Shown: piece after piece, positions 1-64,000 of the stretch
Numbering within the stretch: position 1 is the first letter of the stretch
How the letters are laid out: the number at the start of each line of letters is the position of its first letter
NCBI RefSeq assembly: GCF_020034665.1
Contig: NZ_JAIQDI010000001.1
Coordinates: 558,001 to 622,000 of the forward strand
Direction: 5' to 3'
Length of the DNA stretch: 64,000 nt
Source of the DNA: Niabella beijingensis
GTDB taxonomy: Bacteria; Bacteroidota; Bacteroidia; Chitinophagales; Chitinophagaceae
Translations under genes and position numbers: made by a program
Notes under the pieces: model-generated
Database searches by the model: none
Seen by the model: the letters and a program-made list of their open reading frames with translations, nothing else
What the model was told of the DNA's origin: nothing

Positions 1-2
1 CA

Positions 3-506
3 GCTTTGAAAGACAGCTCAACCAAACAAACCCTAAAATCCGCCATTACCATTGCCCTGAAAACTACCAGCGATGAGTTGAGCTTTAAAAAGCAGTTGGC
101 AGAACAGGGCATTAACGTAGTAGTACGGAGGAATGATGCAAGGCGTATTTATGGAATGACATTTATAGACCACAATTCCAAAACCGTTTGGAACGGTTCC
201 CGTTTAGCAAAGGAACTTTCAGCCAACATTTTCAATGACTATTGGAATAAGAATATTCAACCAGAAGTAAAAGAGCCCGCAGTGAATCAATCAAAAAAAA
301 CATACGCAAAAGATATCGAAGATCTGCCTTCAGAAAAACCACATCATTTATTCGACTTCCTCAATACAGAGCCTATCCCTGAGAAACATGAAGACGGTTT
401 GATTGAGGCATTGGGTGGTTTGCTTCCCGAAGCCCAGGGTGAAGATTACGAAGAACAGGATTTTGCCAACAAGATGAAGAAGAAAAGAAAAAGAGGTTTG
501 CACTAA
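3..506 (+). CDS. Relaxase/mobilisation protein, C-terminal part (MobB type)
   Basis: The reading frame is open from the window edge, so the gene begins outside; only about the last 167 codons are here. The visible part has the segment GINVVVRRNDARRIYGMTF followed by an NGSRLAKELS-like stretch, which is characteristic of the region after the catalytic domain of Bacteroidetes MobB-type relaxases. These nick oriT and pilot the strand during conjugation. The tail is charged and ends in a Lys/Arg-rich run (KMKKKRKRG). In related elements the coupling-protein gene follows almost at once; here it is about 1.7 kb away because two foreign genes intervene. The family call is good; the precise subfamily is inferred. 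Confidence 0.75.
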   Translation, partial: ALKDSSTKQTLKSAITIALKTTSDELSFKKQLAEQGINVVVRRNDARRIYGMTFIDHNSKTVWNGSRLAKELSANIFNDYWNKNIQPEVKEPAVNQSKKTYAKDIEDLPSEKPHHLFDFLNTEPIPEKHEDGLIEALGGLLPEAQGEDYEEQDFANKMKKKRKRGLH

Positions 507-629
507 TGGACTGTATATCGGTAATTATTAAATATTCTTATATTAAAAAAAGCTCTATTTACAAAGAAATAAAGCCTTAAATTTTCAATTTACACGATTA
601 CTGAAATGATATTTGTTTTGTACTTTATA

Positions 630-1518
630 TTACTGCATCAAGAAATTAATCATTAATTCAGCTGTTTCATTTGGTTTTTCAGAAAGTATAAAATGTCCGC
701 AATCTTCTATTTTTTTTAATTGTAGATTGGTTGCAGTATTGGGCAACGACATTTGTAACAGGTCATATCCGCTTCCTCCAATTCCAATTACAGGGATTTT
801 AAGCTTATCATAGGTTTTACTATCTTCAATGTCTTTTGGAAATGCTTGATACCAAGCGTTTGACGCTCGGATAGCATTTTTATCATTATAAGCAGAGCTA
901 TAAACAGCTTTATCAAAATCGCTTATGCTTTCCTGATCTTTCAATAGGTTTTTAAATAACCACTCAATAACAATATCCATTCGTCCCTCAAGTAGTTGTT
1001 CGGGCAGTTCTTTTACTTGATTAAATGCAAGCCACCAAGGATAGAGATAGTTTGCACCGAATACAGGTAACATTGGCAAATGATACATTCCTGTATCCGG
1101 ATGCGGGGTATCCAACATGATCAATTTAGCAGCAGTTTCTGGATGATTTACTGCAAAACTTAATGCTACGTGTGCACCGATGTCGTGTCCGCCAATGTAA
1201 ACCTTTTCAAATCCTAATTTTTTCACGAGTTCAAATATATCTTTGGCCATGTTTTTTTTCATAGCCATCTATTGGTTTGTCCGAATTTCCCATTCCTCTC
1301 ATTTCGACAACAATAACATGGTATTTAGTCGCAAGGATAGGCATTACCTTATGATATGCCCACCAGGTTTCGGGATAGCCCGGAATCAAAACTAAAGGCT
1401 CTCCTTGTCCACCCATTACATAATGGAGCTTTACGCCATTTACATCTGCATAATGGTTAGTGAAATTTGGAACTAATTTGATTAGCTCATCGGTGTGAGG
1501 ATTTTTGGTATTTATCAT
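630..1518 (-). pseudogene. Alpha/beta hydrolase (epoxide-hydrolase-like), frameshifted
   Basis: Two overlapping frames together give one hydrolase of about 290 residues, closely similar to the intact hydrolase at 6458-7357. The first frame (from 1518) carries the PGYPETWWAY oxyanion region and runs out at about 1231. The second carries the nucleophile elbow GGHDIGAH, with Asp as the likely nucleophile, and the late catalytic His in DCGHFIL. The break lies in a run of eight T at 1252-1259 (A on the coding strand): the paralogue reads DKRNMAK where this copy changes frame after GYEKK. It is either a real inactivating indel or a homopolymer sequencing error. A -7 box (TACTTTTG on the minus strand, 1610-1617) lies upstream. 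Confidence 0.8.
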
Positions 1519-1609
1519 ATTAAAAAAGCATTGGTATTAAAATCAAAATTATTTAACTATCTCAAATCTGTACAACACGATAATTGTTTGATTGCCAGCT
1601 TGTGATAAA

Positions 1610-1658
1610 CAAAAGTAGGAACTAATTTTACAACACACAAGTATGCAGTATACTGTAT
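1610..1658 (-). promoter_or_regulatory. Divergent promoter region with MerR-type dyad
   Basis: On the minus strand TACTTTTG (1610-1617) matches the Bacteroidetes -7 consensus TAnnTTTG and would serve the hydrolase. CAGTATACTG (1646-1655) is a perfect 10-bp palindrome within a slightly longer imperfect dyad (1643-1658). It sits between the divergent hydrolase and merR genes and is a plausible MerR operator; its function is inferred from position only. Confidence 0.5.
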
Positions 1659-1685
1659 GGTTTATATTTTTAATATATTTAACAA

Positions 1686-2051
1686 ATGAAATTAATAAAT
1701 CAACTTTCCAAGGAAACAGGTATCCCGATTGGAACAATACGTTTCTATGAAAAAAGCGGGCTTTTTAGTGGAGAAACAAAAAAGGAAGTAACCACTAATA
1801 ATTATGTTTATTATGGAGATGAAGTTGTAGAAAAGCTTAGGTTTATACAAATGGCAAAAGCCGTTGGGTTCACATTGTCAGAAATAAAGGAAGTTATCGA
1901 TGTTTGGTATAAAAAAGAGCTTTCACAAAAAGCACAAATTCAAGTTCTTGATCTCAAATTAGCACAAATCGATCAAAAAATAAAAGAATTAAAGACAATG
2001 AAAAAACAAATTGCTTTATGTAAAAGCAATATTGGAAATACAGAAGAATGA
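1686..2051 (+). CDS. MerR family transcriptional regulator
   Basis: The 121-residue protein opens with a MerR winged-helix: INQLSKETGIPIGTIRFYEKSGLF is interrupted only by family-typical substitutions, followed by the wing with YVYYGDEVVEKLRFIQMAK. A C-terminal coiled coil (about residues 75-115, rich in Lys, Glu and Leu heptads) would mediate dimerisation. One cysteine is present near the end, with no clear metal-binding cluster, so an organic or redox signal is more likely than a metal. The gene is divergent from the frameshifted hydrolase with a dyad between them, suggesting it regulates that gene. Both sit as a foreign block between two mobilisation genes. Confidence 0.85.
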   Translation: MKLINQLSKETGIPIGTIRFYEKSGLFSGETKKEVTTNNYVYYGDEVVEKLRFIQMAKAVGFTLSEIKEVIDVWYKKELSQKAQIQVLDLKLAQIDQKIKELKTMKKQIALCKSNIGNTEE

Positions 2052-2212
2052 AATTAGACTACTCCTATACGTTTATTATTCTTACAATCTAACTCTTATT
2101 TTTTAGCATTATTATGGTCAAACACTTCCAGCTAATGCCACAGACTGCCATATTCTTATAGCCACTCTGTAAAACCTCTAAATTCACTTACAAAAATTGA
2201 ATTTATTGAAAT

Positions 2213-4213
2213 ATGCAAGGAGAAGACGATTTAAGAGGTTTAGCCAAGATTATGGCTTTTATGAGGGCTGTAAGCATCCTTTTGATGCTGATGCACTTTT
2301 ACTGGTTCTGTTACGGTTTCTTTTTAGAACGTGGCTGGACATTAGAAATCATCAACAAAATATTGGGTAATTTTCAGCGAACGGCAGGGCTGTTTTCGCA
2401 TACCCTATATACCAAGCTGTTTGCTTTGGTATTGCTGGCTTTGAGCTGTTTGGGTTCTAAGGGAGTTAAAAATGAAAAGATAACCTGGTCTAAAATCTAT
2501 GTGGCTTTAGCGATTGGTATTATCCTGTTTTTTCTAAATTTCCCTTTACTAAAGCTACCATTATTAATCGCTACAATCCTTTATATCCTTACCACAGGCT
2601 TAGGCTATATCGCTTTAATGGTAGCCGGAGTTTGGATGAGCCGTTTGCTTCGTACCAATCTGATGGATGATGTTTTCAACAACGAGAACGAAAGTTTTCA
2701 GCAGGAAACTAAATTGATGGAAAACGAATATTCTGTCAATCTTCCCACAAAGTTTTATTACAAAGGCAAATGGAACAACGGCTGGATTAACATAGTCAAT
2801 CCTTTTCGAGCCTCGATTGTGTTGGGTACGCCGGGTTCAGGAAAATCGTATGCCATCGTAAATAATTACATCAAACAGCAGATTGAGAAAGGCTTTAGTA
2901 TGTACATCTACGATTTCAAGTTCGACGACCTTTCTACCATTGCCTACAATCATTTGCTGAAACACAGGAATAAGTACAAAGTTCAGCCGAAATTTTACGT
3001 GATAAATTTTGACGACCCACGTAAAAGCCACCGTTGCAATCCACTCAATCCTGATTTTATGACAGATATTTCAGATGCCTACGAAGCGGCTTATACCATA
3101 ATGCTAAACCTCAACAGGTCGTGGATACAGAAGCAAGGCGATTTTTTCGTGGAAAGCCCGATTATATTGCTTGCTGCCATTATTTGGTTCCTGAAAATTT
3201 ATGACAACGGCAAGCATTGCACATTCCCACACGCTATTGAACTGCTGAACAAGAAATACGCCGATGTATTTACCATTCTTACATCGTACCCCGAACTGGA
3301 AAATTATTTATCTCCTTTTATGGATGCGTGGCAAGGTGGCGCACAAGACCAATTACAGGGGCAAATTGCATCTGCGAAAATTCCTCTATCTCGTATGATT
3401 TCGCCACAGTTGTATTGGGTAATGACAGGCGATGATTTTTCGCTGGACATCAACAATCCCAAAGAGCCAAAGATTTTATGCGTGGGTAATAATCCCGACC
3501 GACAAAATATTTATTCGGCGGCATTAGGTTTGTACAATTCAAGAATTGTAAAACTCATTAATAAGAAAGGTCAATTAAAGAGTTCCGTGATTATAGATGA
3601 GTTGCCAACAATATATTTTCGAGGACTGGACAATCTTATCGCAACGGCGAGAAGTAATAAGGTGGCGGTATGTTTGGGCTTTCAAGATTTTTCGCAATTA
3701 ATACGTGATTATGGCGACAAAGAGGCTAAAGTTATTCAAAACACAGTCGGTAATATTTTCTCCGGTCAGGTTGTCGGAGAAACTGCAAAGAGCCTTTCGG
3801 AACGCTTTGGGAAAGTATTGCAGAAACGCCAAAGTATGACGATTAACCGCAACGATAAATCTACTTCTATATCCACACAGCTCGATAGCCTAATACCAGC
3901 TTCCAAAATCTCAACGCTTACACAAGGTATGTTTGTCGGTTCTGTATCGGATAACTTTGATGAGCGTATCGACCAGAAAATTTTCCACGCTGAAATTGTC
4001 GTGGATAACGAAAAGGTTTCTGCCGAAACCAAAGCCTATAAGAAGATACCGCAGATATTATCCTTTACTGATGAACTCGGCAACGATAATATGAAACAGG
4101 TCATTGAAGCCAATTACAGGCAGGTCAAAGCGGACGTTGTGCAGATTGTAGAAAGTGAAATGGAGCGGATTAAGAACGACCCCGATTTACAGCATTTGAT
4201 ACAGCAGGATTAA
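2213..4213 (+). CDS. mobC: Type IV coupling protein MobC/TraG family
   Basis: A 666-residue conjugation coupling ATPase that connects the relaxosome to the type IV secretion channel at the inner membrane. The N-terminal 145 residues hold about four hydrophobic segments. The Walker A motif GTPGSGKS is at residues 205-212 and a Walker B-like SSVIIDELPTIYF lies near residue 460; a C-terminal all-alpha tail follows. Length and order match MobC of CTnDOT-type elements. It is intact, so the coupling function could still work. It normally follows mobB directly; here a hydrolase-merR block intervenes upstream and a GlxA-type gene lies convergent immediately downstream (12 bp). Confidence 0.9.
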   Translation: MQGEDDLRGLAKIMAFMRAVSILLMLMHFYWFCYGFFLERGWTLEIINKILGNFQRTAGLFSHTLYTKLFALVLLALSCLGSKGVKNEKITWSKIYVALAIGIILFFLNFPLLKLPLLIATILYILTTGLGYIALMVAGVWMSRLLRTNLMDDVFNNENESFQQETKLMENEYSVNLPTKFYYKGKWNNGWINIVNPFRASIVLGTPGSGKSYAIVNNYIKQQIEKGFSMYIYDFKFDDLSTIAYNHLLKHRNKYKVQPKFYVINFDDPRKSHRCNPLNPDFMTDISDAYEAAYTIMLNLNRSWIQKQGDFFVESPIILLAAIIWFLKIYDNGKHCTFPHAIELLNKKYADVFTILTSYPELENYLSPFMDAWQGGAQDQLQGQIASAKIPLSRMISPQLYWVMTGDDFSLDINNPKEPKILCVGNNPDRQNIYSAALGLYNSRIVKLINKKGQLKSSVIIDELPTIYFRGLDNLIATARSNKVAVCLGFQDFSQLIRDYGDKEAKVIQNTVGNIFSGQVVGETAKSLSERFGKVLQKRQSMTINRNDKSTSISTQLDSLIPASKISTLTQGMFVGSVSDNFDERIDQKIFHAEIVVDNEKVSAETKAYKKIPQILSFTDELGNDNMKQVIEANYRQVKADVVQIVESEMERIKNDPDLQHLIQQD

Positions 4214-4225
4214 TGATTAATCAAA

Positions 4226-5236
4226 TTAATATTGATTTGGATAACTAAAGGATGAACTGAAATTTTTTCTATATTGAGAAGGAGTAACATGAAATGTTTT
4301 TAGAAATATGCGATTCATATTTAGAGAATTACTAAAACCGCATATATTGGCTATCTCATCTATTGTCAACTGTGTATCTGTCAAATAACGACATGCTGTT
4401 TCAGTCCTTAGTTTTTCCACATATTTAATAGGACTTGTATTTAGTTCTTTAACAAAAACCCTTGCAAAGTTTCGAGGACTCATTGATGACAATCCTGCTA
4501 ATTTTTCTACAGTAATATCTTCATGTATATGGTCGTGAATCCAATTCAAAATATTATTTATCGGTTGATAATCTATGTTTTGGGATTCTAACATCATGCT
4601 ATATTGAGTTTGATTACCTGGGCGTTTTAAAAAAAGCACCATTAATTTTGCTATCCTCAATGCGAACGTTTTTCCTAAATCCTCTTCTACTAACGCCAAT
4701 GCTAAATCAAATCCTGCCGTAACACCGGCAGAAGTGTATACATTTCCTTGTTTAATGAAAATAGCTTCTTGATTTACGTATACATCAGGATAGGTTTTGG
4801 CCATTTCTTCACAAAGCTGCCAGTGGGTTACCGCATTTTTATTCCGTAATATACCGGCCTCAGCCAATATGAATGCTCCTGCACACATGGAACATATGCG
4901 GCGTACAATTTTCGACTGTAGTTTTAACCAAATAAGAATATCTTCTTTAAATCCGTTCTTTCGAGGAGCGCCTGCAACTATTAGTGTATCTATCGGATAA
5001 TCAATTTCATGATAATTGCTTTCACAGTTAATGGATATTCTTGGTTTCATCTCAAGTTTCTTACTTATAACAGCTGATACAACGTGTATTTCATAGGAAA
5101 AACTAACATCATTTTTTAAATGCTCCATATTGTCGATAGCACTTTGAAAAACTTCTATTGGCGCAGATACGCTTAACATTGTGGAGTATGGGTGGACTAA
5201 CACTACAACGTGCCTAATATCTTTGGTATTCTTCAT
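4226..5236 (-). CDS. GlxA family regulator (DJ-1/PfpI plus AraC HTH)
   Basis: A two-domain regulator of about 336 residues. Residues 1-190 form a DJ-1/PfpI-like fold, including the nucleophile-elbow region SMCAGAFILAEAGIL with a Cys, and GNVYTSAGVTAGFDLALALVE. The last 100 residues form an AraC-type double HTH (ITVEKLAGLSSMSPRNFARVF, then LTIDEIANICGFSNSLNMNRIF). I prefer the ATG at 5236 over a GTG five codons upstream. It is divergent from the gapA-like gene with 114 bp between starts, so it probably controls that gene and the hydrolase behind it. GlxA-type proteins often sense small electrophilic or amino-acid-like compounds; the ligand here is unknown. Confidence 0.85.
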   Translation of the reverse strand: MKNTKDIRHVVVLVHPYSTMLSVSAPIEVFQSAIDNMEHLKNDVSFSYEIHVVSAVISKKLEMKPRISINCESNYHEIDYPIDTLIVAGAPRKNGFKEDILIWLKLQSKIVRRICSMCAGAFILAEAGILRNKNAVTHWQLCEEMAKTYPDVYVNQEAIFIKQGNVYTSAGVTAGFDLALALVEEDLGKTFALRIAKLMVLFLKRPGNQTQYSMMLESQNIDYQPINNILNWIHDHIHEDITVEKLAGLSSMSPRNFARVFVKELNTSPIKYVEKLRTETACRYLTDTQLTIDEIANICGFSNSLNMNRIFLKTFHVTPSQYRKNFSSSFSYPNQY

Positions 5237-5323
5237 TTCAACTGTTTTCACAAAAATAGTAATTCTTTTTATATTGGCAGTATTTGTATATAGTATGTCT
5301 TTTCTGTCAAATCAATAAAAAAG

Positions 5324-5331
5324 TAATTTTG
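5324..5331 (+). promoter_or_regulatory. -7 promoter element of the accessory GAPDH gene
   Basis: TAATTTTG matches TAnnTTTG and ends 19 bases before the ATG at 5351. The extended sequence GTAATTTTGC (5323-5332) also fits the CTnDOT attachment core GTAnnTTTGC, although in this position it is best read as a promoter. Confidence 0.6.
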
Positions 5332-5350
5332 CAAAAAAGATATTTTAATT

Positions 5351-6361
5351 ATGAAAACGATAAAAATTGGTATTAATGGATTTGGACGAATAGGTCGTCT
5401 TGTCTTTCGTGCAGTTCAAAAATACGAGAACATCCAAGTTGTAGGCATTAATGACTTGACCAGTGTAGATTATTTGGCTTATATGCTAAAATATGATACT
5501 GTACATGGACATTTTGACGGGGAAATCAGCGTAAAGGACGGTAATTTATTAGTAAATGGACAAATCATCCGAATTACATCCGAGAAAAATCCAGAAGATT
5601 TAAAATGGAATGAAATTAATGCAGAATACATTATTGAAGCAACAGGCATATTCTTGACAAAGGAAAATGCACAAGGTCACATAAATGCAGGTGCTAAACG
5701 GGTAGTAATGTCAGGCCCTCCGAAAGATGATACTCCCATGTTTGTTATGGGGGTAAATGAGAAAATGTATAATGGAGAAGTTTTTGTGTCAAATGCCTCT
5801 TGTACTACCAATTGTGTTGCCCCGTTGGTGAAAGTAATAAATGATAAATTTGGAGTAGCGGAAGCGTTGATGACTGCCATACATGCAGCTACAGCATCAC
5901 AAAAGACTGTTGACAGCCCCTCTGTGAAAGATTGGCGAGGTGGACGGGCAGTGACGGGAAATATTATACCATCTTCTACAGGAGCGGCAAAAGCTGTAGG
6001 AAAAGTAATCCCAGAACTTTCGGGTAAAATTACTGGGTTATCTTTTAGGGTACCCGTATTAGATGTTTCTGTGGTAGATTTAACATGCAGACTTAAAAAA
6101 CCTGCAACTTATGAGGAAATATGCCAAACAATTAAAGAAGCTTCAAAAAATGAAATGAAAGGAATATTAGGATATACCGAAGATGAAGTTGTTTCCACAG
6201 ACTTTATAGGAGAAACAAGAACGTCCGTATTCGATACAAAGGCAGGAATATCGTTGTCTCCAAATTTTGTAAAGTTGATTAGCTGGTATGATAACGAGTA
6301 TGGTTTTTCCAACAAAATACTCGACCTTATTATACACATGGAAGCCTTCGCAGTTAAATAA
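5351..6361 (+). CDS. gap: Glyceraldehyde-3-phosphate dehydrogenase, type I (accessory copy)
   Basis: Converts glyceraldehyde-3-phosphate, NAD and phosphate to 1,3-bisphosphoglycerate. At 336 residues it is full length. It has the Rossmann start INGFGRIGR, the catalytic SNASCTTNC (Cys151) and the partner His178. The region after this His reads [15 protein letters not shown], whereas most family members have IHAYTATQKTVDGPS, so the active-site surround is slightly altered. The C-terminal [16 protein letters not shown] is canonical. Being AT-rich, on a mobile element, next to a GlxA regulator and an epoxide-hydrolase-like enzyme, it is probably not the cell's main GAPDH. It could be an inhibitor-tolerant spare enzyme; that is inference. 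Confidence 0.92.
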
Positions 6362-6424
6362 TTTATACTACAAAAACACACTCTTTGGAAACATATATTC
6401 TGTCCTATTATGTACTTCGGTGAA

Positions 6425-6432
6425 TATTTTTG
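6425..6432 (+). promoter_or_regulatory. -7 promoter element before the intact hydrolase
   Basis: TATTTTTG fits TAnnTTTG and lies 26 bases before the ATG at 6458. It supports choosing that ATG over the one at 6410, which would lie upstream of the predicted transcript. Confidence 0.45.
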
Positions 6433-6457
6433 TTTCTGGATTGAATCGGTAAACTAT

Positions 6458-7357
6458 ATGATAACAAAGGAAATGTATATGCAATATTCAGACGAGGAAC
6501 TTATAAAATTACTACCGAATTTCAATAATCATTTTATTAATGTAAATGGCATTCAACTACATTATGTAATAGGTGGTCAAGGAGATCCTTTGGTTTTAAT
6601 CCCCGGCTATCCCGAAACATGGTGGGCTTATAATAAGGTAATGCCAATACTCATAAAAAAATATCGCGTTATTGTTATCGATATTCGTGGCATGGGAAGT
6701 TCAGATAAACCTTTTGAAGGATACGACAAGCGAAATATGGCTAAAGATGTCTTTGAACTCGTACAGCATTTGGGATTAAAAAGAATATCGATTGCTGGAC
6801 ATGATATAGGTGCTCATGTTGCATTTAGTTTCGCTGTAAATTATTCAGACATAGTTGCTAAACTTATTATGTTAGACACCCCTCATCCTGACGAAGGGAT
6901 GTATCAATTACCAATGCTACCTATATTAGGTGCTAATTATCTTTACCCTTGGTGGCTTTCTTTTAATCAGGTCAAAGAATTACCTGAACGACTTCTTGAA
7001 GGGCGTATGGATGTTGTTATAGAATGGTTATTTAATCATTTATTGAAAGATGTAAACAGTATAAGTGATTTTCATAAATCGGTCTATGCCGCAGCGTATA
7101 ATAATAAAGATGCTATAAGGGCTTCAAATGGTTGGTATCAAGCATTTCCTCAAGATATACAAGACATGAAGACATACAATAAACTTTCGGTTCCTACACT
7201 CGGAATTGGCGGTAGCGGATACGATATGTTGGCAATGTCTCTTCCTAAAATGATAAGCAATGTAAAACTAAAAAAAATAGAAAATAGCGGGCATTTCCTT
7301 TTAACTGAAAAGCCAACGGAGACAGTTGAACTCATGATAGATTTTTTGGAGCATTGA
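6458..7357 (+). CDS. Alpha/beta hydrolase, epoxide hydrolase/dehalogenase-like
   Basis: About 299 residues, cytoplasmic, with an alpha/beta hydrolase fold. The oxyanion segment is PGYPETWWAY (residues 49-58), where the usual HGxP has Pro for His. The elbow GHDIGAH puts Asp116 at the nucleophile position, as in epoxide hydrolases and haloalkane/fluoroacetate dehalogenases rather than serine esterases. A late His in SGHFLLTEKP would complete the triad. It is an intact paralogue of the frameshifted gene at 630-1518, sharing long identical stretches such as GGSGYD and the ANYLYPWWL region. It follows the accessory GAPDH by 96 bp. The substrate is not predictable; an epoxide or other electrophile is plausible. 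Confidence 0.85.
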   Translation: MITKEMYMQYSDEELIKLLPNFNNHFINVNGIQLHYVIGGQGDPLVLIPGYPETWWAYNKVMPILIKKYRVIVIDIRGMGSSDKPFEGYDKRNMAKDVFELVQHLGLKRISIAGHDIGAHVAFSFAVNYSDIVAKLIMLDTPHPDEGMYQLPMLPILGANYLYPWWLSFNQVKELPERLLEGRMDVVIEWLFNHLLKDVNSISDFHKSVYAAAYNNKDAIRASNGWYQAFPQDIQDMKTYNKLSVPTLGIGGSGYDMLAMSLPKMISNVKLKKIENSGHFLLTEKPTETVELMIDFLEH

Positions 7358-7452
7358 TAAATTTTGGGATACTTACATATTTTCGCCTGATGTCAGAAAT
7401 ATAAATAATGTTAAGAATCATGAATAATAAGATACATTAAACATGATGTTAG

Positions 7453-7839
7453 ATGGACAAATTCTACAAAGAAATGTTGCAAAACTTGGGAACAGGAATA
7501 ATAGAACTTGAAATTGAGGAGGATTGCCCAACCAAACGGTTAGAAGCCATTATCAATACGATTGTAAAAAGCTTGTCCGAAGTAAAAGAGCGTGTTCTGA
7601 AAAGAGGGTTTAAGAACACTGCGGTTTTTACCGGAGTGTACAGAACTGTAAACGATAAACATTGGGTAAGCGATGTGGTAGCAGGAGCAGGATTTGGCAT
7701 TCTCTCCACGGAGCTGGCTTACTGGCTTTTCCCTAAAATCAATGGCTTGCTTACGGGTAAGGAAAAGAGAACGGCAACGATGGTTATGCCTTACTATCAG
7801 AACAAAGGTTTCGGTATCGGCTTAGTACAGAATTTTTAA
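7453..7839 (+). pseudogene. Chimeric ORF: RteC N-terminus joined to PAP2 phosphatase C-terminus
   Basis: The first 56 residues match the start of the RteC family and align with the RteC pseudogene just downstream (MxKFYxExL..., ending in RGFKNT in both). From residue 57 the protein switches to the end of a PAP2-type phosphatase: YRTVNDKHWVSDVVAGAGFG contains the last PAP2 signature, with the catalytic His of the SxxxxxHxxxD block. The N-terminal PAP2 motifs are missing. The join is at about base 7620, with no stop codon. Neither half can be functional alone. It records an illegitimate recombination between an RteC gene and a PAP2 gene. Confidence 0.8.
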
Positions 7840-7850
7840 ATCAGTGTATT

Positions 7851-8267
7851 ATGTGGTTAGTTTATGCTTTATTATCCGCCTTATTTGCTGCACTTACCGC
7901 CATATTCGGTAAGCTGGGCGTAGCGAACGTCAATTCCAATCTTGCAACCGGGATACGGACGGTTGTCATATTGATAATGATATGGAGCATCATAATGGCA
8001 AGAGGCGAAGCAAAAGGAATGAGCATTTTATCAAAACAGAATATCACTTTTCTTATCATTTCAGGAATAGCCACAGGCTTATCGTGGCTATTCTATTTTA
8101 AAGCCTTGCAATTAGGGAAAGTATCGCAGGTAGCAGCCGTTGATAAGCTAAGTGTAGCCCTTACAATCATCATTGCCGTCCTGTTTTTAGGCGAGCAGCT
8201 TACGCTAAAGACATTTGCAGGAGCAAGCCTTATTATCATCGGAACCGTACTATTGGCTTGGAAGTAA
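7851..8267 (+). CDS. Small EamA/DMT-family membrane transporter
   Basis: A complete 138-residue integral membrane protein with one EamA domain (about four to five transmembrane helices). The ends are typical: MWLVYALLSALFAALTAIFGK at the start and GASLIIIGTVLLAWK at the end. Single-domain members work as dimers, in contrast to the two-domain protein at 9262-10152. It starts 11 bp after the chimeric RteC/PAP2 frame, suggesting that the PAP2 gene and this transporter were once neighbours in another genome. Substrate unknown. Confidence 0.85.
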   Translation: MWLVYALLSALFAALTAIFGKLGVANVNSNLATGIRTVVILIMIWSIIMARGEAKGMSILSKQNITFLIISGIATGLSWLFYFKALQLGKVSQVAAVDKLSVALTIIIAVLFLGEQLTLKTFAGASLIIIGTVLLAWK

Positions 8268-8318
8268 TGCCTGCGTACTTTTTTTAATCTCCCCAAATCA
8301 GAACTTAGCAAAAGCCGA

Positions 8319-9140
8319 ATGGAAAAATTTTACAATGAAACATTAGAAAACTCGAAACGGACATCAAAGAATTGGAAATGGAAGCAGATAGCTCCATACA
8401 ACAGGTTGAAACCGTAATCAGGCTTATCATCAAATGCCTGGCGAATGTAAAAGAGTATGTAGTGAACAGAGGATTTAAGAATACAGATGAAGAAATCCGT
8501 TTTTTCAAACACCAGAAACCTGTCATCGTATCAAAGCTGATTTATTATAATGCGATTTATAAAATCGAAACAAAGAAGCCTTATGGTGCAAAACCTATCA
8601 GGAATTACCTCAACAATGAACTGAAAAAGCTGAAACGGTACTTTGATAACAACCTCGAAGTTTATAAATACTACCGCACCAATAATTCCTTCATTGACGA
8701 TCAGTTGTTTTTCAAGGAACAAATACGATATAAAGCTAAGTCTGGACACGTTTTATTTTGAAGCAGACCCGGACTTTTCTACCTCTCACGATTACAAGGC
8801 AGCAAAGATTATCGCCAATGACCTGATACAAGTCTATCTCGAAGACCAGCTTCATAAAACGGTGTATAAAGAAAAATCTACCAACCTGCCAAAACTAAAC
8901 TGGGCGGGAAGCAAGACTGCATTAACCGAACTGATATACGCCCTTCACGCTCAGGGTGCATTCGATAATGCCGATATTAAAATCATTGCCAAAACTTTTG
9001 AAAGCATCTTTCATATTGACCTGGGCGACTTCTATTATACCTTTATGGAGCTTAAAAACCGGAAGGTAAACCGAACGAAATTTCTTGACAGCCTGCGTGA
9101 TGCACTGATAAAGCGGATGGAAGAGCAGGAAGAGGAATAA
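8319..9140 (+). pseudogene. rteC: RteC (excision regulator), two frameshifts
   Basis: Three frames together spell a near full-length RteC of about 273 residues. The ATG at 8319 begins MEKFYNETLE. One base appears missing in the A run at 8347-8350; restoring it gives KLETDIKELEMEAD. One base is extra near 8714, after QLFF; removing it gives RNKYDIKLSLD. The rest (HDYKAAKIIANDLIQ, WAGSKTALTELIYALHAQGA, the end EEQEEE) matches RteC. In CTnDOT, RteC stimulates excision after tetracycline signalling. This copy is dead unless both indels are sequencing errors. An intact RteC lies at 35927-36766. Confidence 0.85.
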
Positions 9141-9194
9141 TAGCAAATTTCTATAACAGAATAGCCCTTTTCTGACCTTGTTATAATTTAAAGA

Positions 9195-9235
9195 TAGATA
9201 GACTTGTCTATCTAATTGTTTTTTTACTATCTTTG
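9195..9235 (+). promoter_or_regulatory. Palindromic TetR operator and promoter of eamA-tetR
   Basis: TAGATAGAC-TT-GTCTATCTA (9195-9214) is a perfect inverted repeat. The -7 element TATCTTTG is at 9228-9235, and the TTG of a -33 element would fall in the centre of the palindrome. A bound TetR dimer would therefore block the promoter. The downstream operon ends with a TetR gene, so autoregulation is the simple reading. Confidence 0.75.
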
Positions 9236-9261
9236 TTCGAATAGAAAATATTAATTCAACA

Positions 9262-10152
9262 ATGGAAAATCTAACTTCAAAAAAAATGCTACCCGTTTTT
9301 GCATTTTGGGCATTAGGCTTAATCTGGGGGAGTAATTTTATTTATATGAGGCTCGTATCTCATTATATCGCCTCTATGCAAGTTGTATTTCTTAGAGTGG
9401 CTTTATCTGTACTGCCTATTATCGCATACGGTATATTTACCCACTCATTCAAAAAAGAACATTTAAAGTATTGGTATCACTTTTTGGTAATGTCGTTACT
9501 GGCAGCAGTGGTTTATTACTATTGCTTTGTAATGGGGTCGCATCTGTTATATTCCGGTATCGCCGGAGCAATGAGTGGTTCCACTCCGTTGTTTTCGTTT
9601 GTACTTGGTATGCTTTTCTTGAATGAAGAAAAACTCACATTTCGTAAAGTTTTGGGACTATTGCTTGGTTTGCTCGGTATCATTCTGCTTGCAAAACCTT
9701 TTAACGCTGATTTTACTCCCACTACTTGGGAAGGAATAGCCTATATGGTTGTTGGTTCGTTAAGTTTTGGGGCATCTTTTATCTATGCAAAAAAATTCGT
9801 CAGCCCTTTACAAATTCCGAGTGTTGCATTGACCTCCTATCAACTGATTGGAGCAACCATTATTCTGCTTGCCATTACTCCATTCGAGGGGATGAGTAAC
9901 GTGTTTTCAAATACAAACGCTGCTTTAGGCTTGATTATCGGTCTTAGCTTTTTAGGTACAGGATTGGCATTTCTTATTTACTATTTTATCATTGATAAAT
10001 TGGGTGGTGTTAAAGCATCATCGGTTACATATATTCCCCCGATAGTTGCTCTTATCATCGGTGCATTTATAGGCAAAGAACCCATCGTTTTATCAGATTT
10101 TTTAGGAGCGTTTATTGTGCTTTTAGGAGTTTACTTACTAAAGAAAAAATAA
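9262..10152 (+). CDS. EamA family (drug/metabolite) transporter
   Basis: A 296-residue inner-membrane protein with two EamA repeats and about ten transmembrane helices. The first repeat starts WALGLIWGSNFIYMRL; the second runs from about residue 155 (GIAYMVVGSLSFGASFIYAKK) to the C-terminal LLGVYLLKKK. It is probably an exporter of a small amphipathic compound. It forms an operon with the TetR gene that begins two bases after its stop, and both lie behind a palindromic operator, so the exported compound may be the TetR ligand. Confidence 0.88.
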   Translation: MENLTSKKMLPVFAFWALGLIWGSNFIYMRLVSHYIASMQVVFLRVALSVLPIIAYGIFTHSFKKEHLKYWYHFLVMSLLAAVVYYYCFVMGSHLLYSGIAGAMSGSTPLFSFVLGMLFLNEEKLTFRKVLGLLLGLLGIILLAKPFNADFTPTTWEGIAYMVVGSLSFGASFIYAKKFVSPLQIPSVALTSYQLIGATIILLAITPFEGMSNVFSNTNAALGLIIGLSFLGTGLAFLIYYFIIDKLGGVKASSVTYIPPIVALIIGAFIGKEPIVLSDFLGAFIVLLGVYLLKKK

Positions 10153-10153
10153 T

Positions 10154-10717
10154 ATGACACCATCTGAAATTGTTAAAGAAAAAATCCTGACAACAGCTTC
10201 AAACCTGTTTTATAAGCAGGGCTATAATTCAACAGGCATCAATCAGATTATTGACGAAGCAGGAATTGCGAGAGGTTCGTTGTATAATCATTTCAAATCC
10301 AAAACAGAATTGCTTCACGCTTACCTGGAAGACAGTAGCAGCGATTGGTTTGTCCAATTACATGCCTATATAGATAAAATTGACAAACCGAAAGATAAGA
10401 TTTTAGGACTGTTTGATTTCAGGATAAAAAGACAAGTTCGAAGTGGTTTCGGAGGATGTCCTTTTATCAAAGCTGGTGCGGAGGTACCACAAGATGATAA
10501 AAAAGCGTTTCAAATCATTGAAAAAAATAAAATGAAGTTTAGGGATTATATTTTGGAAATACTAAAAGACATAAGTTCCCAAAATAACCTACTTACCAAA
10601 GAGGAATTGGCAGACACTATCTATCTATTAATAGAGGGAGCCACAATTACAGCCAGTTTTCAAAAAAGAAATATAATGATTGGCAGAGCCAAAGAAATTA
10701 CTGATAAACTAATATAA
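10154..10717 (+). CDS. TetR/AcrR family repressor
   Basis: 187 residues. The N-terminal HTH is typical: ILTTASNLFYKQGYNSTGIN, then AGIARGSLYNHFKSKTELLH. The rest is a helical ligand/dimer domain containing GFGGCPFIKAGAEVP, which is seen in the TetR subgroup that controls small exporters and reductases. It starts two bases after the eamA stop, so the two are co-transcribed. The 20-bp palindrome at 9195-9214 is the likely binding site. Confidence 0.9.
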   Translation: MTPSEIVKEKILTTASNLFYKQGYNSTGINQIIDEAGIARGSLYNHFKSKTELLHAYLEDSSSDWFVQLHAYIDKIDKPKDKILGLFDFRIKRQVRSGFGGCPFIKAGAEVPQDDKKAFQIIEKNKMKFRDYILEILKDISSQNNLLTKEELADTIYLLIEGATITASFQKRNIMIGRAKEITDKLI

Positions 10718-10808
10718 ATGTGTTTGTTCCTTTCAGAAAACAGCTTGGAAAAACTGGTCATTTGCCAACGGAGAAATTATACACACTCAAAAATTAAATA
10801 AAATCAAA
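10718..10808. other. Spacer with possible gene remnant
   Basis: Between tetR and ridA. One frame reads GKTGHLPTEKLYTLKN and then stops, which looks like the tail of a lost protein, but I cannot name it. No hairpin or clear promoter is visible here. Confidence 0.25.
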
Positions 10809-11189
10809 ATGAAAAAAGTAATATTTAGTTCGGATGCTCCGGCTCCGATAGGTCCATTTTCACAGGGGGTCGTAGCGCAAGGAGCATTACTATATGTATC
10901 TGGAAATATAGGTATGAAACCTGGAGAAACAGAATTAGTTACTGGAGGAATAAGAGAGCAGACCAAACAAGTGCTTAGTAATATGAAAGCTATTGTCTCG
11001 GAAGCGGGATATTCGCTGTCTGATGTGGTTAAAGTAAATGTGTACCTGACAGATATGAAAGATTTTGCTTCGATGAACGAAGAATACGCAGAAATATTTT
11101 CTGAACTCGAACCTGCGAGAACAACTGTTCAGGTTGCTGGATTACCAAAAAACGCAATGGTAGAAATGGAATTAACAGCAGTTATATAA
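10809..11189 (+). CDS. RidA family (Rid/YjgF) deaminase
   Basis: A full-length 126-residue member. RidA proteins hydrolyse reactive enamine/imine intermediates, protecting PLP enzymes. The start contains APAPIGPFSQGV, and the C-terminal half has the RTTVQVAGLPKNAMVEMELTA signature with the conserved Arg (ExARTTVQV) that binds the substrate carboxylate. It is flanked by fragments of broken genes and has no obvious own -7 box close upstream. Its presence fits the detoxification theme of the cargo. Confidence 0.9.
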   Translation: MKKVIFSSDAPAPIGPFSQGVVAQGALLYVSGNIGMKPGETELVTGGIREQTKQVLSNMKAIVSEAGYSLSDVVKVNVYLTDMKDFASMNEEYAEIFSELEPARTTVQVAGLPKNAMVEMELTAVI

Positions 11190-11230
11190 TATCAATTCTT
11201 TGTAAATGTATAATTAAAAGAAATGTAAAA

Positions 11231-11380
11231 ATGACTTGTAATTTCAAAAACGACTATTCTGTTGGTGCTCATCCCAACGTTTTAAATAGTTTGGTCGAAA
11301 CAAGTCTTGTTCCAAAATCGGGATATATGAATGATGAATACTCCATAGAAGCAAAGAAAATATTGATGCAAAAAATCTAA
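11231..11380 (+). pseudogene. Threonine aldolase/beta-eliminating lyase, N-terminal remnant
   Basis: A 49-codon frame with the opening signature of low-specificity threonine aldolases: FKNDYSVGAHPNVLNSL, then GYMNDEYSIEAKKIL. Intact members have about 340 residues, so roughly 85 percent is missing, including the PLP lysine. The frame ends at a TAA and passes directly into an unrelated remnant. Confidence 0.65.
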
Positions 11381-11515
11381 AACCCCAATTCAACTACAGG
11401 CGGAAGAATTATCACAACATTAGCCAAACTTTTAAACAAAAAAAGAAGCGGTAAAGGTTTTATTTCCAACTGTATAGTAAGAAGAAAAGACATGATAATG
11501 ATTTTTGAAAAATAA
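11381..11515 (+). pseudogene. Possible thiolase C-terminal remnant
   Basis: Forty-four codons in frame with the preceding remnant. GGRIITTLAKLL and the later CIVRRKDMIMIFEK resemble the end of acetyl-CoA acyltransferases (GARI..TL...CIGGGQG.AM.FE), but the GGGQG loop is replaced. The resemblance is short, so this is a tentative call. Confidence 0.4.
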
Positions 11516-11535
11516 ACAAGTAAACTTAAAATATA

Positions 11536-12480
11536 ATGAATAATATAAGAACTTTCCTTTTGTTAAGTAGCGGTGCTTTTTTCCTGTTGTCAGGATTTAT
11601 CAACAATGTAAAAGCACAAACAAAAACTTCTGTAAGTAAGAATGAATATAAAACAGACAGTATTAAAGTAAATAGCAATTATTTTACTTATCGAAAAATT
11701 GGAGCAAACACCAAAACAACTATTCCGCTTATTCTGTTTATCCACACCCGTGGCAATTTAGATAGTTGGGACGGTGCATTACTTGAGAAATTGGCAGCAG
11801 AACGTACAGTTATTACGTTCAACAATCGTGGTGTGGCAAGTTCAGGTGGACAAACACCTGAAAGTTTTGCGTTAATGGCGGAAGATGCTTACCTATTCAT
11901 TAAAGCACTTGGTTATAATAAAGTTGATGTACTTGGCTTTTCAATAGGCGGCTGCGTAGTGCAGGAATTACTTGTATTGCACAATGAAATAGTACGCAAT
12001 GCAATATTGGCAGGCACTTCACCCAAAGGAGCAAAAAGCATCAATCAGCGAGACCCGAAAATTGCAGAATTGGTTACAAGACCCACATTGGGAATGAAAG
12101 AATTTTTATCACTTTTTTTCAATGCTTCCGATAAAAGTCGTGAATTGGGAAAAGCATTTTGGCAACGCAAGTTAGCAAGTAAATATCCCCAAGATTTGGC
12201 AGTGAGTAAAGAAGCAGCCCAATCTCAAGCCACTGCCCGATTTAATTGGGGAAATGACACACTTCATTCTATACAATACGAAAACATAACCAACCCGATT
12301 TTAGTTGCGGGCGGAAAAGTAGACCTTCAAATGCCTACGCATAATTCGGTTGAACTGTATAACCTGTTGCCCAATGCCCAACTGAATTTATATCCCGATG
12401 CAGGACACGGTTTTCTTTTTCAATATCCTGAAATATTTGGTAGTGATGTTAACCGATTTTTAAACTCAAATAATTTTTAG
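11536..12480 (+). CDS. Secreted alpha/beta hydrolase
   Basis: A 314-residue protein with an N-terminal signal peptide (hydrophobic LLLSSGAFFLLSGF, cleavage near KAQ at residue 28), so periplasmic. The fold is alpha/beta hydrolase: the oxyanion region LFIHTRGNLDSW, the nucleophile elbow GFSIGG with Ser136, and a late His in DAGHGFLFQYPE. This is a serine hydrolase, unlike the Asp-type enzyme at 6458. It is 32 bp upstream of an MFS transporter and probably in the same operon. It could hydrolyse an ester or lactone before or after transport; the substrate is unknown. Confidence 0.85.
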   Translation: MNNIRTFLLLSSGAFFLLSGFINNVKAQTKTSVSKNEYKTDSIKVNSNYFTYRKIGANTKTTIPLILFIHTRGNLDSWDGALLEKLAAERTVITFNNRGVASSGGQTPESFALMAEDAYLFIKALGYNKVDVLGFSIGGCVVQELLVLHNEIVRNAILAGTSPKGAKSINQRDPKIAELVTRPTLGMKEFLSLFFNASDKSRELGKAFWQRKLASKYPQDLAVSKEAAQSQATARFNWGNDTLHSIQYENITNPILVAGGKVDLQMPTHNSVELYNLLPNAQLNLYPDAGHGFLFQYPEIFGSDVNRFLNSNNF

Positions 12481-12512
12481 AAGCATTAAGCAAATAATAC
12501 TATAATCAAATA

Positions 12513-13904
12513 ATGGAGCAACATTCTAACAAGTGGTTACAACATTTCATATTGCTTACCGCACCGTTACTAACAGTAATAGATATTTTTATAGTAAATA
12601 TAGCAATGCCGTCCATAAAGCAAAGTTTCAATGCGTCAGATGGAGCAATAGAATTGGTAGTTGCGGCTTATTTGTTAGGGTTTGCGTCTTTTCAGGTTAC
12701 AGGTAGTAGGGCAGGCGATATTTTCGGCAGGAAAAAAATTTTTTTATGGGGAATGTTTTTCTTTGTACTCACATCTTGTATTTGCGGTTTAGCACCAAAT
12801 GTAATCGTACTGATTGCAGCACGTTTTTTTCAAGGTGTAAGCGGTTCATTTATGCAATCACAAGCATTAGCGTATGTGCAAGTTTTATTTCCCGAACGTA
12901 AAGAACGTACAAAAGCAATCGGTTATATCGGTATCACATTGGGTATTGCTTCTGTAATGGGACAATTTTTAGGCGGTTTATTTTCAGGCTTACATACTTT
13001 TATTGAAGGTTGGCGTTTTATTTTTTTAGTGAATTTACCCATTGGCATTGTTGCTTTTTTGTTAGCAAAAAAACATCTTGAAAACACCAAACTCAATTTC
13101 CAAGAAAGATTTGATTATTCTGGAGTAACGCTGTTCACATTGGCGCTAGGATTTTTTATTTATCCACTTACGGAAGGAAGGGAACAAGATTATCCCTTAT
13201 GGAGTTTTGCAATGCTGTTGGCATCGCTGATATTGTTTTTTGTTTTCATTGTCAATCAAAAAAACAAATTAAAGAAACAACAAAAACCTTTAATGGACAT
13301 ACGCCTGTTCAAAATCAGAGATTATAATATAGGATTGATATTAGTTGCTTTTTATTTTGCTATGCACACTTCCTATTTGTTAGTGTCTACATTCTATTTA
13401 CAAAGCGGCTTAAACCTTACATCAATGCAGGCAGGAATGTACTTTGTCGTAAACGGTGTATTGTTTATGTTATCGTCTTTTCTATCGGTTCGTTTAGTAA
13501 ATAAGTTTGGTAAAAAGCCTGTTCAGATAGGTGTTGCACTAATGATAATCGTTTACATTTTGCAAATAATTTTCCTTAATAACCAAACAAATGAAATCAC
13601 TTTTTTGTTTTTGCTATCTTTTCAGGGCTTTTGTGGTGGTTTAGTACTACCATCTTTAATCAATCTTACCCTAAAAAACATATCGCATCATTTTGTAGGC
13701 ATTGCTTCTGGTATGTATAATACTATTCAGCAAACAGCTTCTTCAATGGGGGTGTGTTTCATAGGCGGTTTATTTTTTACGATTGCCAAAGCAAAGAACG
13801 ATTTTGTTACAGCCTTTCATTACAGTTTATATGCAGGAATTGGCTGTCTGTTAATTTCATTTGCATTGTTGATAGTTATTGAAGATTTAAAAAAGAAGAT
13901 ATGA
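12513..13904 (+). CDS. MFS transporter, DHA2 (EmrB-like) family
   Basis: A 463-residue membrane protein with about 14 predicted helices. It has the DHA2 opening [15 protein letters not shown], the loop 2-3 signature [14 protein letters not shown], and motif C-like [16 protein letters not shown]. These are proton-driven drug exporters of the inner membrane. The gene follows the secreted hydrolase, and its stop overlaps the start of a fabF fragment (ATGA), showing an original operon that was cut. Confidence 0.88.
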
Positions 13905-14044
13905 AAAGAGTTGTCATTACAGGACTTGGAGCTTTAACTCCCATAGGAAACAATGTAAACGATTTTTGGCAATCATTAGTAAATGGTGTTAGCGGTGCTG
14001 CACCCATTACTAAATTTGATACTGCCAAATTAGTTATCTCCTAG
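13901..14044 (+). pseudogene. Beta-ketoacyl-ACP synthase (FabF-like), N-terminal remnant
   Basis: Forty-seven codons beginning [19 protein letters not shown] and then [10 protein letters not shown], the canonical opening of FabF-type condensing enzymes (normally about 410 residues). The frame ends at TAG 14042-14044 with loss of all catalytic residues. It overlaps the MFS stop codon by four bases. Confidence 0.85.
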
Positions 14045-14102
14045 TTTCATTTTGTTGTTTAAGCATAGGACTAAAATAAAAATCCACTGTTATTGAGATG
14101 GA

Positions 14103-14166
14103 CTTTTTTACAAAGTAAAAATGAGCTTTTTTACAAAGTTCACTATTAATTTCTGTTCTAACTTTG
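14103..14166 (+). promoter_or_regulatory. Direct repeats and promoter of the aldehyde dehydrogenase gene
   Basis: The 14-mer CTTTTTTACAAAGT occurs exactly twice, at 14103-14116 and 14126-14139. The 23-bp spacing, about two helical turns, is typical of AraC-type sites. The -7 element TAACTTTG is at 14159-14166, so the translation start must lie downstream, at ATG 14185. An AraC gene lies next in the operon. Confidence 0.55.
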
Positions 14167-14184
14167 TCATATAAAATTTTAGAA

Positions 14185-15600
14185 ATGAAAATAGTAGACA
14201 AAATTTACATCAATGGCGAATTTTTAAAACCCCACGGCAGAGAAGTTTTAGACATCATAAATCCTTCAAATAACCAAAAAATTGGTGAAGTCACACTTGC
14301 TGATGAAGTTGACACCCAAAATGCCATCGCATCAGCAAAAGAAGCTTTTAAAACATTTTCAAAAGCTACGGTTGAGGAACGAATTTCCTACTTGGAAAAA
14401 CTAAAATCGGCAGTCGAAAAAAGAAAGAAAGAGTTTACAGATGTGATGGTGGAAGAATATGGCGGTACTTTCCAGTTCTCTTCGATGAGTAACGAATTTA
14501 CAGGTCAATGGTTTGATTCGATGATTGAGTCCGTTAAAGGTTTTGAATTTGAACAAACCATTAATTCATCAAAAGTTTTTTTACAACCCGTTGGTGTAGT
14601 GGGAATCATAACTCCTTGGAACGCCAGCAATGGATCTATTTGCAGTAAGGTTGCTACAGCAATTTCAGCGGGTTGTACCGTGGTCATCAAACCAAGCGAA
14701 ATGAGCGCACTTCAGACCCAGGTATTAATGGAAGCTTTTCACGAAGCTGGGTTACCGAAAGGAGTCATTAATTTTGTAACCGGTTTGGGAAGCGTAGTCA
14801 GAACCGAATTAACAGTTAATCCTGATGTAGCCAAAATCTCCTTCACAGGCTCCACAGTTGTGGGAAAGCTAATTGCTAAAGCAGCGGTGGATACGATGAA
14901 ACGTGTAACCCTTGAACTCGGCGGAAAATCTCCAAACATCATTTTAGACGATGCGATTCTAGAACAAGCTATTCCGACAGCGGTGTTCGGCGCCTATATG
15001 AATAGCGGACAGGCCTGTATTGCGCCAACAAGACTTTTGGTTCCTGAAAGTCAATTGGAAAAGGTAAATGAAATTGCCAGAGTAACGGCAGAACAGGTCG
15101 TAGTTGGATTGCCTCAAAACGAAAATACTAATGTTGGCCCAATGGTAAGTGTAAAACAATTTGAAAGGGTTCAAAACTATATCAAAATTAGATTGGAGGA
15201 AGGCGCTTCTTTATTGGTGGGTGGAATAGGAAAACCTGATGGATTGGAAGATGGAAACTTTGTAAAAGCTACTATATTTACCAATGTAAAAAATGATATG
15301 ACGATTGCGCAGGAAGAAATTTTTGGTCCGGTTTTATCCATTATTCCTTACAAAACCGATGAGGAAGCAATCTCAATTGCTAACGATACACCTTATGGAT
15401 TAGCGGCTTATATAAGTTCATCTAATATCGAAAGAGCACAAAAGATGGCTTCACAGATAGATGCTGGAAGGGTTTGTATCAACGGCTTCAGCCACGACCC
15501 GATGGTTCCGTTTGGAGGATTTAAACAGTCTGGCATTGGGCGTGAATATGGCGTGTATGGTTTGGAGGCTTATTTGGAACCGAAAGCTGTTCTACAATAA
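14185..15600 (+). CDS. NAD(P)-dependent aldehyde dehydrogenase
   Basis: About 471 residues; oxidises an aldehyde to its carboxylate. The signature blocks are present: PWNASNGSI near residue 145, the VTLELGGKSPNI segment with the catalytic Glu, and SGQACIAPTRLLVPE with the catalytic Cys. NAD-binding FTGSTVVGK and the C-terminal PFGGFKQSGIGREYG are canonical. The start at 14185 is chosen because a -7 box overlaps the alternative TTG at 14164. An AraC regulator gene begins 62 bp after the stop. This is a general aldehyde-detoxifying type; the natural substrate is unknown. Confidence 0.92.
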   Translation: MKIVDKIYINGEFLKPHGREVLDIINPSNNQKIGEVTLADEVDTQNAIASAKEAFKTFSKATVEERISYLEKLKSAVEKRKKEFTDVMVEEYGGTFQFSSMSNEFTGQWFDSMIESVKGFEFEQTINSSKVFLQPVGVVGIITPWNASNGSICSKVATAISAGCTVVIKPSEMSALQTQVLMEAFHEAGLPKGVINFVTGLGSVVRTELTVNPDVAKISFTGSTVVGKLIAKAAVDTMKRVTLELGGKSPNIILDDAILEQAIPTAVFGAYMNSGQACIAPTRLLVPESQLEKVNEIARVTAEQVVVGLPQNENTNVGPMVSVKQFERVQNYIKIRLEEGASLLVGGIGKPDGLEDGNFVKATIFTNVKNDMTIAQEEIFGPVLSIIPYKTDEEAISIANDTPYGLAAYISSSNIERAQKMASQIDAGRVCINGFSHDPMVPFGGFKQSGIGREYGVYGLEAYLEPKAVLQ

Positions 15601-15662
15601 TTTTGTATTTTTGGTAAAGCGTTATTTGATAATGACGCTTTATCTTTTAGCATTAAATTGAA

Positions 15663-16463
15663 ATGGAAAAATCAGACATTGTCTATTCGTGCTATCACGA
15701 GACGAGCAGGAACGGCGAAAATTTCGTACCGCAACACGTCTTGACTTTGCAGATTTCAGGAAGTTTTGACCTGTCTTACGGGCAGAAGAAATACGTTGCT
15801 AATGAGGGCGATTTTTATTTACTGCGAAAAAATCAGTTGGTAAAATTTACCAAACGACCTGCTACAAACAAGACTTTTGAAAGTCTCAATATTTTTCTGA
15901 GTGACGAAATTTTGAGAACGATGGCGAAGGATTATCATTTAGTATCCGTTCAATCCGAAGTCTCTTTACCAATGATCGCCATTGAAGTGAACGATGTACT
16001 TGAAAATTACATCACATCATTAAAAACCATTCTTGAAAATCCGAAACTGCTTACCAAAGATTTTATCGACCTCAAAATAAAGGAACTCTTATTTATTTTA
16101 ATAGAAGCGCAGCCTGAACTCAAAAATATTTTTTTCGATTTTTCAGAGCCTTTTAAAATTGATTTGGAATCGTTTATGATTAAAAATTATATGTACAATG
16201 TCAATTTGGACCGTTTTGCTTACCTCACAGGAAGAAGTTTAGCGACTTTCAAGCGTGATTTTGAGAAGGTCTTTCACACATCGCCTCACAAATGGATTTT
16301 ACAGAAACGTTTAGATGAAGCTCATTATCTGATCAACGAACAAAAAAAATCGCCTTCAGAAATTTATGTTGATTTGGGTTTTGAGGATTTATCTCATTTT
16401 TCTTATGCCTTTAAAAAGCATTTTGGATACAGTCCAAATAATATTACTTTAAGCAATAGATAG
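15663..16463 (+). CDS. AraC family regulator
   Basis: A 266-residue regulator. An N-terminal cupin-like sensing domain (LTLQISGSFDLSYGQKKY, then EGDFYLLRKNQLVKF) is followed by a two-HTH AraC domain: NLDRFAYLTGRSLATFKRDF and SPSEIYVDLGFEDLSHFSYAF. It lies downstream of the aldehyde dehydrogenase gene and ends at a shared bidirectional terminator. The direct repeats at 14103-14139 are its best candidate site. Confidence 0.88.
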   Translation: MEKSDIVYSCYHETSRNGENFVPQHVLTLQISGSFDLSYGQKKYVANEGDFYLLRKNQLVKFTKRPATNKTFESLNIFLSDEILRTMAKDYHLVSVQSEVSLPMIAIEVNDVLENYITSLKTILENPKLLTKDFIDLKIKELLFILIEAQPELKNIFFDFSEPFKIDLESFMIKNYMYNVNLDRFAYLTGRSLATFKRDFEKVFHTSPHKWILQKRLDEAHYLINEQKKSPSEIYVDLGFEDLSHFSYAFKKHFGYSPNNITLSNR

Positions 16464-16491
16464 TCACCATTTAGAAATTCACAAAAAAATA

Positions 16492-16524
16492 AATCCTGCC
16501 TATAAATACCAGGCAGGATTTTCT
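16492..16524. terminator. Bidirectional terminator
   Basis: AATCCTGCCT (16492-16501) pairs perfectly with AGGCAGGATT (16511-16520), followed by T-rich sequence on the plus strand and preceded by an A-rich run that serves the minus strand. It separates the convergent araC and esterase genes. Confidence 0.85.
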
Positions 16525-16539
16525 TTAATATTTTTGGCA

Positions 16540-17583
16540 TTATTTTGAAAATAATGCCACTTTCAAAGCTATTGCGGCATCTAAAACTGATTTTTGGACT
16601 GCCGGGATATGGGCCAACGGATTCAGCATTCCATAATCGTGGATGAAACCTTTGTATTCTGTAATTGTTGTTGGAACGCCTGCATCATCCAGTTTTCTTC
16701 CGTACGCCACACCTTCGTCGTGCAAAATATCATTCTCGGCAACCTGAACCAATGCTGGTGGTAAACCTTTTAATTCTTCCAAAGAAGCTTTTAATGGAGA
16801 AGCATATTTGTTATTACGTTCTTTTAAATCAGGTAGATAATTATCCCACATCCATTTCATCAATGGGGTTGTTAAGAATCTTTCCTGAGCATAGTTTGCG
16901 TAAGAAGCCCTGCTGAAATCTGAGTCTGTAACTGGCCAAAGAAGCACTTGTTGTTTTAGATTGGGACCATTCTTATCTTTTGCCATCAGTGCCACAACAG
17001 CTGCCATATTTCCGCCTACACTGTTTCCTGTAACGGCAAGTCTGGTGCCATCAACACCAATTTCTTTTCCGTGCTCAGAAACCCATTTGGTTGCTGCGTA
17101 AGCCTGATTGATAGCAATTGGAAATCTCGCTTCCGGAGAGGGCGTGTAATCCGGAAAAACTGCTACTGCACCACTGTTTACAACCAAATCACGAACCAAT
17201 CTTTTGTGCGTAGGATAATCTCCTAAAACCCATCCGCCACCATGAAAGAACATAAATACAGGAAGTCCGGCCTTTGCGCCCTTTGGTTTTACGATGTGGA
17301 TTTTTACTGTTTGCCCATCTTGTGTAATGGTTTTTTCAGATTCTTCGATGTCAGCATAATCGAAGTTTACAGATTTTTGAGCACCTACCAGAACCAATCT
17401 GGCATCTTTTGGAGCCAAGGTTTCCAATGGTTTTCCGTCGCCGCTGTTGAGAGCTTTTAAAAATTCTCTGGTTTCTCTGCCAATATTTGGGTCTTGTGAG
17501 GCTGGATTAGATTGTGCCATAATAGTAGAATTAATGATAAAAAATGTTGCTAAGGTTAGCAATTTGACATATACTGTTTTCAT
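16540..17583 (-). CDS. Secreted alpha/beta hydrolase, HSL/GDXG esterase type
   Basis: A 347-residue protein with a signal peptide (LLTLATFFIINSTIMAQ). It is of the hormone-sensitive-lipase family: the oxyanion motif HGGG at residues 114-117, the elbow GNSVGG with Ser188 (in place of GDSAG), an Asp in AENDILHDEG, and a His in GFIHDYG. It would hydrolyse small esters in the periplasm. The start is five bases after the osmC stop, so the two form an operon driven by the promoter at 18037-18093. Confidence 0.9.
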   Translation of the reverse strand: MKTVYVKLLTLATFFIINSTIMAQSNPASQDPNIGRETREFLKALNSGDGKPLETLAPKDARLVLVGAQKSVNFDYADIEESEKTITQDGQTVKIHIVKPKGAKAGLPVFMFFHGGGWVLGDYPTHKRLVRDLVVNSGAVAVFPDYTPSPEARFPIAINQAYAATKWVSEHGKEIGVDGTRLAVTGNSVGGNMAAVVALMAKDKNGPNLKQQVLLWPVTDSDFSRASYANYAQERFLTTPLMKWMWDNYLPDLKERNNKYASPLKASLEELKGLPPALVQVAENDILHDEGVAYGRKLDDAGVPTTITEYKGFIHDYGMLNPLAHIPAVQKSVLDAAIALKVALFSK

Positions 17584-17588
17584 TATAA

Positions 17589-18002
17589 TTATTTTTGAAG
17601 GTTGATATTTAAGATAATTTCGAAGTTGAAAGCCGAACTTACCGGACAGGTTTTTTCTGCTTCTCTGGCTATTTTTTCAAATTCCTCTGTGGAGATTCCG
17701 TCCACTTTTGCGTTGAGTGTCAATTCAGATTGTGTGATTTTTCCGTTGTCGAGGGTGATGACAGATTTTGTTTCCAGATTTTCGGGGTGATAACCGGCTT
17801 GTGTCAAATCCAGACTCAGTTTCATTGTAAAACATCCGGCGTGGGCGGCTGCCAAAAGCTCTTCTGGATTAGTTCCAACGCCGTCCGCAAAACGACTGTT
17901 GAATGAATATTGGGTTTGATTTAAAACGGTACTTTGAGTGGTTAAATGTCCGTTTCCTTCTTTGATGGTACCGTTCCAAACGGCGGTTGCGTTACGTTTC
18001 AT
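17589..18002 (-). CDS. osmC: OsmC family peroxiredoxin
   Basis: 137 residues. It reduces organic hydroperoxides using two cysteines: Cys57 in AAHAGCFTM and Cys119 in EKTCPVS. The N-terminal block [18 protein letters not shown] is that of OsmC rather than Ohr. It heads an operon with the secreted esterase. The upstream region carries the shared cargo promoter design, with GTACAATT 49 bp from the -7 box TACCTTTG. Confidence 0.92.
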
Positions 18003-18036
18003 AATCTTTGTTTTTAATTATTATTTTTTGATGAAA

Positions 18037-18093
18037 CAAAGGTATGTCGCTGCAAGGTGCTGAAAAATATCAAAAGGTCGATTAGAATTGTAC
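18037..18093 (-). promoter_or_regulatory. Shared-regulon promoter, osmC unit
   Basis: Minus strand: -7 box TACCTTTG at 18044-18037. A GTACAATTCTA element begins at 18093, exactly 49 bp upstream of the -7 start, where the other units have GTGCTATT. The second half-site 21 bp on is weak here. Confidence 0.5.
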
Positions 18094-18121
18094 TTTTTTC
18101 CTTCTATTGGGAAATGATGAA

Positions 18122-18979
18122 TTAATCTTTAATTTCTTTCCTAAAAACCGCCGGAGTTTTCCCTGATTTTTGGGCAAACATTCGATTAAAATACGCTGGG
18201 TCTTCATAGCCCAATTGATAGGCAATTTCCTTAATGCTCAATTCGCTGTAAAGCAGCAATCGCTTTGCTTCCAGAATGATTCTGTTTTTAATCATCTCAT
18301 TCGGATTTTCGAGATTGAGTTTGTGAAATTTATTGGAAAGCGTTTTGGGAGCCAGGTTCAGAAGGTCTGCATAATCGGCAACGCTGTGTTTTTCTTTGTA
18401 ATGAATATTTACCAGACGGCTAAAATTTCGGAAAAAATCCTGTTCAACATTAATGAGATTAAACTGTTCGGATTGAAGATTCTGTTTTTTCCATTGTCTT
18501 GTAGCTCTAATAATGATTTGTTTCAGATAGGTTCTAATCATTTCCTCAGATGAACGGTCTTGAAAATTAAGTTCATCATTGATTTGATTAAATAATTGCG
18601 ACACCGTTTTCAGCTGGTCTTCCAGCAAATCCACCTTTGGAATTTCAAAAATATTGTTGAATAAAAGTCCGTCACAAGCCACCTCTTCGTCGTGAATCTG
18701 AATGCAGTAAAAATCTCTGTTGTAATAAATCAAAAAAGCATCTTCATCAGTTGCCGATTGAATATCAAGATATTGATTGGTGTTAATGAAAAACAAAGCC
18801 GGATTTTCAGTTTCATAAACATTGAAATCTACCGTCAAAGAATAACCTGCGGGAACGAACAAAACTTTGATGTAAGGTCTGAATGTTTCTCCATTCACAA
18901 AATCCAACGTTTCGGAATTAAAAGAAACCAATCCTAATTTTTTGTGATGCGATTCGAAAATGGGAGTCAAATTGCTCAT
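18122..18979 (-). CDS. AraC family regulator
   Basis: A 285-residue regulator. The N-terminal domain is cupin-like (VLFVPAGYSLTVDF). The C-terminal 100 residues hold two HTHs: SVADYADLLNLAPKTLSNKF and SIKEIAYQLGYEDPAYFNRMF, with the terminal GKTPAVFRKE. It is divergent from the SDR gene at 19133 and 119 bp downstream of the osmC start region. It is a candidate regulator for either neighbour. Confidence 0.88.
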   Translation of the reverse strand: MSNLTPIFESHHKKLGLVSFNSETLDFVNGETFRPYIKVLFVPAGYSLTVDFNVYETENPALFFINTNQYLDIQSATDEDAFLIYYNRDFYCIQIHDEEVACDGLLFNNIFEIPKVDLLEDQLKTVSQLFNQINDELNFQDRSSEEMIRTYLKQIIIRATRQWKKQNLQSEQFNLINVEQDFFRNFSRLVNIHYKEKHSVADYADLLNLAPKTLSNKFHKLNLENPNEMIKNRIILEAKRLLLYSELSIKEIAYQLGYEDPAYFNRMFAQKSGKTPAVFRKEIKD

Positions 18980-19033
18980 TATCTACTTATGTTATTAGTA
19001 CAAATTTAAAATTATTTTCAAAAACGTAATTCT

Positions 19034-19090
19034 GTGCTATTCTTCCGCTGATTTGGGTTACAAGCTTGGTGCTGATGCGAGATAACTTTG
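19034..19090 (+). promoter_or_regulatory. Shared-regulon promoter, first SDR unit
   Basis: GTGCTATT begins at 19034, a second half-site GGGTTA begins at 19055 (21 bp on), and the -7 box TAACTTTG is at 19083-19090 (49 bp from the first half-site). Flanking bases TTCTTCCGCTGA are identical to those upstream of 26495. Confidence 0.75.
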
Positions 19091-19132
19091 TCTTATCAAA
19101 ATTTAAAAACAAAACAATCAAAATTTTAAAAA

Positions 19133-19957
19133 ATGGCAAAGACAATTTTTATCACAGGAGCATCAAGAGGATTTGGAAAACTTTGGACAGAAGCATTGCT
19201 AAAAAGAGGCGACAAAGTAGCGGCAACATCAAGAAACATTGAAGCTTATAAAGTTTTGGCAGAACAATATCCCGAAACTTTTCTTCCTATTTCTTTAGAT
19301 ATCACCGACAGAGAAGCGGTTTTTGAAGCAGTAAACAAAGCTAAAAATCACTTCGGAAGTTTAGATGTTGTCATCAATAACGCCGGTTATGGTGTTTTCG
19401 GAGCGGTGGAAGAAGTGGGAGAAAAAGCAATTAAAGATGTTTTTGAAGCCAATGTTTTTGGTACGCTTTGGGTAACACAGGCTGCTTTGCCGATTTTCAG
19501 AGCGCAGGGAAGCGGTCATGTGATTCAGTTATCGAGTGTTTTAGGGGTTTGGAGCTTACCGACTTTAGGAATTTACAACGCAACTAAATTTGCGGTGGAA
19601 GGTTTCAGCGAAGCTTTGGCAACAGAAGTGAAACCGTTCGGAATTAACGTGACCATGATTGAACCTAATGGCTACACAACCGATTTTGGTGGAAGTTCTG
19701 CAGTTCACGGCGATGCAATTCCGGCTTATGATGCTTTGAAAGCCAGTTTGGGAGAAGCTGAAGGTCTTTTACCTGAAGATTATGGAACACCGGATGCTAC
19801 CGTTCCTGCAATTTTAAAATTAATCGACAGCGAAAACCCGCCACTTCGTTTATTCTTAGGAAAAGTAGGATTAAGAAAAACCGAACGAGTTTATGCCGAA
19901 AAACTAAAGGTCTGGAACGATTGGAAAGAAGTTTCCGAAGCAGCTCACGGTCATTAA
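19133..19957 (+). CDS. Short-chain dehydrogenase/reductase
   Basis: A 274-residue classical SDR, an NAD(P)H-dependent oxidoreductase. It has the cofactor loop TGASRGFGKLW, the NNAGYGVFG block, catalytic Ser in QLSSVLGVW and the YNATK Tyr/Lys pair. The C-terminal third (residues 195-274) is longer than in minimal SDRs and ends WKEVSEAAHGH. It is closely similar to the SDR at 27222-28046, whose C-terminus is almost the same. It is the first gene behind a shared-regulon promoter and is followed by a hairpin terminator. Confidence 0.92.
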   Translation: MAKTIFITGASRGFGKLWTEALLKRGDKVAATSRNIEAYKVLAEQYPETFLPISLDITDREAVFEAVNKAKNHFGSLDVVINNAGYGVFGAVEEVGEKAIKDVFEANVFGTLWVTQAALPIFRAQGSGHVIQLSSVLGVWSLPTLGIYNATKFAVEGFSEALATEVKPFGINVTMIEPNGYTTDFGGSSAVHGDAIPAYDALKASLGEAEGLLPEDYGTPDATVPAILKLIDSENPPLRLFLGKVGLRKTERVYAEKLKVWNDWKEVSEAAHGH

Positions 19958-19965
19958 TTTTTTTA

Positions 19966-20007
19966 TGAAAGCCTTGCTGATAAAAAAGAGCAAGGCTTTC
20001 TTTTTTT
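19966..20007 (+). terminator. Intrinsic terminator after SDR
   Basis: GAAAGCCTTGCT pairs perfectly with AGCAAGGCTTTC and is followed by seven T. Only 14 bases then separate it from the MFS start, leaving no room for a full promoter, so the MFS gene probably depends on read-through. Confidence 0.85.
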
Positions 20008-20020
20008 AAATCCTATCAAT

Positions 20021-21238
20021 ATGAAATTTCAAAAGACAAAATATTTGTACATCAGTACAATATTGGCGTTTATGCTCATTCCGCTGGATGGCTTAACGAC
20101 GGATATTTACATTCCGTCACTTCCTGCGATGGCAGAAGATTTGAGTGTACCGGTTGAGAAAGTGCAGATTTCACTGCTTTTATTTATGGTAAGTTCAGGA
20201 TTTAGCCAGCTTTTTATCGGAAGTACTCTTGATAGTTTTGGGAGATACAGAATCAATATTTTTGCTTTAATCACCTTTTCTTTGGCAAGTTTTATCATTG
20301 CCTTGGTTCCGGAAATTTATGTGATTTATTTGATGAGAATTATTCAGGGGATCACGGTTTCACTCATTATTGTCGGGAAAAGAGCTTTTTTTGTTGACCT
20401 ATACAAAGGCGAAAAGCTGAAACACTACACCAGTCTTTTTTCGATTGTCTGGGCAACTGCACCTATTGTTGCACCCTTCATTGGTGGCTATTTACAGGTA
20501 CTTTTCGGGTGGAAATCCAATTTTTATCTCTTAGGAATTCTTACCATCATTATTTTGATTTTCGAACTTCGGTTTACAGGAGAATCTCTACAGAATTTTC
20601 AGGTGTTTAAAAGAAAAGAAATTGTAGCAGTTTACAAAAAAATGTTGGGAACACCTGATTTTTATTTAGGATTAATCATTATTGGTTTAAGCTATTCACT
20701 TCTAGTAGTTTACGGAATGGTAAGTCCCTTTATTATTGAAAAAGTATATGGATTTTCGCCAGTCGTTACGGGGTATAGCTCACTGGCTTCGGGAATTGCT
20801 TTAATGAGTGGCGGAATTACTTCTAAATTAATGATTAAAAAGGGACTTTTTACCAAAATAAATACGGCGATAATTTTACAGCTACTCATCGTTTTTGCAA
20901 TGCTTACTGTCACTTTAAAGTATGACGGATTTTTATTTTTACTGGGTTTCACTTTATCATTACATCTTTTATCGGGATTTATTTTCAATAATGTTTATGC
21001 GTACAGTTTACAGAGATTCAGGACAAATGCCGGAATTGCAAGTGGTTTGACTGGTGGTGGTGTGTATGTAGTAAGCTCAGTTGCGGGCTATGGATTAATT
21101 AATTTATTTGAAATTAAAGATATTCAGACATTTGCTTCGGTAAATTTTATCATTGTTGGGACATTATTCGTTACCATTTTACTGTTCAGAAAAGCTTCGA
21201 TGCATCAAAGATTGGAAGCAAGCTCGCAGGTAAGTTAG
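20021..21238 (+). CDS. MFS transporter, Bcr/CflA-like (DHA1)
   Basis: A 405-residue, 12-helix exporter of the inner membrane. The start LIPLDGLTTDIYIPSLPAM is typical of the Bcr/CflA multidrug subgroup. The loop GSTLDSFGRYRINI and the helix-5 region APIVAPFIGGYLQ fit DHA1. It lies between an SDR and an AraC pseudogene; in the duplicate unit at 27222-28972 SDR and AraC are directly adjacent, so this gene was either inserted here or lost there. Confidence 0.88.
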   Translation: MKFQKTKYLYISTILAFMLIPLDGLTTDIYIPSLPAMAEDLSVPVEKVQISLLLFMVSSGFSQLFIGSTLDSFGRYRINIFALITFSLASFIIALVPEIYVIYLMRIIQGITVSLIIVGKRAFFVDLYKGEKLKHYTSLFSIVWATAPIVAPFIGGYLQVLFGWKSNFYLLGILTIIILIFELRFTGESLQNFQVFKRKEIVAVYKKMLGTPDFYLGLIIIGLSYSLLVVYGMVSPFIIEKVYGFSPVVTGYSSLASGIALMSGGITSKLMIKKGLFTKINTAIILQLLIVFAMLTVTLKYDGFLFLLGFTLSLHLLSGFIFNNVYAYSLQRFRTNAGIASGLTGGGVYVVSSVAGYGLINLFEIKDIQTFASVNFIIVGTLFVTILLFRKASMHQRLEASSQVS

Positions 21239-21247
21239 TTACTATAC

Positions 21248-21278
21248 AAAACAGAAGTGCTGTCCATTTCTGTTTTTT
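21248..21278 (+). terminator. Intrinsic terminator after MFS
   Basis: AAAACAGAA pairs with TTCTGTTTT across a short loop and is followed by T residues. It ends the MFS transcript just after its stop codon. Confidence 0.65.
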
Positions 21279-21324
21279 AATTTCTTAAATTTGATAATAC
21301 TTAAAGCTTTTAGCCCAATTAAAT

Positions 21325-22232
21325 ATGGAAAAAATCAATCACTATAAAAGCATCGTAGAATTGCACGAGAAAAGCGGTTTCGAACCTCCGAAAAATCCCC
21401 TTTTAGTTTGATGACTTGTAAAGAATTAATGACCTATTCTGTAGGTGAAGACCGATTTACAGGAGATTTTTATATGATTGGTTTAAAAAAAATCAAGTCT
21501 GGTTATGTGTTGTATGGTAAAACTAAATATGATCACAACAATGGCTCGGCGGTTTTTATGAAGCCCAGACAAATCATTAAAGTTCGCAATGTTCAGTTTG
21601 CTGAAAAGGGTTTTGTGATGTTTTTCCACGAAGATTATTTATCGGGACATCCACTGAACGAGCAAATCAAAAAGTACGGTTATTTTGAATATGAGATCAA
21701 TGAAGCGCTTCACATTTCGCCTTCGGAAGAAGTGATTATGTGGGAACTTTATGAGAAAATCAGAAGAGAATATGATGAAAATTCGGACGAATTCAGCAGG
21801 GAAATTATTTTGTCGCATATCGATTCTATTTTAAAATATTCTGACCGTTTTTACAAAAGACAGTTCATAGACCGAAGCCCGAATGTTTCGGGAAGTATGG
21901 TTAAAAAATTCCTGATGGTTCTGGATGAGTATATCAAAGCGAACAAACATATTGATGACGGTTTGCCAAGCGTTAATTTTATGGCTGGAGAACTTGCGAT
22001 TTCTCCCCGTTATCTCAGCGATATTCTGAAACAGGAAACCGGAAAAACAGCCTTGGAACACGTTCATATTTATTTGATTAAAGAAGCTAAAAATCTGCTG
22101 TTGAGTTCAGAAAGCAACGTTGCAGGAATTGCCTATGATTTAGGTTTCGAAAGTCCGTCATATTTTACCAGATTATTTAAAAAAGTGGTTGGGGTAACGC
22201 CTGTTCAATATAAAAAAGAAGCGGTTAAGTAG
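21325..22232 (+). pseudogene. AraC family regulator with N-terminal frameshift
   Basis: Starting at ATG 21325, the frame reads NHYKSIVELHEKSGFEPP and stops at TGA 21409. The rest of the protein continues in another frame to 22232. The paralogue at 28082 reads PLFSMIGC at the matching point; adding one T to the run at 21401-21404 gives PLFSLMTC here. So one base is missing. The remainder is an intact AraC protein with two HTHs (VNFMAGELAISPRYLSDIL and NVAGIAYDLGFESPSYFTRLF). A TTG/ATG restart at 21408-21411 could give a 273-residue product lacking about 28 residues. It may be a sequencing error. Confidence 0.8.
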
Positions 22233-22244
22233 TTTTATATGTTT

Positions 22245-23162
22245 TTAATTCTGCTCAGGAAACTGTTTTCTGAAGTGCAGCGGAGAAATTCCGGCTTTGG
22301 TTTTGAAAATTTTAGTGAAGTGCGAGGGATGTTCAAAACCAAGTTCATAAGCAATTTCGCTTACCGATTTTGTAGTTCCCAAAAGGATGTTTTTTGCTTT
22401 ATCGACCAGCTTTAAATGAATGTGTTCTATAGTTGTTTTGCCTGTAAATTTACTGAGCAAGTCTGATAAATAATTGGGAGAAAAATTTAGTTTGTCGGCA
22501 AAATATTTTACTTCGGGAATGCCTTTTTCTATCAATTGTTCCTCATTAAAATAAGCATTAAGAAAACTTTCAAAACGTTGGGTTACATCGTTTCCGGTTT
22601 TGTTTCTGGTAAAAAACTGTCGGTCATAGAATCGGTCAGCATAATTCAAAAGCATTTCAATCTGATTTAAAATTAAACCTTGAGTATGGCGGTCGATATT
22701 CTGCGAATATTCTTTTTTAATCCTAACAATTACTTCATCAAGCAAAACTTTTTCATCTTCCGAAATGTGAAGTGCCTCTTTGCTTTCGTATTGAAAAAAG
22801 GTGTATTTCTGAATTTTTTTTCCTAAATCTGACCCGTAAATAAAATCAGGATGAAATGCCAGAAACCAACCTTCCTCAATCTGGGTATCTGCACTCGGGC
22901 TCATTACCTGGATGGGTGCCGTAAACATCAAAGTTCCTTCTTGAAAATCGTAATGGGAACGACCGTATTTTAAACTTCCTTTGAACTTTTTGAAAACAAT
23001 TGTGTACAAATCAAGGCTGTAAAAATAGTTGGCAAAATTCTCGTCAGATCGGCTTATGTTTTTCAAATCAATCACCGTCACCAAAGGATGTTTTGGGCTT
23101 CCGTAATTGTAAAAACGATGAAGGTCTGCAACCGATTTTATGGAAATAAAAGCTTCCGGCAT
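22245..23162 (-). CDS. AraC family regulator
   Basis: A 305-residue paralogue of the regulators at 21325 and 28082. It shares the N-terminal start (ISIKSVADLHRFYNYGSPKHP), the middle block with FADKLNFSPNYLSDLLSKFTG and the second HTH SVSEIAYELGFEHPSHFTKIF. It follows an SDR gene in the same direction (40 bp), the third SDR-AraC pair of the cargo, and is convergent with the frameshifted araC (12 bp between ends). Confidence 0.88.
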   Translation of the reverse strand: MPEAFISIKSVADLHRFYNYGSPKHPLVTVIDLKNISRSDENFANYFYSLDLYTIVFKKFKGSLKYGRSHYDFQEGTLMFTAPIQVMSPSADTQIEEGWFLAFHPDFIYGSDLGKKIQKYTFFQYESKEALHISEDEKVLLDEVIVRIKKEYSQNIDRHTQGLILNQIEMLLNYADRFYDRQFFTRNKTGNDVTQRFESFLNAYFNEEQLIEKGIPEVKYFADKLNFSPNYLSDLLSKFTGKTTIEHIHLKLVDKAKNILLGTTKSVSEIAYELGFEHPSHFTKIFKTKAGISPLHFRKQFPEQN

Positions 23163-23202
23163 TTTTCTGATTTTAGTATTAAATTTAAACTTTTCTGCTG
23201 AA

Positions 23203-24006
23203 TTACGCCTGCATCAATCTCAAAAAATCTGCTTCGGAATTTTTGTTTTTCAAGTCGATATAAAACTGTGCATCTTCGCCAATTACATATCTTAATTTGG
23301 GGAGTTGGTCTGTTGCAGCCCCGAAAATAGTTTCCGCAACCTGCTCTGCGCTCGCTTTTGGAATATGTTCTGTGCGTTTGGTAAATTTCGGAACGAATGC
23401 TGCCAATTCCGCATTATATTCTTCAATTGTATTCTGAATCATTTCGATTCCGCTTCTGAAATTCGTAGCGATACTTCCAGGTTCTACGATTTTTACATCA
23501 ATTCCGAACGCAGAAACTTCAAAATGTAAAGCTTCGGAAAATCCTTCCACTGCGAATTTCGAGCTGTTGTACAAGCTGGCAAAAGCTCCGGCGGTAATTC
23601 CTCCGAACGAAGAAATATTAATGATTGTTCCTTTTTTCTGTGCTCTCATTATTGGTAAAACGGCTTTGGTAACATTCATCAAACCAAAAACATTCACTTC
23701 AAATTGTTGCTGAATCTGTTTAGGATTTGAAGACTCAAAAACGCCCATCAATCCGTAGCCTGCGCTGTTTAGCAAAACATCAACCGAACCGAATGTTTCT
23801 GTGCCTTTTGCTATTGCTTCCTGAACTTGTTGTGAATTGGTGACATCCAATTTTACCAACAAAACGTTTTCAAGAAGATTCAGTTCTTTTTCGTTTTCCG
23901 GCGATCGCATTGCAGCTATTACATTCCATCCGTTTTGCTGAAATAATCTGGCGGTTGCCTTTCCTAATCCCGATGATGCACCGGTGATGAATACTGTACT
24001 TTTCAT
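23203..24006 (-). CDS. Short-chain dehydrogenase/reductase
   Basis: A 267-residue classical SDR with TGASSGLGKAT, LNSAGYGLMG (an unusual LNSAG for NNAG), Ser in NISSFGGI and YNSSK. It is less similar to the other two cargo SDRs than they are to each other. It probably reduces an aldehyde, ketone or quinone with NAD(P)H. It is co-directional with the AraC gene behind it. A degenerate version of the shared promoter is found upstream (24033-24088). Confidence 0.9.
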   Translation of the reverse strand: MKSTVFITGASSGLGKATARLFQQNGWNVIAAMRSPENEKELNLLENVLLVKLDVTNSQQVQEAIAKGTETFGSVDVLLNSAGYGLMGVFESSNPKQIQQQFEVNVFGLMNVTKAVLPIMRAQKKGTIINISSFGGITAGAFASLYNSSKFAVEGFSEALHFEVSAFGIDVKIVEPGSIATNFRSGIEMIQNTIEEYNAELAAFVPKFTKRTEHIPKASAEQVAETIFGAATDQLPKLRYVIGEDAQFYIDLKNKNSEADFLRLMQA

Positions 24007-24032
24007 AATGAATTTGTTTAAAATTTATAATG

Positions 24033-24088
24033 CAAAGTTCCGGCAACACGCCAAACCACAATTGTAGATTTTACGGAAAGACTTATAC
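24033..24088 (-). promoter_or_regulatory. Possible degenerate shared-regulon promoter, second SDR unit
   Basis: Minus strand: GAACTTTG (24040-24033) replaces the -7 box TAACTTTG. A GTATAAGTC segment begins at 24088, 48 bp upstream, followed by TTCCGTAAAATCTACAATT, which resembles the same region before 30498. Weak; spacing is off by one. Confidence 0.3.
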
Positions 24089-24117
24089 ATTTCTTCGCAA
24101 CTGACACCTTTCACTTA

Positions 24118-25080
24118 TCATTCTCTTATCGTGGTTTTATCTTCCAAAGCCATCTTCGCAATTTCGTCTTTACGCTTAAAACTTACACCTTCGTATTTTT
24201 TTATATATGTGAACAGTTCTTTCGCCGCCTGTACCATTTGCGGTGTGCCGCCAATTCGGTCGTGGAAGCTGATGGACATTTGCCTTCTGCGATTTGCGGC
24301 TTCTTCATACAACTGATCAAACTCCATTTTCACCTGATGTACGAATTGATCAACAGAGAAATTTTTGCCTTCAATGAGTTGAATGTCGTTGCAACGTAAT
24401 GTGTAAGGAACCGTTACAAAATCCTTTCCGTTTACCTTTTGAATAAAAGGTTCATCCCTACTTAAATCATCTATGTGGTACAAAAATCCCAATTCCTGTA
24501 AAATTTTCAACGTGTTTTCGCCCCTGCGCAACCAATTGGCATTATAACCAATTGCATCAAAACCAGTAATTTTTTTGATGGCATCCACACCGTCTTTAAT
24601 AAACTTTTTCTCCTCGTTGTATGACATTGTGTATTGCGTAGCCCAGTTCATTCCGTGTGCAGCAGCTTCGTGACCACGATCTACAATTTCTTTTGCCAAT
24701 GCCGGATTTTTTAGCACTGCACTGCCCACCATATGCGAGGTGATTTTTACACCCAACTTATCCCAGTTATCCAACATCCGAGGAATACCTTCTTTATATC
24801 CGTACTCATACCAGGTTGTTGCCGGTAAATCTTTATAGCCTTTTTCCATATTTTGAGGGAAAGGGCTTTCTGCATTTTCGGGTTGCCCGCCGGCTTCAAA
24901 CTGCATAGAAACTGAAACCACCAATCTTGAACCATCCAACCATTTTGATTTTTTTGATTTGGACTCTGGTTGCATATTTTTTCCGCTTTGCGCCATTCCA
25001 GAAAATGGTACGGCGCTTGCAACCAAGCCCGCTGTGGTAAGCAAACTGCCTTGTTTTATGAACTTTCTTCTGTCAATCAT
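24118..25080 (-). CDS. Exported polysaccharide-deacetylase-like protein
   Basis: 320 residues. The start MIDRRKFIKQGSLLTTAGLV is a twin-arginine-type signal (RRKFIK). The body is a NodB-homology fold of the PuuE/allantoinase-like subgroup: HMVGSAVL, then EIVDRGHEAAAHGMNW with His/Glu, ending with SFHDRIGGTP. A second metal site is plausible but the usual TxxD start of NodB motif 1 is not obvious, so catalysis may differ from chitin deacetylases. It starts four bases after the doxX stop and is co-transcribed with it. Confidence 0.8.
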   Translation of the reverse strand: MIDRRKFIKQGSLLTTAGLVASAVPFSGMAQSGKNMQPESKSKKSKWLDGSRLVVSVSMQFEAGGQPENAESPFPQNMEKGYKDLPATTWYEYGYKEGIPRMLDNWDKLGVKITSHMVGSAVLKNPALAKEIVDRGHEAAAHGMNWATQYTMSYNEEKKFIKDGVDAIKKITGFDAIGYNANWLRRGENTLKILQELGFLYHIDDLSRDEPFIQKVNGKDFVTVPYTLRCNDIQLIEGKNFSVDQFVHQVKMEFDQLYEEAANRRRQMSISFHDRIGGTPQMVQAAKELFTYIKKYEGVSFKRKDEIAKMALEDKTTIRE

Positions 25081-25084
25081 ATTT

Positions 25085-25477
25085 TTATTTTTTAAAAAAT
25101 TGGTCTAGTGAAATGCTGTTTGCAGCGATGAATTGGTACAGCGCAACAAGGATGATGGCGTGTATCATTTGCGATGGTAAAGCCTCCCAATTTTCTATTA
25201 GGCAAGTGCCGAACATTAATAGGAGCATCACAACCCAACCTGCGATAATTACTTTAGGAGAAAAGATGCCCAAGATTAGTAATATACCGATAGTGAATTC
25301 TGCCACTGGCAAGGCGTAGCTAAAAGGCGTAACCAAACTTTGTGGCAACATTGATTTTGAAAAACTGCCAGTCATCCATTGACTAAAAGCATTCAATTTT
25401 GGTAACCTTACCAAACCGTGCCCGAAAAAACTGATGCCCGCCACCAGACGTAACATGAGATAAGAAATATCATTCAT
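25085..25477 (-). CDS. DoxX family membrane protein
   Basis: About 130 residues with four hydrophobic helices: YLMLRLVAGISFFGHGLVRL at the start and later FTIGILLILGIF, VVMLLLMFGTCL and a final helix ending SLDQFFKK. DoxX proteins are small inner-membrane proteins linked to redox or thiol stress. I prefer ATG 25477 over the upstream TTG at 25501, because GAACTTTG there looks like a promoter. It heads an operon with the deacetylase-like gene and is divergent from an AraC gene. Confidence 0.8.
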   Translation of the reverse strand: MNDISYLMLRLVAGISFFGHGLVRLPKLNAFSQWMTGSFSKSMLPQSLVTPFSYALPVAEFTIGILLILGIFSPKVIIAGWVVMLLLMFGTCLIENWEALPSQMIHAIILVALYQFIAANSISLDQFFKK

Positions 25478-25484
25478 AATAAAG

Positions 25485-25500
25485 TTTTTTACAAAGTTCA
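25485..25500. promoter_or_regulatory. 16-mer shared with the aldehyde dehydrogenase upstream region
   Basis: TTTTTTACAAAGTTCA here is identical to 14127-14142. On the minus strand it contains GAACTTTG, a possible -7 box for doxX. It may be a common regulatory element or a common promoter core. Confidence 0.4.
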
Positions 25501-25558
25501 ACTAAACACAAGGAAGTAAACAAGGTTTTTTACTGGATTTTTTTGTAAAATTGCAGGT

Positions 25559-26386
25559 ATGGAAGTGCAAAATTTATACAGTACCTATGAATTAGAATGG
25601 CTCGAAACGCACGAGTACACCGCCAAACCCCGAAAAAATACTTTTTTTGAGATGGTTTTTGTGATGGAAGGAACAGGCATCCAAATCATTAATGAGCATC
25701 AACTTCCTTATGCGCCTAACAAATTATTCCTGATTTTTCCAGAGGATCTGCATAGTTTCGAGGTTCAATCGTTAAGCCAGTTTTTCTTCATCAGGTTTAA
25801 TAACGATTATATTAAAACCCAAAACAGCCAAAACATCCGTGAGCTGGAATATATTTTTAACAGCCACAATCATCTTCCGGGTTGCATTCTAAAAACCGTT
25901 ACCGACAAGCCGTTTATCCGTGCCGCCGTCGAAGCTTTAATTCGTGAAAGGGCAAGCCAGGCACCTCATCAGGAGCAAGTCATTCAACAATTAATAAATA
26001 CCATTATTACCTATGCTGCCCGCAATCTTACTTTGCAGGAAAAGGAAGTTTTCAATGGTAAAATTTCCAGTGTAATGCCTATCATTAATTACCTTCATCA
26101 ACATATTTTCGAGCCAGAGAAATTAAAAGTCAACCAACTGGCGGCACAGTTTCATCTTTCTCCAAAATATATGGGCGAATATTTTAAAAAACACACCGGA
26201 GAAAGCCTGCAACAATATATTATGCTTTATAAGTTGAAGCTCATTGAAAGCCGTTTAATGTTAACTGATATGCGTATTAATGAAATTGCTTTAGAATTTG
26301 GTTTTACAGACCAAAGTCATTTAAACAGGATCTTTAAAAAATATAAAGGTAAATCCCCTTCTTCGTATCGAAAGAGAAGCATTTAA
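25559..26386 (+). CDS. AraC family regulator
   Basis: A 275-residue regulator of a different subgroup from the SDR-linked ones. The cupin part includes FFEMVFVMEGTGIQIINEHQ and NKLFLIFPEDLHSFEV. The C-terminus has KVNQLAAQFHLSPKYMGEYF and RINEIALEFGFTDQSHLNRIF, ending GKSPSSYRKRS. It is divergent from doxX with 81 bp between starts, and probably controls the doxX-deacetylase operon. Confidence 0.9.
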   Translation: MEVQNLYSTYELEWLETHEYTAKPRKNTFFEMVFVMEGTGIQIINEHQLPYAPNKLFLIFPEDLHSFEVQSLSQFFFIRFNNDYIKTQNSQNIRELEYIFNSHNHLPGCILKTVTDKPFIRAAVEALIRERASQAPHQEQVIQQLINTIITYAARNLTLQEKEVFNGKISSVMPIINYLHQHIFEPEKLKVNQLAAQFHLSPKYMGEYFKKHTGESLQQYIMLYKLKLIESRLMLTDMRINEIALEFGFTDQSHLNRIFKKYKGKSPSSYRKRSI

Positions 26387-26402
26387 TACTATGGGTATTT
26401 CT

Positions 26403-26459
26403 GTGCTATTCTTCCGCTGAAATGGGTTAGTAATTTCTTTGTGTGCTGATATAACTTTG
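26403..26459 (+). promoter_or_regulatory. Shared-regulon promoter, AhpD-like unit
   Basis: GTGCTATT begins at 26403, the second half-site GGGTTAGT at 26424, and the -7 box TAACTTTG at 26452-26459. The spacings of 21 and 49 bp equal those at 19034, 27134 and 30411. Confidence 0.75.
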
Positions 26460-26494
26460 TATTAACAAAATGAAATAATTTAAATCGTAAAAAA

Positions 26495-27034
26495 ATGAAA
26501 ACAATTTCAGTACCCGAAAAAGAACAGCTAAGCTTTAGTGCACAGAGCATTTTAGAATCTGTAGAGAAAAAAATGGGAAAAATTCCCAATTTGTACGCAA
26601 CGATAGGCTATTCATCATCCGCTTTAAAATCAATGTTGGAAACCGAGGCATCTTTGGCACACGACTCATCGTTTACGGCAAAAGAAAGAGAAGCGATTAA
26701 TCTAATCGTTTCGCAAGTCAATGAATGTGATTACTGTTTGGCAGCGCACACTACATTGGCGAAAATGAGAGGTTTTACAGAAGAAGATACGCTGGAAATC
26801 AGAAAAGGAAGTTTTTCTGAGGCAAAATTAGAAGCTGCGATTAAATTGGCTCACTCCATTGCAAACAATAAAGGCAACGCAGGAAACGGGGCTTTAGAAA
26901 ATTTCTTCAATGCAGGTTTCGACGAAAAAGCTCTAGTTGAACTGACTGCTTTGGTGGCGTTGAGAAGTTTTACCAACTATGTATTTGCCAACACTCAGAT
27001 TCCTATTGATTTTCCTTTGGCACAGGCTATTTAA
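26495..27034 (+). CDS. Carboxymuconolactone decarboxylase/AhpD-like protein
   Basis: A 179-residue protein of the AhpD-like fold with the redox motif CDYCLAAH (Cys78, Cys81, His85) expected in alkylhydroperoxidase-like members. The N-terminal region QSILESVEKKMGKIPNLY is typical of the peroxidase-related subgroup. It probably has a thiol-dependent peroxidase activity. It is a single-gene unit between a shared-regulon promoter and a hairpin terminator at 27070-27105. Confidence 0.9.
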   Translation: MKTISVPEKEQLSFSAQSILESVEKKMGKIPNLYATIGYSSSALKSMLETEASLAHDSSFTAKEREAINLIVSQVNECDYCLAAHTTLAKMRGFTEEDTLEIRKGSFSEAKLEAAIKLAHSIANNKGNAGNGALENFFNAGFDEKALVELTALVALRSFTNYVFANTQIPIDFPLAQAI

Positions 27035-27069
27035 GAAGTGTTTTAATATAAGTATTTAGTTTTAAGTGG

Positions 27070-27105
27070 AAGCCTTCCAGATGTATATTTGGGAGGCTTT
27101 TTTAT
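27070..27105 (+). terminator. Intrinsic terminator after AhpD-like gene
   Basis: AAGCCTTCC pairs with GGGAGGCTT (one wobble pair) across a 12-base loop, followed by a run of T. Confidence 0.8.
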
Positions 27106-27133
27106 TTTTAAATTTTTTCCAAAACGTATTTCT

Positions 27134-27190
27134 GTGCTATTTTTCAGCTAAAATGAGCTAGCAGTTCGGTTGGGTTTGATGATAACTTTG
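27134..27190 (+). promoter_or_regulatory. Shared-regulon promoter, third SDR unit
   Basis: GTGCTATT begins at 27134, the second half-site GAGCTA at 27155, and the -7 box TAACTTTG at 27183-27190. The 21-bp and 49-bp spacings are the same as in the other units. Confidence 0.75.
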
Positions 27191-27221
27191 CTTCATTAAA
27201 TAACACTAAAAAATTAAAACA

Positions 27222-28046
27222 ATGAGTAAAATAGTTCTTATCACAGGAGCATCAAAAGGATTCGGAAAATTATGGGCTGAAGCACTTTTGGAAAGAGGAG
27301 ACAAAGTAGCGGCAACCGCAAGGAACGTTTCTTCATTACAGAATTTGAAAGATAAATACGGCGACAATATTTTGCCTTTAAAGCTTGATGTTAATAACCG
27401 TTCAGAAGTTTTTGAAGTAACGGAACAGGTAGAAAAACATTTCGGAAGAATTGATGTCTTGATTAATAATGCAGGTTTTGGTTTATTCGGAACAACGGAA
27501 GAAACGACAGAACAGCAGGCGAGAGACCAGATGGAAACCAACTTTTTCGGTTCACTTTGGGTAGCACAGGCCGTTCTACCAGTGATGAGAAAACAAAAAA
27601 GCGGACATATCATTCAGATTTCCAGCTTTTTGGGATTAACGACTTTGCCACTTTTAGGATTGTACAACGCTTCAAAATTTGCGATAGAAGGTTTAATTGA
27701 AACGATTGGTTCAGAAACAGCTCATTTGGGAATTAAAACGACATTAATAGAACCTAACGGATTTGCCACAGATTGGGCAGGAGCTTCGGCAGTTCAGACT
27801 TCTTCGGAGATTGCAGATTATAACCCTGTTCGTGCTGCATTTGCCGAAAGTGGGGAAAATCCGGATACCTGGGGAAAACCAGAAGCGACAGTAGAACCTG
27901 TTTTGAATCTTATCGACAATCAAAATCCTCCTCAACGATTATTGTTGGGTAAAATTGCGTATCACGCTATCAATGAGATTTACACCAAAAGATTAAATGA
28001 TATCCAAGAATGGAAAGAAGTGAGTATTGCCGCTCACGGTCATTAA
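27222..28046 (+). CDS. Short-chain dehydrogenase/reductase
   Basis: A 274-residue duplicate of the SDR at 19133 with the same length and the same ending (EWKEVSIAAHGH). It has TGASKGFGKLW, NNAGFGLFG, Ser in QISSFLGL and YNASK. Both copies share the same promoter type, indicating duplication of promoter and gene together. An AraC gene begins 35 bp after its stop and is presumably co-transcribed. Confidence 0.92.
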   Translation: MSKIVLITGASKGFGKLWAEALLERGDKVAATARNVSSLQNLKDKYGDNILPLKLDVNNRSEVFEVTEQVEKHFGRIDVLINNAGFGLFGTTEETTEQQARDQMETNFFGSLWVAQAVLPVMRKQKSGHIIQISSFLGLTTLPLLGLYNASKFAIEGLIETIGSETAHLGIKTTLIEPNGFATDWAGASAVQTSSEIADYNPVRAAFAESGENPDTWGKPEATVEPVLNLIDNQNPPQRLLLGKIAYHAINEIYTKRLNDIQEWKEVSIAAHGH

Positions 28047-28081
28047 AAAAACAGTAAATTAGTATTTCAAATTCAACAGTA

Positions 28082-28972
28082 ATGACACATTATAAAACCC
28101 TTACCGAATTGCATTTGGGGAATCATTGGGATGCTCCTGAACATCCGCTTTTCAGTATGATTGGATGCCAATCGGCGTGTACTTTGGGAAACCGGGAGTT
28201 TACAACAGATTGTTATGTGATAGCTTTCAAAAAAATAAAATCGGGAGTTTTTATGTACGGTCGTACGCAATACGACCACGATAATGGTTGTTTGTTTTTT
28301 GCAAAACCACGTCAAATCATAGAGTTGAAGGACCTTCAATTCGAAGAAAAAGGCTATATGCTGATGATCCACGAAGATTATCTGAATGGACACGAGCTTT
28401 TCAAGGAAATTGAAAAATATAGCTTCTTCGATTATGAAGTAACGGAAGCACTGCATCTTTCGCCAAAAGAAGAACAGATTATACTGGAACTCCACTCAAA
28501 AATTCAGGGAGAATATTTTAATAACCCCGATGAGTACAGCCGTGAGATTATCTTAAGTCATATTTCATCGATTTTAAAATATGCGCAGCGATATTACAAA
28601 AGGCAATTTATCGACCGAGCGCAGGTAACAGGCAAGACAGCTTCCAAGTTTAATGACGCGTTGAAAAAATATCTGGATGAAGGCTTATTAGAGAAAAATG
28701 GTCTTCCGAATGTTGCTTTTTTAGCCGATCAACTTTTTGTTTCTCCAAGATACCTAAGTGACTTATTAAAACAGGAAACCGGAAAAACCGCAATGGAACT
28801 GATTCATATTTTTATGATTTCTGAAGCGAAAAACCTATTGAGATTGGGCGAAAAAGGGGTGGCTGAAATTGCTTATGAATTAGGCTTTGAAAACGCCTCT
28901 TATTTCACAAGATTATTCAAGAAACAGACGGGAATGAAACCTTTGGAGTTTAGGAAATTGCAGATGAACTGA
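28082..28972 (+). CDS. AraC family regulator
   Basis: A 296-residue intact paralogue of the frameshifted regulator at 21325 (shared HYKTLTELH start, RQIIELKDLQFEEKGYMLMI, HEDYL, and the YYKRQFIDRA block). The two HTHs are VAFLADQLFVSPRYLSDLL and GVAEIAYELGFENASYFTRLF. It lies behind a shared-regulon promoter in an SDR-AraC operon, so it may be autoregulated; this intact copy is the best candidate for the regulon's activator. Confidence 0.9.
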   Translation: MTHYKTLTELHLGNHWDAPEHPLFSMIGCQSACTLGNREFTTDCYVIAFKKIKSGVFMYGRTQYDHDNGCLFFAKPRQIIELKDLQFEEKGYMLMIHEDYLNGHELFKEIEKYSFFDYEVTEALHLSPKEEQIILELHSKIQGEYFNNPDEYSREIILSHISSILKYAQRYYKRQFIDRAQVTGKTASKFNDALKKYLDEGLLEKNGLPNVAFLADQLFVSPRYLSDLLKQETGKTAMELIHIFMISEAKNLLRLGEKGVAEIAYELGFENASYFTRLFKKQTGMKPLEFRKLQMN

Positions 28973-28999
28973 AATTAAAACTGCATTACAATTTGTTAC

Positions 29000-29035
29000 A
29001 GTCATAGCAAGAATCAACTTGCTGTGACTTTTTTT
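29000..29035 (+). terminator. Terminator between convergent araC and hxlR
   Basis: AGTCATAGCAAG pairs with CTTGCTGTGACT (one wobble) around AATCAA, followed by seven T. It overlaps the last codons of the convergent hxlR gene. Confidence 0.8.
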
Positions 29036-29370
29036 CTATGTTCCAGGCCCCAGTCTTTCATCGCCATAATTACTTTTTCTAAGGACAATCCGTGTTCAGT
29101 GATTTCATATTCTACTGTTGGGGGAAATGTGTCATGTACGGTTCTGGTAATTAATAGATTTGTCTCCAATTCCTTTAGTTCCTTTGATAAAACCTTATCT
29201 GTAATCTTAGGAATTTCTCTTGCAAGCTCCCTAAACCTTTTACTTCCGAAAGATAAAGAAACGATAATTGGTAATTTCCATTTTCCTTTTAAAATTTCTA
29301 ATGCGTCCTGTATTGGAAGCATTATTTCCATACAAGTTTTTTGTTCAGTACCGTCAGTTACTCTAGCCAT
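29014..29370 (-). CDS. HxlR family transcriptional regulator
   Basis: 118 residues, the usual HxlR length. It has a winged HTH with DALEILKGKWKLPIIVSLSF, then FRELAREIPKITDKVLSKEL and a wing VEYEITEHGLSLEKVI. A single Cys near residue 14 (KTCMEI) is in the position of the redox or aldehyde-sensing Cys of several HxlR proteins. It is divergent from the MBL-fold gene, with repeated dyads between them. Confidence 0.92.
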   Translation of the reverse strand: MARVTDGTEQKTCMEIMLPIQDALEILKGKWKLPIIVSLSFGSKRFRELAREIPKITDKVLSKELKELETNLLITRTVHDTFPPTVEYEITEHGLSLEKVIMAMKDWGLEHRKKVTAS

Positions 29371-29392
29371 AATATTCCATTACTTACTTAAA

Positions 29393-29451
29393 AGATAGTG
29401 CTATCTAAAAAGATAGTAATATCTTTTAGATAGTTACTTGCTTTAATTTTG
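29393..29451 (+). promoter_or_regulatory. HxlR operator dyads and MBL promoter
   Basis: AGATAGTGCTATCT (29393-29406) is a palindrome except for its two central bases. AGATAGTAATATCT (29411-29424) is a near-palindrome of the same type 18 bp on. The -7 box TAATTTTG is at 29444-29451, 22 bases before ATG 29473. The dyads lie between divergent hxlR and MBL genes and would cover the -33 region. Confidence 0.65.
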
Positions 29452-29472
29452 TATCAACAAATTTATAAAAAA

Positions 29473-30366
29473 ATGAATACACTCAACAACATTAAAAATC
29501 CGGGATATTTTAAATTCCAATTAGGAAAACTTCATTTGGCTGTGATTACAGATGGAGTTATTGAAATTGAAAACATTCAGCCAATGTTTGCACCTAATAT
29601 TGAAAAAGAGAAACTCAAAAAATTTTTAAATGAAAATAGGCTTACGGAAGACAAATTAGAATTGGCAGGTAATATTCTTTTAATAACAGACGGGAAGAAA
29701 AATATTCTAATAGACACAGGTAGTGGTGTTATGCTTTCACCTCTTGGTGGCAAGTTAATTGAAAACCTGGCGAATTTAGGTGTTAGTCCTCAAGAAATAA
29801 CGGATATTGTTTTTACTCACGCCCATCCTGACCATATTGGAGGAGTTGTTGACAAAGAAGGCAAATTGGTTTTTGAAAATGCTCATTATTATATTTCAGA
29901 AACAGAATATAAATTCTGGATGTCTGAGGAACCTGACTTTTCAAAAGGTACGAAAAATCAATTTTCCGATTTTGAAATCCAGTTTGCAAGAGACCATTTT
30001 AAACCAATCGATTCAAAACTTACTTTTTATGAAGATAGCGCCGACCTGTTTGGTTTTCTTCGATTGGAACATGCACCAGGTCATACGCCTGGACACACAA
30101 TTATTACCATTACATCTGAGGGAGAAGAATTATTACATATAGCTGATACTTTTCAGCACATATTGTTGGTCGCGCATCCTGAATGGGGTAATCAAATTGA
30201 TTCTGATTTTGAATTAGGTATTAAAACACGAAAAAATCTTCTTGAAAAATTAGCATCTTCAAACCAACTCCTTTTTGGAGATCATTTGCCATATCCCGGC
30301 TTAGGCTTTATCGAAAGAAATGAAGAAGGGTATCGATACATTCCAAAAGCTTTTTATACCGTTTAA
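29473..30366 (+). CDS. MBL-fold metallohydrolase
   Basis: About 297 residues with the metallo-beta-lactamase fold. The metal ligands are visible: THAHPDHIGG (HxHxDH), the His in APGHTPGHT, the Asp in IADTFQH and a final GDHLPYPG. Its length and ILIDTGSG start are those of the quorum-quenching-lactonase-like/aryl-hydrolase branch, but the substrate is open. ATG 29473 is used since the promoter overlaps the upstream alternative at 29449. It is controlled in all likelihood by the divergent HxlR. Confidence 0.9.
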   Translation: MNTLNNIKNPGYFKFQLGKLHLAVITDGVIEIENIQPMFAPNIEKEKLKKFLNENRLTEDKLELAGNILLITDGKKNILIDTGSGVMLSPLGGKLIENLANLGVSPQEITDIVFTHAHPDHIGGVVDKEGKLVFENAHYYISETEYKFWMSEEPDFSKGTKNQFSDFEIQFARDHFKPIDSKLTFYEDSADLFGFLRLEHAPGHTPGHTIITITSEGEELLHIADTFQHILLVAHPEWGNQIDSDFELGIKTRKNLLEKLASSNQLLFGDHLPYPGLGFIERNEEGYRYIPKAFYTV

Positions 30367-30371
30367 AGTAA

Positions 30372-30396
30372 AATCCTCCCAGGTGGAGGATTTTTA
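30372..30396 (+). terminator. Intrinsic terminator after MBL gene
   Basis: AATCCTCC (30372-30379) pairs perfectly with GGAGGATT (30385-30392), followed by T residues. Confidence 0.85.
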
Positions 30397-30410
30397 GTTT
30401 ATGTAAATCT

Positions 30411-30467
30411 GTGCTATTTATTCCTCGAAATGTACTATTTATTCAGGTATAGTTGAAGGTAACTTTG
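30411..30467 (+). promoter_or_regulatory. Shared-regulon promoter, royal-jelly-like operon
   Basis: GTGCTATTTATTC begins at 30411 and GTACTATTTATTC at 30432, so the 13-bp half-sites differ by one base with 21-bp spacing. This is the clearest direct repeat of the set. The -7 box TAACTTTG is at 30460-30467, 49 bp from the first half-site. Confidence 0.8.
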
Positions 30468-30497
30468 TACTATCAAAATTATTGAAATCAAATAAAG

Positions 30498-31568
30498 ATG
30501 AAAATTACATTTAGCCTTTTACCTCTGCTGCTTATCTGCGGATTTGCCAATGCACAATTACAGCAAGTAGCAACTTCGAACTTAGTTTGGAACGGTGTAA
30601 CCACAAGTTCCGATGGAAGAATATTCGTCAACTTCCCTAAAATAGAAGGCGGAAAAGGAATGAGTGTGGGCGAAGTTTTAAAAGATGGGAAAATCATTCC
30701 CTACCCCAATGAAGATTGGAACAATTGGCAACCTGGTGAAGATGTAAACGAAAAGTTTGTAAGGACGAATTCCATACGTATCGTAAATGGTCAGCTTTGG
30801 ATTGTGGATACCGGAACACCTTCAATGGGACAAAATCCGTTATCAGGAAATGCATTAAAATTGGTTTCGATTAATATTAAAACCAATACCATTCAACAGA
30901 TAATTCCCCTTACTGGACTTGCAAAACCTTCAACTTTTATTGATGATCTAAGAATTTCGAGAAACATCATTTATCTGACAGATGCGGGAGAACCGGCTTT
31001 AATTATTTTGGATAAAACGACAGGTAAAGGAAGAAGAGTTTTAGAAAATCAACCTTCAACCACGGATAATTTACCCATAAAAGCGGAAGGGAAAATCATG
31101 AAAGATGAAAAAAGAAATGAAGTGAGAATCCACGCAGACCAATTGGAAATTTCTCCCGATGGGAAATGGCTTTACTTTCAGCCTGCAAGCGGTCCGCTTT
31201 GGAGAGTGGAAACGCAATATCTGAATGATGAAAATATATCTGAAAAAGATCTGGCATCGAAAGTAGAATTATTCTATAAAACCCCATCAACAGGAGGAAC
31301 AGCCATCGATGCAGACGGAAATATTTATGTAAGCGATGTCAATAAAAGCGAAATCATTAAAATATCACCAGAAGGAAAAGAAAGTCTGGTCATTAAAGAC
31401 AAAAGATTGCTTTGGGCAGACGCTTTATGGATTGATGACAACGGCTATCTATGGATTCCCACAGGTCAGCTCAACCGTTTGGCGGCATTTCAAAACGGAA
31501 AAAGCAAAGTGGAACTTCCCGTTGTGATTTACAAGTTGAAAATCAATGCAAAACCTCTAAATAACTAA
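30498..31568 (+). CDS. Secreted major-royal-jelly/yellow-like protein
   Basis: 356 residues with a signal peptide ending near FANAQ. The body is a six-bladed propeller of the major royal jelly/yellow family (SMP-30-like): DGRIFVNFPKIEG, NSIRIVNGQLWIVDTGTP, FIDDLRIS, HADQLEISPDGKWLYF and GGTAIDADGNIYVSDVN repeats. Such proteins bind small molecules or act as lactonases in the periplasm. It is the first of a four-gene operon and has a paralogue (lipoprotein form) at 32563. Confidence 0.85.
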   Translation: MKITFSLLPLLLICGFANAQLQQVATSNLVWNGVTTSSDGRIFVNFPKIEGGKGMSVGEVLKDGKIIPYPNEDWNNWQPGEDVNEKFVRTNSIRIVNGQLWIVDTGTPSMGQNPLSGNALKLVSINIKTNTIQQIIPLTGLAKPSTFIDDLRISRNIIYLTDAGEPALIILDKTTGKGRRVLENQPSTTDNLPIKAEGKIMKDEKRNEVRIHADQLEISPDGKWLYFQPASGPLWRVETQYLNDENISEKDLASKVELFYKTPSTGGTAIDADGNIYVSDVNKSEIIKISPEGKESLVIKDKRLLWADALWIDDNGYLWIPTGQLNRLAAFQNGKSKVELPVVIYKLKINAKPLNN

Positions 31569-31610
31569 GTAAAAAGATCAAACATCATATATAACATTTA
31601 AAAAAAAATT

Positions 31611-32546
31611 ATGAAAGCAATCATATTAAAAGAAGCAGGAAGCGTAGAAAATTTAGAATATGTGGAATTGGCGAGACCTGCCATTAACGAAGGTGAAGTA
31701 TTGATAAAAGTAAAAGCTATCAGTATTAATCCTGTAGACACAAAAAGCCGTTCTGGAAAAGGCGTTTATGGAAGAATAAAAACAGAAAATCCATTGATTT
31801 TGGGTTGGGATATTTCCGGGATCGTGGAAGAAACTAAAAGTTCAGATTTTAAAATAGGCGATGAAGTTTTCGGAATGGTTAATTTTCCCGGACACGGAAA
31901 AGCGTATGCAGAATTTGTAGCGGTTCCAGCCAATCAACTGGCATTAAAACCAAAAAATATCTCTTTTGAAGATGCTGCAGCTTCCACTTTGGTTGCGCTT
32001 ACGGCGTATCAGGCTTTGGTTCACAATGCGAATATTCAGGAAGGGCAAAAAGTTTTGGTTCACGCCGCATCAGGTGGAGTTGGGCATATCGCGGTACAGA
32101 TTGCCAAACATTTGGGAGCGAAAGTAACGGGAACTTCTTCCGCTAAAAACAAAGATTTTGTCTTGGGCCTAGGTGCAGATTCACATATCGACTATCACGG
32201 TTTCGACTGGAAATCAGCGGGCAGAACTTTTGATTTTGTGTTGGATACGATTGGAGGAGATAATATCGACCATTCTCTTGAAGTGACCAAAGAAGGTGGT
32301 TCTATCATCAGTATTCCGACAGGATTGAATGAAGAGGTCACTTCAAAGGCAAACTCTAAAGGAGTGAAAGGTTATTTCATTCTAGTACAATCCAGCGGTG
32401 AGGATATGAAACAGATTGCTTCTTTCTTGGAAAGTGGTGCTGTAAAACCTCATGTTTCAAAGGTTTTTCCTTTCGAACAAATGAGAGAAGCTCATTTGGA
32501 GCAGGAAACGGGCAGAACGGTGGGTAAAATAGTGATAACGCTTTAA
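31611..32546 (+). CDS. Zinc-independent quinone-oxidoreductase-type alcohol dehydrogenase
   Basis: A 311-residue MDR-superfamily protein. The N-terminal GroES-like domain includes ISINPVDTKSRSG and LGWDISGIV; the Rossmann domain has HAASGGVGHIAVQIAKHLG. There are no Cys/His zinc ligands, as in quinone oxidoreductases and enone reductases using NADPH. It follows the royal-jelly-like gene by 42 bp and precedes its lipoprotein paralogue by 16 bp. A role in reducing quinones or enones fits the cargo. Confidence 0.9.
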   Translation: MKAIILKEAGSVENLEYVELARPAINEGEVLIKVKAISINPVDTKSRSGKGVYGRIKTENPLILGWDISGIVEETKSSDFKIGDEVFGMVNFPGHGKAYAEFVAVPANQLALKPKNISFEDAAASTLVALTAYQALVHNANIQEGQKVLVHAASGGVGHIAVQIAKHLGAKVTGTSSAKNKDFVLGLGADSHIDYHGFDWKSAGRTFDFVLDTIGGDNIDHSLEVTKEGGSIISIPTGLNEEVTSKANSKGVKGYFILVQSSGEDMKQIASFLESGAVKPHVSKVFPFEQMREAHLEQETGRTVGKIVITL

Positions 32547-32562
32547 ATCAAAATTTAAAATT

Positions 32563-33699
32563 ATGAAATTGACATATTTAACGGCTATTGCAATGTTGGT
32601 CACATTGTTTACAGCTTGCAATAATAATTCATCAACCAAAGCCGATGCTCAAGAAAACACAATTGAGCAGGTTGCTGAACAAAAGCCAATTTTAGAAGAA
32701 GTTTTTGCAGACAGTACTTATCAATTAACAGGTGTTGCTGTAGCAAAAGACAACCGAGTTTTTGTGAATTATCCTTATTGGCTGGATTCGCATTCCTATT
32801 CAGTGGTTGAGGTGAAAGATGGAAAACCAGTTCCTTATCCCGATGCTGAATGGAATAGCTTTAAAAAAGGTGAAGATGGCCAAAATAAATTTGTATGCGT
32901 TCAAGCAGTGGTGACTGATGACAAAGGATTTCTTTGGGTGGTAGATGCAGCAGGAATCGGGCTTGGAAAAGTATACCAGCACAGCAGTAAAGTGGTTAAA
33001 ATAAATTTAGCCACTAATAAAATCGAGAAAATATACAGATTTCCAGAAAATGTAGTACGAGAAGATGTTTACATCAACGATATCCGGGTGGATAATGAAA
33101 ATGGTTTTGCTTACTTAAGCAATTCAAATACAGGTGGAATCATTGTTTTGAATATTAACACAGGAGAATCAAGATTGGTTTTAGCCAATTCCCCTTCTGT
33201 AAAATCTGACCCGAATTATCATTTTTCTCCATTGGGGACGGAGCTTAAAAAAGGTGACGGTTCTTCACTTAAAGTGAATTCAGATGGTATTGCGCTCACT
33301 CCCGATAATCAATATGTGTACTACAAGCCGCTTACAGATAACCGTTTGTATAGAATTAAAACCGATTTGTTGAGAGATTTTAAGACAACTGAGACTGTTT
33401 TAAACAAAAGTGTAGAAGATTTAGGAAAATTCGTCACAACGGACGGAATGATCTTCGACAAAAAAGGGAATCTATATTTTGGAGATTTGGAGCAGAATTC
33501 AATCGTAAAAATTACTCCGGATTTGAAAATGCAGACGATTGTAAAGGATGATGAACAACTGATCTGGCCAGACAGTTACAGCATTTCTGAAGATGGATAT
33601 TTATACATTTCCAATTCGCAAATTCAGTTGATGCCTTGGTTTCACGAGGGGGTAGTGCAGTTTAAAAAGCCGTTTAAAGTGTTGAGAATTAAAATTTAA
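32563..33699 (+). CDS. Major-royal-jelly/yellow-like lipoprotein
   Basis: 378 residues. The N-terminus has a lipobox (LVTLFTAC, Cys near residue 19), so it is a lipoprotein. The propeller repeats are like those at 30498 (DNRVFVNYPYW, FLWVVDAAGIG, YINDIRVDNENGFAYLSNS, DGIALTPDNQYVYYKPL). Having a secreted and a lipid-anchored paralogue in the same operon, on either side of an oxidoreductase, is unusual. The truncated ykgB follows three bases later. Confidence 0.85.
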   Translation: MKLTYLTAIAMLVTLFTACNNNSSTKADAQENTIEQVAEQKPILEEVFADSTYQLTGVAVAKDNRVFVNYPYWLDSHSYSVVEVKDGKPVPYPDAEWNSFKKGEDGQNKFVCVQAVVTDDKGFLWVVDAAGIGLGKVYQHSSKVVKINLATNKIEKIYRFPENVVREDVYINDIRVDNENGFAYLSNSNTGGIIVLNINTGESRLVLANSPSVKSDPNYHFSPLGTELKKGDGSSLKVNSDGIALTPDNQYVYYKPLTDNRLYRIKTDLLRDFKTTETVLNKSVEDLGKFVTTDGMIFDKKGNLYFGDLEQNSIVKITPDLKMQTIVKDDEQLIWPDSYSISEDGYLYISNSQIQLMPWFHEGVVQFKKPFKVLRIKI

Positions 33700-33702
33700 A
33701 CG

Positions 33703-33918
33703 ATGAAAAGCATTATCCAAATTCTAGCTGACAGCCAAAAGGTTTTTATCAATTTCACCAGGATAGCCATTTTCATTGTGATGGCTTGGATTGGTGGCTT
33801 GAAAGCCTTCCAATATGAAGCAGACGGCATCGTTCCCTTTGTAGCCAACAGTCCCGTAATGAGCTTTTTCTATAATCATCCTGAAGAATACAAAGCGCAT
33901 AAAAGCATTGAATTGTAA
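33703..33918 (+). pseudogene. ykgB: YkgB (DUF417) membrane protein, truncated
   Basis: The first 65 or so codons are YkgB: IAIFIVMAWIGGLKAFQYEA, then DGIVPFVANSPVMSFFY and HPEEYKAH. After about base 33903 the frame enters the tail of an oppositely oriented DUF3945 gene and stops at 33918. Intact YkgB proteins have close to 190 residues and four helices; here only the first helix and one loop remain. It is the last gene of the royal-jelly-like operon. The truncation marks the right boundary of the cargo. Confidence 0.85.
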
Positions 33919-34896
33919 TGTTGCCGAAAATTCTGTTCCTTTTTTAGAAATCATACCCTCTATTTGAAGCGGTTTACCCTCCATTAAAGTTTGCTTTTGA
34001 GTTTCATCAAGTTTTACTCCTTTTATTTCGTCAGGTATCTTAATGAAATCGGTTTTTAGGGCAACCAATTCATTTGTCAGTCTGTCCACACTAATGATTG
34101 ATGGAATGGTTTCTCCTGTTTTCGGATTTGTCAGGTTGACTACACGCCCCATATTTCCGGTATTTAGCAAGTTATCCTTGTCATCTTGATTGAATTTATG
34201 TCCGAAAAATTCAAAGTTGAGGTTGGGCTCTTTACGGATACCGTGAATGGCAACCACGATTTGTCCGTTATCATTCGGCTGTAGCGACAAACGAGCATCC
34301 ATACGGGTAACAGCTGTCCCGAGGTTCAGGCTCACAGGAACCAGTTCATTGGTCTTGTAGCCTTTAAGCAGCGGGTCAAGGAGGTTCATTTTTTCAAGTT
34401 TTTCTTTACTCAACCCAAGATTGTTCATCGTCTCCCAATCTATCTGTTCCGGTTTGTAGCGGTATTCGCTTGTTTCCGGTGTTGTCTGTGTTGTTTCCAT
34501 ATTGTCTTGATTTTCTTGTTTTTTATCCAGGTTTAACTCTGGTTTTAATTCTTGATCTTTCATCACTTTTTCTCCCTCGGGAGTTGGATTGTTTATTTGT
34601 TGCTGCATTTCCTGTGCTTTCTCAACCGCAACAGGTGCAGGTACCTTGAAGAATGAAAAATTGCTAGGGTTCTTTAGCTGGCTAAAAAAATTGGAGAAGA
34701 AGTTGGAGAAGAAGTCTCCATGTTTGTCCACCCGCATAAACTGGTTCTGATTTTTTTTCGTAGGATCAACGGTTTCCATATTCCCGTTATCATCAATACT
34801 CTTTACAGCCTGAATTTTCTTTTTCTCTTTATCCAATACTAGCAGTATGTCTGAAAATTGTTCGGGCATTTTTTGTGTTGTTGTTTCTTCACTCAT
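33724..34896 (-). pseudogene. DUF3945-type element protein, C-terminus replaced by antisense ykgB
   Basis: Residues 1 to about 331 match the DUF3945/DUF4099 protein found in CTnDOT-like elements near the topoisomerase gene: MPEQFSDILLVLDKEKKKIQ, YKPEQIDWETMNNLGLSKE, GTAVTRMDARLSLQPND and GTEFSATLQFNA. From about base 33903 the frame is the reverse strand of ykgB, so the last 60 residues are meaningless. The native C-terminus and the topoisomerase-like gene expected after it are absent, which probably removes part of the excision machinery. Confidence 0.8.
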
Positions 34897-34997
34897 ACTA
34901 TCAAATATTTATTATTCATTGCCGAATGTATAAGAAGCGTTCATTGGTTTAGGACAATTGGCAGTTAAAGGCAGCATTTGTCACAGTTTGGCTTTAT

Positions 34998-35294
34998 TTA
35001 TTTGGCGGGAGGATTAAAACTTTCCCTAATAAACTGGTGTACATCCGATAGTTTGTAGTAGAGTTTTCCGCTAATTGTATAGTAAGGCAGCTTACCGATG
35101 GAGCGATACCGTTGTAATGAGCGGTTACTTATTTTCAACATCTGTAGCAAATCCTGATTATCCAATAATTCTTCACCGTCTATACTGTTACGGCTTCTCT
35201 TGCTTTCATCTATATGCTCTTTTAATAGATCAAGACGTTCTAAAATACGCTCCATCCACGCTATAAATTCAATTCTGTCGATATTCATATTCAT
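34998..35294 (-). CDS. Helix-turn-helix (excisionase-like) protein
   Basis: 98 residues. The C-terminal half is a MerR-like/Xis HTH_17 domain: LLDNQDLLQMLKISNRSLQRYRSIG interrupted only by family variation, followed by YYTISGKLYYKLSDVHQFI. The N-terminal part is a short coiled coil. In CTnDOT-type elements two such small proteins next to rteC act in excision. It is separated from the second HTH gene by 16 bp and is co-transcribed with it. Confidence 0.88.
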   Translation of the reverse strand: MNMNIDRIEFIAWMERILERLDLLKEHIDESKRSRNSIDGEELLDNQDLLQMLKISNRSLQRYRSIGKLPYYTISGKLYYKLSDVHQFIRESFNPPAK

Positions 35295-35310
35295 ATGTTT
35301 AATGGTAGTG

Positions 35311-35664
35311 TTATTGCTTGCCAGTATTCAACTTTCTGCCTTTTTCGATATAGCTTTTGCCTCTTGCCATCAGCTCTTTTACATACTCGTCACTGGTTTG
35401 TACAGCATTGGCATTTAGCATATCCTTGATAGCCCCTATGGTATAGAAATATTGTCCATAAAACTTTGAATAAGCTATCTCACCCTTGGTACGCATTCGC
35501 CATAGGGTTTTTTCGCTGATATGCAGATATTGGCATACCTCATGGTTATTCAACCATAGCTCATCGTAGCTATTTTCCTCCTGTCTTTTAAGGTAATCGG
35601 CAATGGCATTGATACGGTTGTTCAACTGTTTCCATGCCTCTTCTTCAATTGTTATAATTTTCAT
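35311..35664 (-). CDS. Helix-turn-helix (excisionase-like) protein
   Basis: About 117 residues starting at the ATG at 35664; a longer start at 35685 is possible. It has a HTH_17 core: WLNNHEVCQYLHISEKTLWRM followed by FYGQYFYTIGAIKDML. The ending is Lys/Arg-rich. It is upstream of the 98-residue HTH gene in the same operon, downstream of a palindrome-rich region and next to rteC. Together the three form the excision-control block of the element. Confidence 0.88.
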   Translation of the reverse strand: MKIITIEEEAWKQLNNRINAIADYLKRQEENSYDELWLNNHEVCQYLHISEKTLWRMRTKGEIAYSKFYGQYFYTIGAIKDMLNANAVQTSDEYVKELMARGKSYIEKGRKLNTGKQ

Positions 35665-35699
35665 TGCACAACTCTTTAATGTCACTTATGCAAAATTGA

Positions 35700-35860
35700 G
35701 TAGTTTGGCAGGGTTTGTCTGCCAAGCCTTACCAATTGGTTTGGCTGTTTTTTTAGAAATTTTCACAATTAGGAAAAACCCTCGTTTTATAGAGTTTTCA
35801 AGGCATTAGAGGGGTTTTAGAAAGGAGTTTTGCTAACATTTGCCAATTGGCACATATGGG
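35700..35860. promoter_or_regulatory. Palindrome-rich control region of the HTH operon
   Basis: Three dyads lie upstream of the HTH genes: TTGGCA with TGCCAA about nine bases apart (near 35706-35726), ACCAATTGGT (near 35731-35740) and TGCCAATTGGCA (35841-35852). These resemble operator or protein-binding sites near excision genes. No gene is visible here. Confidence 0.5.
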
Positions 35861-35867
35861 TAAAAGA

Positions 35868-35895
35868 AAAAGCAGTACGTTTTGGTACTGCTTTT
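35868..35895. terminator. Bidirectional hairpin after rteC
   Basis: AAAAGCAGTAC (35868-35878) pairs perfectly with GTACTGCTTTT (35885-35895) around GTTTTG. It lies just beyond the rteC stop and separates rteC from the HTH operon control region. Confidence 0.8.
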
Positions 35896-35926
35896 AACTT
35901 TTTTGAATGTAAGCTGTATAAAATGG

Positions 35927-36766
35927 CTAAAGATCTTTATCCATGTATTCTTCGAGAGAAATTTTGAGATGATCTAAAAATGCTGTCCGGGAACCTGCTC
36001 TTGTTTTCATACGGTGAAACGCATGATGAAGATCACCCAACGAAACACTAAAAACTATCTGCGCTATCATGCTTAGTTTTCTTATCCCCACTTTTCCATG
36101 TGACACAGCTCCTGAAGCATACATCGCATATATGAGTTCTACAAGGGCATTTTTACTACTCGTCCAAAAAATGTCTTTAGTGGCTTCTTCATCCTTAAAG
36201 TTACTGTCCTCGATTGAATCTATTTTAAGATGCAAATAATTTTGGAGCAGATCGTTGGCTATGATGCGTGCAACTTTATAATCATAATAAGTGGAAAAGT
36301 GATGGTCGATTTCAAAAACAAAGCTGTTCAACCCATCATAGAGATTAATATTGCCCAATCTGAAAAAGGTTTGGTCTCGGTCATTTCTTCCCGACCGATA
36401 GTATCGGTAGAATTCGGAATTAAAAATATTCTCTTCAAATTCCTGCTTGAGTTCTTTTATTTGGTTGGAAAAATAGTTTCTGTATATTTTCCCGCTACCA
36501 AGAGGGCAGGCACATTCAATACGATAAACCTTGTTATAATAAATCAGTTTACAGAGAACACCAGGTTTGACGTTCCTGAAAAAATTGATTTCTTCCCATT
36601 CACTATCAAAACCTTCTTTGACGACAGATGCTTTAAATGCGATAAGGACTTCTTGCAAATAGCTAATCATTTTGAGTGCCTCGTCCAAAGATCCAGATGC
36701 CTCATTCACAATTTTGATTTCATATTGACTTACATCGTCTATGATTTTATGTAAAGAGTATTTCAT
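35927..36766 (-). CDS. rteC: RteC family excision regulator (intact)
   Basis: A full-length 279-residue RteC. Typical blocks are EEINFFRNVKPGVLCKLIYYN, FEIDHHFSTYYDYKVARIIAND, TSSKNALVELIYAMYASGA and the terminal FLDHLKISLEEYMDK. In CTnDOT, RteC activates the excision operon; here it lies directly upstream of the two HTH genes in the same orientation. It is only moderately similar to the two damaged RteC copies at 7453 and 8319, so those came from another element. Confidence 0.92.
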   Translation of the reverse strand: MKYSLHKIIDDVSQYEIKIVNEASGSLDEALKMISYLQEVLIAFKASVVKEGFDSEWEEINFFRNVKPGVLCKLIYYNKVYRIECACPLGSGKIYRNYFSNQIKELKQEFEENIFNSEFYRYYRSGRNDRDQTFFRLGNINLYDGLNSFVFEIDHHFSTYYDYKVARIIANDLLQNYLHLKIDSIEDSNFKDEEATKDIFWTSSKNALVELIYAMYASGAVSHGKVGIRKLSMIAQIVFSVSLGDLHHAFHRMKTRAGSRTAFLDHLKISLEEYMDKDL

Positions 36767-37119
36767 GGCAATATAGTTTTTGTTAGAATACTAATTGCAA
36801 TTGAAGAATTGCTCTATACAAAGATTGGGATTATCAATCGCTCTTTTTCCCAAGTTACACCCAAGTTGGGTAAGATTTTTTTTCTTATACGGGTTTACTT
36901 TTCTCTATATAATACTGAATGTTATTTGTTTTATATCAAATTTAAAAAGCAAACAATCTGCTTAGCACAAAAGATGTTATTCATATTTTGTAAATTTGCG
37001 TTGAGTTACAAGGAGAAAACCACTGAAAGTGAGTGCAATGAGCACCATTACTAAATCGTTACCTATAACAAACCTCCTTAACGTAATCTACTCTGTATTA
37101 ACTCGCTTAGAGTTTTCTA
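36767..37119. other. Intergenic region carrying the element/chromosome boundary
   Basis: About 350 bases of AT-rich DNA between rteC and the first barrel gene. It contains TTACACCCAAGTTGGGTAAG, an inverted CCCAA/TTGGG repeat near 36855-36873, and the GTAAATTTGC att-like core at 36990-36999. I see no tRNA and no convincing ORF. Base composition shifts to the richer chromosomal type right after it. Confidence 0.6.
36990..36999 (+). other. att: Putative att core of a CTnDOT-type element
   Basis: GTAAATTTGC matches the ten-base core GTAnnTTTGC known for CTnDOT attachment sites. It lies at the change from element to chromosomal composition, 224 bases beyond the last element gene. The same bases contain TAAATTTG, a promoter -7 match, in the direction of the outer-membrane gene at 37120. 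The other end and integrase are outside the window, so this remains a candidate. Confidence 0.5.
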
Positions 37120-37830
37120 ATGTTTTTTATAAAAAAGAAGAATTATTTTTTGAAGACATTAATGGTCGCTGCAGCGGTCACCATTTCCGGTGCAGCCATG
37201 TCACAGGTGGAGATCGGTATCCGGGCGGGCGCGAATTTTTCAAACGCCACCATTAAAGATGCAGATAATAATAAAGTGGACACTAAACTGAACCCGGGCT
37301 TCCATGCGGGAGTAACATTTGATATCCCGGTGGCTGATGAGTTTTATGTACAGCCGGGTGCTTTGTTCAGCACAAAAGGTTTTAAAACAGACAACAGCTA
37401 TTTCGGTGGCAATGCAAACACAAACTCTAAGGTTTCCGCTTCCTATATTGAGGTTCCTGTAAACTTCCTTTACAAGCCGGAACTGGGATCAGGAAAACTG
37501 TTACTGGGTGCTGGTCCGTATGTAGCCTATGGTATCGGCGGAAAATGGGATAGCAAGGTCTCCAGCGGTAATAATTCTATCAGCACTGATGGCAAACTGG
37601 AATTTAAAAATGACACAAAAGATGCCTCTGGTGGTGACAAACAAATTTATGGTAAACCTTTTGATGCCGGTGCTAACCTGCTCGTGGGGTATGAATTTGC
37701 AAACAAACTGTCCTTTCAGCTGAACGGGCAATTAGGTCTGCTGAATATCGTTCCCAAAGTGAATGGTGACAAACCAGACGCAAAAATGAAAAATACCGGA
37801 TTTGGAATTTCCGTTGGATATAAATTCTAA
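37120..37830 (+). CDS. Outer-membrane beta-barrel protein (porin family)
   Basis: 236 residues. The signal peptide is KKKNYFLKTLMVAAAVTISG with cleavage after AAMSQ. The mature part alternates in beta strands and has the family pattern VEIGIRAGANFSN, NPGFHAGVTFDIPV, ASYIEVPVNFLYKPE, LLLGAGPYVAYGIGGKW and the terminal FGISVGYKF with aromatic end. This is the OMP_b-brl_2 type common in Bacteroidetes. A strong terminator follows. It is the first chromosomal gene beside the element end; its promoter may have been altered by the insertion. Confidence 0.88.
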   Translation: MFFIKKKNYFLKTLMVAAAVTISGAAMSQVEIGIRAGANFSNATIKDADNNKVDTKLNPGFHAGVTFDIPVADEFYVQPGALFSTKGFKTDNSYFGGNANTNSKVSASYIEVPVNFLYKPELGSGKLLLGAGPYVAYGIGGKWDSKVSSGNNSISTDGKLEFKNDTKDASGGDKQIYGKPFDAGANLLVGYEFANKLSFQLNGQLGLLNIVPKVNGDKPDAKMKNTGFGISVGYKF

Positions 37831-37860
37831 AACCCTTAGTCCCGAACTCATGAAACATAG

Positions 37861-37886
37861 GCCACCCCTCCGGGGGTGGCTTTTAA
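37861..37886 (+). terminator. Intrinsic terminator after barrel gene
   Basis: GCCACCCC (37861-37868) pairs perfectly with GGGGTGGC (37873-37880) around TCCG, then a run of T. Confidence 0.9.
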
Positions 37887-37981
37887 TTTTAACCAAAATT
37901 TTTAATCCGCTGATCCCCGGCACGGCTAAAATAGCAGTAACTTGATCCTGAAAATATTGATCCATTCAATTCAACGAACTA

Positions 37982-38628
37982 TTGCTTATGAAGTATCCAT
38001 TTATCCTAATACTGCTGTTCTCCTGCTGGTGTTCTGCCCGTTCCCAGACAAAAGTGAGCCTGAAAGCCGGTATCAATTTTTCAAAAGTGAGCTGGAAAGA
38101 GAGCCGCAACAGCACTCCGATCGATAATAAGTTCAACACCGGTTATAACCTAGGGTTGCTCGCCCTGATCCCCGTGGAACTCCAGCGGCACAATGTGTAC
38201 CTGCAAACCGGTCTTTCATTTACGACAAAGGGCTACCGGCAGGATTATGAAGACGATGATGGTGCGGGCATACTCAGCATTAATCCCTGTCTGATGCGGA
38301 ACGGTTTTACATTGGTGCCGGGGCTTATTTTGCCTGCGGCATCGGCGGCAGATGGACACTGAACTACAATTCGCCGGGGTGGAATACCGGTACCATCGAA
38401 TATACCAATATCGACAGACAGGACCCTCATGACCGGAGATTCAATTACGGGAAACGTACTGATGTGGGCCTGAACCTGCTGGCCGGCATGATGCTGCTTG
38501 ACAGGTTCTACCTGCAGCTGACTGCACAGGCCGGACTGAGAAATATCGCCCCGAAAGAAAACGGGAAAATGACCCGGGAGGAGTTCCGCAACCGGGGACT
38601 CAGTCTTTCGGTTGGTTATAACCTCTGA
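37982..38628 (+). pseudogene. Outer-membrane beta-barrel protein, frameshifted
   Basis: The first frame (37982 onwards) has a signal peptide and barrel sequence KVSLKAGINFSKVSW, then KFNTGYNLGLLALIPV, and stops at about 38362. From about 38290 a second frame continues the same family: FYIGAGAYFACGIGGRW, RTDVGLNLLAG, and the end LSVGYNL with TGA at 38626-38628. The piece that normally reads like xxYIEIPVNxLYK is missing between the frames, so a deletion plus a frameshift is likely, not just a single-base error. Confidence 0.75.
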
Positions 38629-38658
38629 TACAAGTCCATCGCTCCTTCCCTATCTTTG

Positions 38659-39165
38659 ATGAGTATGCAGCAGGAGAAAACTTCCATAAGAAAAGCCGCC
38701 CGACACGAGGCGCCCGTCATTCATCAGCTGGCGCTGGATATCTGGCCGAAGGCATTTGAAGAAATCCTTACCGAACCGCAGATCGCTTATATGCTGGACC
38801 GCATGTATGCCCTTCCGGTACTGGAAGCAGAAATGGACCGCGGCGTGGAATATTTTATCCTGAACCACGACGGAAAGGATGCCGGTTATACGGCGATTGA
38901 ACAAAAAGACCCCACCTCCTGGAAACTGCATAAGATCTACCTTTCGCAGGGACTGCATGGAAAAGGCCTTGGCAAATACCAGTTGCAAACCATGGAGGCT
39001 GTTGCCGGAGGTTATGGAGCGGTATACCTTTACCTGAATGTGAACCGCCACAATAAGGCGCTCGGCTTTTATAAAAGCCAGGGCTACGAGGTCATAAAAA
39101 CCGAAGATATCGATATCGGTAACGGCTTTTTTATGAACGATTACCAGCTGCGGAAACATCTTTAA
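38659..39165 (+). CDS. GNAT family N-acetyltransferase
   Basis: About 168 residues. It has the acetyl-CoA loop LSQGLHGKGLGKYQLQTM (Q/RxxGxG/A) and the final strand VNRHNKALGFYKSQGYEV with the helix that closes the cofactor pocket. The substrate is unknown. It is transcribed toward leuC but separated by 371 bp. Confidence 0.9.
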   Translation: MSMQQEKTSIRKAARHEAPVIHQLALDIWPKAFEEILTEPQIAYMLDRMYALPVLEAEMDRGVEYFILNHDGKDAGYTAIEQKDPTSWKLHKIYLSQGLHGKGLGKYQLQTMEAVAGGYGAVYLYLNVNRHNKALGFYKSQGYEVIKTEDIDIGNGFFMNDYQLRKHL

Positions 39166-39536
39166 CCATCTCCTTCCCCGCCCGCTTCAGGCTCCGGAAG
39201 GAGGGTTCAGCCCCTTCCCCTGCGCTATCAAATTCCATCCGGATCTACGCTTGCCAAATGCCGGTTATTGAAACCGGACAAATCCGGCAACCCGGATCAT
39301 CACAAAGCCATCAAACATTCACATACAACTGATTATCAAATAATTACCACATTTCATTAAATCCTGCTCCCCGGGCGTATACCCTGCAAAACCCGGAGGT
39401 GTTTTACATTTTCCAAAAATTCCAACAACAACGGCAGATCCTTAAATAGGCCTCCCCGCTTGTGCTATTCCATTAAAAATTTGTCTAATTTTACAGACAT
39501 TCATTTGGATATATTTTAAACCATTTAAGATTTATA
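39166..39536. promoter_or_regulatory. Long leader region upstream of leuC
   Basis: About 370 bases without an ORF. Several GC-rich short inverted repeats lie in the first half (for example CCGGAAGG near 39196 and CCGGATTT-like repeats near 39275). A T-rich stretch with TAATTTTA near 39486-39493 resembles a -7 box with one mismatch, about 45 bases from the leuC ATG. No leucine-rich leader peptide was seen. Confidence 0.35.
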
Positions 39537-40952
39537 ATGAGCAACGCGACTACTTTGTTTGATAAGGTGTGGGATGCCCACGTGGTACGCCATATTGAGG
39601 ATGGCCCTGATGTTTTGTTTATTGACCGCCATTTTATCCATGAGGTGACCAGCCCCGTGGCCTTTCTTGGCATTGAAACAAGAGGCGTTCCGGTAATGTA
39701 TCCGCAACGGACCTTTGCTACCGCCGATCACAACACCCCCACGCTGAACCAGCACCTGCCGGTAAGCGATCCTTTATCAGCAAACCAGTTGGCCGCGCTT
39801 TCCAGCAATGCGACCAAATACGGCATTTCGCTCTGGGCGCTTGGCAGCCCCAAGAATGGCATCGTACACGTGGTAGGGCCCGAAAATGGTATCACCCAGC
39901 CGGGCATGACCATCGTTTGCGGCGACTCACACACTTCAACACACGGGGCCTTTGGCTGTATCGCCTTCGGGATCGGTACTTCCGAAGTGGAGATGGTACT
40001 CTCTTCCCAGTGCATCATGCAGCCCAAACCCAAAAAAATGCGCATTACCATTAATGGCAAACTGGGGAAAGGCGTACTTCCGAAAGATGTGGCCCTGTAT
40101 ATGATCTCTCAGATCACGGCAAGTGGTGCCACCGGTTACTTTGCTGAATATGCCGGTGAGGTATTTGAAACGATGAGCATGGAAGGCCGTATGACCGTTT
40201 GCAATATGTCGATAGAAATGGGCGCACGTGGTGGTATGATCGCCCCTGACCAGACCACGTTTGATTATATCAACGGAAGGGATAAAGCTCCAAAAGGAGC
40301 CGACTGGGATACCGCCCTCGCTTACTGGAAGACCCTGAAGACCGACGAAGGCGCGGTATTCGACAAAGAACTTCATTTTGATGCAGCCGATATCGAGCCG
40401 CAGATCACTTACGGAACCAACCCTGGTTTGGGAACCGGCATCACCCACCATATACCCAAAGCTTCCGAAGTTCAGGATGGTGAAGCTTCTTATAAAAAAT
40501 CACTGGCCTATATGGATTTTGCAGAGGGTGAAGCATTGCTGGGTAAAAAGATCGACTATGTATTCCTGGGCAGCTGTACCAACGGCCGCATCGAAGACTT
40601 CCGCGCATTTGCAGCCATCGTAAAAGGCAAAAAGAAAGCAGCGAATATCACCGCCTGGCTTGTACCCGGCTCGCATATTGTGGAAGCACAGATCAAAGAA
40701 GAAGGCATCCTGGATATTTTAACCGATGCGGGTTTTGAACTGCGTCAGCCCGGCTGTTCTGCCTGTCTGGCGATGAATGAAGATAAGATACCTGCCGGCA
40801 AATACGCGGTAAGCACCAGCAACCGTAATTTCGAAGGCCGCCAGGGTCCCGGTGCGCGCACCCTGCTCGCCAGTCCTTATGTAGCTGCCGCAGTAGCCGT
40901 AACCGGTGTGGTAACAGATCCGCGCGAGCTTATGGAGGAAGTTCCGGCATAA
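39537..40952 (+). CDS. leuC: 3-isopropylmalate dehydratase, large subunit
   Basis: 471 residues, the normal LeuC size. With LeuD it isomerises 2- to 3-isopropylmalate in leucine synthesis. The 4Fe-4S ligands are visible: Cys in [13 protein letters not shown] and two in [10 protein letters not shown]. The start [12 protein letters not shown] and [13 protein letters not shown] are canonical. leuD follows after a small lipoprotein gene. Confidence 0.97.
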
Positions 40953-41039
40953 TTTTTTTGTCCGGGCAGCAGTATCCATGGCAGCTGCGTTGCGTCGCAC
41001 ACTTGGACTATCGCAAATAAATCTTTCCGGTGCTCTGTG

Positions 41040-41456
41040 ATGAGGAATACACGTATAAATATGGACATAGTTCGTTTCTTATTATTGTTTCTTATTTTTC
41101 TCACGGTCTCTTGTGACCCGATGTACAGGGTCATCGCAAGAAACGATTCCTCAGAAGATAAACAAATGGATGTTTTAATTGCAGATAACAACGCGCTACG
41201 GTACCATCCGGATTCGGTGAGTACCCTGCCGAATACGGGTCCGAAGATCGCTGTTAAAAAGAACTACCAGGATCTCTCCTACTCGTTTTTCATTCCTGCA
41301 AAACAACAGGTAATCGTAAACGGGGGAATTAACGGACCATCAAAGCAATTTGCAATTATTGTCAATAAGACCGACAGTATTTATCTGAAGAAAAAAGACA
41401 AACGGGTAAAAACAAAAAGAATTGGTATGGGCATAGATTGGACAGTAACGATCTAA
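41040..41456 (+). CDS. Small putative lipoprotein
   Basis: About 138 residues. A hydrophobic start (FLLLFLIFLTVSC) ends in a lipobox-like TVSC, so lipid anchoring is likely. A start at ATG 41061 would also fit. The rest is hydrophilic, with a basic stretch KKKDKRVKTKR near the end. I recognise no family. It lies between leuC and leuD in the same orientation, about 88 bp after leuC. Confidence 0.6.
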   Translation: MRNTRINMDIVRFLLLFLIFLTVSCDPMYRVIARNDSSEDKQMDVLIADNNALRYHPDSVSTLPNTGPKIAVKKNYQDLSYSFFIPAKQQVIVNGGINGPSKQFAIIVNKTDSIYLKKKDKRVKTKRIGMGIDWTVTI

Positions 41457-41506
41457 TAAAGATGCTCAACATTTGAAAGTATAATATTTAATGTATAATT
41501 TAAAAA

Positions 41507-42103
41507 ATGGCATACGATAAATTTACAGTATTAACAGCAACAGCAGTCCCCCTCCCCATTGAAAATGTAGATACGGACCAGATCATTCCCGCACGCTTCC
41601 TGAAAGCCACGGAGCGCAAGGGTTTTGGCGACAACCTGTTCCGCGACTGGCGGTACAGTAATGATGATACCCCCAAGCAGGACTTTGTTTTAAACAACCC
41701 TGTTTACTCCGGTAAGATCCTGGTGGGTGGCAAGAACTTCGGAAGCGGCAGCAGCCGCGAACACGCAGCCTGGGCCATTTATGATTATGGGTTCCGTTGC
41801 GTGGTATCCAGCTTTTTTGCAGATATCTTCAAAGGCAACTCGCTCAATATCGGTCTGCTTCCGGTTACCGTAAGCGAAGCATTCCTCGATAAGATCTTTA
41901 AGGCCATTGAAGCAGATCCCAAAGCAGAAATAGAAGTGAACCTTCCGGAGCAGACCATCACCATCCTCGCTACGGGGGAAAAAGAAAGCTTCGACATCAA
42001 TTCCTATAAAAAGCACAACATGATGAATGGGTTTGATGATATCGACTATTTACAATCCATGAAACAGGAGATCAGCGCATTTGCGGATAAAAGTCTGTAC
42101 TAG
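41507..42103 (+). CDS. leuD: 3-isopropylmalate dehydratase, small subunit
   Basis: 198 residues. It has the LeuD signature [13 protein letters not shown] near the N-terminus and [17 protein letters not shown], which together form the substrate-binding part of the dehydratase. It partners LeuC encoded 555 bp upstream. A hairpin at about 42136-42169 follows. Confidence 0.97.
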
Positions 42104-42135
42104 TCAGGCCATCCGCTTTATGACCTCTTAAAAAC

Positions 42136-42172
42136 GGTGTCCTACTGAGCCTGACGAAGCAGGACACCATCG
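42136..42172 (+). repeat. Hairpin-forming intergenic repeat, leuD-leuA
   Basis: GGTGTCCT pairs with AGGACACC around an internal stretch containing CTGAGCCTGACGAAG. The next bases (CCCTTCGTCGGGATCAGG) echo the same CTTCGTC/GACGAAG words inverted. It looks like a REP-type or attenuator-like element; it has only a weak T tract. Confidence 0.45.
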
Positions 42173-42216
42173 TTTTAGTGCACCCTTCGTCGGGATCAGG
42201 TAACACACCGGAAAAA

Positions 42217-43734
42217 ATGAAACAACGACCGATCGAAATAATGGATACCACGCTGCGGGATGGTGAACAGACCAGCGGTGTATCCTTCTCAGCAACGGAA
42301 AAACTAACGATTGCCCAACTGCTTTTAACGGAAGTAAAAGTAGACCGGATCGAAATCGCCTCTGCCCGCGTTTCGGAAGGTGAATTCCAGGCCGTAAAAC
42401 GCATCACCGACTGGGCAAAGGAAAACGGGCATCTTCATAAAATTGAAGTACTCAGCTTTGTGGATGGCGACACCTCCATCAACTGGGTAGAGAAAGCGGG
42501 GGCAACAGTGATGAACATCCTCACCAAGGGCTCATTGAATCATCTTACCCATCAGCTCAAAAAAACTCCTGACGAACATTTTAAAGATATTGCCGCCGTT
42601 ATAAAAAAGGCCCAGAAAAAAGGCATCGACTGCAATGTATACCTGGAGGACTGGAGCAATGGCATGCGCAACTCCAAGGAGTATGTTTTCCAGTACCTGG
42701 ATTTTATTTCCAGGCAACCGGTAAAACGGGTATTGCTGCCGGACACGCTGGGCATCCTGATCCCTTCCGAAACACAGGCCTATATTTCCGAGATCACAGC
42801 ACGCTATCCGCAGCTGCATTTCGATTTTCATGGCCATAATGATTATGACCTTGGAGTGGCCAATGCGCTGGAAGCCGTAAAAGCCGGCGCCCGCGGACTG
42901 CACCTTACGATCAACGGCATGGGTGAAAGGGCCGGAAATACGCCGCTGGCCAGCATCGTAGCCGTACTGAACGATTTTCAGAAAGATGTCAAGACCAGCG
43001 TCAATGAAAAGGCATTGTACAAGATCAGCAAGCTGGTAGAAGCCTTTTCGGGATTCCGCGTCTCCCCCAACAAGCCGGTAGTAGGTGAGAATGTTTTTAC
43101 CCAGACGGCCGGCATCCATGCAGACGGCGACAAAAAAAAGAACCTCTATTACAATGACCTGATGCCCGAACGCTTCGGACGTAAACGGAAATACGCGCTG
43201 GGGAAAACATCGGGCAAGGCCAATATCGAAAATAATCTGCAGCAGCTGGGCATCCAGTTACCGGATGAAGACCTGAAAAAAGTAACCCAGCGCATTATCG
43301 AACTGGGTGATAAAAAAGAGACCGTAACCCAGGACGATCTGCCTTTTATCATCTCGGACGTGCTGGACAGCAATACCGCTGCAGAAAAGGTACATGTTGA
43401 AAATTATGTATTGACCCATTCCAAGAACATGCGCCCGTCCACCACCGTCCGTATTAAATTCGAAGACGGTGTAGTGGAGGAAAATGCCCAGGGCGATGGT
43501 CAGTACGATGCCTTTATGAATGCCCTGCGCAAGATCTATACGCAAAAAAAACTACCGCTCGCCAAACTGAGCGACTATATTGTCCGCATACCACCGGGAG
43601 GAAAATCGGATGCACTTTGTGAGACCATCATTACCTGGAACCACAATGGACGCGAGTTCACTACTACCGGGCTCGACAGCGACCAGACCGTTGCCGCCAT
43701 CAAGGCCACGCAAAAAATGCTGAACCTGATATGA
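42217..43734 (+). CDS. 2-isopropylmalate/citramalate synthase family
   Basis: About 505 residues. The TIM-barrel starts IEIMDTTLRDGEQTSGVSFS, with the metal site HFDFHGHNDYDLGVANAL and NGMGERAGNTPLAS. A C-terminal LeuA allosteric domain (from about residue 375, THSKNMRPSTTVRI) is present. It condenses acetyl-CoA with a 2-oxoacid; the family includes 2-isopropylmalate and (R)-citramalate synthases. Placement between leuD and leuB favours a role in leucine synthesis. ATG 42217 fits the conserved start better than the GTG at 42178. Confidence 0.9.
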   Translation: MKQRPIEIMDTTLRDGEQTSGVSFSATEKLTIAQLLLTEVKVDRIEIASARVSEGEFQAVKRITDWAKENGHLHKIEVLSFVDGDTSINWVEKAGATVMNILTKGSLNHLTHQLKKTPDEHFKDIAAVIKKAQKKGIDCNVYLEDWSNGMRNSKEYVFQYLDFISRQPVKRVLLPDTLGILIPSETQAYISEITARYPQLHFDFHGHNDYDLGVANALEAVKAGARGLHLTINGMGERAGNTPLASIVAVLNDFQKDVKTSVNEKALYKISKLVEAFSGFRVSPNKPVVGENVFTQTAGIHADGDKKKNLYYNDLMPERFGRKRKYALGKTSGKANIENNLQQLGIQLPDEDLKKVTQRIIELGDKKETVTQDDLPFIISDVLDSNTAAEKVHVENYVLTHSKNMRPSTTVRIKFEDGVVEENAQGDGQYDAFMNALRKIYTQKKLPLAKLSDYIVRIPPGGKSDALCETIITWNHNGREFTTTGLDSDQTVAAIKATQKMLNLI

Positions 43735-44276
43735 GCCTGGAATACCGGACGGATAAAGAAGATTATATCTATTACACCCTGTTCTCAGCAGCTGTAGTAT
43801 CCAATATCCGGGAGAACATCAGGAGAAAGCGATTGTTGTACGGAGTGGTATTTATTGCGCTGGGATTTCTCTTCAAAGAAAGTGGATCCGGAAACGGATC
43901 GCTCTATTATTTTGCGACAGCAGGAGTGGTGTTCATGGTCTTCGGCGGCTGGTATCTGAAAATCAGGTACAGGAACTTTTATGCATCTTATGCCGAGAAA
44001 ACCTTTTCTGCAAATTTTAATAAATATGTTACCCTTGACATTTCTGATGAGGAGTTACAGATAAACACCGAGCTGCATTCCCTCCGGTTCTCAACCAGGG
44101 AAACGGAAGCCATATTCGAAACAGGTACTTATTATTTTATAAAGCGCAGCGCGGGTTTTATGATCTTTATACCCAAATTAAGGATACAGGACCCCGGTGC
44201 GGTAAAGCAACTGCTGCAAGCGATTGCGGAACAGCAACAAAAGCCCTATCAGGAGCTGCTGAACTGGAAATGGTAA
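43731..44276 (+). CDS. Membrane protein, possibly YcxB-like
   Basis: 181 residues with two transmembrane helices (LLYGVVFIALGFLF and YFATAGVVFMVFGGWYL), followed by a soluble part with an alternating strand pattern ending in LRFSTRETEAIFETGTYYF and a helix. This order resembles YcxB-like proteins, but the match is by layout only. It overlaps the leuA-like stop by four bases (ATGA), so translation is coupled. A function in leucine synthesis is not evident. Confidence 0.5.
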   Translation: MSLEYRTDKEDYIYYTLFSAAVVSNIRENIRRKRLLYGVVFIALGFLFKESGSGNGSLYYFATAGVVFMVFGGWYLKIRYRNFYASYAEKTFSANFNKYVTLDISDEELQINTELHSLRFSTRETEAIFETGTYYFIKRSAGFMIFIPKLRIQDPGAVKQLLQAIAEQQQKPYQELLNWKW

Positions 44277-44468
44277 TGCCGGACCGATCTGCCCTGCGCT
44301 CCGGAAGCCGCGCAGCGCGGACCATCACGATAGCAGGGGCATACAAATTGCTTATAGTTTTTTTTACAAAACAGGTCGGCTTCCTTAACTTAGAGGCCCG
44401 CCAGAAAGGCTTTTTGAAAAATTTCTAATAAAACAGGCCTTATGGCTAAAATCAAATAAAACAGACAC

Positions 44469-45539
44469 ATGAAAAAAAATATTCTCATTGTTCCCGGGGA
44501 TGGGATCGGTCAGGAAGTGACAGCGGTAGGTAAAAAAGTACTGGACAGGATCGCCGAAAAGTATGGCCATGAATTTTCCTATGATGAGGCCCTGATCGGG
44601 CATGCAGCCATCGAGGCCACCGGCAACCCGCTTCCTGATGAAAGTCTGGAAAAAATGAAACAATCCGATGCGGTATTGTTCGGTGCTGTAGGGCATCCCA
44701 AATACGACAATGATCCCTCCGCCAAAGTGCGGCCGGAACAGGGTTTGCTGAAGATGCGCAAGGAACTGGGGCTTTATGCCAACCTGCGGCCTATCAAATT
44801 ATTTGATGAGCTCCTGGGTGCTTCCAGCATTAAGCCCGAGATCTTAAAGGGTGCGGATATCCTGTTCTTCCGGGAGCTTACAGGCGATATCTATTTTGGA
44901 GAAAAAGGCCGCAAGGACAATGGCGATACTGCTTTTGACATTGCACAATACAGCCGGTTCGAGGTGGAGCGCATTGCCCGCAAGGCATTTGATGCAGCAA
45001 TGACCCGTAACAAAAAATTATGTTCGGTAGATAAAGCAAATGTTATTGAAACCAGCCGCCTCTGGCGCGAAGTGGTACAGCAGGTGGCTAAAGAATATCC
45101 TGAAGTACAGGTAGAGCACCAGTTTGTGGATGCTACCGCCATGTTGCTCATAAAAGATCCCAAACGTTTTGATGTGGTGGTTACCGCCAATCTCTTTGGG
45201 GATATCCTTACCGACGAAGCTTCCCAGATCGCAGGTTCTATGGGTATGCTGGCTTCCGCATCCATTGGTGATGGTACCGGCGTTTATGAGCCCATTCACG
45301 GTTCGGCGCACGACATCACAGGGAAAGGCATTGCCAATCCGATGGCATCTGTTTTGTCTGCCGCATTGCTGCTTGATATTTCATTCGGACTGAAACAGGA
45401 GAGTGAAGACCTGATCAGCGCGGTAGACCAGGTATTGAAAGCCGGATTCCGTACCGGTGATATTGCCGACGCTGCTACTCCAAAAGAAATGATCCTTGGC
45501 ACCGATGCCATTGGGGAGGAGCTTTTAAAACGGATCTGA
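44469..45539 (+). CDS. leuB: 3-isopropylmalate dehydrogenase
   Basis: 356 residues; oxidatively decarboxylates 3-isopropylmalate with NAD. It has the nucleotide start LIVPGDGIGQEV, the substrate loop RPEQGLLKMRKEL with its arginines, RELTGDIYFGEKG, and metal-binding VTANLFGDILTDEASQI. The GSAHDITGKGIANP region is canonical. An own promoter is likely because 192 bp separate it from the preceding gene, and a hairpin terminator follows. Confidence 0.97.
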   Translation: MKKNILIVPGDGIGQEVTAVGKKVLDRIAEKYGHEFSYDEALIGHAAIEATGNPLPDESLEKMKQSDAVLFGAVGHPKYDNDPSAKVRPEQGLLKMRKELGLYANLRPIKLFDELLGASSIKPEILKGADILFFRELTGDIYFGEKGRKDNGDTAFDIAQYSRFEVERIARKAFDAAMTRNKKLCSVDKANVIETSRLWREVVQQVAKEYPEVQVEHQFVDATAMLLIKDPKRFDVVVTANLFGDILTDEASQIAGSMGMLASASIGDGTGVYEPIHGSAHDITGKGIANPMASVLSAALLLDISFGLKQESEDLISAVDQVLKAGFRTGDIADAATPKEMILGTDAIGEELLKRI

Positions 45540-45571
45540 ATTACCTGCTGAAAAGCAGACGGATATGATTA

Positions 45572-45598
45572 AAGCGGGCGCTGTCGTCCGCTTTTTTA
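45572..45598 (+). terminator. Intrinsic terminator after leuB
   Basis: AAGCGGGCG pairs with CGTCCGCTT (one wobble) around CTGT, followed by six T. Confidence 0.85.
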
Positions 45599-45612
45599 TT
45601 TCGTTTCGCGCT

Positions 45613-46047
45613 CTATTTTGCCGGCAGCTTGTGAAACGTAATGGCTACCCGGTTCAGCATATTCATGTGAGCGATGGCCAGGCTCAGGTCCGTCAGGTCC
45701 TTATCATTAAAATGCAGACGTGCTTCCTCAAAAGCAGCGGCACTCACCTCCTGCCCCGGAAGCAGGGTCATTTCTTCCGCCAGTGCCAGCGCGGCTTTTT
45801 CGGCCGGTGTAAAAAAAGGCATGTATTTCCAGTTGGAAACCCCGTTCAGTTTTCTGGGCTCCTCCCCTTCCCGCACCGCATCTTTCCAGTGCAGGTCTAC
45901 ACAATAAGGGCATCCGTTGATCTGCGAAACACGCAGGTAAACGATATGCAGCAGCACCGGTGCAAGATCCGTTGTTTTCAGGTAGCCATACATCGCCAGC
46001 AGGGTTTTATATCCGTCGGGGGCTGTCGCCGCATAATCAATACGCAT
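45613..46047 (-). CDS. Carboxymuconolactone decarboxylase/AhpD-like protein
   Basis: About 144 residues from the ATG at 46047; a longer start at 46110 would add a segment without homologous character. It carries the redox motif CPYCVDLH and the helix pattern of the AhpD family (DLTDLSLAIAHMNMLNRVAI). It probably acts as a thiol-dependent peroxidase. It is unrelated in sequence detail to the cargo AhpD-like protein at 26495. Confidence 0.85.
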   Translation of the reverse strand: MRIDYAATAPDGYKTLLAMYGYLKTTDLAPVLLHIVYLRVSQINGCPYCVDLHWKDAVREGEEPRKLNGVSNWKYMPFFTPAEKAALALAEEMTLLPGQEVSAAAFEEARLHFNDKDLTDLSLAIAHMNMLNRVAITFHKLPAK

Positions 46048-46230
46048 ATTTTTTGTGCTAAAATAATGATATTCCTGGTCATCAGGGATCGGGAAAGGGG
46101 AACCGAGCATTCAGAGTTGAGGATCGGGAATTGAACTTTCAGCCGTCAGTTCTTTGCATTCAGCTGCGATCCGGCATCAGGCGTCTGAAAGCTGATCGCT
46201 GAAATCTGGTTGCTCAAATCCCAAATCTCA

Positions 46231-46238
46231 TATCTTTG
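46231..46238 (+). promoter_or_regulatory. -7 promoter element before purK
   Basis: TATCTTTG fits TAnnTTTG and ends four bases before ATG 46243. If used, transcription would begin at about the ATG itself, giving a nearly leaderless mRNA. Confidence 0.4.
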
Positions 46239-46242
46239 CGCC

Positions 46243-47370
46243 ATGCAAAAAACAGGTATTCTTGGCGGTGGCCAATTGGGAAGAATGTTGCTACAGGAAG
46301 CGGCGAACTATCCGGTGGAAACATATGTCCTCGAAAATGACGAGCATTGTCCTGCCGCGCATCTCTGCCATCATTTTGTAAAAGGCGATATCAGGGATTA
46401 TGATGCCGTATACCAGTTCGGGAAAGGATTGGATGCCCTTACCATCGAGATCGAAAACGTAAATGTGGATGCACTGGAAGCGCTGGAAAAGGAAGGGGTA
46501 AAGGTGATCCCGCGTCCCGCTGTATTGCGCACCATCCGCAACAAGGCCGCACAAAAAAAATACTATACCGATCACCAGATACCCACCGCCGAGTACATCC
46601 TTACACATAACATACAGGAACTGGCAGAACAGGTTCCTTTTTTTCCCGCAGTACATAAGATCGCCGAAGGCGGTTATGACGGCCGGGGTGTGCAGATCAT
46701 GGAAACGGAACAGGATGTTGCAAAAGGTTTTGATGCCATGTCCGTACTGGAGAAAAAAGTGGACGTGGCAAAAGAAATCGCGATGCTGATCGCCATCAGC
46801 CAGACCGGTGCAATAGCAATCTACCCTGCCGTTCAGATGATCTTTGACAAAGGGTTAAACCTGCTCGACTTCCAGCTCTGTCCGGCGGATCTGGAAGAAA
46901 AGACCTATTGGAAAGCAGAAGCTATTGCGCTTTCCACTGTAAAAAATTTCAATTCTCCGGGGATCTTTGCCGTGGAATTATTTGTTACACCCGGCGGAGA
47001 AGTCCTTGTCAACGAAACAGCCCCACGGGTCCACAACAGCGGACACCATACGATCGAAGCTCATTACAGTTCCCAGTTTGACATGGTGTGGCGGATCCTG
47101 CTCAATTATCCGCTGGGGAATACAGAGGCGATCATGCCTTCTGTCATGCTGAACATCGTGGGTAAGGAGGGGCATTCCGGTGATGTATTTTACGAAGGCC
47201 TTGATGAAATGCTGAAAATCGAAAATGCATTTTTCCACCTGTACGGAAAACGCCAGACCAAGCCCGGTCGTAAAATGGGGCATGTTACCGTGATCAGTGA
47301 TGAAAAAGCCGATCTGTTGCACAAGGCCAACAAGATCAAACACGGACTGGCAGTCATTTCAAAAGGCTGA
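46243..47370 (+). CDS. purK: 5-(carboxyamino)imidazole ribonucleotide synthase
   Basis: About 375 residues, an ATP-grasp enzyme of purine synthesis that carboxylates AIR using bicarbonate and ATP. It opens with GILGGGQLGRML and has the ATP-grasp elements KIAEGGYDGRGVQI and VNETAPRVHNSGHHTIEA. I use ATG 46243 because earlier codons precede the promoter. It is not in a pur cluster here. Confidence 0.95.
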   Translation: MQKTGILGGGQLGRMLLQEAANYPVETYVLENDEHCPAAHLCHHFVKGDIRDYDAVYQFGKGLDALTIEIENVNVDALEALEKEGVKVIPRPAVLRTIRNKAAQKKYYTDHQIPTAEYILTHNIQELAEQVPFFPAVHKIAEGGYDGRGVQIMETEQDVAKGFDAMSVLEKKVDVAKEIAMLIAISQTGAIAIYPAVQMIFDKGLNLLDFQLCPADLEEKTYWKAEAIALSTVKNFNSPGIFAVELFVTPGGEVLVNETAPRVHNSGHHTIEAHYSSQFDMVWRILLNYPLGNTEAIMPSVMLNIVGKEGHSGDVFYEGLDEMLKIENAFFHLYGKRQTKPGRKMGHVTVISDEKADLLHKANKIKHGLAVISKG

Positions 47371-47456
47371 GGTCATTGAGCCGGGCCCGGTATTGTTTGT
47401 ATCCGGGTGGCTGTATCATTATCCCTCCGGGAATTGCTTTATTAAAAACGGTTGCT

Positions 47457-47975
47457 ATGAAAAAAGCACTTTTTATTTTATTGATGAATTGCATACTGCC
47501 GGGCAGCATGCAGAATCCCTTGCAGGCACAGAACGGGCCATACATTGAAACTCCGGACAAGGAACCGGCAACCGGAAAGCCCCCTGCCGACAGTGCCAGC
47601 TCCCTGACCCTGTTAAAAGGAGCGGCCGCCTTTACCGCCACTGCACAATATGGTGAAAACAGCATCGTCCGCATCAAAACAAAAGCCTCCCGGAATACCT
47701 TATCGCTCGGGCACTTCCTGTTGCTCCGCAATATTGCCCTAACCCGCCGCACCCTGGTGATCGTCGATAACCAGGCCGTTGCGGATCCGGACAGTTACCG
47801 GATCGATACTTCCGGCAATGTACAGGTATCGGTTGAAACATCGGCCCGGCCCAAATACCAGTATGCACAACGCCGGTATAACAGGCTGGTAAAAATAACA
47901 CGGATATATGCACCGGCGGCCAATGGTAAAACAGCGTTCAATGATCTATCTCCGGCAACAGCTGTAAAGATGTAA
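47457..47975 (+). CDS. Secreted protein of unknown function
   Basis: About 172 residues from ATG 47457 with a signal peptide (ALFILLMNCILPGSM, cleavage near QAQ). The mature chain starts with a Pro/Ser/Ala-rich stretch and continues as a likely beta domain (ITRIYAP near the end). No recognised family. It follows purK by 86 bp and is convergent with hutG. Confidence 0.55.
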   Translation: MKKALFILLMNCILPGSMQNPLQAQNGPYIETPDKEPATGKPPADSASSLTLLKGAAAFTATAQYGENSIVRIKTKASRNTLSLGHFLLLRNIALTRRTLVIVDNQAVADPDSYRIDTSGNVQVSVETSARPKYQYAQRRYNRLVKITRIYAPAANGKTAFNDLSPATAVKM

Positions 47976-48002
47976 TTTCTGTTATAAAACAGCCCAGCAC
48001 GA

Positions 48003-48989
48003 TTATTGAGAAGCATCAATGGTACAGACAAGTCTGAAGATCAGTTCTGCAGCCAGTCTGGCCGTTCGCTGGTCCTTGTCAAAACCGGGATTCAGCTCGG
48101 CGATATCAAAGGACACCAGCTTGCCCGACTGAAAAATCTGCTGCAACAACGACAGGAAGCAATAACCCGGTGTAATGCCATTAAATGCAACAGCACTTAC
48201 CCCGGGCGCATAAGCTGCAGCAAATACGTCAAGATCGATGGTCAGGTAAACTTCATCCACATGGTTCAGAAATGCCTGCACCTGCTGTTCCAGGGATGGC
48301 AGGTTCAGGTCGTACATCGCGGCTGCTTCAATATACTTCACACCCAGTGCTCCTGCCGTCTCAAACAGCTGTAGCGTATTGCTGATCTGTTGTAGGCCCA
48401 CAGGCAGGTAGGCAAAAAGAGCGCCCTGCTCCTGCAGGTCATTTGCGATCTGGTAAAAGCCGGTACCGGAGTTCGCTCCTGATACGCCCGGTTCCCGCAG
48501 ATCAAAATGTGCATCAAAATTGATGATGCCTGTAATATCATTGTTCCTTCTGCTCCGGCGGATCCCTTTAAAATGGCCGTATGCCACTTCATGTCCGCCA
48601 CCCAGTACCACAGGGAACCCCTTTTTTTCCAGAATCGCATTGACCGCTGCGGCAAGCTGCTCCTGTGCCATTTCAAGATCATCGTTTTCACATATGATAT
48701 TTCCGGCATCATAGAGCATAACCTGCGCTGTATGATGTACCGGCAGGTTTCTTAAAACAGTACGGATGCTTCCGGGTCCCGCGGCAGCTCCCGGTCTTCC
48801 CTGGTTGCGGCGCACGCCCTCATCACAGGCAAATCCAAGCAACACAAAAGCTCCTGCCAGATCTGCTGTAATCGTCTCATTCAGATCCAGCAGCTGCATT
48901 ACCTGGTGCCAGCGTTGGCAGGCGGGCCCGGTACCATCAATACGCCCCTGCCAGTTTTCTGTTGTTGGTGGTTGATATCCGTTGATCAT
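48003..48989 (-). CDS. hutG: Formimidoylglutamase
   Basis: 328 residues of the ureohydrolase (arginase) family. The manganese ligands are visible: GGGHEVAYGH, INFDAHFDLR and TIDLDVFAAAYAPG. It hydrolyses N-formimino-glutamate to glutamate and formamide, the last step of the hut pathway here. It is the last gene of the hutHIUG operon, 55 bp after hutU. Confidence 0.95.
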   Translation of the reverse strand: MINGYQPPTTENWQGRIDGTGPACQRWHQVMQLLDLNETITADLAGAFVLLGFACDEGVRRNQGRPGAAAGPGSIRTVLRNLPVHHTAQVMLYDAGNIICENDDLEMAQEQLAAAVNAILEKKGFPVVLGGGHEVAYGHFKGIRRSRRNNDITGIINFDAHFDLREPGVSGANSGTGFYQIANDLQEQGALFAYLPVGLQQISNTLQLFETAGALGVKYIEAAAMYDLNLPSLEQQVQAFLNHVDEVYLTIDLDVFAAAYAPGVSAVAFNGITPGYCFLSLLQQIFQSGKLVSFDIAELNPGFDKDQRTARLAAELIFRLVCTIDASQ

Positions 48990-49044
48990 GGGGTTTGAAT
49001 TTGAGACTTGAGATCTGAGATATATGTGGTTGCTGAAAGCCCCG

Positions 49045-51045
49045 TCAGAACAATGCCTTCAGCACTTCATCATTCACCAAGCTGGGTTGCGTCACCTTCA
49101 GCAATGGTGTACGTTCCAGCTCACGCTCCAGGGCTTCCATCGCTCCGGGGTTGCGGGCCCAGGCCCGGCGTGCGATACCATTGTTCACATCATAGAACAG
49201 CATTGAAGTCAGTTTGCTGTCTGCCGCTGCGGTCCCGTCCAGCACCATCCCGAATCCGCCGTTGATCACCTCGCCCCATCCCACGCCACCACCGTTGTGT
49301 ATGGACACCCAGGTAGCACCACGGAAGCTGTCTCCGATCACATTGTGGATGGCCATGTCTGCCGTAAAACGGCTGCCGTCATAGATGTTGCTGGTCTCCC
49401 GGTAAGGAGAATCCGTGCCGCTGACATCATGATGATCACGCCCCAGCACAACAGGCGCCGTCAGCAATCCGTTCCGCACCGCTTCATTAAAGGCTCTGGC
49501 GATCCGTATACGTCCTGCTGCATCCGCGTAAAGGATGCGTGCCTGTGAACCCACTACCAGCCGGTTCCGGGCTGCTTCCCGGATCCAATGGATATTATCT
49601 TCCAGCTGCCGGTATATGCCGGCCGGTGCCTCTTCCTTCAATGCCATCATTGCATCCAGCGCCAGCTGATCCGTAACCGCAAGATCTTCTTCCTTACCGG
49701 AAGTGCAGACCCATCGAAAGGGTCCGAAGCCATAATCAAAACACATAGGACCCAGTATATCCTGCACATAGGAAGGGTATCTGAAAGTGGTTCCGTCTGC
49801 TGCAAACACGGAAGCACCCGCTCTGCCGGCCTCCAGCAAAAAAGCATTTCCGTAATCAAAAAAATAAGTCCCCCCTACCACATGCCGGTTGATGGCCTTT
49901 ACCTGCCGGACAAGGGAAGTCTTTATCTTTTCACGGAACAGGTCCGGCTCGTCCGCCATCAGCCGGTTGGCTTCCTCAAATGAAAGCCCAGCGGGATAAT
50001 AGCCGCCGGACCAGGGATTGTGCAAAGAGGTCTGGTCGCTGCCGATGGTAATAAAAATAGCCTCCTCATAAAACCGTTCCCACACATCCACTACATTTCC
50101 GATATAAGCCAGCGATACCACCTCTTTTTGTTGCAGTGCTTTCCTGGTACGTTGTACCAATGTTTCCATATCCTCCAGCAATTCATCCACCCATCCCTGC
50201 CGGTGCCGTTTTTGTGCCGCGGCAGGATTTATTTCCACACATACGGTTACACACCCGGCAATTTTTCCGGCCTTGGGTTGTGCACCGCTCATGCCGCCGA
50301 GTCCGGAGGTAAGAAAAAGTTTTCCGCTGAAATCCGCATCCCGCTTTAATTGCCTGCGGAAGGCGTTCATGACTGTAATTGTGGTTCCGTGTACAATGCC
50401 CTGCGGACCGATGTACATATAGGACCCTGCGGTCATTTGTCCATATTGCGTTACGCCCAATGCATTGAAGCGTTCCCAGTCATCCGGTTTTGAATAATTG
50501 GGAATCATCATGCCATTGGTGACCACCACCCGGGGCGCTGCAGGTGAAGAAGGGAAAAGCCCCATAGGATGCCCGCTGTAGATATGCAATGTCTGTTCTT
50601 CCGTCATCTGAGAAAGATACTGCATGGTGAGCCGGTATTGTGCCCAGTTCTGGAACACGGCACCGTTGCCGCCATAGGTGATCAGCTCCTGCGGATGCTG
50701 TGCCACGGCGGGGTCCAAGTTATTCTGGATCATCAGCATAATGGCTGCTGCCTGTTGCGAATGGGCAGGGTACTGGTCGATGGAGCGCGCATATACCGGA
50801 TGCTCCGGCATAAAGCGATACATATAAATGCGGCCATACATATGCAGCTCCTGCAAAAACTCTTTTGCCAGTTCCGTATGCCAGGCAGCGGGAAAATAAC
50901 GTAATGCATTCCGCAGTGCCAGCTGTTGTTCATCACGGTTCAGAATGGCTTTACGTTTTGGTGCATGGCTCAGACCGGGATCCGCTGCTTTCGGCTCCGG
51001 CAGTATTTCCGGTATACCCTGTTGTATTTCTTCTTTAAATGTCAT
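49045..51045 (-). CDS. hutU: Urocanate hydratase
   Basis: 666 residues, the longer form of urocanase seen in Bacteroidetes (the common form has about 550). It has the NAD-binding GLGGMSGAQPKAGKIAG and the central block YSGHPMGLFPS with NGMMIPNYS. It converts urocanate to imidazolone propionate using tightly bound NAD. A 160-bp spacer with repeated CAGC/ATCAGC words separates it from hutI. Confidence 0.95.
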   Translation of the reverse strand: MTFKEEIQQGIPEILPEPKAADPGLSHAPKRKAILNRDEQQLALRNALRYFPAAWHTELAKEFLQELHMYGRIYMYRFMPEHPVYARSIDQYPAHSQQAAAIMLMIQNNLDPAVAQHPQELITYGGNGAVFQNWAQYRLTMQYLSQMTEEQTLHIYSGHPMGLFPSSPAAPRVVVTNGMMIPNYSKPDDWERFNALGVTQYGQMTAGSYMYIGPQGIVHGTTITVMNAFRRQLKRDADFSGKLFLTSGLGGMSGAQPKAGKIAGCVTVCVEINPAAAQKRHRQGWVDELLEDMETLVQRTRKALQQKEVVSLAYIGNVVDVWERFYEEAIFITIGSDQTSLHNPWSGGYYPAGLSFEEANRLMADEPDLFREKIKTSLVRQVKAINRHVVGGTYFFDYGNAFLLEAGRAGASVFAADGTTFRYPSYVQDILGPMCFDYGFGPFRWVCTSGKEEDLAVTDQLALDAMMALKEEAPAGIYRQLEDNIHWIREAARNRLVVGSQARILYADAAGRIRIARAFNEAVRNGLLTAPVVLGRDHHDVSGTDSPYRETSNIYDGSRFTADMAIHNVIGDSFRGATWVSIHNGGGVGWGEVINGGFGMVLDGTAAADSKLTSMLFYDVNNGIARRAWARNPGAMEALERELERTPLLKVTQPSLVNDEVLKALF

Positions 51046-51205
51046 TGTTTATTAGAATTGAGAATCGAGCTGTCTGCTATCAGCTTTTAGTTATCAGCAT
51101 TGGGTAATATCTGTTTCTTTTCGTCTTTAGGGAACACGGGTGATCATTCGCTGGCCATACCTGTCTTAACGCTTCCTGTTTTCCGGTTCCCCTTCTTGCT
51201 ATTCT

Positions 51206-52456
51206 TTACTCCCTATTCATCACACACACACCGTTCTTCCATACCTGCACCGGTTGCAACCGCCCCTGCTGATAAATGATCTCTTTATAGCTGTCTGCGT
51301 CGTAGCATATAAAATCAGCATTATAACCGGATGTGAGCACCCCGCGATCCCGGAGGGCCAGTGCTGCTGCGGCCCTGAAGGTAAGCGCCGCAAGTACTTC
51401 AGCATTCGTCAGCTTCTCAAAACAGGCGAGTATGGAGGCCTGCGTCATTAAAGCACCCATGGGTGCCGATCCAGGATTCCAGTCGGTGGCGATCGCCAGG
51501 CTGCAACCGGCATCCAGCAATTTCCGCGCCGGTGCGAAGGCACAGCCCAATCCTATGGAAGCACCCGGCAATGCCGTAGCAATGACCGAAGAACCCGCGA
51601 GTAACGCGATCGCTTTTTCCGTTGCACTTTCCAGGTGATCCGCACTTAATGCTCCGGTCTTCACGGCTACTTCGCTTCCCGAAGTGCTGAACTGATCAGC
51701 ATGCACGGTGATGGCAAACCCCAGTGCTTTTGCTTCCCGGAAATACGGCAGGATCTGCGCTGCGGAGAAGGCACCTTTTTCAACAAATGCATCCACACGA
51801 TGGGCCAGCTGGCCGGATTTCACCAGCGGAAGCAATTCACGGGCCATCAGTTCCAGGTAGGCACCGGGCGGTCCGTTAAAATCCTTTGGTAATGTATGTG
51901 CGGCAAGACAGGTAGCTATAAGATCCGCTTTGGCGATCCGTCCGGCATCCTGTACCGCGCGTAAACTCTTCAATTCCTCCTCTACACTTAATCCGTAACC
52001 GCTTTTTACTTCAATGGTGGTGATCCCCTGCCGCAGCAATGCATCCGCCCGCTGTGCCGTAAGCTGCGCCAGTTCCTGCTGATCGAGGTCCCTTGTGGCT
52101 TTTACAGTGCTCCAGATACCGCCGCCATTTTCCGCGATCTCCAGGTAGCTGCTTCCGCCATTGCGTAACGCGAAATCATCCGCACGTGTACCTCCGAAGG
52201 CAATATGGGTGTGCATATCGATAAAGCCCGGCAAAACCACTCCCCCTGTCCTTGATTCCGTGATAACGGCGCCGGGGGTCTTTGCCAGTGCTTCAAAAGC
52301 ACCAACCGCTTCAATCATCCCTTCCCTCCACAGGATCCCCCCGCTGGGTATCACCTGCAGGGCCTCATCTTTTAATGCGCCTTTAAGCGGAAGTCCGGCC
52401 AGGGTAACTATTTCCCTGAAAGGACCGGTCAGTTGATAGGATATATTATTCTTCAT
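51206..52456 (-). CDS. hutI: Imidazolonepropionase
   Basis: About 416 residues of the amidohydrolase superfamily. It has the metal-binding PGFIDMHTHIAFGG, the later TVHADQFS and SADHLESA, and a C-terminal ATDWNPGSAP. It opens the imidazolone ring to N-formimino-glutamate. The ATG at 52456 is chosen; it starts three bases from the hutH stop (TGATTATG), so the two are translated in tandem. Confidence 0.95.
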   Translation of the reverse strand: MKNNISYQLTGPFREIVTLAGLPLKGALKDEALQVIPSGGILWREGMIEAVGAFEALAKTPGAVITESRTGGVVLPGFIDMHTHIAFGGTRADDFALRNGGSSYLEIAENGGGIWSTVKATRDLDQQELAQLTAQRADALLRQGITTIEVKSGYGLSVEEELKSLRAVQDAGRIAKADLIATCLAAHTLPKDFNGPPGAYLELMARELLPLVKSGQLAHRVDAFVEKGAFSAAQILPYFREAKALGFAITVHADQFSTSGSEVAVKTGALSADHLESATEKAIALLAGSSVIATALPGASIGLGCAFAPARKLLDAGCSLAIATDWNPGSAPMGALMTQASILACFEKLTNAEVLAALTFRAAAALALRDRGVLTSGYNADFICYDADSYKEIIYQQGRLQPVQVWKNGVCVMNRE

Positions 52457-52458
52457 AA

Positions 52459-54033
52459 TCAATAAACATCAAAAAGTTCCCCGTAAAGGGTAATATAGGG
52501 CAATGCATTTTCTGCTGCGGCGGTCCTTGCCGTCGTGATCAGCGCACCTGTACGTGCCAGCAATACTGCTGCATCGAGGTAATCCGTCATCACCTGGTCG
52601 GTGTCGATATGCGGGATCACTGATCGTATTTTCCGGTGCACGCTTTCCACTACCGGTGTGGGTTTTAGCGGTGCATGAAAATCCAGCGCCTGTGCAGCAC
52701 ATATCAATTCGATGGCCTGTATCTTCTCTACATTTCCGATCACCTGCAGCAACTTCCTCCCGCTGATCGATCCCATGCTTACATGATCCTCCTGACCCAG
52801 TGAAGTGGGAATGCTGTCGGCACTGGCCGGATAACAAAGGCTTTTATTTTCACTGGCCAGCGCAGCCGTGGTGTATTGCAGGATCATAAACCCGGAATTC
52901 AGACCGGTAGATGGAAGCAACAGCTTCGGCACACCCGGCGTATCGCCTTCCAGGGACAGATAGACCCTCCTGTCTGCGATATTTCCGATCTCTGACACTG
53001 CCACACAGGCATAATCCAGTGCCAGTGCCAGCGGCTGACCATGAAAGTTTCCGCCGCTGATGGTAAGCGATTCATTGATCAGGAGCGGATTGTCTGTGAC
53101 CGAATTGATCTCCGTCTCCACAAGCTCTTTCAGGTGCAGCCAGGCCGTCCGGGAAGCGCCGTGTACCTGCGGAATACACCGCAGCGAATAAGGATCCTGT
53201 ACCCTTGAGCAATGGGCATGTGCCGCCACGATCTCCGACCCGCGCAGCAGGTTGTCAATCGTCGCAGCAACGAACTGATTGCCTTTAAAAGGCCGTAACT
53301 CGTGCAGCTCCCGGTAGAACGGCTTTCCGGAAGCACTCAATCCTTCCAGCATCAGCACGGCATTCAGATCGGCCTGTGTGAGCAATTGATGGAAGCGGGC
53401 TACCGCCGTTACCGCATGCGCCGCGATGAACTGGGTACCATTGATCAATGCCAGCCCTTCTTTGGCACTCAGTTGCAGCGGGTCCTTCCCGTATTGCTTC
53501 AGTACTTCGGCGGCCGGCTTTATTTCATGGTTATCATACAACCGGCCAAGACCGATCAACGGCAGAAAAAGATGTGAAAGCGGCGCCAGGTCGCCCGATG
53601 CACCAACAGAGCCCTGCTCCGGCACCACAGGCACGAGGTCTTCTTCAATGTGCCAGATGATCCGGTCAAGCGTCTCTTCGCGGATACCGGAAAAGCCTCT
53701 GGCCAGTGCATGTACTTTTAACACCAGCATCAGCTTTGCCAGCTGCCTGCTGATGGGTTCGCCCATACCCACGGCATGGCTCTTTAATATATTTTCCTGT
53801 AGCAGGCGGGTTTCCTCCCGGTTAATAGTGGTCGTGCACAAAGGCCCAAAACCGGTGTTAATACCATAGACCACAGTACCGGATGCTGCGATCTGTGCCG
53901 CCAGGGCAGCACTTTTCCGCACCTGTATCCTTCCGTTTTCGGACAGGCACCCTTTTACCGTTCCGCTTGCAATGGCAAGCGCCGTGGAAATGTTCAGGTG
54001 TGCTTCACCATATTGAAATGTTTGTTCCTTCAT
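52459..54033 (-). CDS. hutH: Histidine ammonia-lyase
   Basis: 524 residues. The MIO cofactor forms from Ala-Ser-Gly at residues 145-147 in GSVGASGDLAPLSH. The start GINTGFGPLC and the block DNPLLINE are canonical. It deaminates histidine to urocanate, the entry step. It is the first gene of the hutHIUG operon and divergent from a LysR gene with 110 bp between starts. Confidence 0.96.
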   Translation of the reverse strand: MKEQTFQYGEAHLNISTALAIASGTVKGCLSENGRIQVRKSAALAAQIAASGTVVYGINTGFGPLCTTTINREETRLLQENILKSHAVGMGEPISRQLAKLMLVLKVHALARGFSGIREETLDRIIWHIEEDLVPVVPEQGSVGASGDLAPLSHLFLPLIGLGRLYDNHEIKPAAEVLKQYGKDPLQLSAKEGLALINGTQFIAAHAVTAVARFHQLLTQADLNAVLMLEGLSASGKPFYRELHELRPFKGNQFVAATIDNLLRGSEIVAAHAHCSRVQDPYSLRCIPQVHGASRTAWLHLKELVETEINSVTDNPLLINESLTISGGNFHGQPLALALDYACVAVSEIGNIADRRVYLSLEGDTPGVPKLLLPSTGLNSGFMILQYTTAALASENKSLCYPASADSIPTSLGQEDHVSMGSISGRKLLQVIGNVEKIQAIELICAAQALDFHAPLKPTPVVESVHRKIRSVIPHIDTDQVMTDYLDAAVLLARTGALITTARTAAAENALPYITLYGELFDVY

Positions 54034-54082
54034 ATCAGCTTCCTGTTATTTGTGTCCGGGTACTCACGAAGCACCAATATCC

Positions 54083-54100
54083 CTCAAAGGTACTTTTGAG
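54083..54100. promoter_or_regulatory. Palindrome overlapping the hut promoter
   Basis: CTCAAA-GGTACT-TTTGAG is an inverted repeat. On the minus strand it contains TACCTTTG (54092-54085), a match to the -7 consensus pointing at hutH. A regulator bound to it, most simply the divergent LysR protein, would control hut transcription. Confidence 0.6.
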
Positions 54101-54143
54101 AATTAATAAGTAATAATACTATCTTTATCAATAATTAATAACT

Positions 54144-55028
54144 ATGAGTTATCAGGTTGAATTGCGGCACCTGCATTATTTCCAGGTACTGGCAGAAGAA
54201 CTGCATTTCCGGAAGGCCGCGGAACGGTTGTATATTTCCCAGCCCGGATTAACACGGCAGATCAAACAACTGGAAGAAATCTACGGCACCCTGCTGTTTG
54301 AACGGGGAAAACGTTTTGTACAACTTACCCCGGCAGGCCGGTACCTGAAATCGGAAACCGATATACTGACCGGTCATCTGGAGCATATCCGGCTTCAGTT
54401 ACACCAGATCGGCGAAGGAAAAATAGCAGAGCTCCGGATCGGGTTCATCGGTTCGGCAGCACAGATCGCTATCCCCGATATCCTCTACCGGCTTAATAAA
54501 AAATATCCCGGCATCGAGGTAAACCTGAACGAACTGCCCAATGAAACCCAGGTGGAATACCTGCTGGAGGACAAACTGGATTGCGGAGTGGTGCGGATGC
54601 GCTATGCCCCTGCAGGATTAAGACTAAAAAAAATATATGAAGAACCTTTCGCGCTTGTGGTACCCAAAGACCATCCCGTTCAGGCAAAAAATTTCAGATC
54701 ACTGAAGCAGTTCGAAAAAGAACAGTTCATCCTTTTCGGACGCGATTACAGCAATGATTACTATGAACTGGTAATGAGTATTTTTAGTGACCATGATTTT
54801 ACACCGCGTGTCCACCATAAAACGGTGAATGCCCTGACGATCTTTAAACTCGTAGAGAAGAAAATGGGCATTGCGGTAGTACCTGCTTCCCTGCGCCGCG
54901 GATATGATGTGCCGGTGCGCTTTATCGAACTGAACAGGATCCCCCAGCGCAGCCAGTTGTCACTGCTCTGGAATCGTAATAACCGCAATCCCGGAATGAA
55001 ACCGTTCCTGGAGATCGCCGGTAAATAA
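54144..55028 (+). CDS. LysR family transcriptional regulator
   Basis: A 294-residue LysR-type protein. The N-terminal HTH is HYFQVLAEELHFRKAAERLY and SQPGLTRQIKQLEE. The effector domain has two lobes (ELRIGFIGSAAQIAIPDILY, then FALVVPKDHPV). It is divergent from hutH, so it probably regulates histidine use, with histidine or urocanate as effector. HutC is the usual hut regulator in proteobacteria, so a LysR here is an alternative control. Confidence 0.92.
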   Translation: MSYQVELRHLHYFQVLAEELHFRKAAERLYISQPGLTRQIKQLEEIYGTLLFERGKRFVQLTPAGRYLKSETDILTGHLEHIRLQLHQIGEGKIAELRIGFIGSAAQIAIPDILYRLNKKYPGIEVNLNELPNETQVEYLLEDKLDCGVVRMRYAPAGLRLKKIYEEPFALVVPKDHPVQAKNFRSLKQFEKEQFILFGRDYSNDYYELVMSIFSDHDFTPRVHHKTVNALTIFKLVEKKMGIAVVPASLRRGYDVPVRFIELNRIPQRSQLSLLWNRNNRNPGMKPFLEIAGK

Positions 55029-55092
55029 TACAATCCGATACAGGGAATAACTGCAACGGAAAAGGTATACCAACATAAAAAACAATTATAGC

Positions 55093-55626
55093 ATGAACCG
55101 TCCCGACTTTGTGAACCAGCTCCTTGTTTTTGAGCCTACAGCCGTACAACGGATACTAAAACGAAATGAGTACATCCGTACAAAAAACAATACGGATACA
55201 AATATCTATTTTATTGAGAGCGGCAGCATGCGGATCTTTATTGAAGACGGAGATGCGGAACAGAACATCCGGTTTGGTTACAAGGGCGATCTTGTGGTGT
55301 TGATGGATTCCTTTTTAACCGGCGCTTCTTCTTCCTACCGGATACAGGCGCTGAAAAAAACAAGCGTAACAGTCATTTCCAAGACCGCTCTGCAACAGTT
55401 TATCGCAGCGGTGCCCGAAAACCGCAAAACCTGGCAGTTGCTGCTGGAACAACTCGTACTGCAATTGCTGGAACGGGAAAAGGATATTCTTACCGGTTCT
55501 CCTGCAGAGCGGTACCGGCGGCTGCTGCAACGGAGCCCGCGGCTGTTCCAGGAAATTTCCAACCGGCATATCGCCAATTACCTCCGCATGAGCCCTGAGA
55601 CACTTTCACGACTGAAAAAACATTGA
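55093..55626 (+). CDS. Crp/Fnr family regulator
   Basis: 177 residues. The cyclic-nucleotide-binding beta roll covers residues 10-115 (FIESGSMRIFIEDGD and FGYKGDLVVLMDSF). The C-terminal HTH is short (SNRHIANYLRMSPETLSRLKK), a common form in Bacteroidetes. It probably forms an operon with the DinB gene 51 bp downstream. The effector is unknown; typical cAMP contacts are not evident. Confidence 0.88.
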   Translation: MNRPDFVNQLLVFEPTAVQRILKRNEYIRTKNNTDTNIYFIESGSMRIFIEDGDAEQNIRFGYKGDLVVLMDSFLTGASSSYRIQALKKTSVTVISKTALQQFIAAVPENRKTWQLLLEQLVLQLLEREKDILTGSPAERYRRLLQRSPRLFQEISNRHIANYLRMSPETLSRLKKH

Positions 55627-55677
55627 TATTCGTCAATAGTTTTTTTCAGACAGCGGCGGAATTTTGCAAAAAAAGAT

Positions 55678-56232
55678 ATGACCCTTCAATCGCAATCCTT
55701 ACTTGATTCCCTGGCTCAGCTTACAAAGAAGCATATCCGGTTTGCAGAAACACTGCTGCCGCTGCCCGAAACAGCATTAGCCCAACGGCCCGCTGCCGGC
55801 GGCTGGAACGCGCTGGAATGCCTTGAGCACCTGAACCGGTACAGCAGCTATTATCTCGATGCGCTCCAATCCTGTATCAGCAAAGCTGCTTCCCTGCCGG
55901 CTGCCACCTACCGGCCAGGCCGGCTGGGCAATTATTTTGCAAAGATCATTCACCCGGATACTTCGCGAAAAAAAATGAAGACCCCACAACCTATGAACGC
56001 CCTCCATGCATCCCTGAACAGATCGGTAGTGACCACATTTATTGATAACCAGCGGCAGCTTTTGCAGCTGCTGGAACAGGCGCGGAAGGTCGACCTGGGA
56101 AAAGAAAAAACGGGGACCAGTCTTTCAAAGCTGATCCGGTTAAAACTGGGAGATACCCTGCGCTTTGTTATTTATCACAACGAACGGCATATCCGCCAGG
56201 CAGAAAACGTGACGGGTGGTACGAAGGTCTGA
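55678..56232 (+). CDS. DinB family protein
   Basis: 184 residues with the DinB/YfiT four-helix fold: WNALECLEHLNRYSSYYLD carries one conserved His, and YHNERHIRQAENV carries the second and third metal His. Such proteins may be metal-dependent thiol transferases (bacillithiol-S-transferase-like). It is downstream of the Crp-type gene. Confidence 0.85.
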   Translation: MTLQSQSLLDSLAQLTKKHIRFAETLLPLPETALAQRPAAGGWNALECLEHLNRYSSYYLDALQSCISKAASLPAATYRPGRLGNYFAKIIHPDTSRKKMKTPQPMNALHASLNRSVVTTFIDNQRQLLQLLEQARKVDLGKEKTGTSLSKLIRLKLGDTLRFVIYHNERHIRQAENVTGGTKV

Positions 56233-56260
56233 AATCCAGTCCTGCCCGCGCCCCTGAGAT

Positions 56261-59068
56261 CTAACGGGGTATGATGCTCACCGGCAGTATAAACTCATAG
56301 AACCAGCTCCGGCCGGGTGTTACAGGATCCCGGGTAAGCAATCGTCCGGTTCTGAACCCAAAGGTCAGCGGGTGCTGGTTCCACCATTGTGTATCGGCAT
56401 AGATCTCGATGCCGGCACTTTGAAGTCCGCGGTAGTAACCGGTCTGCTTTCCTTTAACCGCTGTGTAATCGTAAAATGCTGCGCCTCTCAGCCGCTGCAG
56501 GTACAGTATGTTCCCAAAGCCCCAGTCGGGATACCATAACGGTAAATGATACGCGGCTGTAACCGTTCCGATACGTGCCGAATCGATACCATTAAAGCCC
56601 CGGGCAAAATTGATCCGGTTGGAGAAGAGCAGGGACCGCGAGAAGGCTTCCTGCCAGGCTGCTGAAAGCACCAGGCTATGTGTTTTAAAAATGCCGGGAA
56701 GATACGCGGTTGTCCGCGCAAAAAGCTGCTGACCGCTCCATTTATTAACCGCATATTGGTACTGCGTGCTCAGGTTAATCCCCCAGCGGGGATAAATATC
56801 CTGTATTGCCCGCTGCACCTGTGTTCCAAGCCCCATGCTGTGTGTAATGTATCCGAAACCGGAAGAGGGGAAACCCGCCTGGTTAACGCCCCTGGAAAAA
56901 TCCTGCCGGTACCCGATATTGGTGCCTAAATTGAAAAAACGGAATTCCCTTCCATGATTCCAGTTCAGCGGAACACTCAGCGAAAGATAATTATCCCATT
57001 GATCCCATTGACGCAGTTTTTTCTGTACCACCTGGTTCCGGTTAAAACGGTATTGCGTTCCGATGCCGATATAGGGGAACAAACCTGCATAGGTCAGGGT
57101 TCCGCCAACGGCATGGGTACGGTCATTTTCATTGTACAGGTAATACAATTCGGTTTGTGTGGTGTTCAATACATTATTCCCGTAGATGGTAAAACTGTAT
57201 TCAGGATCATCGTAATTGGGCCTCCAGCTGTGAAGGTTAATGGGACGGGTGAGTGCATGGTATTTTTTTGAAGGCAGCAAGCCTGTTTCCTGCTCCAGCG
57301 GACCACTGCCGCCGGTCAATGAATCGCTGACGATCCCGGTAGTTCCGGAAACAAAAGCTGCAGGTTCCTGCGGTTCCCATACAGCCGTAGCAGCGGCTGA
57401 CTGGCGGAGTTGAAAACCATCCGCAGTGAACCGGCTCCGGTTGAGTTTGCCAAAACCTGCATTGACAAAGTAACTGTTGTTTTCCGCGGTCTTCAGCTTC
57501 CTCAATGCGCCGGATGTCAGCTCCACTGAAAAGACCGCATCGCTCAAATCATCCGCTCCTACAAAATAGACGGTATCGCCGGTGATGCTGACCTGACCTA
57601 CTGTTTTAAAGGAAGGCGGCGTCAGGGGCCGGATGGTTTTTTCGTTCAGATCCACAAGGCCGACATAGGTTGTGCCGTCCTTCTGGCGGATGGCAGTCAC
57701 TACCCGGTCCGCATCCTTGATCCTGGGATTTGCAAAATAGTCGGTGCCCGCAGCCGAAAACTCCCGGAGCACGGCTCCGCTTGCTGCATCCAGCTCCACC
57801 AGGGAAGAATGCCCGAGCAGGTCTACTTTGTTGGCAACGATACGGTTTCCGTCCGCGGCGATGTCGGGAGAAAAATAGCGCGTTTTTTTTGTCAGCCGTT
57901 TTTGTGCTCCCGTCTTCAGGTCAACCACGCGCAGCACGCTGTAAGTCTTCCAGGACCAGCGGGGATCAGTTTCCACCGCGGCATATACGATCCTTCCGTT
58001 TGCATAGCTGAACTGCTGTTCGCTGCTGATATCCCGGATGCGTAACCGGTGCTCTCCTTTTTTATCCAGCAGATAAAATCCCGGCCGTTCTTTGTTGGAG
58101 GTTTTCAGGTAAAGCAGGGAATCGGCACTTACCTGTTGCGGATAATAATAGCTGGTGAGGGTTTTATGATCTGCCGGGAAAACGGCAGCGGCGCTGTCAT
58201 TAAAGGCGCCTGTGGTCCTTGATCCGAAGCGGTCCCTGTAAAAAGCAAACGCAGCGGTTGTAAAGTTTTTATAAGACAAACCGGTATTTCTTGTTATGGC
58301 TTTTTGCAGGGGATAGAGCAATCCTTTATAGGCGGCTGCCTCTGAAGTGACCTTGCCCCAGAAATCCGCTCCGTATCGTTCATACCCGTAGTTCACCAGC
58401 AGGTAGCCAAGGTCGTAATGATTGGGCACGTAATCCTTTAACGAGCCGTTCCGCAGTTTCATCCAGCGGTATTGTTTTCCATCGCTCCACAAGGAAGGAA
58501 ATGCTTTGAGGAAAGAAGGCATCCGTCCCCTGCCCTGTGCAGACAGGCTGGTTTCCTGGTACACCGCGTCTCCCTCAAAGAACCAGTTCGGTATAGCGGC
58601 ATTGATGGCAACCGCATAGCCTTCCTGGCCAAAAAGTGTTTTCATTACCCGGCTCAGTCCCCGGTTGAAATTATTGTACTGCTCTACATGCCGGTACTCG
58701 TGCAATGCCAGCTGATCGGGCCAGTGCAGGCTGCCCTGGTCAAAATTATCGGAAGGCGGGGTCAGGTAAAATTCACTGCGGAAGGGTCCCAGGCTCACAT
58801 AACCGTTTGAATTGACCGGCTGGTTCTGTAAAACGATGTCGATCTTCTTCAGCCGCTTTCCCAGGGGATGATAGTTTTTTGCCGCCAGGTCGTTAATGAT
58901 CGCAGCGATCCTGCTTGCAGTTGTGTCCAGTTTTTCCGGATAGATGATCCGCATGGTATCGGTATTGATCTGCTTCCAGCGGACAGCAGGAGGGTTTCCG
59001 CCGAATTGCTGGGCCCTGACGACAGGAACCATCAGAAAAAGAACGATCACGCACAACAGTTTACGCAT
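56261..59068 (-). CDS. Large secreted HEXXH/propeller/outer-membrane barrel protein
   Basis: 935 residues with a signal peptide (LLCVIVLFLMVPVVRAQ). Residues 123-127 read HEYRH (HEXXH) with Glu165 in FFEGDAVYQE, a gluzincin-like metal site. A middle part has WD40/PD40-like blades (SYANGRIVYAAVETDP, YFSPDIAADGNRIV, DTVYFVGADDL). The last 290 residues are a barrel-like domain with many aromatic-ended strands, ending WFYEFILPVSIIPR. It is probably in the outer membrane with the protease and propeller parts exposed. It could be an outer-membrane hydrolase or a structural factor. The catalytic function is inferred from motif only. Confidence 0.75.
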   Translation of the reverse strand: MRKLLCVIVLFLMVPVVRAQQFGGNPPAVRWKQINTDTMRIIYPEKLDTTASRIAAIINDLAAKNYHPLGKRLKKIDIVLQNQPVNSNGYVSLGPFRSEFYLTPPSDNFDQGSLHWPDQLALHEYRHVEQYNNFNRGLSRVMKTLFGQEGYAVAINAAIPNWFFEGDAVYQETSLSAQGRGRMPSFLKAFPSLWSDGKQYRWMKLRNGSLKDYVPNHYDLGYLLVNYGYERYGADFWGKVTSEAAAYKGLLYPLQKAITRNTGLSYKNFTTAAFAFYRDRFGSRTTGAFNDSAAAVFPADHKTLTSYYYPQQVSADSLLYLKTSNKERPGFYLLDKKGEHRLRIRDISSEQQFSYANGRIVYAAVETDPRWSWKTYSVLRVVDLKTGAQKRLTKKTRYFSPDIAADGNRIVANKVDLLGHSSLVELDAASGAVLREFSAAGTDYFANPRIKDADRVVTAIRQKDGTTYVGLVDLNEKTIRPLTPPSFKTVGQVSITGDTVYFVGADDLSDAVFSVELTSGALRKLKTAENNSYFVNAGFGKLNRSRFTADGFQLRQSAAATAVWEPQEPAAFVSGTTGIVSDSLTGGSGPLEQETGLLPSKKYHALTRPINLHSWRPNYDDPEYSFTIYGNNVLNTTQTELYYLYNENDRTHAVGGTLTYAGLFPYIGIGTQYRFNRNQVVQKKLRQWDQWDNYLSLSVPLNWNHGREFRFFNLGTNIGYRQDFSRGVNQAGFPSSGFGYITHSMGLGTQVQRAIQDIYPRWGINLSTQYQYAVNKWSGQQLFARTTAYLPGIFKTHSLVLSAAWQEAFSRSLLFSNRINFARGFNGIDSARIGTVTAAYHLPLWYPDWGFGNILYLQRLRGAAFYDYTAVKGKQTGYYRGLQSAGIEIYADTQWWNQHPLTFGFRTGRLLTRDPVTPGRSWFYEFILPVSIIPR

Positions 59069-59222
59069 ATGAGGTTTTTAAATATTCTTCCCGGCGCCAT
59101 TGTCCTGATCCCTGTAAAGGGTTATCCGGACCATTGCAATTAAAATTATAAAATTACAGAGAGATCGCCTGCAAATTTGTGCGTACTCATTGAATCAAGT
59201 ACTTTTACACATATTTTAATGG

Positions 59223-62200
59223 CGTAAATTACTGAAGAAGCTAAAAAAAATAACACTGATTGTTTTTGGGGCCCTTTTAGGCCTCATTGTTGTATTGTGG
59301 CTGGCCCTGCAGATGCCCGGGGTACAAAACTGGCTGATCAGCAAAGTAACAAAAAGACTGTCGAAAGACCTTCAGACCCGCATCGATATCCGCCATGTTG
59401 ATTTTTCCCTCTTTAACAAGATGCACCTCCAGGGTGTACTGGTGGAGGACCGTCAGAAAGATACGATCCTTAGTGCGGGCGAAATAACCGTTAACATTAC
59501 GGACTGGTTCTTTATTAAAAAGAATATCGAACTGAAATACATCGGGCTTACAGATGCGTATATACAACTGCAACGTACCGATTCGGTGTGGCGTTATCAG
59601 TTCCTGCTGGATTATTTCAGCACCCCGGCAAGCAAAAAGCCCAAAAAGCAAGGAACGGTCAATATCGCTTTCCGGGAGGTGGATCTGAAAAACATCCTTT
59701 TAAAAAAGAAAGATCGCTGGACCGGGGAAGACCTTACTTTCTCGCTCGCCTCACTTCATGTAGATCCCAAAAAGATCGACTTCGACCGGAAGCTGATCGA
59801 TATCGATGCGCTTACGGTAAACAAGCCCTATGTAGCCCTGCACTCCTATGACGGCAGAAAACCGGAGACAACCGACAATGATACCCCCCGGGATACATCG
59901 TCCGGGAAAACGGTACCGGGGGGGCTGGAATGGAACAGCTCACAATGGGAGATCAAGGCCGGAAATATTGCAATAAACGACGGCACCTTTAAAACAGATA
60001 ATGATACCATTCCGCCTGCCCCGGAAGCCTTCGACGGAAAACATATTGAATTTTCCAAAATAGATATCGACCTGAAAAGCGTCCGGTGGTGGATGGATAC
60101 CATTACCACGAAGATTGATCTGACCACAAAAGAACGGAGCGGACTGGAAGTAAAAAAACTCGCGGCCAATGCAAAGGTGACGCCGAAAGAGATCACTTTT
60201 AATGACCTCGATCTGCGTACCAATGACAGCCGGCTCTCGGATTATTTCAGTATGAAATTCGCCGGTTTCTCCAGTATGAGCAATTTCATTTCGGAGGTGC
60301 ATATGGAGGGCCGTTTTAAGAAAGCGGATATCAACAGCGATGACATTGCATTCTTTGCGCCGGCTATGCGCACCTGGAAGAAAAAGATCATCCTCAGCGG
60401 CGATATCAAAGGACCGGTAGCAGCCCTGGTAGGACGCAAACTGGAAATACAGGCGGGTAATAATACTTACTTTGCCGGAGACGCCTCCCTGAGCGGGCTT
60501 CCGGACATCAACGAAACCTTTATGGATATAAAGGCAGCCGATTTCCGGACCACTTATGCGGATGCCCTTGCTTTTGCGCCTGATCTGAAGAAGATCTCCA
60601 TACCGGATCTTTCGCAGCTGAAATACCTCAATTTCGTAGGAAGCTATACGGGCTTTATCCGCGACTTTGTAACCTTCGGAACACTGCGTACCGGCCTGGG
60701 TACCGTAAAAACGGATGTGAACATGAAGATCCCGAAAGGCGGTAACCCGGTTTATTCGGGAAGCGTTGCAACCGATAATTTCAACCTGGGGCCGCTGTTA
60801 AAGAACGGAGACCTGGGTTATGTAAGCTTTAATGCCAAGCTGAAAGGTGCCGGCTTCAATCCTGAAAGCGGTTCCGTGGCCTTATCCGCAAAGATCAATT
60901 ATGTAGACTTTAATAAATACCGTTACCAGAACATCACTGCTGATGGCGAAATCAACAATAAGGTCTTTGACGGGAAACTGGGCATCACCGACCCGAATGC
61001 CGATCTGGATCTGAACGGGCTTGTTGACTTCAGCAAGCCGGTACCGGTCTTTAATTTTATTTCGGACATCCGGAAGATCCATTTCAGGGAACTGAACCTG
61101 CTCCAGGAGAACCTGGTACTGTCCGGAAAGATCAATGCGGCATTTACAGGAAAATCCATCGATGATTTCCTCGGTCATGCCACCATTACGGATGCCGTAA
61201 TGGTACGCGACAGCTCTCCCTTATCCTTCGATTCGCTGGCCATCAATTCCTCTCTCGAAGGAGATAAAAAGCGGCTCAGCATTGCTTCCAATGAATTCTC
61301 GGTAAATGTTTTCGGGATCTATAATATACGCGATCTGCCCAATTCCGTTATCGGGTTCCTGAACCGTTATTATCCGGCCTACATAAAGCCGCCCACACGC
61401 GAAGTAAAAGAACAGGCCTTTTCATTTGAAATAAAGACACAGAATTTTGACAGCTTTACGCCGATCATAGACAGCAGTCTGGGCGGGTTTAATAACGCAG
61501 TGATCACGGGAAGCATCAACACTTTTACCAACAGCCTGATGCTGGATGCCGAAGTTCCTTTCTTCAGTTACGACCGTTTAAAATTCAATGATGTGTCGGT
61601 TACCGGAAGGGGAAATTACGACAGTCTGTCGCTTACGGGAAGGACCACTAATATTCTGATCGGTGACAGTTTAAATGTACCGCTGGCGCTGTTCAATATC
61701 GCTGCCAAAAATGATGTATCCCGCGTCATGATCTATTCCGGGGGCACCGCCGGTCTTGATCAGGCAAGACTGAATACCATCGTACGCACCTACAGTAACG
61801 GGGTTAAAATCGAATTTGCGCCTTCCTCGTTTGTTTTAAACGGAAAGACCTGGACCATCGACAACAAAGGAGAGCTGGAATTCCGGCAGAATGTACCAGC
61901 ACACGGGCAACTCGTGCTTCGCGAAAACGCGCAGGAAATACGGATCCGTACACTGCCTTCGGATGTGGGCAGCTGGAACGATATTGCCGTTACGCTTAAA
62001 GACCTCAACCTGGGAGACCTCTCCAAATATATCGTTCCCAACAATCGCCTGGAAGGCATGGTATCAGGGGATATTCTGCTGGAAAACCCCGGAAAGAACA
62101 TGCGGATCATCTCTGATAATTTTATGGGGAGGGCTGTGCGTTTCGATAATGATTCGATCGGAGACATTTCCGCTAAGATCGTTTTTGACCTGGCCACCAT

Positions 62201-64000
62201 GGAACTGATGGCGAATGGCCAGACCCTGCACCCGCAGCAGAAGGACCTGGCCTTTAATATCAACCTGTTCTTAAAGGACCGTCAAAGCCAGGAGAAGAAT
62301 ATCATTTCACTGAATGCCACCAGCTTTGATATCAAGTACATCAACCGTTTCCTTGGATTCCTGTTCTCCGATATGCAGGGGGAGATCACCGGGAAGTTCG
62401 ACCTGAAGGGCCCGTTCGACAACCTTAACATCGTAGGTAAGGGACGGCTTCATAAGGCGGGGCTCAGGGTCAATTTCACCCAGTGTTATTATGCACTTGA
62501 GGACAATGAGATCGAGCTGAAGGAAAATGAGATCAACCTGGATGGTATCGTACTACGGGATACCATCACCAACAACCCGGTTTACCTGCAGGGAAACATC
62601 ACACATAATGCATTTAAGAACATGTTCTTTGACGTGAATGTGTCTACCCGGAAACCAGGTACCCGCGGTGCGGCCAATAACCGCCCGGTGCAGGTACTGA
62701 ATACGACTTACAGCGATAATAAAACATTTTATGGAAATGTAAGGGCAACAGGTTCATTTTCCCTGGTAGGACCGGAAGAGAACGCCTACATGAAGATCGA
62801 TGCCATTGCGTCCTATAATGATGAAAGCACTTTCACTATTGCCTCCTCCAGCTCCAAAGCAGGTCAGATGCCCGACTGGCTGGTGGAACGTAAATACGGG
62901 GAGGCCATGGACGACAGCGTTTTCAAGGACAGGAACAATAAGATCACCTATGATCTTGATGTAACGGCCAACCCCAAGGTTGAAATGAAATTTGTGATGG
63001 ACGACCTCACCGGGGACGAGATCAAGGGCAGGGGCTCCGGTAAGCTGAATATCCATTCGGGAACCACAGAACCACTAAGCATCCACGGCCGGTTCGATAT
63101 CACCGAAGGAAGTTACAACTATACCTTCCAGTCGTTCTTTAAGAAGCCGTTTGAAATAAAAAAAGGCGGCGAGAATTATATCTCCTGGACGGGGGACCCC
63201 ATCAGGGCCAACCTGAACCTGGAAGCACAGTATAAAGCCGAACGGGTGAGCTTTTCGCCGCTCTCGGCCATCACCAATATTGACCAGAGTTACTCCAGCA
63301 CCCGCGAAAATGTATATGTAACCGCAACACTTACCGGCCTGCTGTCGAAGCCGGACTTTAAATTCCAGCTGGAACTGGATCCCAACAGCAAGTACCGCAA
63401 TGATTTCAATATCACCAATGCCCTGTTGCAGATAGAGAACAATGAGACGGAGGTAACCCGACAGGTAACCTATCTGATCGTATTCAACAGTTTTGCGCCA
63501 CCGGAAACGGGATCTAATTTCGGTAGTACCGTAAATGAATTCACCTATAATACCATCTCGAGTTTATCAGGCCTGTTCTTTAATGAGATCAACAAAAAGC
63601 TGAACAATGAGCTGCGAAAGATACTTGGGGCTGACGTAAGTGTGGTCTTTAACGGCTCGGTGTACAACAGGAATATCCTTTCTGCACCCAGCAGTAATTT
63701 TGACATCAACCAGGCCAATGTAAACGGTGCCATACTGGTACCGCTCTTTAAGGACCGGTTCGTTATTTCACTGGGCAGTTCCATGGAGGTTCCCCTGCAA
63801 TCTTCCATCCAGCAAACAGTACAGTTCCTGCCGGACGTAACCGCTGCATGGATGCTGAACCAGAGCGGAAGCATCCGGCTGAATTTCTTTTACCGGGAGA
63901 ACCTGGACTACCTCACCACCAACAGCACCGGTGCCGCCAAACTCAAACGTACCGGTGGCGGTATCTCGTTCCGGAAGGAATTTGATACGCTGGGTGAGAT
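59223..64000 (+). CDS. tamB: Translocation/assembly module TamB-like protein, partial
   Basis: A single open frame runs from about 59223 to the window end (about 1,590 codons), so the 3' end is missing. An N-terminal membrane anchor (LIVFGALLGLIVVLWLALQM) is followed by repeated AsmA/TamB-type beta segments and the C-terminal DUF490 pattern (YNYTFQSFFKKPFEI, KGGENYISWTGDP, YLIVFNSFAP). The visible part reaches the family's last strands. TamB spans the periplasm and assists outer-membrane protein or lipid transport. The start is odd: no ATG lies upstream of the anchor in this frame; ATG 59219 is one base out of frame, so a frameshift or a non-ATG start is possible. It is divergent from the 56261-59068 gene. 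Confidence 0.9.

Follow-up and report, generated by a model that had tools for sequence, protein, structure and literature searches.

In a gene cluster of Niabella beijingensis, four transcription units very probably carry operators of an AraC-family activator, the product of the gene at 28082 being the candidate binder. We analysed a stretch of 64,000 nucleotides (the window; contig NZ_JAIQDI010000001.1, positions 558,001 to 622,000), in which GTGCTATT starts at 19034, 26403, 27134 and 30411, each time exactly 49 bp before the -7 box TAACTTTG. A second half-site begins 21 bp after GTGCTATT in every case (GGGTTA at the first two sites, GAGCTA at 27134 and GTACTA at 30411), so that the promoter arrangement originally predicted for these units holds exactly at all four. 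The conserved motif proved to be longer than first described, at about 37 bp. It occupies 19025-19061 in front of an SDR-MFS-AraC unit (TGTGCTA and TGGGTTA, 21 bp apart; -7 box at 19083-19090), 26394-26430 in front of an AhpD-like gene (-7 box at 26452-26459), 27125-27161 in front of an SDR-AraC unit (-7 box at 27183-27190) and 30402-30438 in front of a major-royal-jelly-protein (MRJP) operon (-7 box at 30460-30467), all on the plus strand. In the MRJP promoter the direct repeat of TGTGCTATTTATTC and TGTACTATTTATTC, 21 bp apart, can be seen by eye. Two direct half-sites about 21 bp apart are the arrangement expected of an AraC-type activator operator.

These sites stand out from the rest of the genome. 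Across all 6,589,346 bases (3 contigs), GTGCTATT-N41-TAnnTTTG with at most one mismatch was found five times, four times exactly and once with a mismatch, compared with once for the reversed control, and TGTGCTATT-N40/41-TAnnTTTG gave four matches, with none in the control and no further exact copy. All four exact sites fall inside 11.5 kb. Their motif-matrix scores are 60.3 (19034), 57.6 (26403), 54.8 (27134) and 31.5 (30411), compared with a maximum of 1.1 in 40 simulated 128-kb sequences, the four sites being themselves among the 50 used for training. Only these four of the 62 TAnnTTTG boxes in the window have a score above -49 at that distance. A search of 17500-31000 against Rfam returned no match, and no tRNA was found in the window.

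The original prediction had counted a fifth unit, osmC, in the shared design. The distance is right there, with GTACAATT at 18093 on the minus strand lying 49 bp before TACCTTTG, but the sequence is not: the matrix score is -49.8 and a second half-site of this kind is absent. Alignment of the osmC promoter with loci L011 and L016 reveals another conserved element around GTACAATT, adjoining the divergent AraC gene 18122. We therefore rejected osmC as a member and retain the shared design for the other four units.

The first unit begins with an SDR oxidoreductase of the NCBIfam PRK08263 family (19133-19957), followed by a Bcr/CflA-like MFS transporter that scores under the NCBIfam cut-off (20021-21238) and an AraC-family regulator (21408-22232; hereafter AraC21). 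This last protein is 56% identical to its paralogue at 28082; the reading frame of its N-terminal part is disrupted in this genome, and intact copies occur elsewhere, as in Chitinophaga terrae. The AhpD-like peroxidase-related enzyme belongs to the CMD family and has the CxxC motif in its sequence (26495-27034). A second PRK08263-family SDR oxidoreductase (27222-28046) ends 36 bp before AraC 28082 (28082-28972; hereafter AraC28), a protein with a C-terminal double helix-turn-helix domain (PF12833, E 2.1e-22, residues 214-292) that places it in the AraC family. The MRJP operon encodes an MRJP-family protein (30498-31568), a quinone-oxidoreductase-like (QOR) medium-chain dehydrogenase (31611-32546) and a second MRJP-family protein (32563-33699). 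All of these genes lie on the plus strand. Further regulators in the cluster are the AraC proteins encoded at 18122, 22245 and 25559 and an HxlR protein at 29014.

We extended the analysis to 84,980 species, each represented by a single genome (the genome_contigs scan), using the pattern CTGTGCTATT-N40..42-TAACTTTG. There were 72 matches in 64 stretches, from Chryseobacterium, Sphingobacterium, Flavobacterium and Chitinophaga among others, and in most of them the design precedes genes of the families seen in the window. A GTA prefix that is not part of the search pattern accompanies 57 of the 72, and the next gene downstream is an SDR, AhpD or MRJP homologue in 51 of these 57 compared with 1 of the 15 lacking the prefix (L029). 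At five of the prefix-bearing matches none of these families lies within 250 bp although the stretch continues: in three (L033, L048 and L049) a 244-residue protein without a Pfam match comes next and then AhpD, and in two (L018 and L037) the next homologue is a QOR gene. At L046 the match is cut by the end of the locus. The gaps among the 57 are 40 (13 matches) or 41 (44 matches), giving a distance of 48 or 49 bp, and all six matches with a gap of 42 are among the 15 without the prefix. The consensus of 50 distinct sites is cGTAawTCTGTGCTATTCTTCCGCTGAaaTGRGCTA, in which CTGTGCTATT, like the box TAACTTTG, was fixed by the search and to which related sites contribute non-independently. Class-wide, the pattern occurs in 4 of 395 genomes, the match in G340 lacking the rest of the motif; the plasmid collection gave two weak partial matches only; and none of the four matches in viral contigs has the full motif. 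In the same genus the full motif is found in none of the 16 other genomes: among the 17 including this one, two others have a single match apiece, in both cases lacking the remainder of the motif, and one has a match to the control. Conservation across genera supports the idea of a common site for several units of one cluster, with the same site recurring before several units in related clusters, as expected of a single regulon. The four units appear to form a single set of genes that is controlled jointly and moves as a whole.

The cluster had also been proposed to lie on a mobile element. Conjugation-type genes are indeed present on both sides, a T4CP/TraG-like coupling protein at 2213-4213 and RteC at 35927-36766, and a DUF4099/DUF3945 protein at 33724 and a small HTH_17 protein also flank the cluster; genes resembling those for aconitase, LeuA and isopropylmalate dehydrogenase follow from 39.5 kb onward. 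Chitinophaga terrae carries the cluster with proteins that are 98-100% identical, and the environmental strain Chryseobacterium sp. Leaf405 has it as well. Together with the absence of the full motif from the 16 other genomes of the genus, this fits a recent transfer, probably on a conjugative element, although no integrase was found among the window open reading frames scanned.

Such block-wise movement, together with the homology of the two SDR genes, could mean that promoter and gene were copied together and that the motif reflects shared ancestry and is not a binding site. We consider this highly improbable. The same motif stands before unrelated genes (SDR, AhpD and MRJP). Sequence between the second half-site and the -7 box is variable, whereas the box and the 35-bp motif are conserved. 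Moreover, both half-sites differ together in relatives (L187 and the TGTATCA types described below) at the same spacing.

The position of the motif relative to the core promoter points to activation. The available portion of PMC9723704 places the TAnnTTTG box of Flavobacterium psychrophilum sigma-A promoters at -12 to -5; this would put the half-site starts at about -61 and -40 and the end of the motif at about -33. The proximal half-site therefore lies in the -33/-35 region at a fixed distance from the core promoter, as expected of an operator. At 21-26 bp upstream of the -7 box, the start of a TTG is seen in 0 of 53 sites and in 7 of 81 other boxes, a modest contrast; with the TTG at 30 bp upstream the count is 11 of the 53. 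Read from the sequence, the layout is that of a putative activator standing in for a -33 element. Because the proximal half-site overlaps the -33 region, the site could instead be an operator through which the same AraC proteins repress. This is unlikely: none of the 53 sites has a TTG at the -33 position, a modest contrast as noted, and from genus to genus the site stays 48-49 bp from the box, as contact with polymerase would lead one to expect.

In the activator model, a dimer of AraC28, joined by AraC21 where that paralogue is intact, would bind the direct half-sites 21 bp apart, the promoter-proximal one covering the -33 region of a promoter that has no -33 box, and would recruit RNA polymerase to TAACTTTG. 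The SDR-MFS-AraC, AhpD, SDR-AraC and MRJP-QOR-MRJP units would thereby be switched on. Both AraC genes would themselves be driven by regulated promoters, so the circuit is expected to be self-amplifying, with AraC28 probably activating itself because its gene follows so closely behind the SDR gene. Judging from the enzyme families, the inducer may be a reactive carbonyl, a quinone or a peroxide.

Linkage points to the same regulators. In 8-kb loci, the site is mostly accompanied by an AraC protein like AraC28 or AraC21, and an AraC of this family is present in all 11 site-bearing genomes searched whole (12 site-bearing loci; L036 left out). Among 118 genomes of genus g34 a looser pattern matched in 18, of which 12 proved on reading the sequences to be real sites and six (G411, G415, G441, G474, G487 and G513) chance matches. 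All 12 genomes with real sites are among the 17 that have AraC28 at 79% identity or more (Fisher 7e-13, a value to be read with the joint inheritance of cluster genes in mind). Of the remaining five, G425, G437, G449 and G482 have a weaker site by AraC28, and G435 has one by an AraC21-type gene, so that all 17 have such a site. The sites of one g34 genome mostly lie within 14 kb, those of G523 being in three places. With 20 candidates scored per genome, a single protein of this AraC family exceeds the cut-off in 7 of the 17 (G425, G437, G449, G482, G486, G503 and G520), and AraC28 can therefore probably serve alone. AraC21 can probably do so as well, since one draft genome, G536 (L069), has a TGTGCTA site together with an AraC21-type, a TGTATCA-type and a 39%-identical protein, and AraC28 was not found in it. 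Some AraC28-clade loci, such as L140 and L208, have no visible site within 3.9 kb.

Joint inheritance of the cluster genes means that the regulator cannot be named from linkage alone. The genes for AraC 18122, 22245 and 25559 and HxlR 29014 also share many clusters with the site, and at L174 a 39%-identical AraC22-type gene lies near a site-like sequence that lacks a proper -7 box. It is nevertheless quite unlikely that the motif is bound by one of these proteins or by a regulator of the host. Four 8-kb loci (L013, L021, L062 and L070) have AraC28 or AraC21 by the site and no homologue of any other AraC from the window; osmC, which adjoins AraC 18122, has its own, different element; and the site differs in its letters between clades of the AraC28- or AraC21-like protein. 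The most likely binder and activator, as far as sequence can indicate, is AraC28 together with its paralogue AraC21, which is frame-disrupted here. The prediction of an AraC-type activator site is thus supported by linkage to these proteins and by site-protein covariation, with the amendments that other genomes have a distance of either 48 or 49 bp and that two paralogous AraC clades accompany the one site.

The covariation extends to more distant proteins. In relatives that are 53-62% identical, the SDR-AraC operon has TGTATCA/TGTATAA or close variants where a site was found, with the same 21-bp repeat spacing and 48 or 49 bp before the -7 box, and at L187 both half-sites are changed (TGTCCCA/CGTGCCA). 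Constant spacing with changed letters suggests that the geometry is a property of the AraC family and the letters a property of the clade. In a tree of 63 rows hand-chosen from AraC loci, including L201 and others (site labels for L168 and L170 taken from clade and cluster, and for L193 and L202 from sites some distance off), the 33 TGTGCTA-type rows form two clades, with the AraC21 clade inside the TGTATCA types on starred branches. One common TGTGCTA clade is rejected in this tree (p-AU 3e-6); in an earlier tree with other rows a single origin was not rejected (p 0.375). Each of the two paralogue clades appears to have arrived at the shared site on its own.

Position 273, in the second recognition helix (HTH2), is Ser in 33 of 33 TGTGCTA types, AraC28 of the window among the Ser proteins, and Pro in 23 of 23 TGTATCA types. 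Ser273 is insufficient by itself, because L187 and L199 have it with other sites and five Ser rows of the tree (L142, L192, L194, L205 and L227; L192 and L194 seen as 3.9-kb loci only) have no such site found. In an earlier comparison of the two site types the letters at half-site position 5 partly follow from the definition of the types, so it is no test of a rule. We fixed beforehand the rule that Ser273 goes with C at position 5 and Pro with T, and applied it to 40 further AraC loci (L195-L234), of which 39 were readable (not L216; 22 Ser and 17 Pro). Of the Pro loci, 14 of 17 have a site, all with T, and no site was seen at L200, L225 and L232; the site of L202, a Pro locus, lies about 5 kb from its AraC gene. 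Of the Ser loci, 14 of 22 have a site, with C in 13 and T in L199 (TGTGTCA/TGTATCA), where the rule fails. At least 4 of the 13 were already known under other locus names (L195, L207, L214 and L223), leaving at most nine truly new Ser cases with C. The other eight Ser rows (L204, L205, L208-L212 and L227) have no site passing the filters; L210, however, coincides with L160, where a site is present. L196 (minus strand) and L230 (first) passed the anchor without a repeat and were left uncounted. Position 4 as an alternative to position 5 fails, as L134 and L136 have A there with Ser. Independent contrasts number two or three, too few for statistics. A tentative reading, which we hold to be possible though somewhat less than an even bet, is that two AraC paralogues descended from separate TGTATCA-binding ancestors and each switched to TGTGCTA, apparently through an identical Pro-to-Ser substitution in the second recognition helix; separately built SDR-AraC modules would so have fused into a multi-operon, horizontally spreading regulon, the geometry staying fixed while specificity moved.

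E. coli AraC activates at araI1-I2 from a pair of direct half-sites with 21-bp spacing, of which the proximal lies at the -35 region, and the window operators resemble this arrangement in both respects. Among solved structures, the best match is the AraC DNA-binding domain (2k9s, E 5.6e-10). However, the likeness is confined to the helix-turn-helix domain, and E. coli AraC regulates arabinose genes from a sigma-70 promoter, not a TAnnTTTG promoter. Direct repeats of 21-bp periodicity for AraC regulators, including those of Bacteroides, are already published: the part of PMC3870299 considered here gives them as predicted operators of AraC-family rhamnose regulators in Bacteroides, Bacillales and Enterococcus. 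By that description, those regulators share the periodicity with the window operators but belong to other AraC groups, with unique motifs of their own and rhamnose-use genes as targets. The F. psychrophilum sigma-A promoters have the TAnnTTTG box in common, PMC9723704 describing, in the portion available, the promoter class and not this operator. Bacterial MRJP proteins have been reported in Flavobacterium akiainvivens, with no mention of an AraC protein or a regulon in the portion of PMC6801697 considered here. In the open-licence literature searched we found no description of the operator, the gene set or the regulator.

For a cluster found again and again in Bacteroidota, a regulator, an operator and a set of target genes can thus be proposed. 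Its relatives supply operators in which the half-sites vary and the spacing does not, a ready-made natural series for studying the AraC recognition code. It also provides a case of two regulators that have seemingly converged on one operator, tying modules together, and this double origin of operator preference is the part most worth testing.

At three loci in other genomes (L033, L048 and L049), the operator, the AraC-type site of two half-sites 21 bp apart, occurs as a strong copy whose first downstream gene encodes a 244-aa protein; a Pfam search with the L048 copy of this protein gave no matches. A weaker operator copy, with the box CAACTTTG or a variant of it, lies about 0.8–1 kb upstream of AraC28, the AraC-family regulator at 28082, in L125, L127, L128, L129, L135 and L150. 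Its position matches that of a 277-aa gene found between the SDR and AraC genes in L009 and similar loci, the product of which appears, as judged by eye, to be alpha/beta-hydrolase-like.

Other candidate operators are present in the window. The osmC promoter contains a separate element around GTACAATT (17990–18100), which is conserved in L011 and L016 at an unchanged distance from the -7 box and is possibly a site for the divergent AraC at 18122. Upstream of the minus-strand SDR gene at 23203, TGTATAAG and TCTACAAT occur 21 bp apart (24036–24095), and this pair may represent a third type of operator, used by the AraC at 22245. The region separating the divergent HxlR and metallo-beta-lactamase-fold genes (29385–29440) contains repeated boxes resembling GATAGT/CTATC, which are possibly the HxlR operator.

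The second AraC gene begins (21325–21411) in a reading frame that differs from that of its remainder, and L010 has an intact copy; the frame break could be genuine or an assembly error. The putative mobile element carrying the cluster also encodes an AraC protein with a DJ-1/PfpI domain (4226–5251), and a glyceraldehyde-3-phosphate dehydrogenase gene (5351) adjoins this gene.

An AraC28-like protein was detected in 121 of 400 genomes of the order that includes G379 (E up to 1e-92), and many of the few loci read are of the TGTATCA type, named for its operator letters. On the basis of these genomes and few loci, the SDR–AraC module is widespread in this order.
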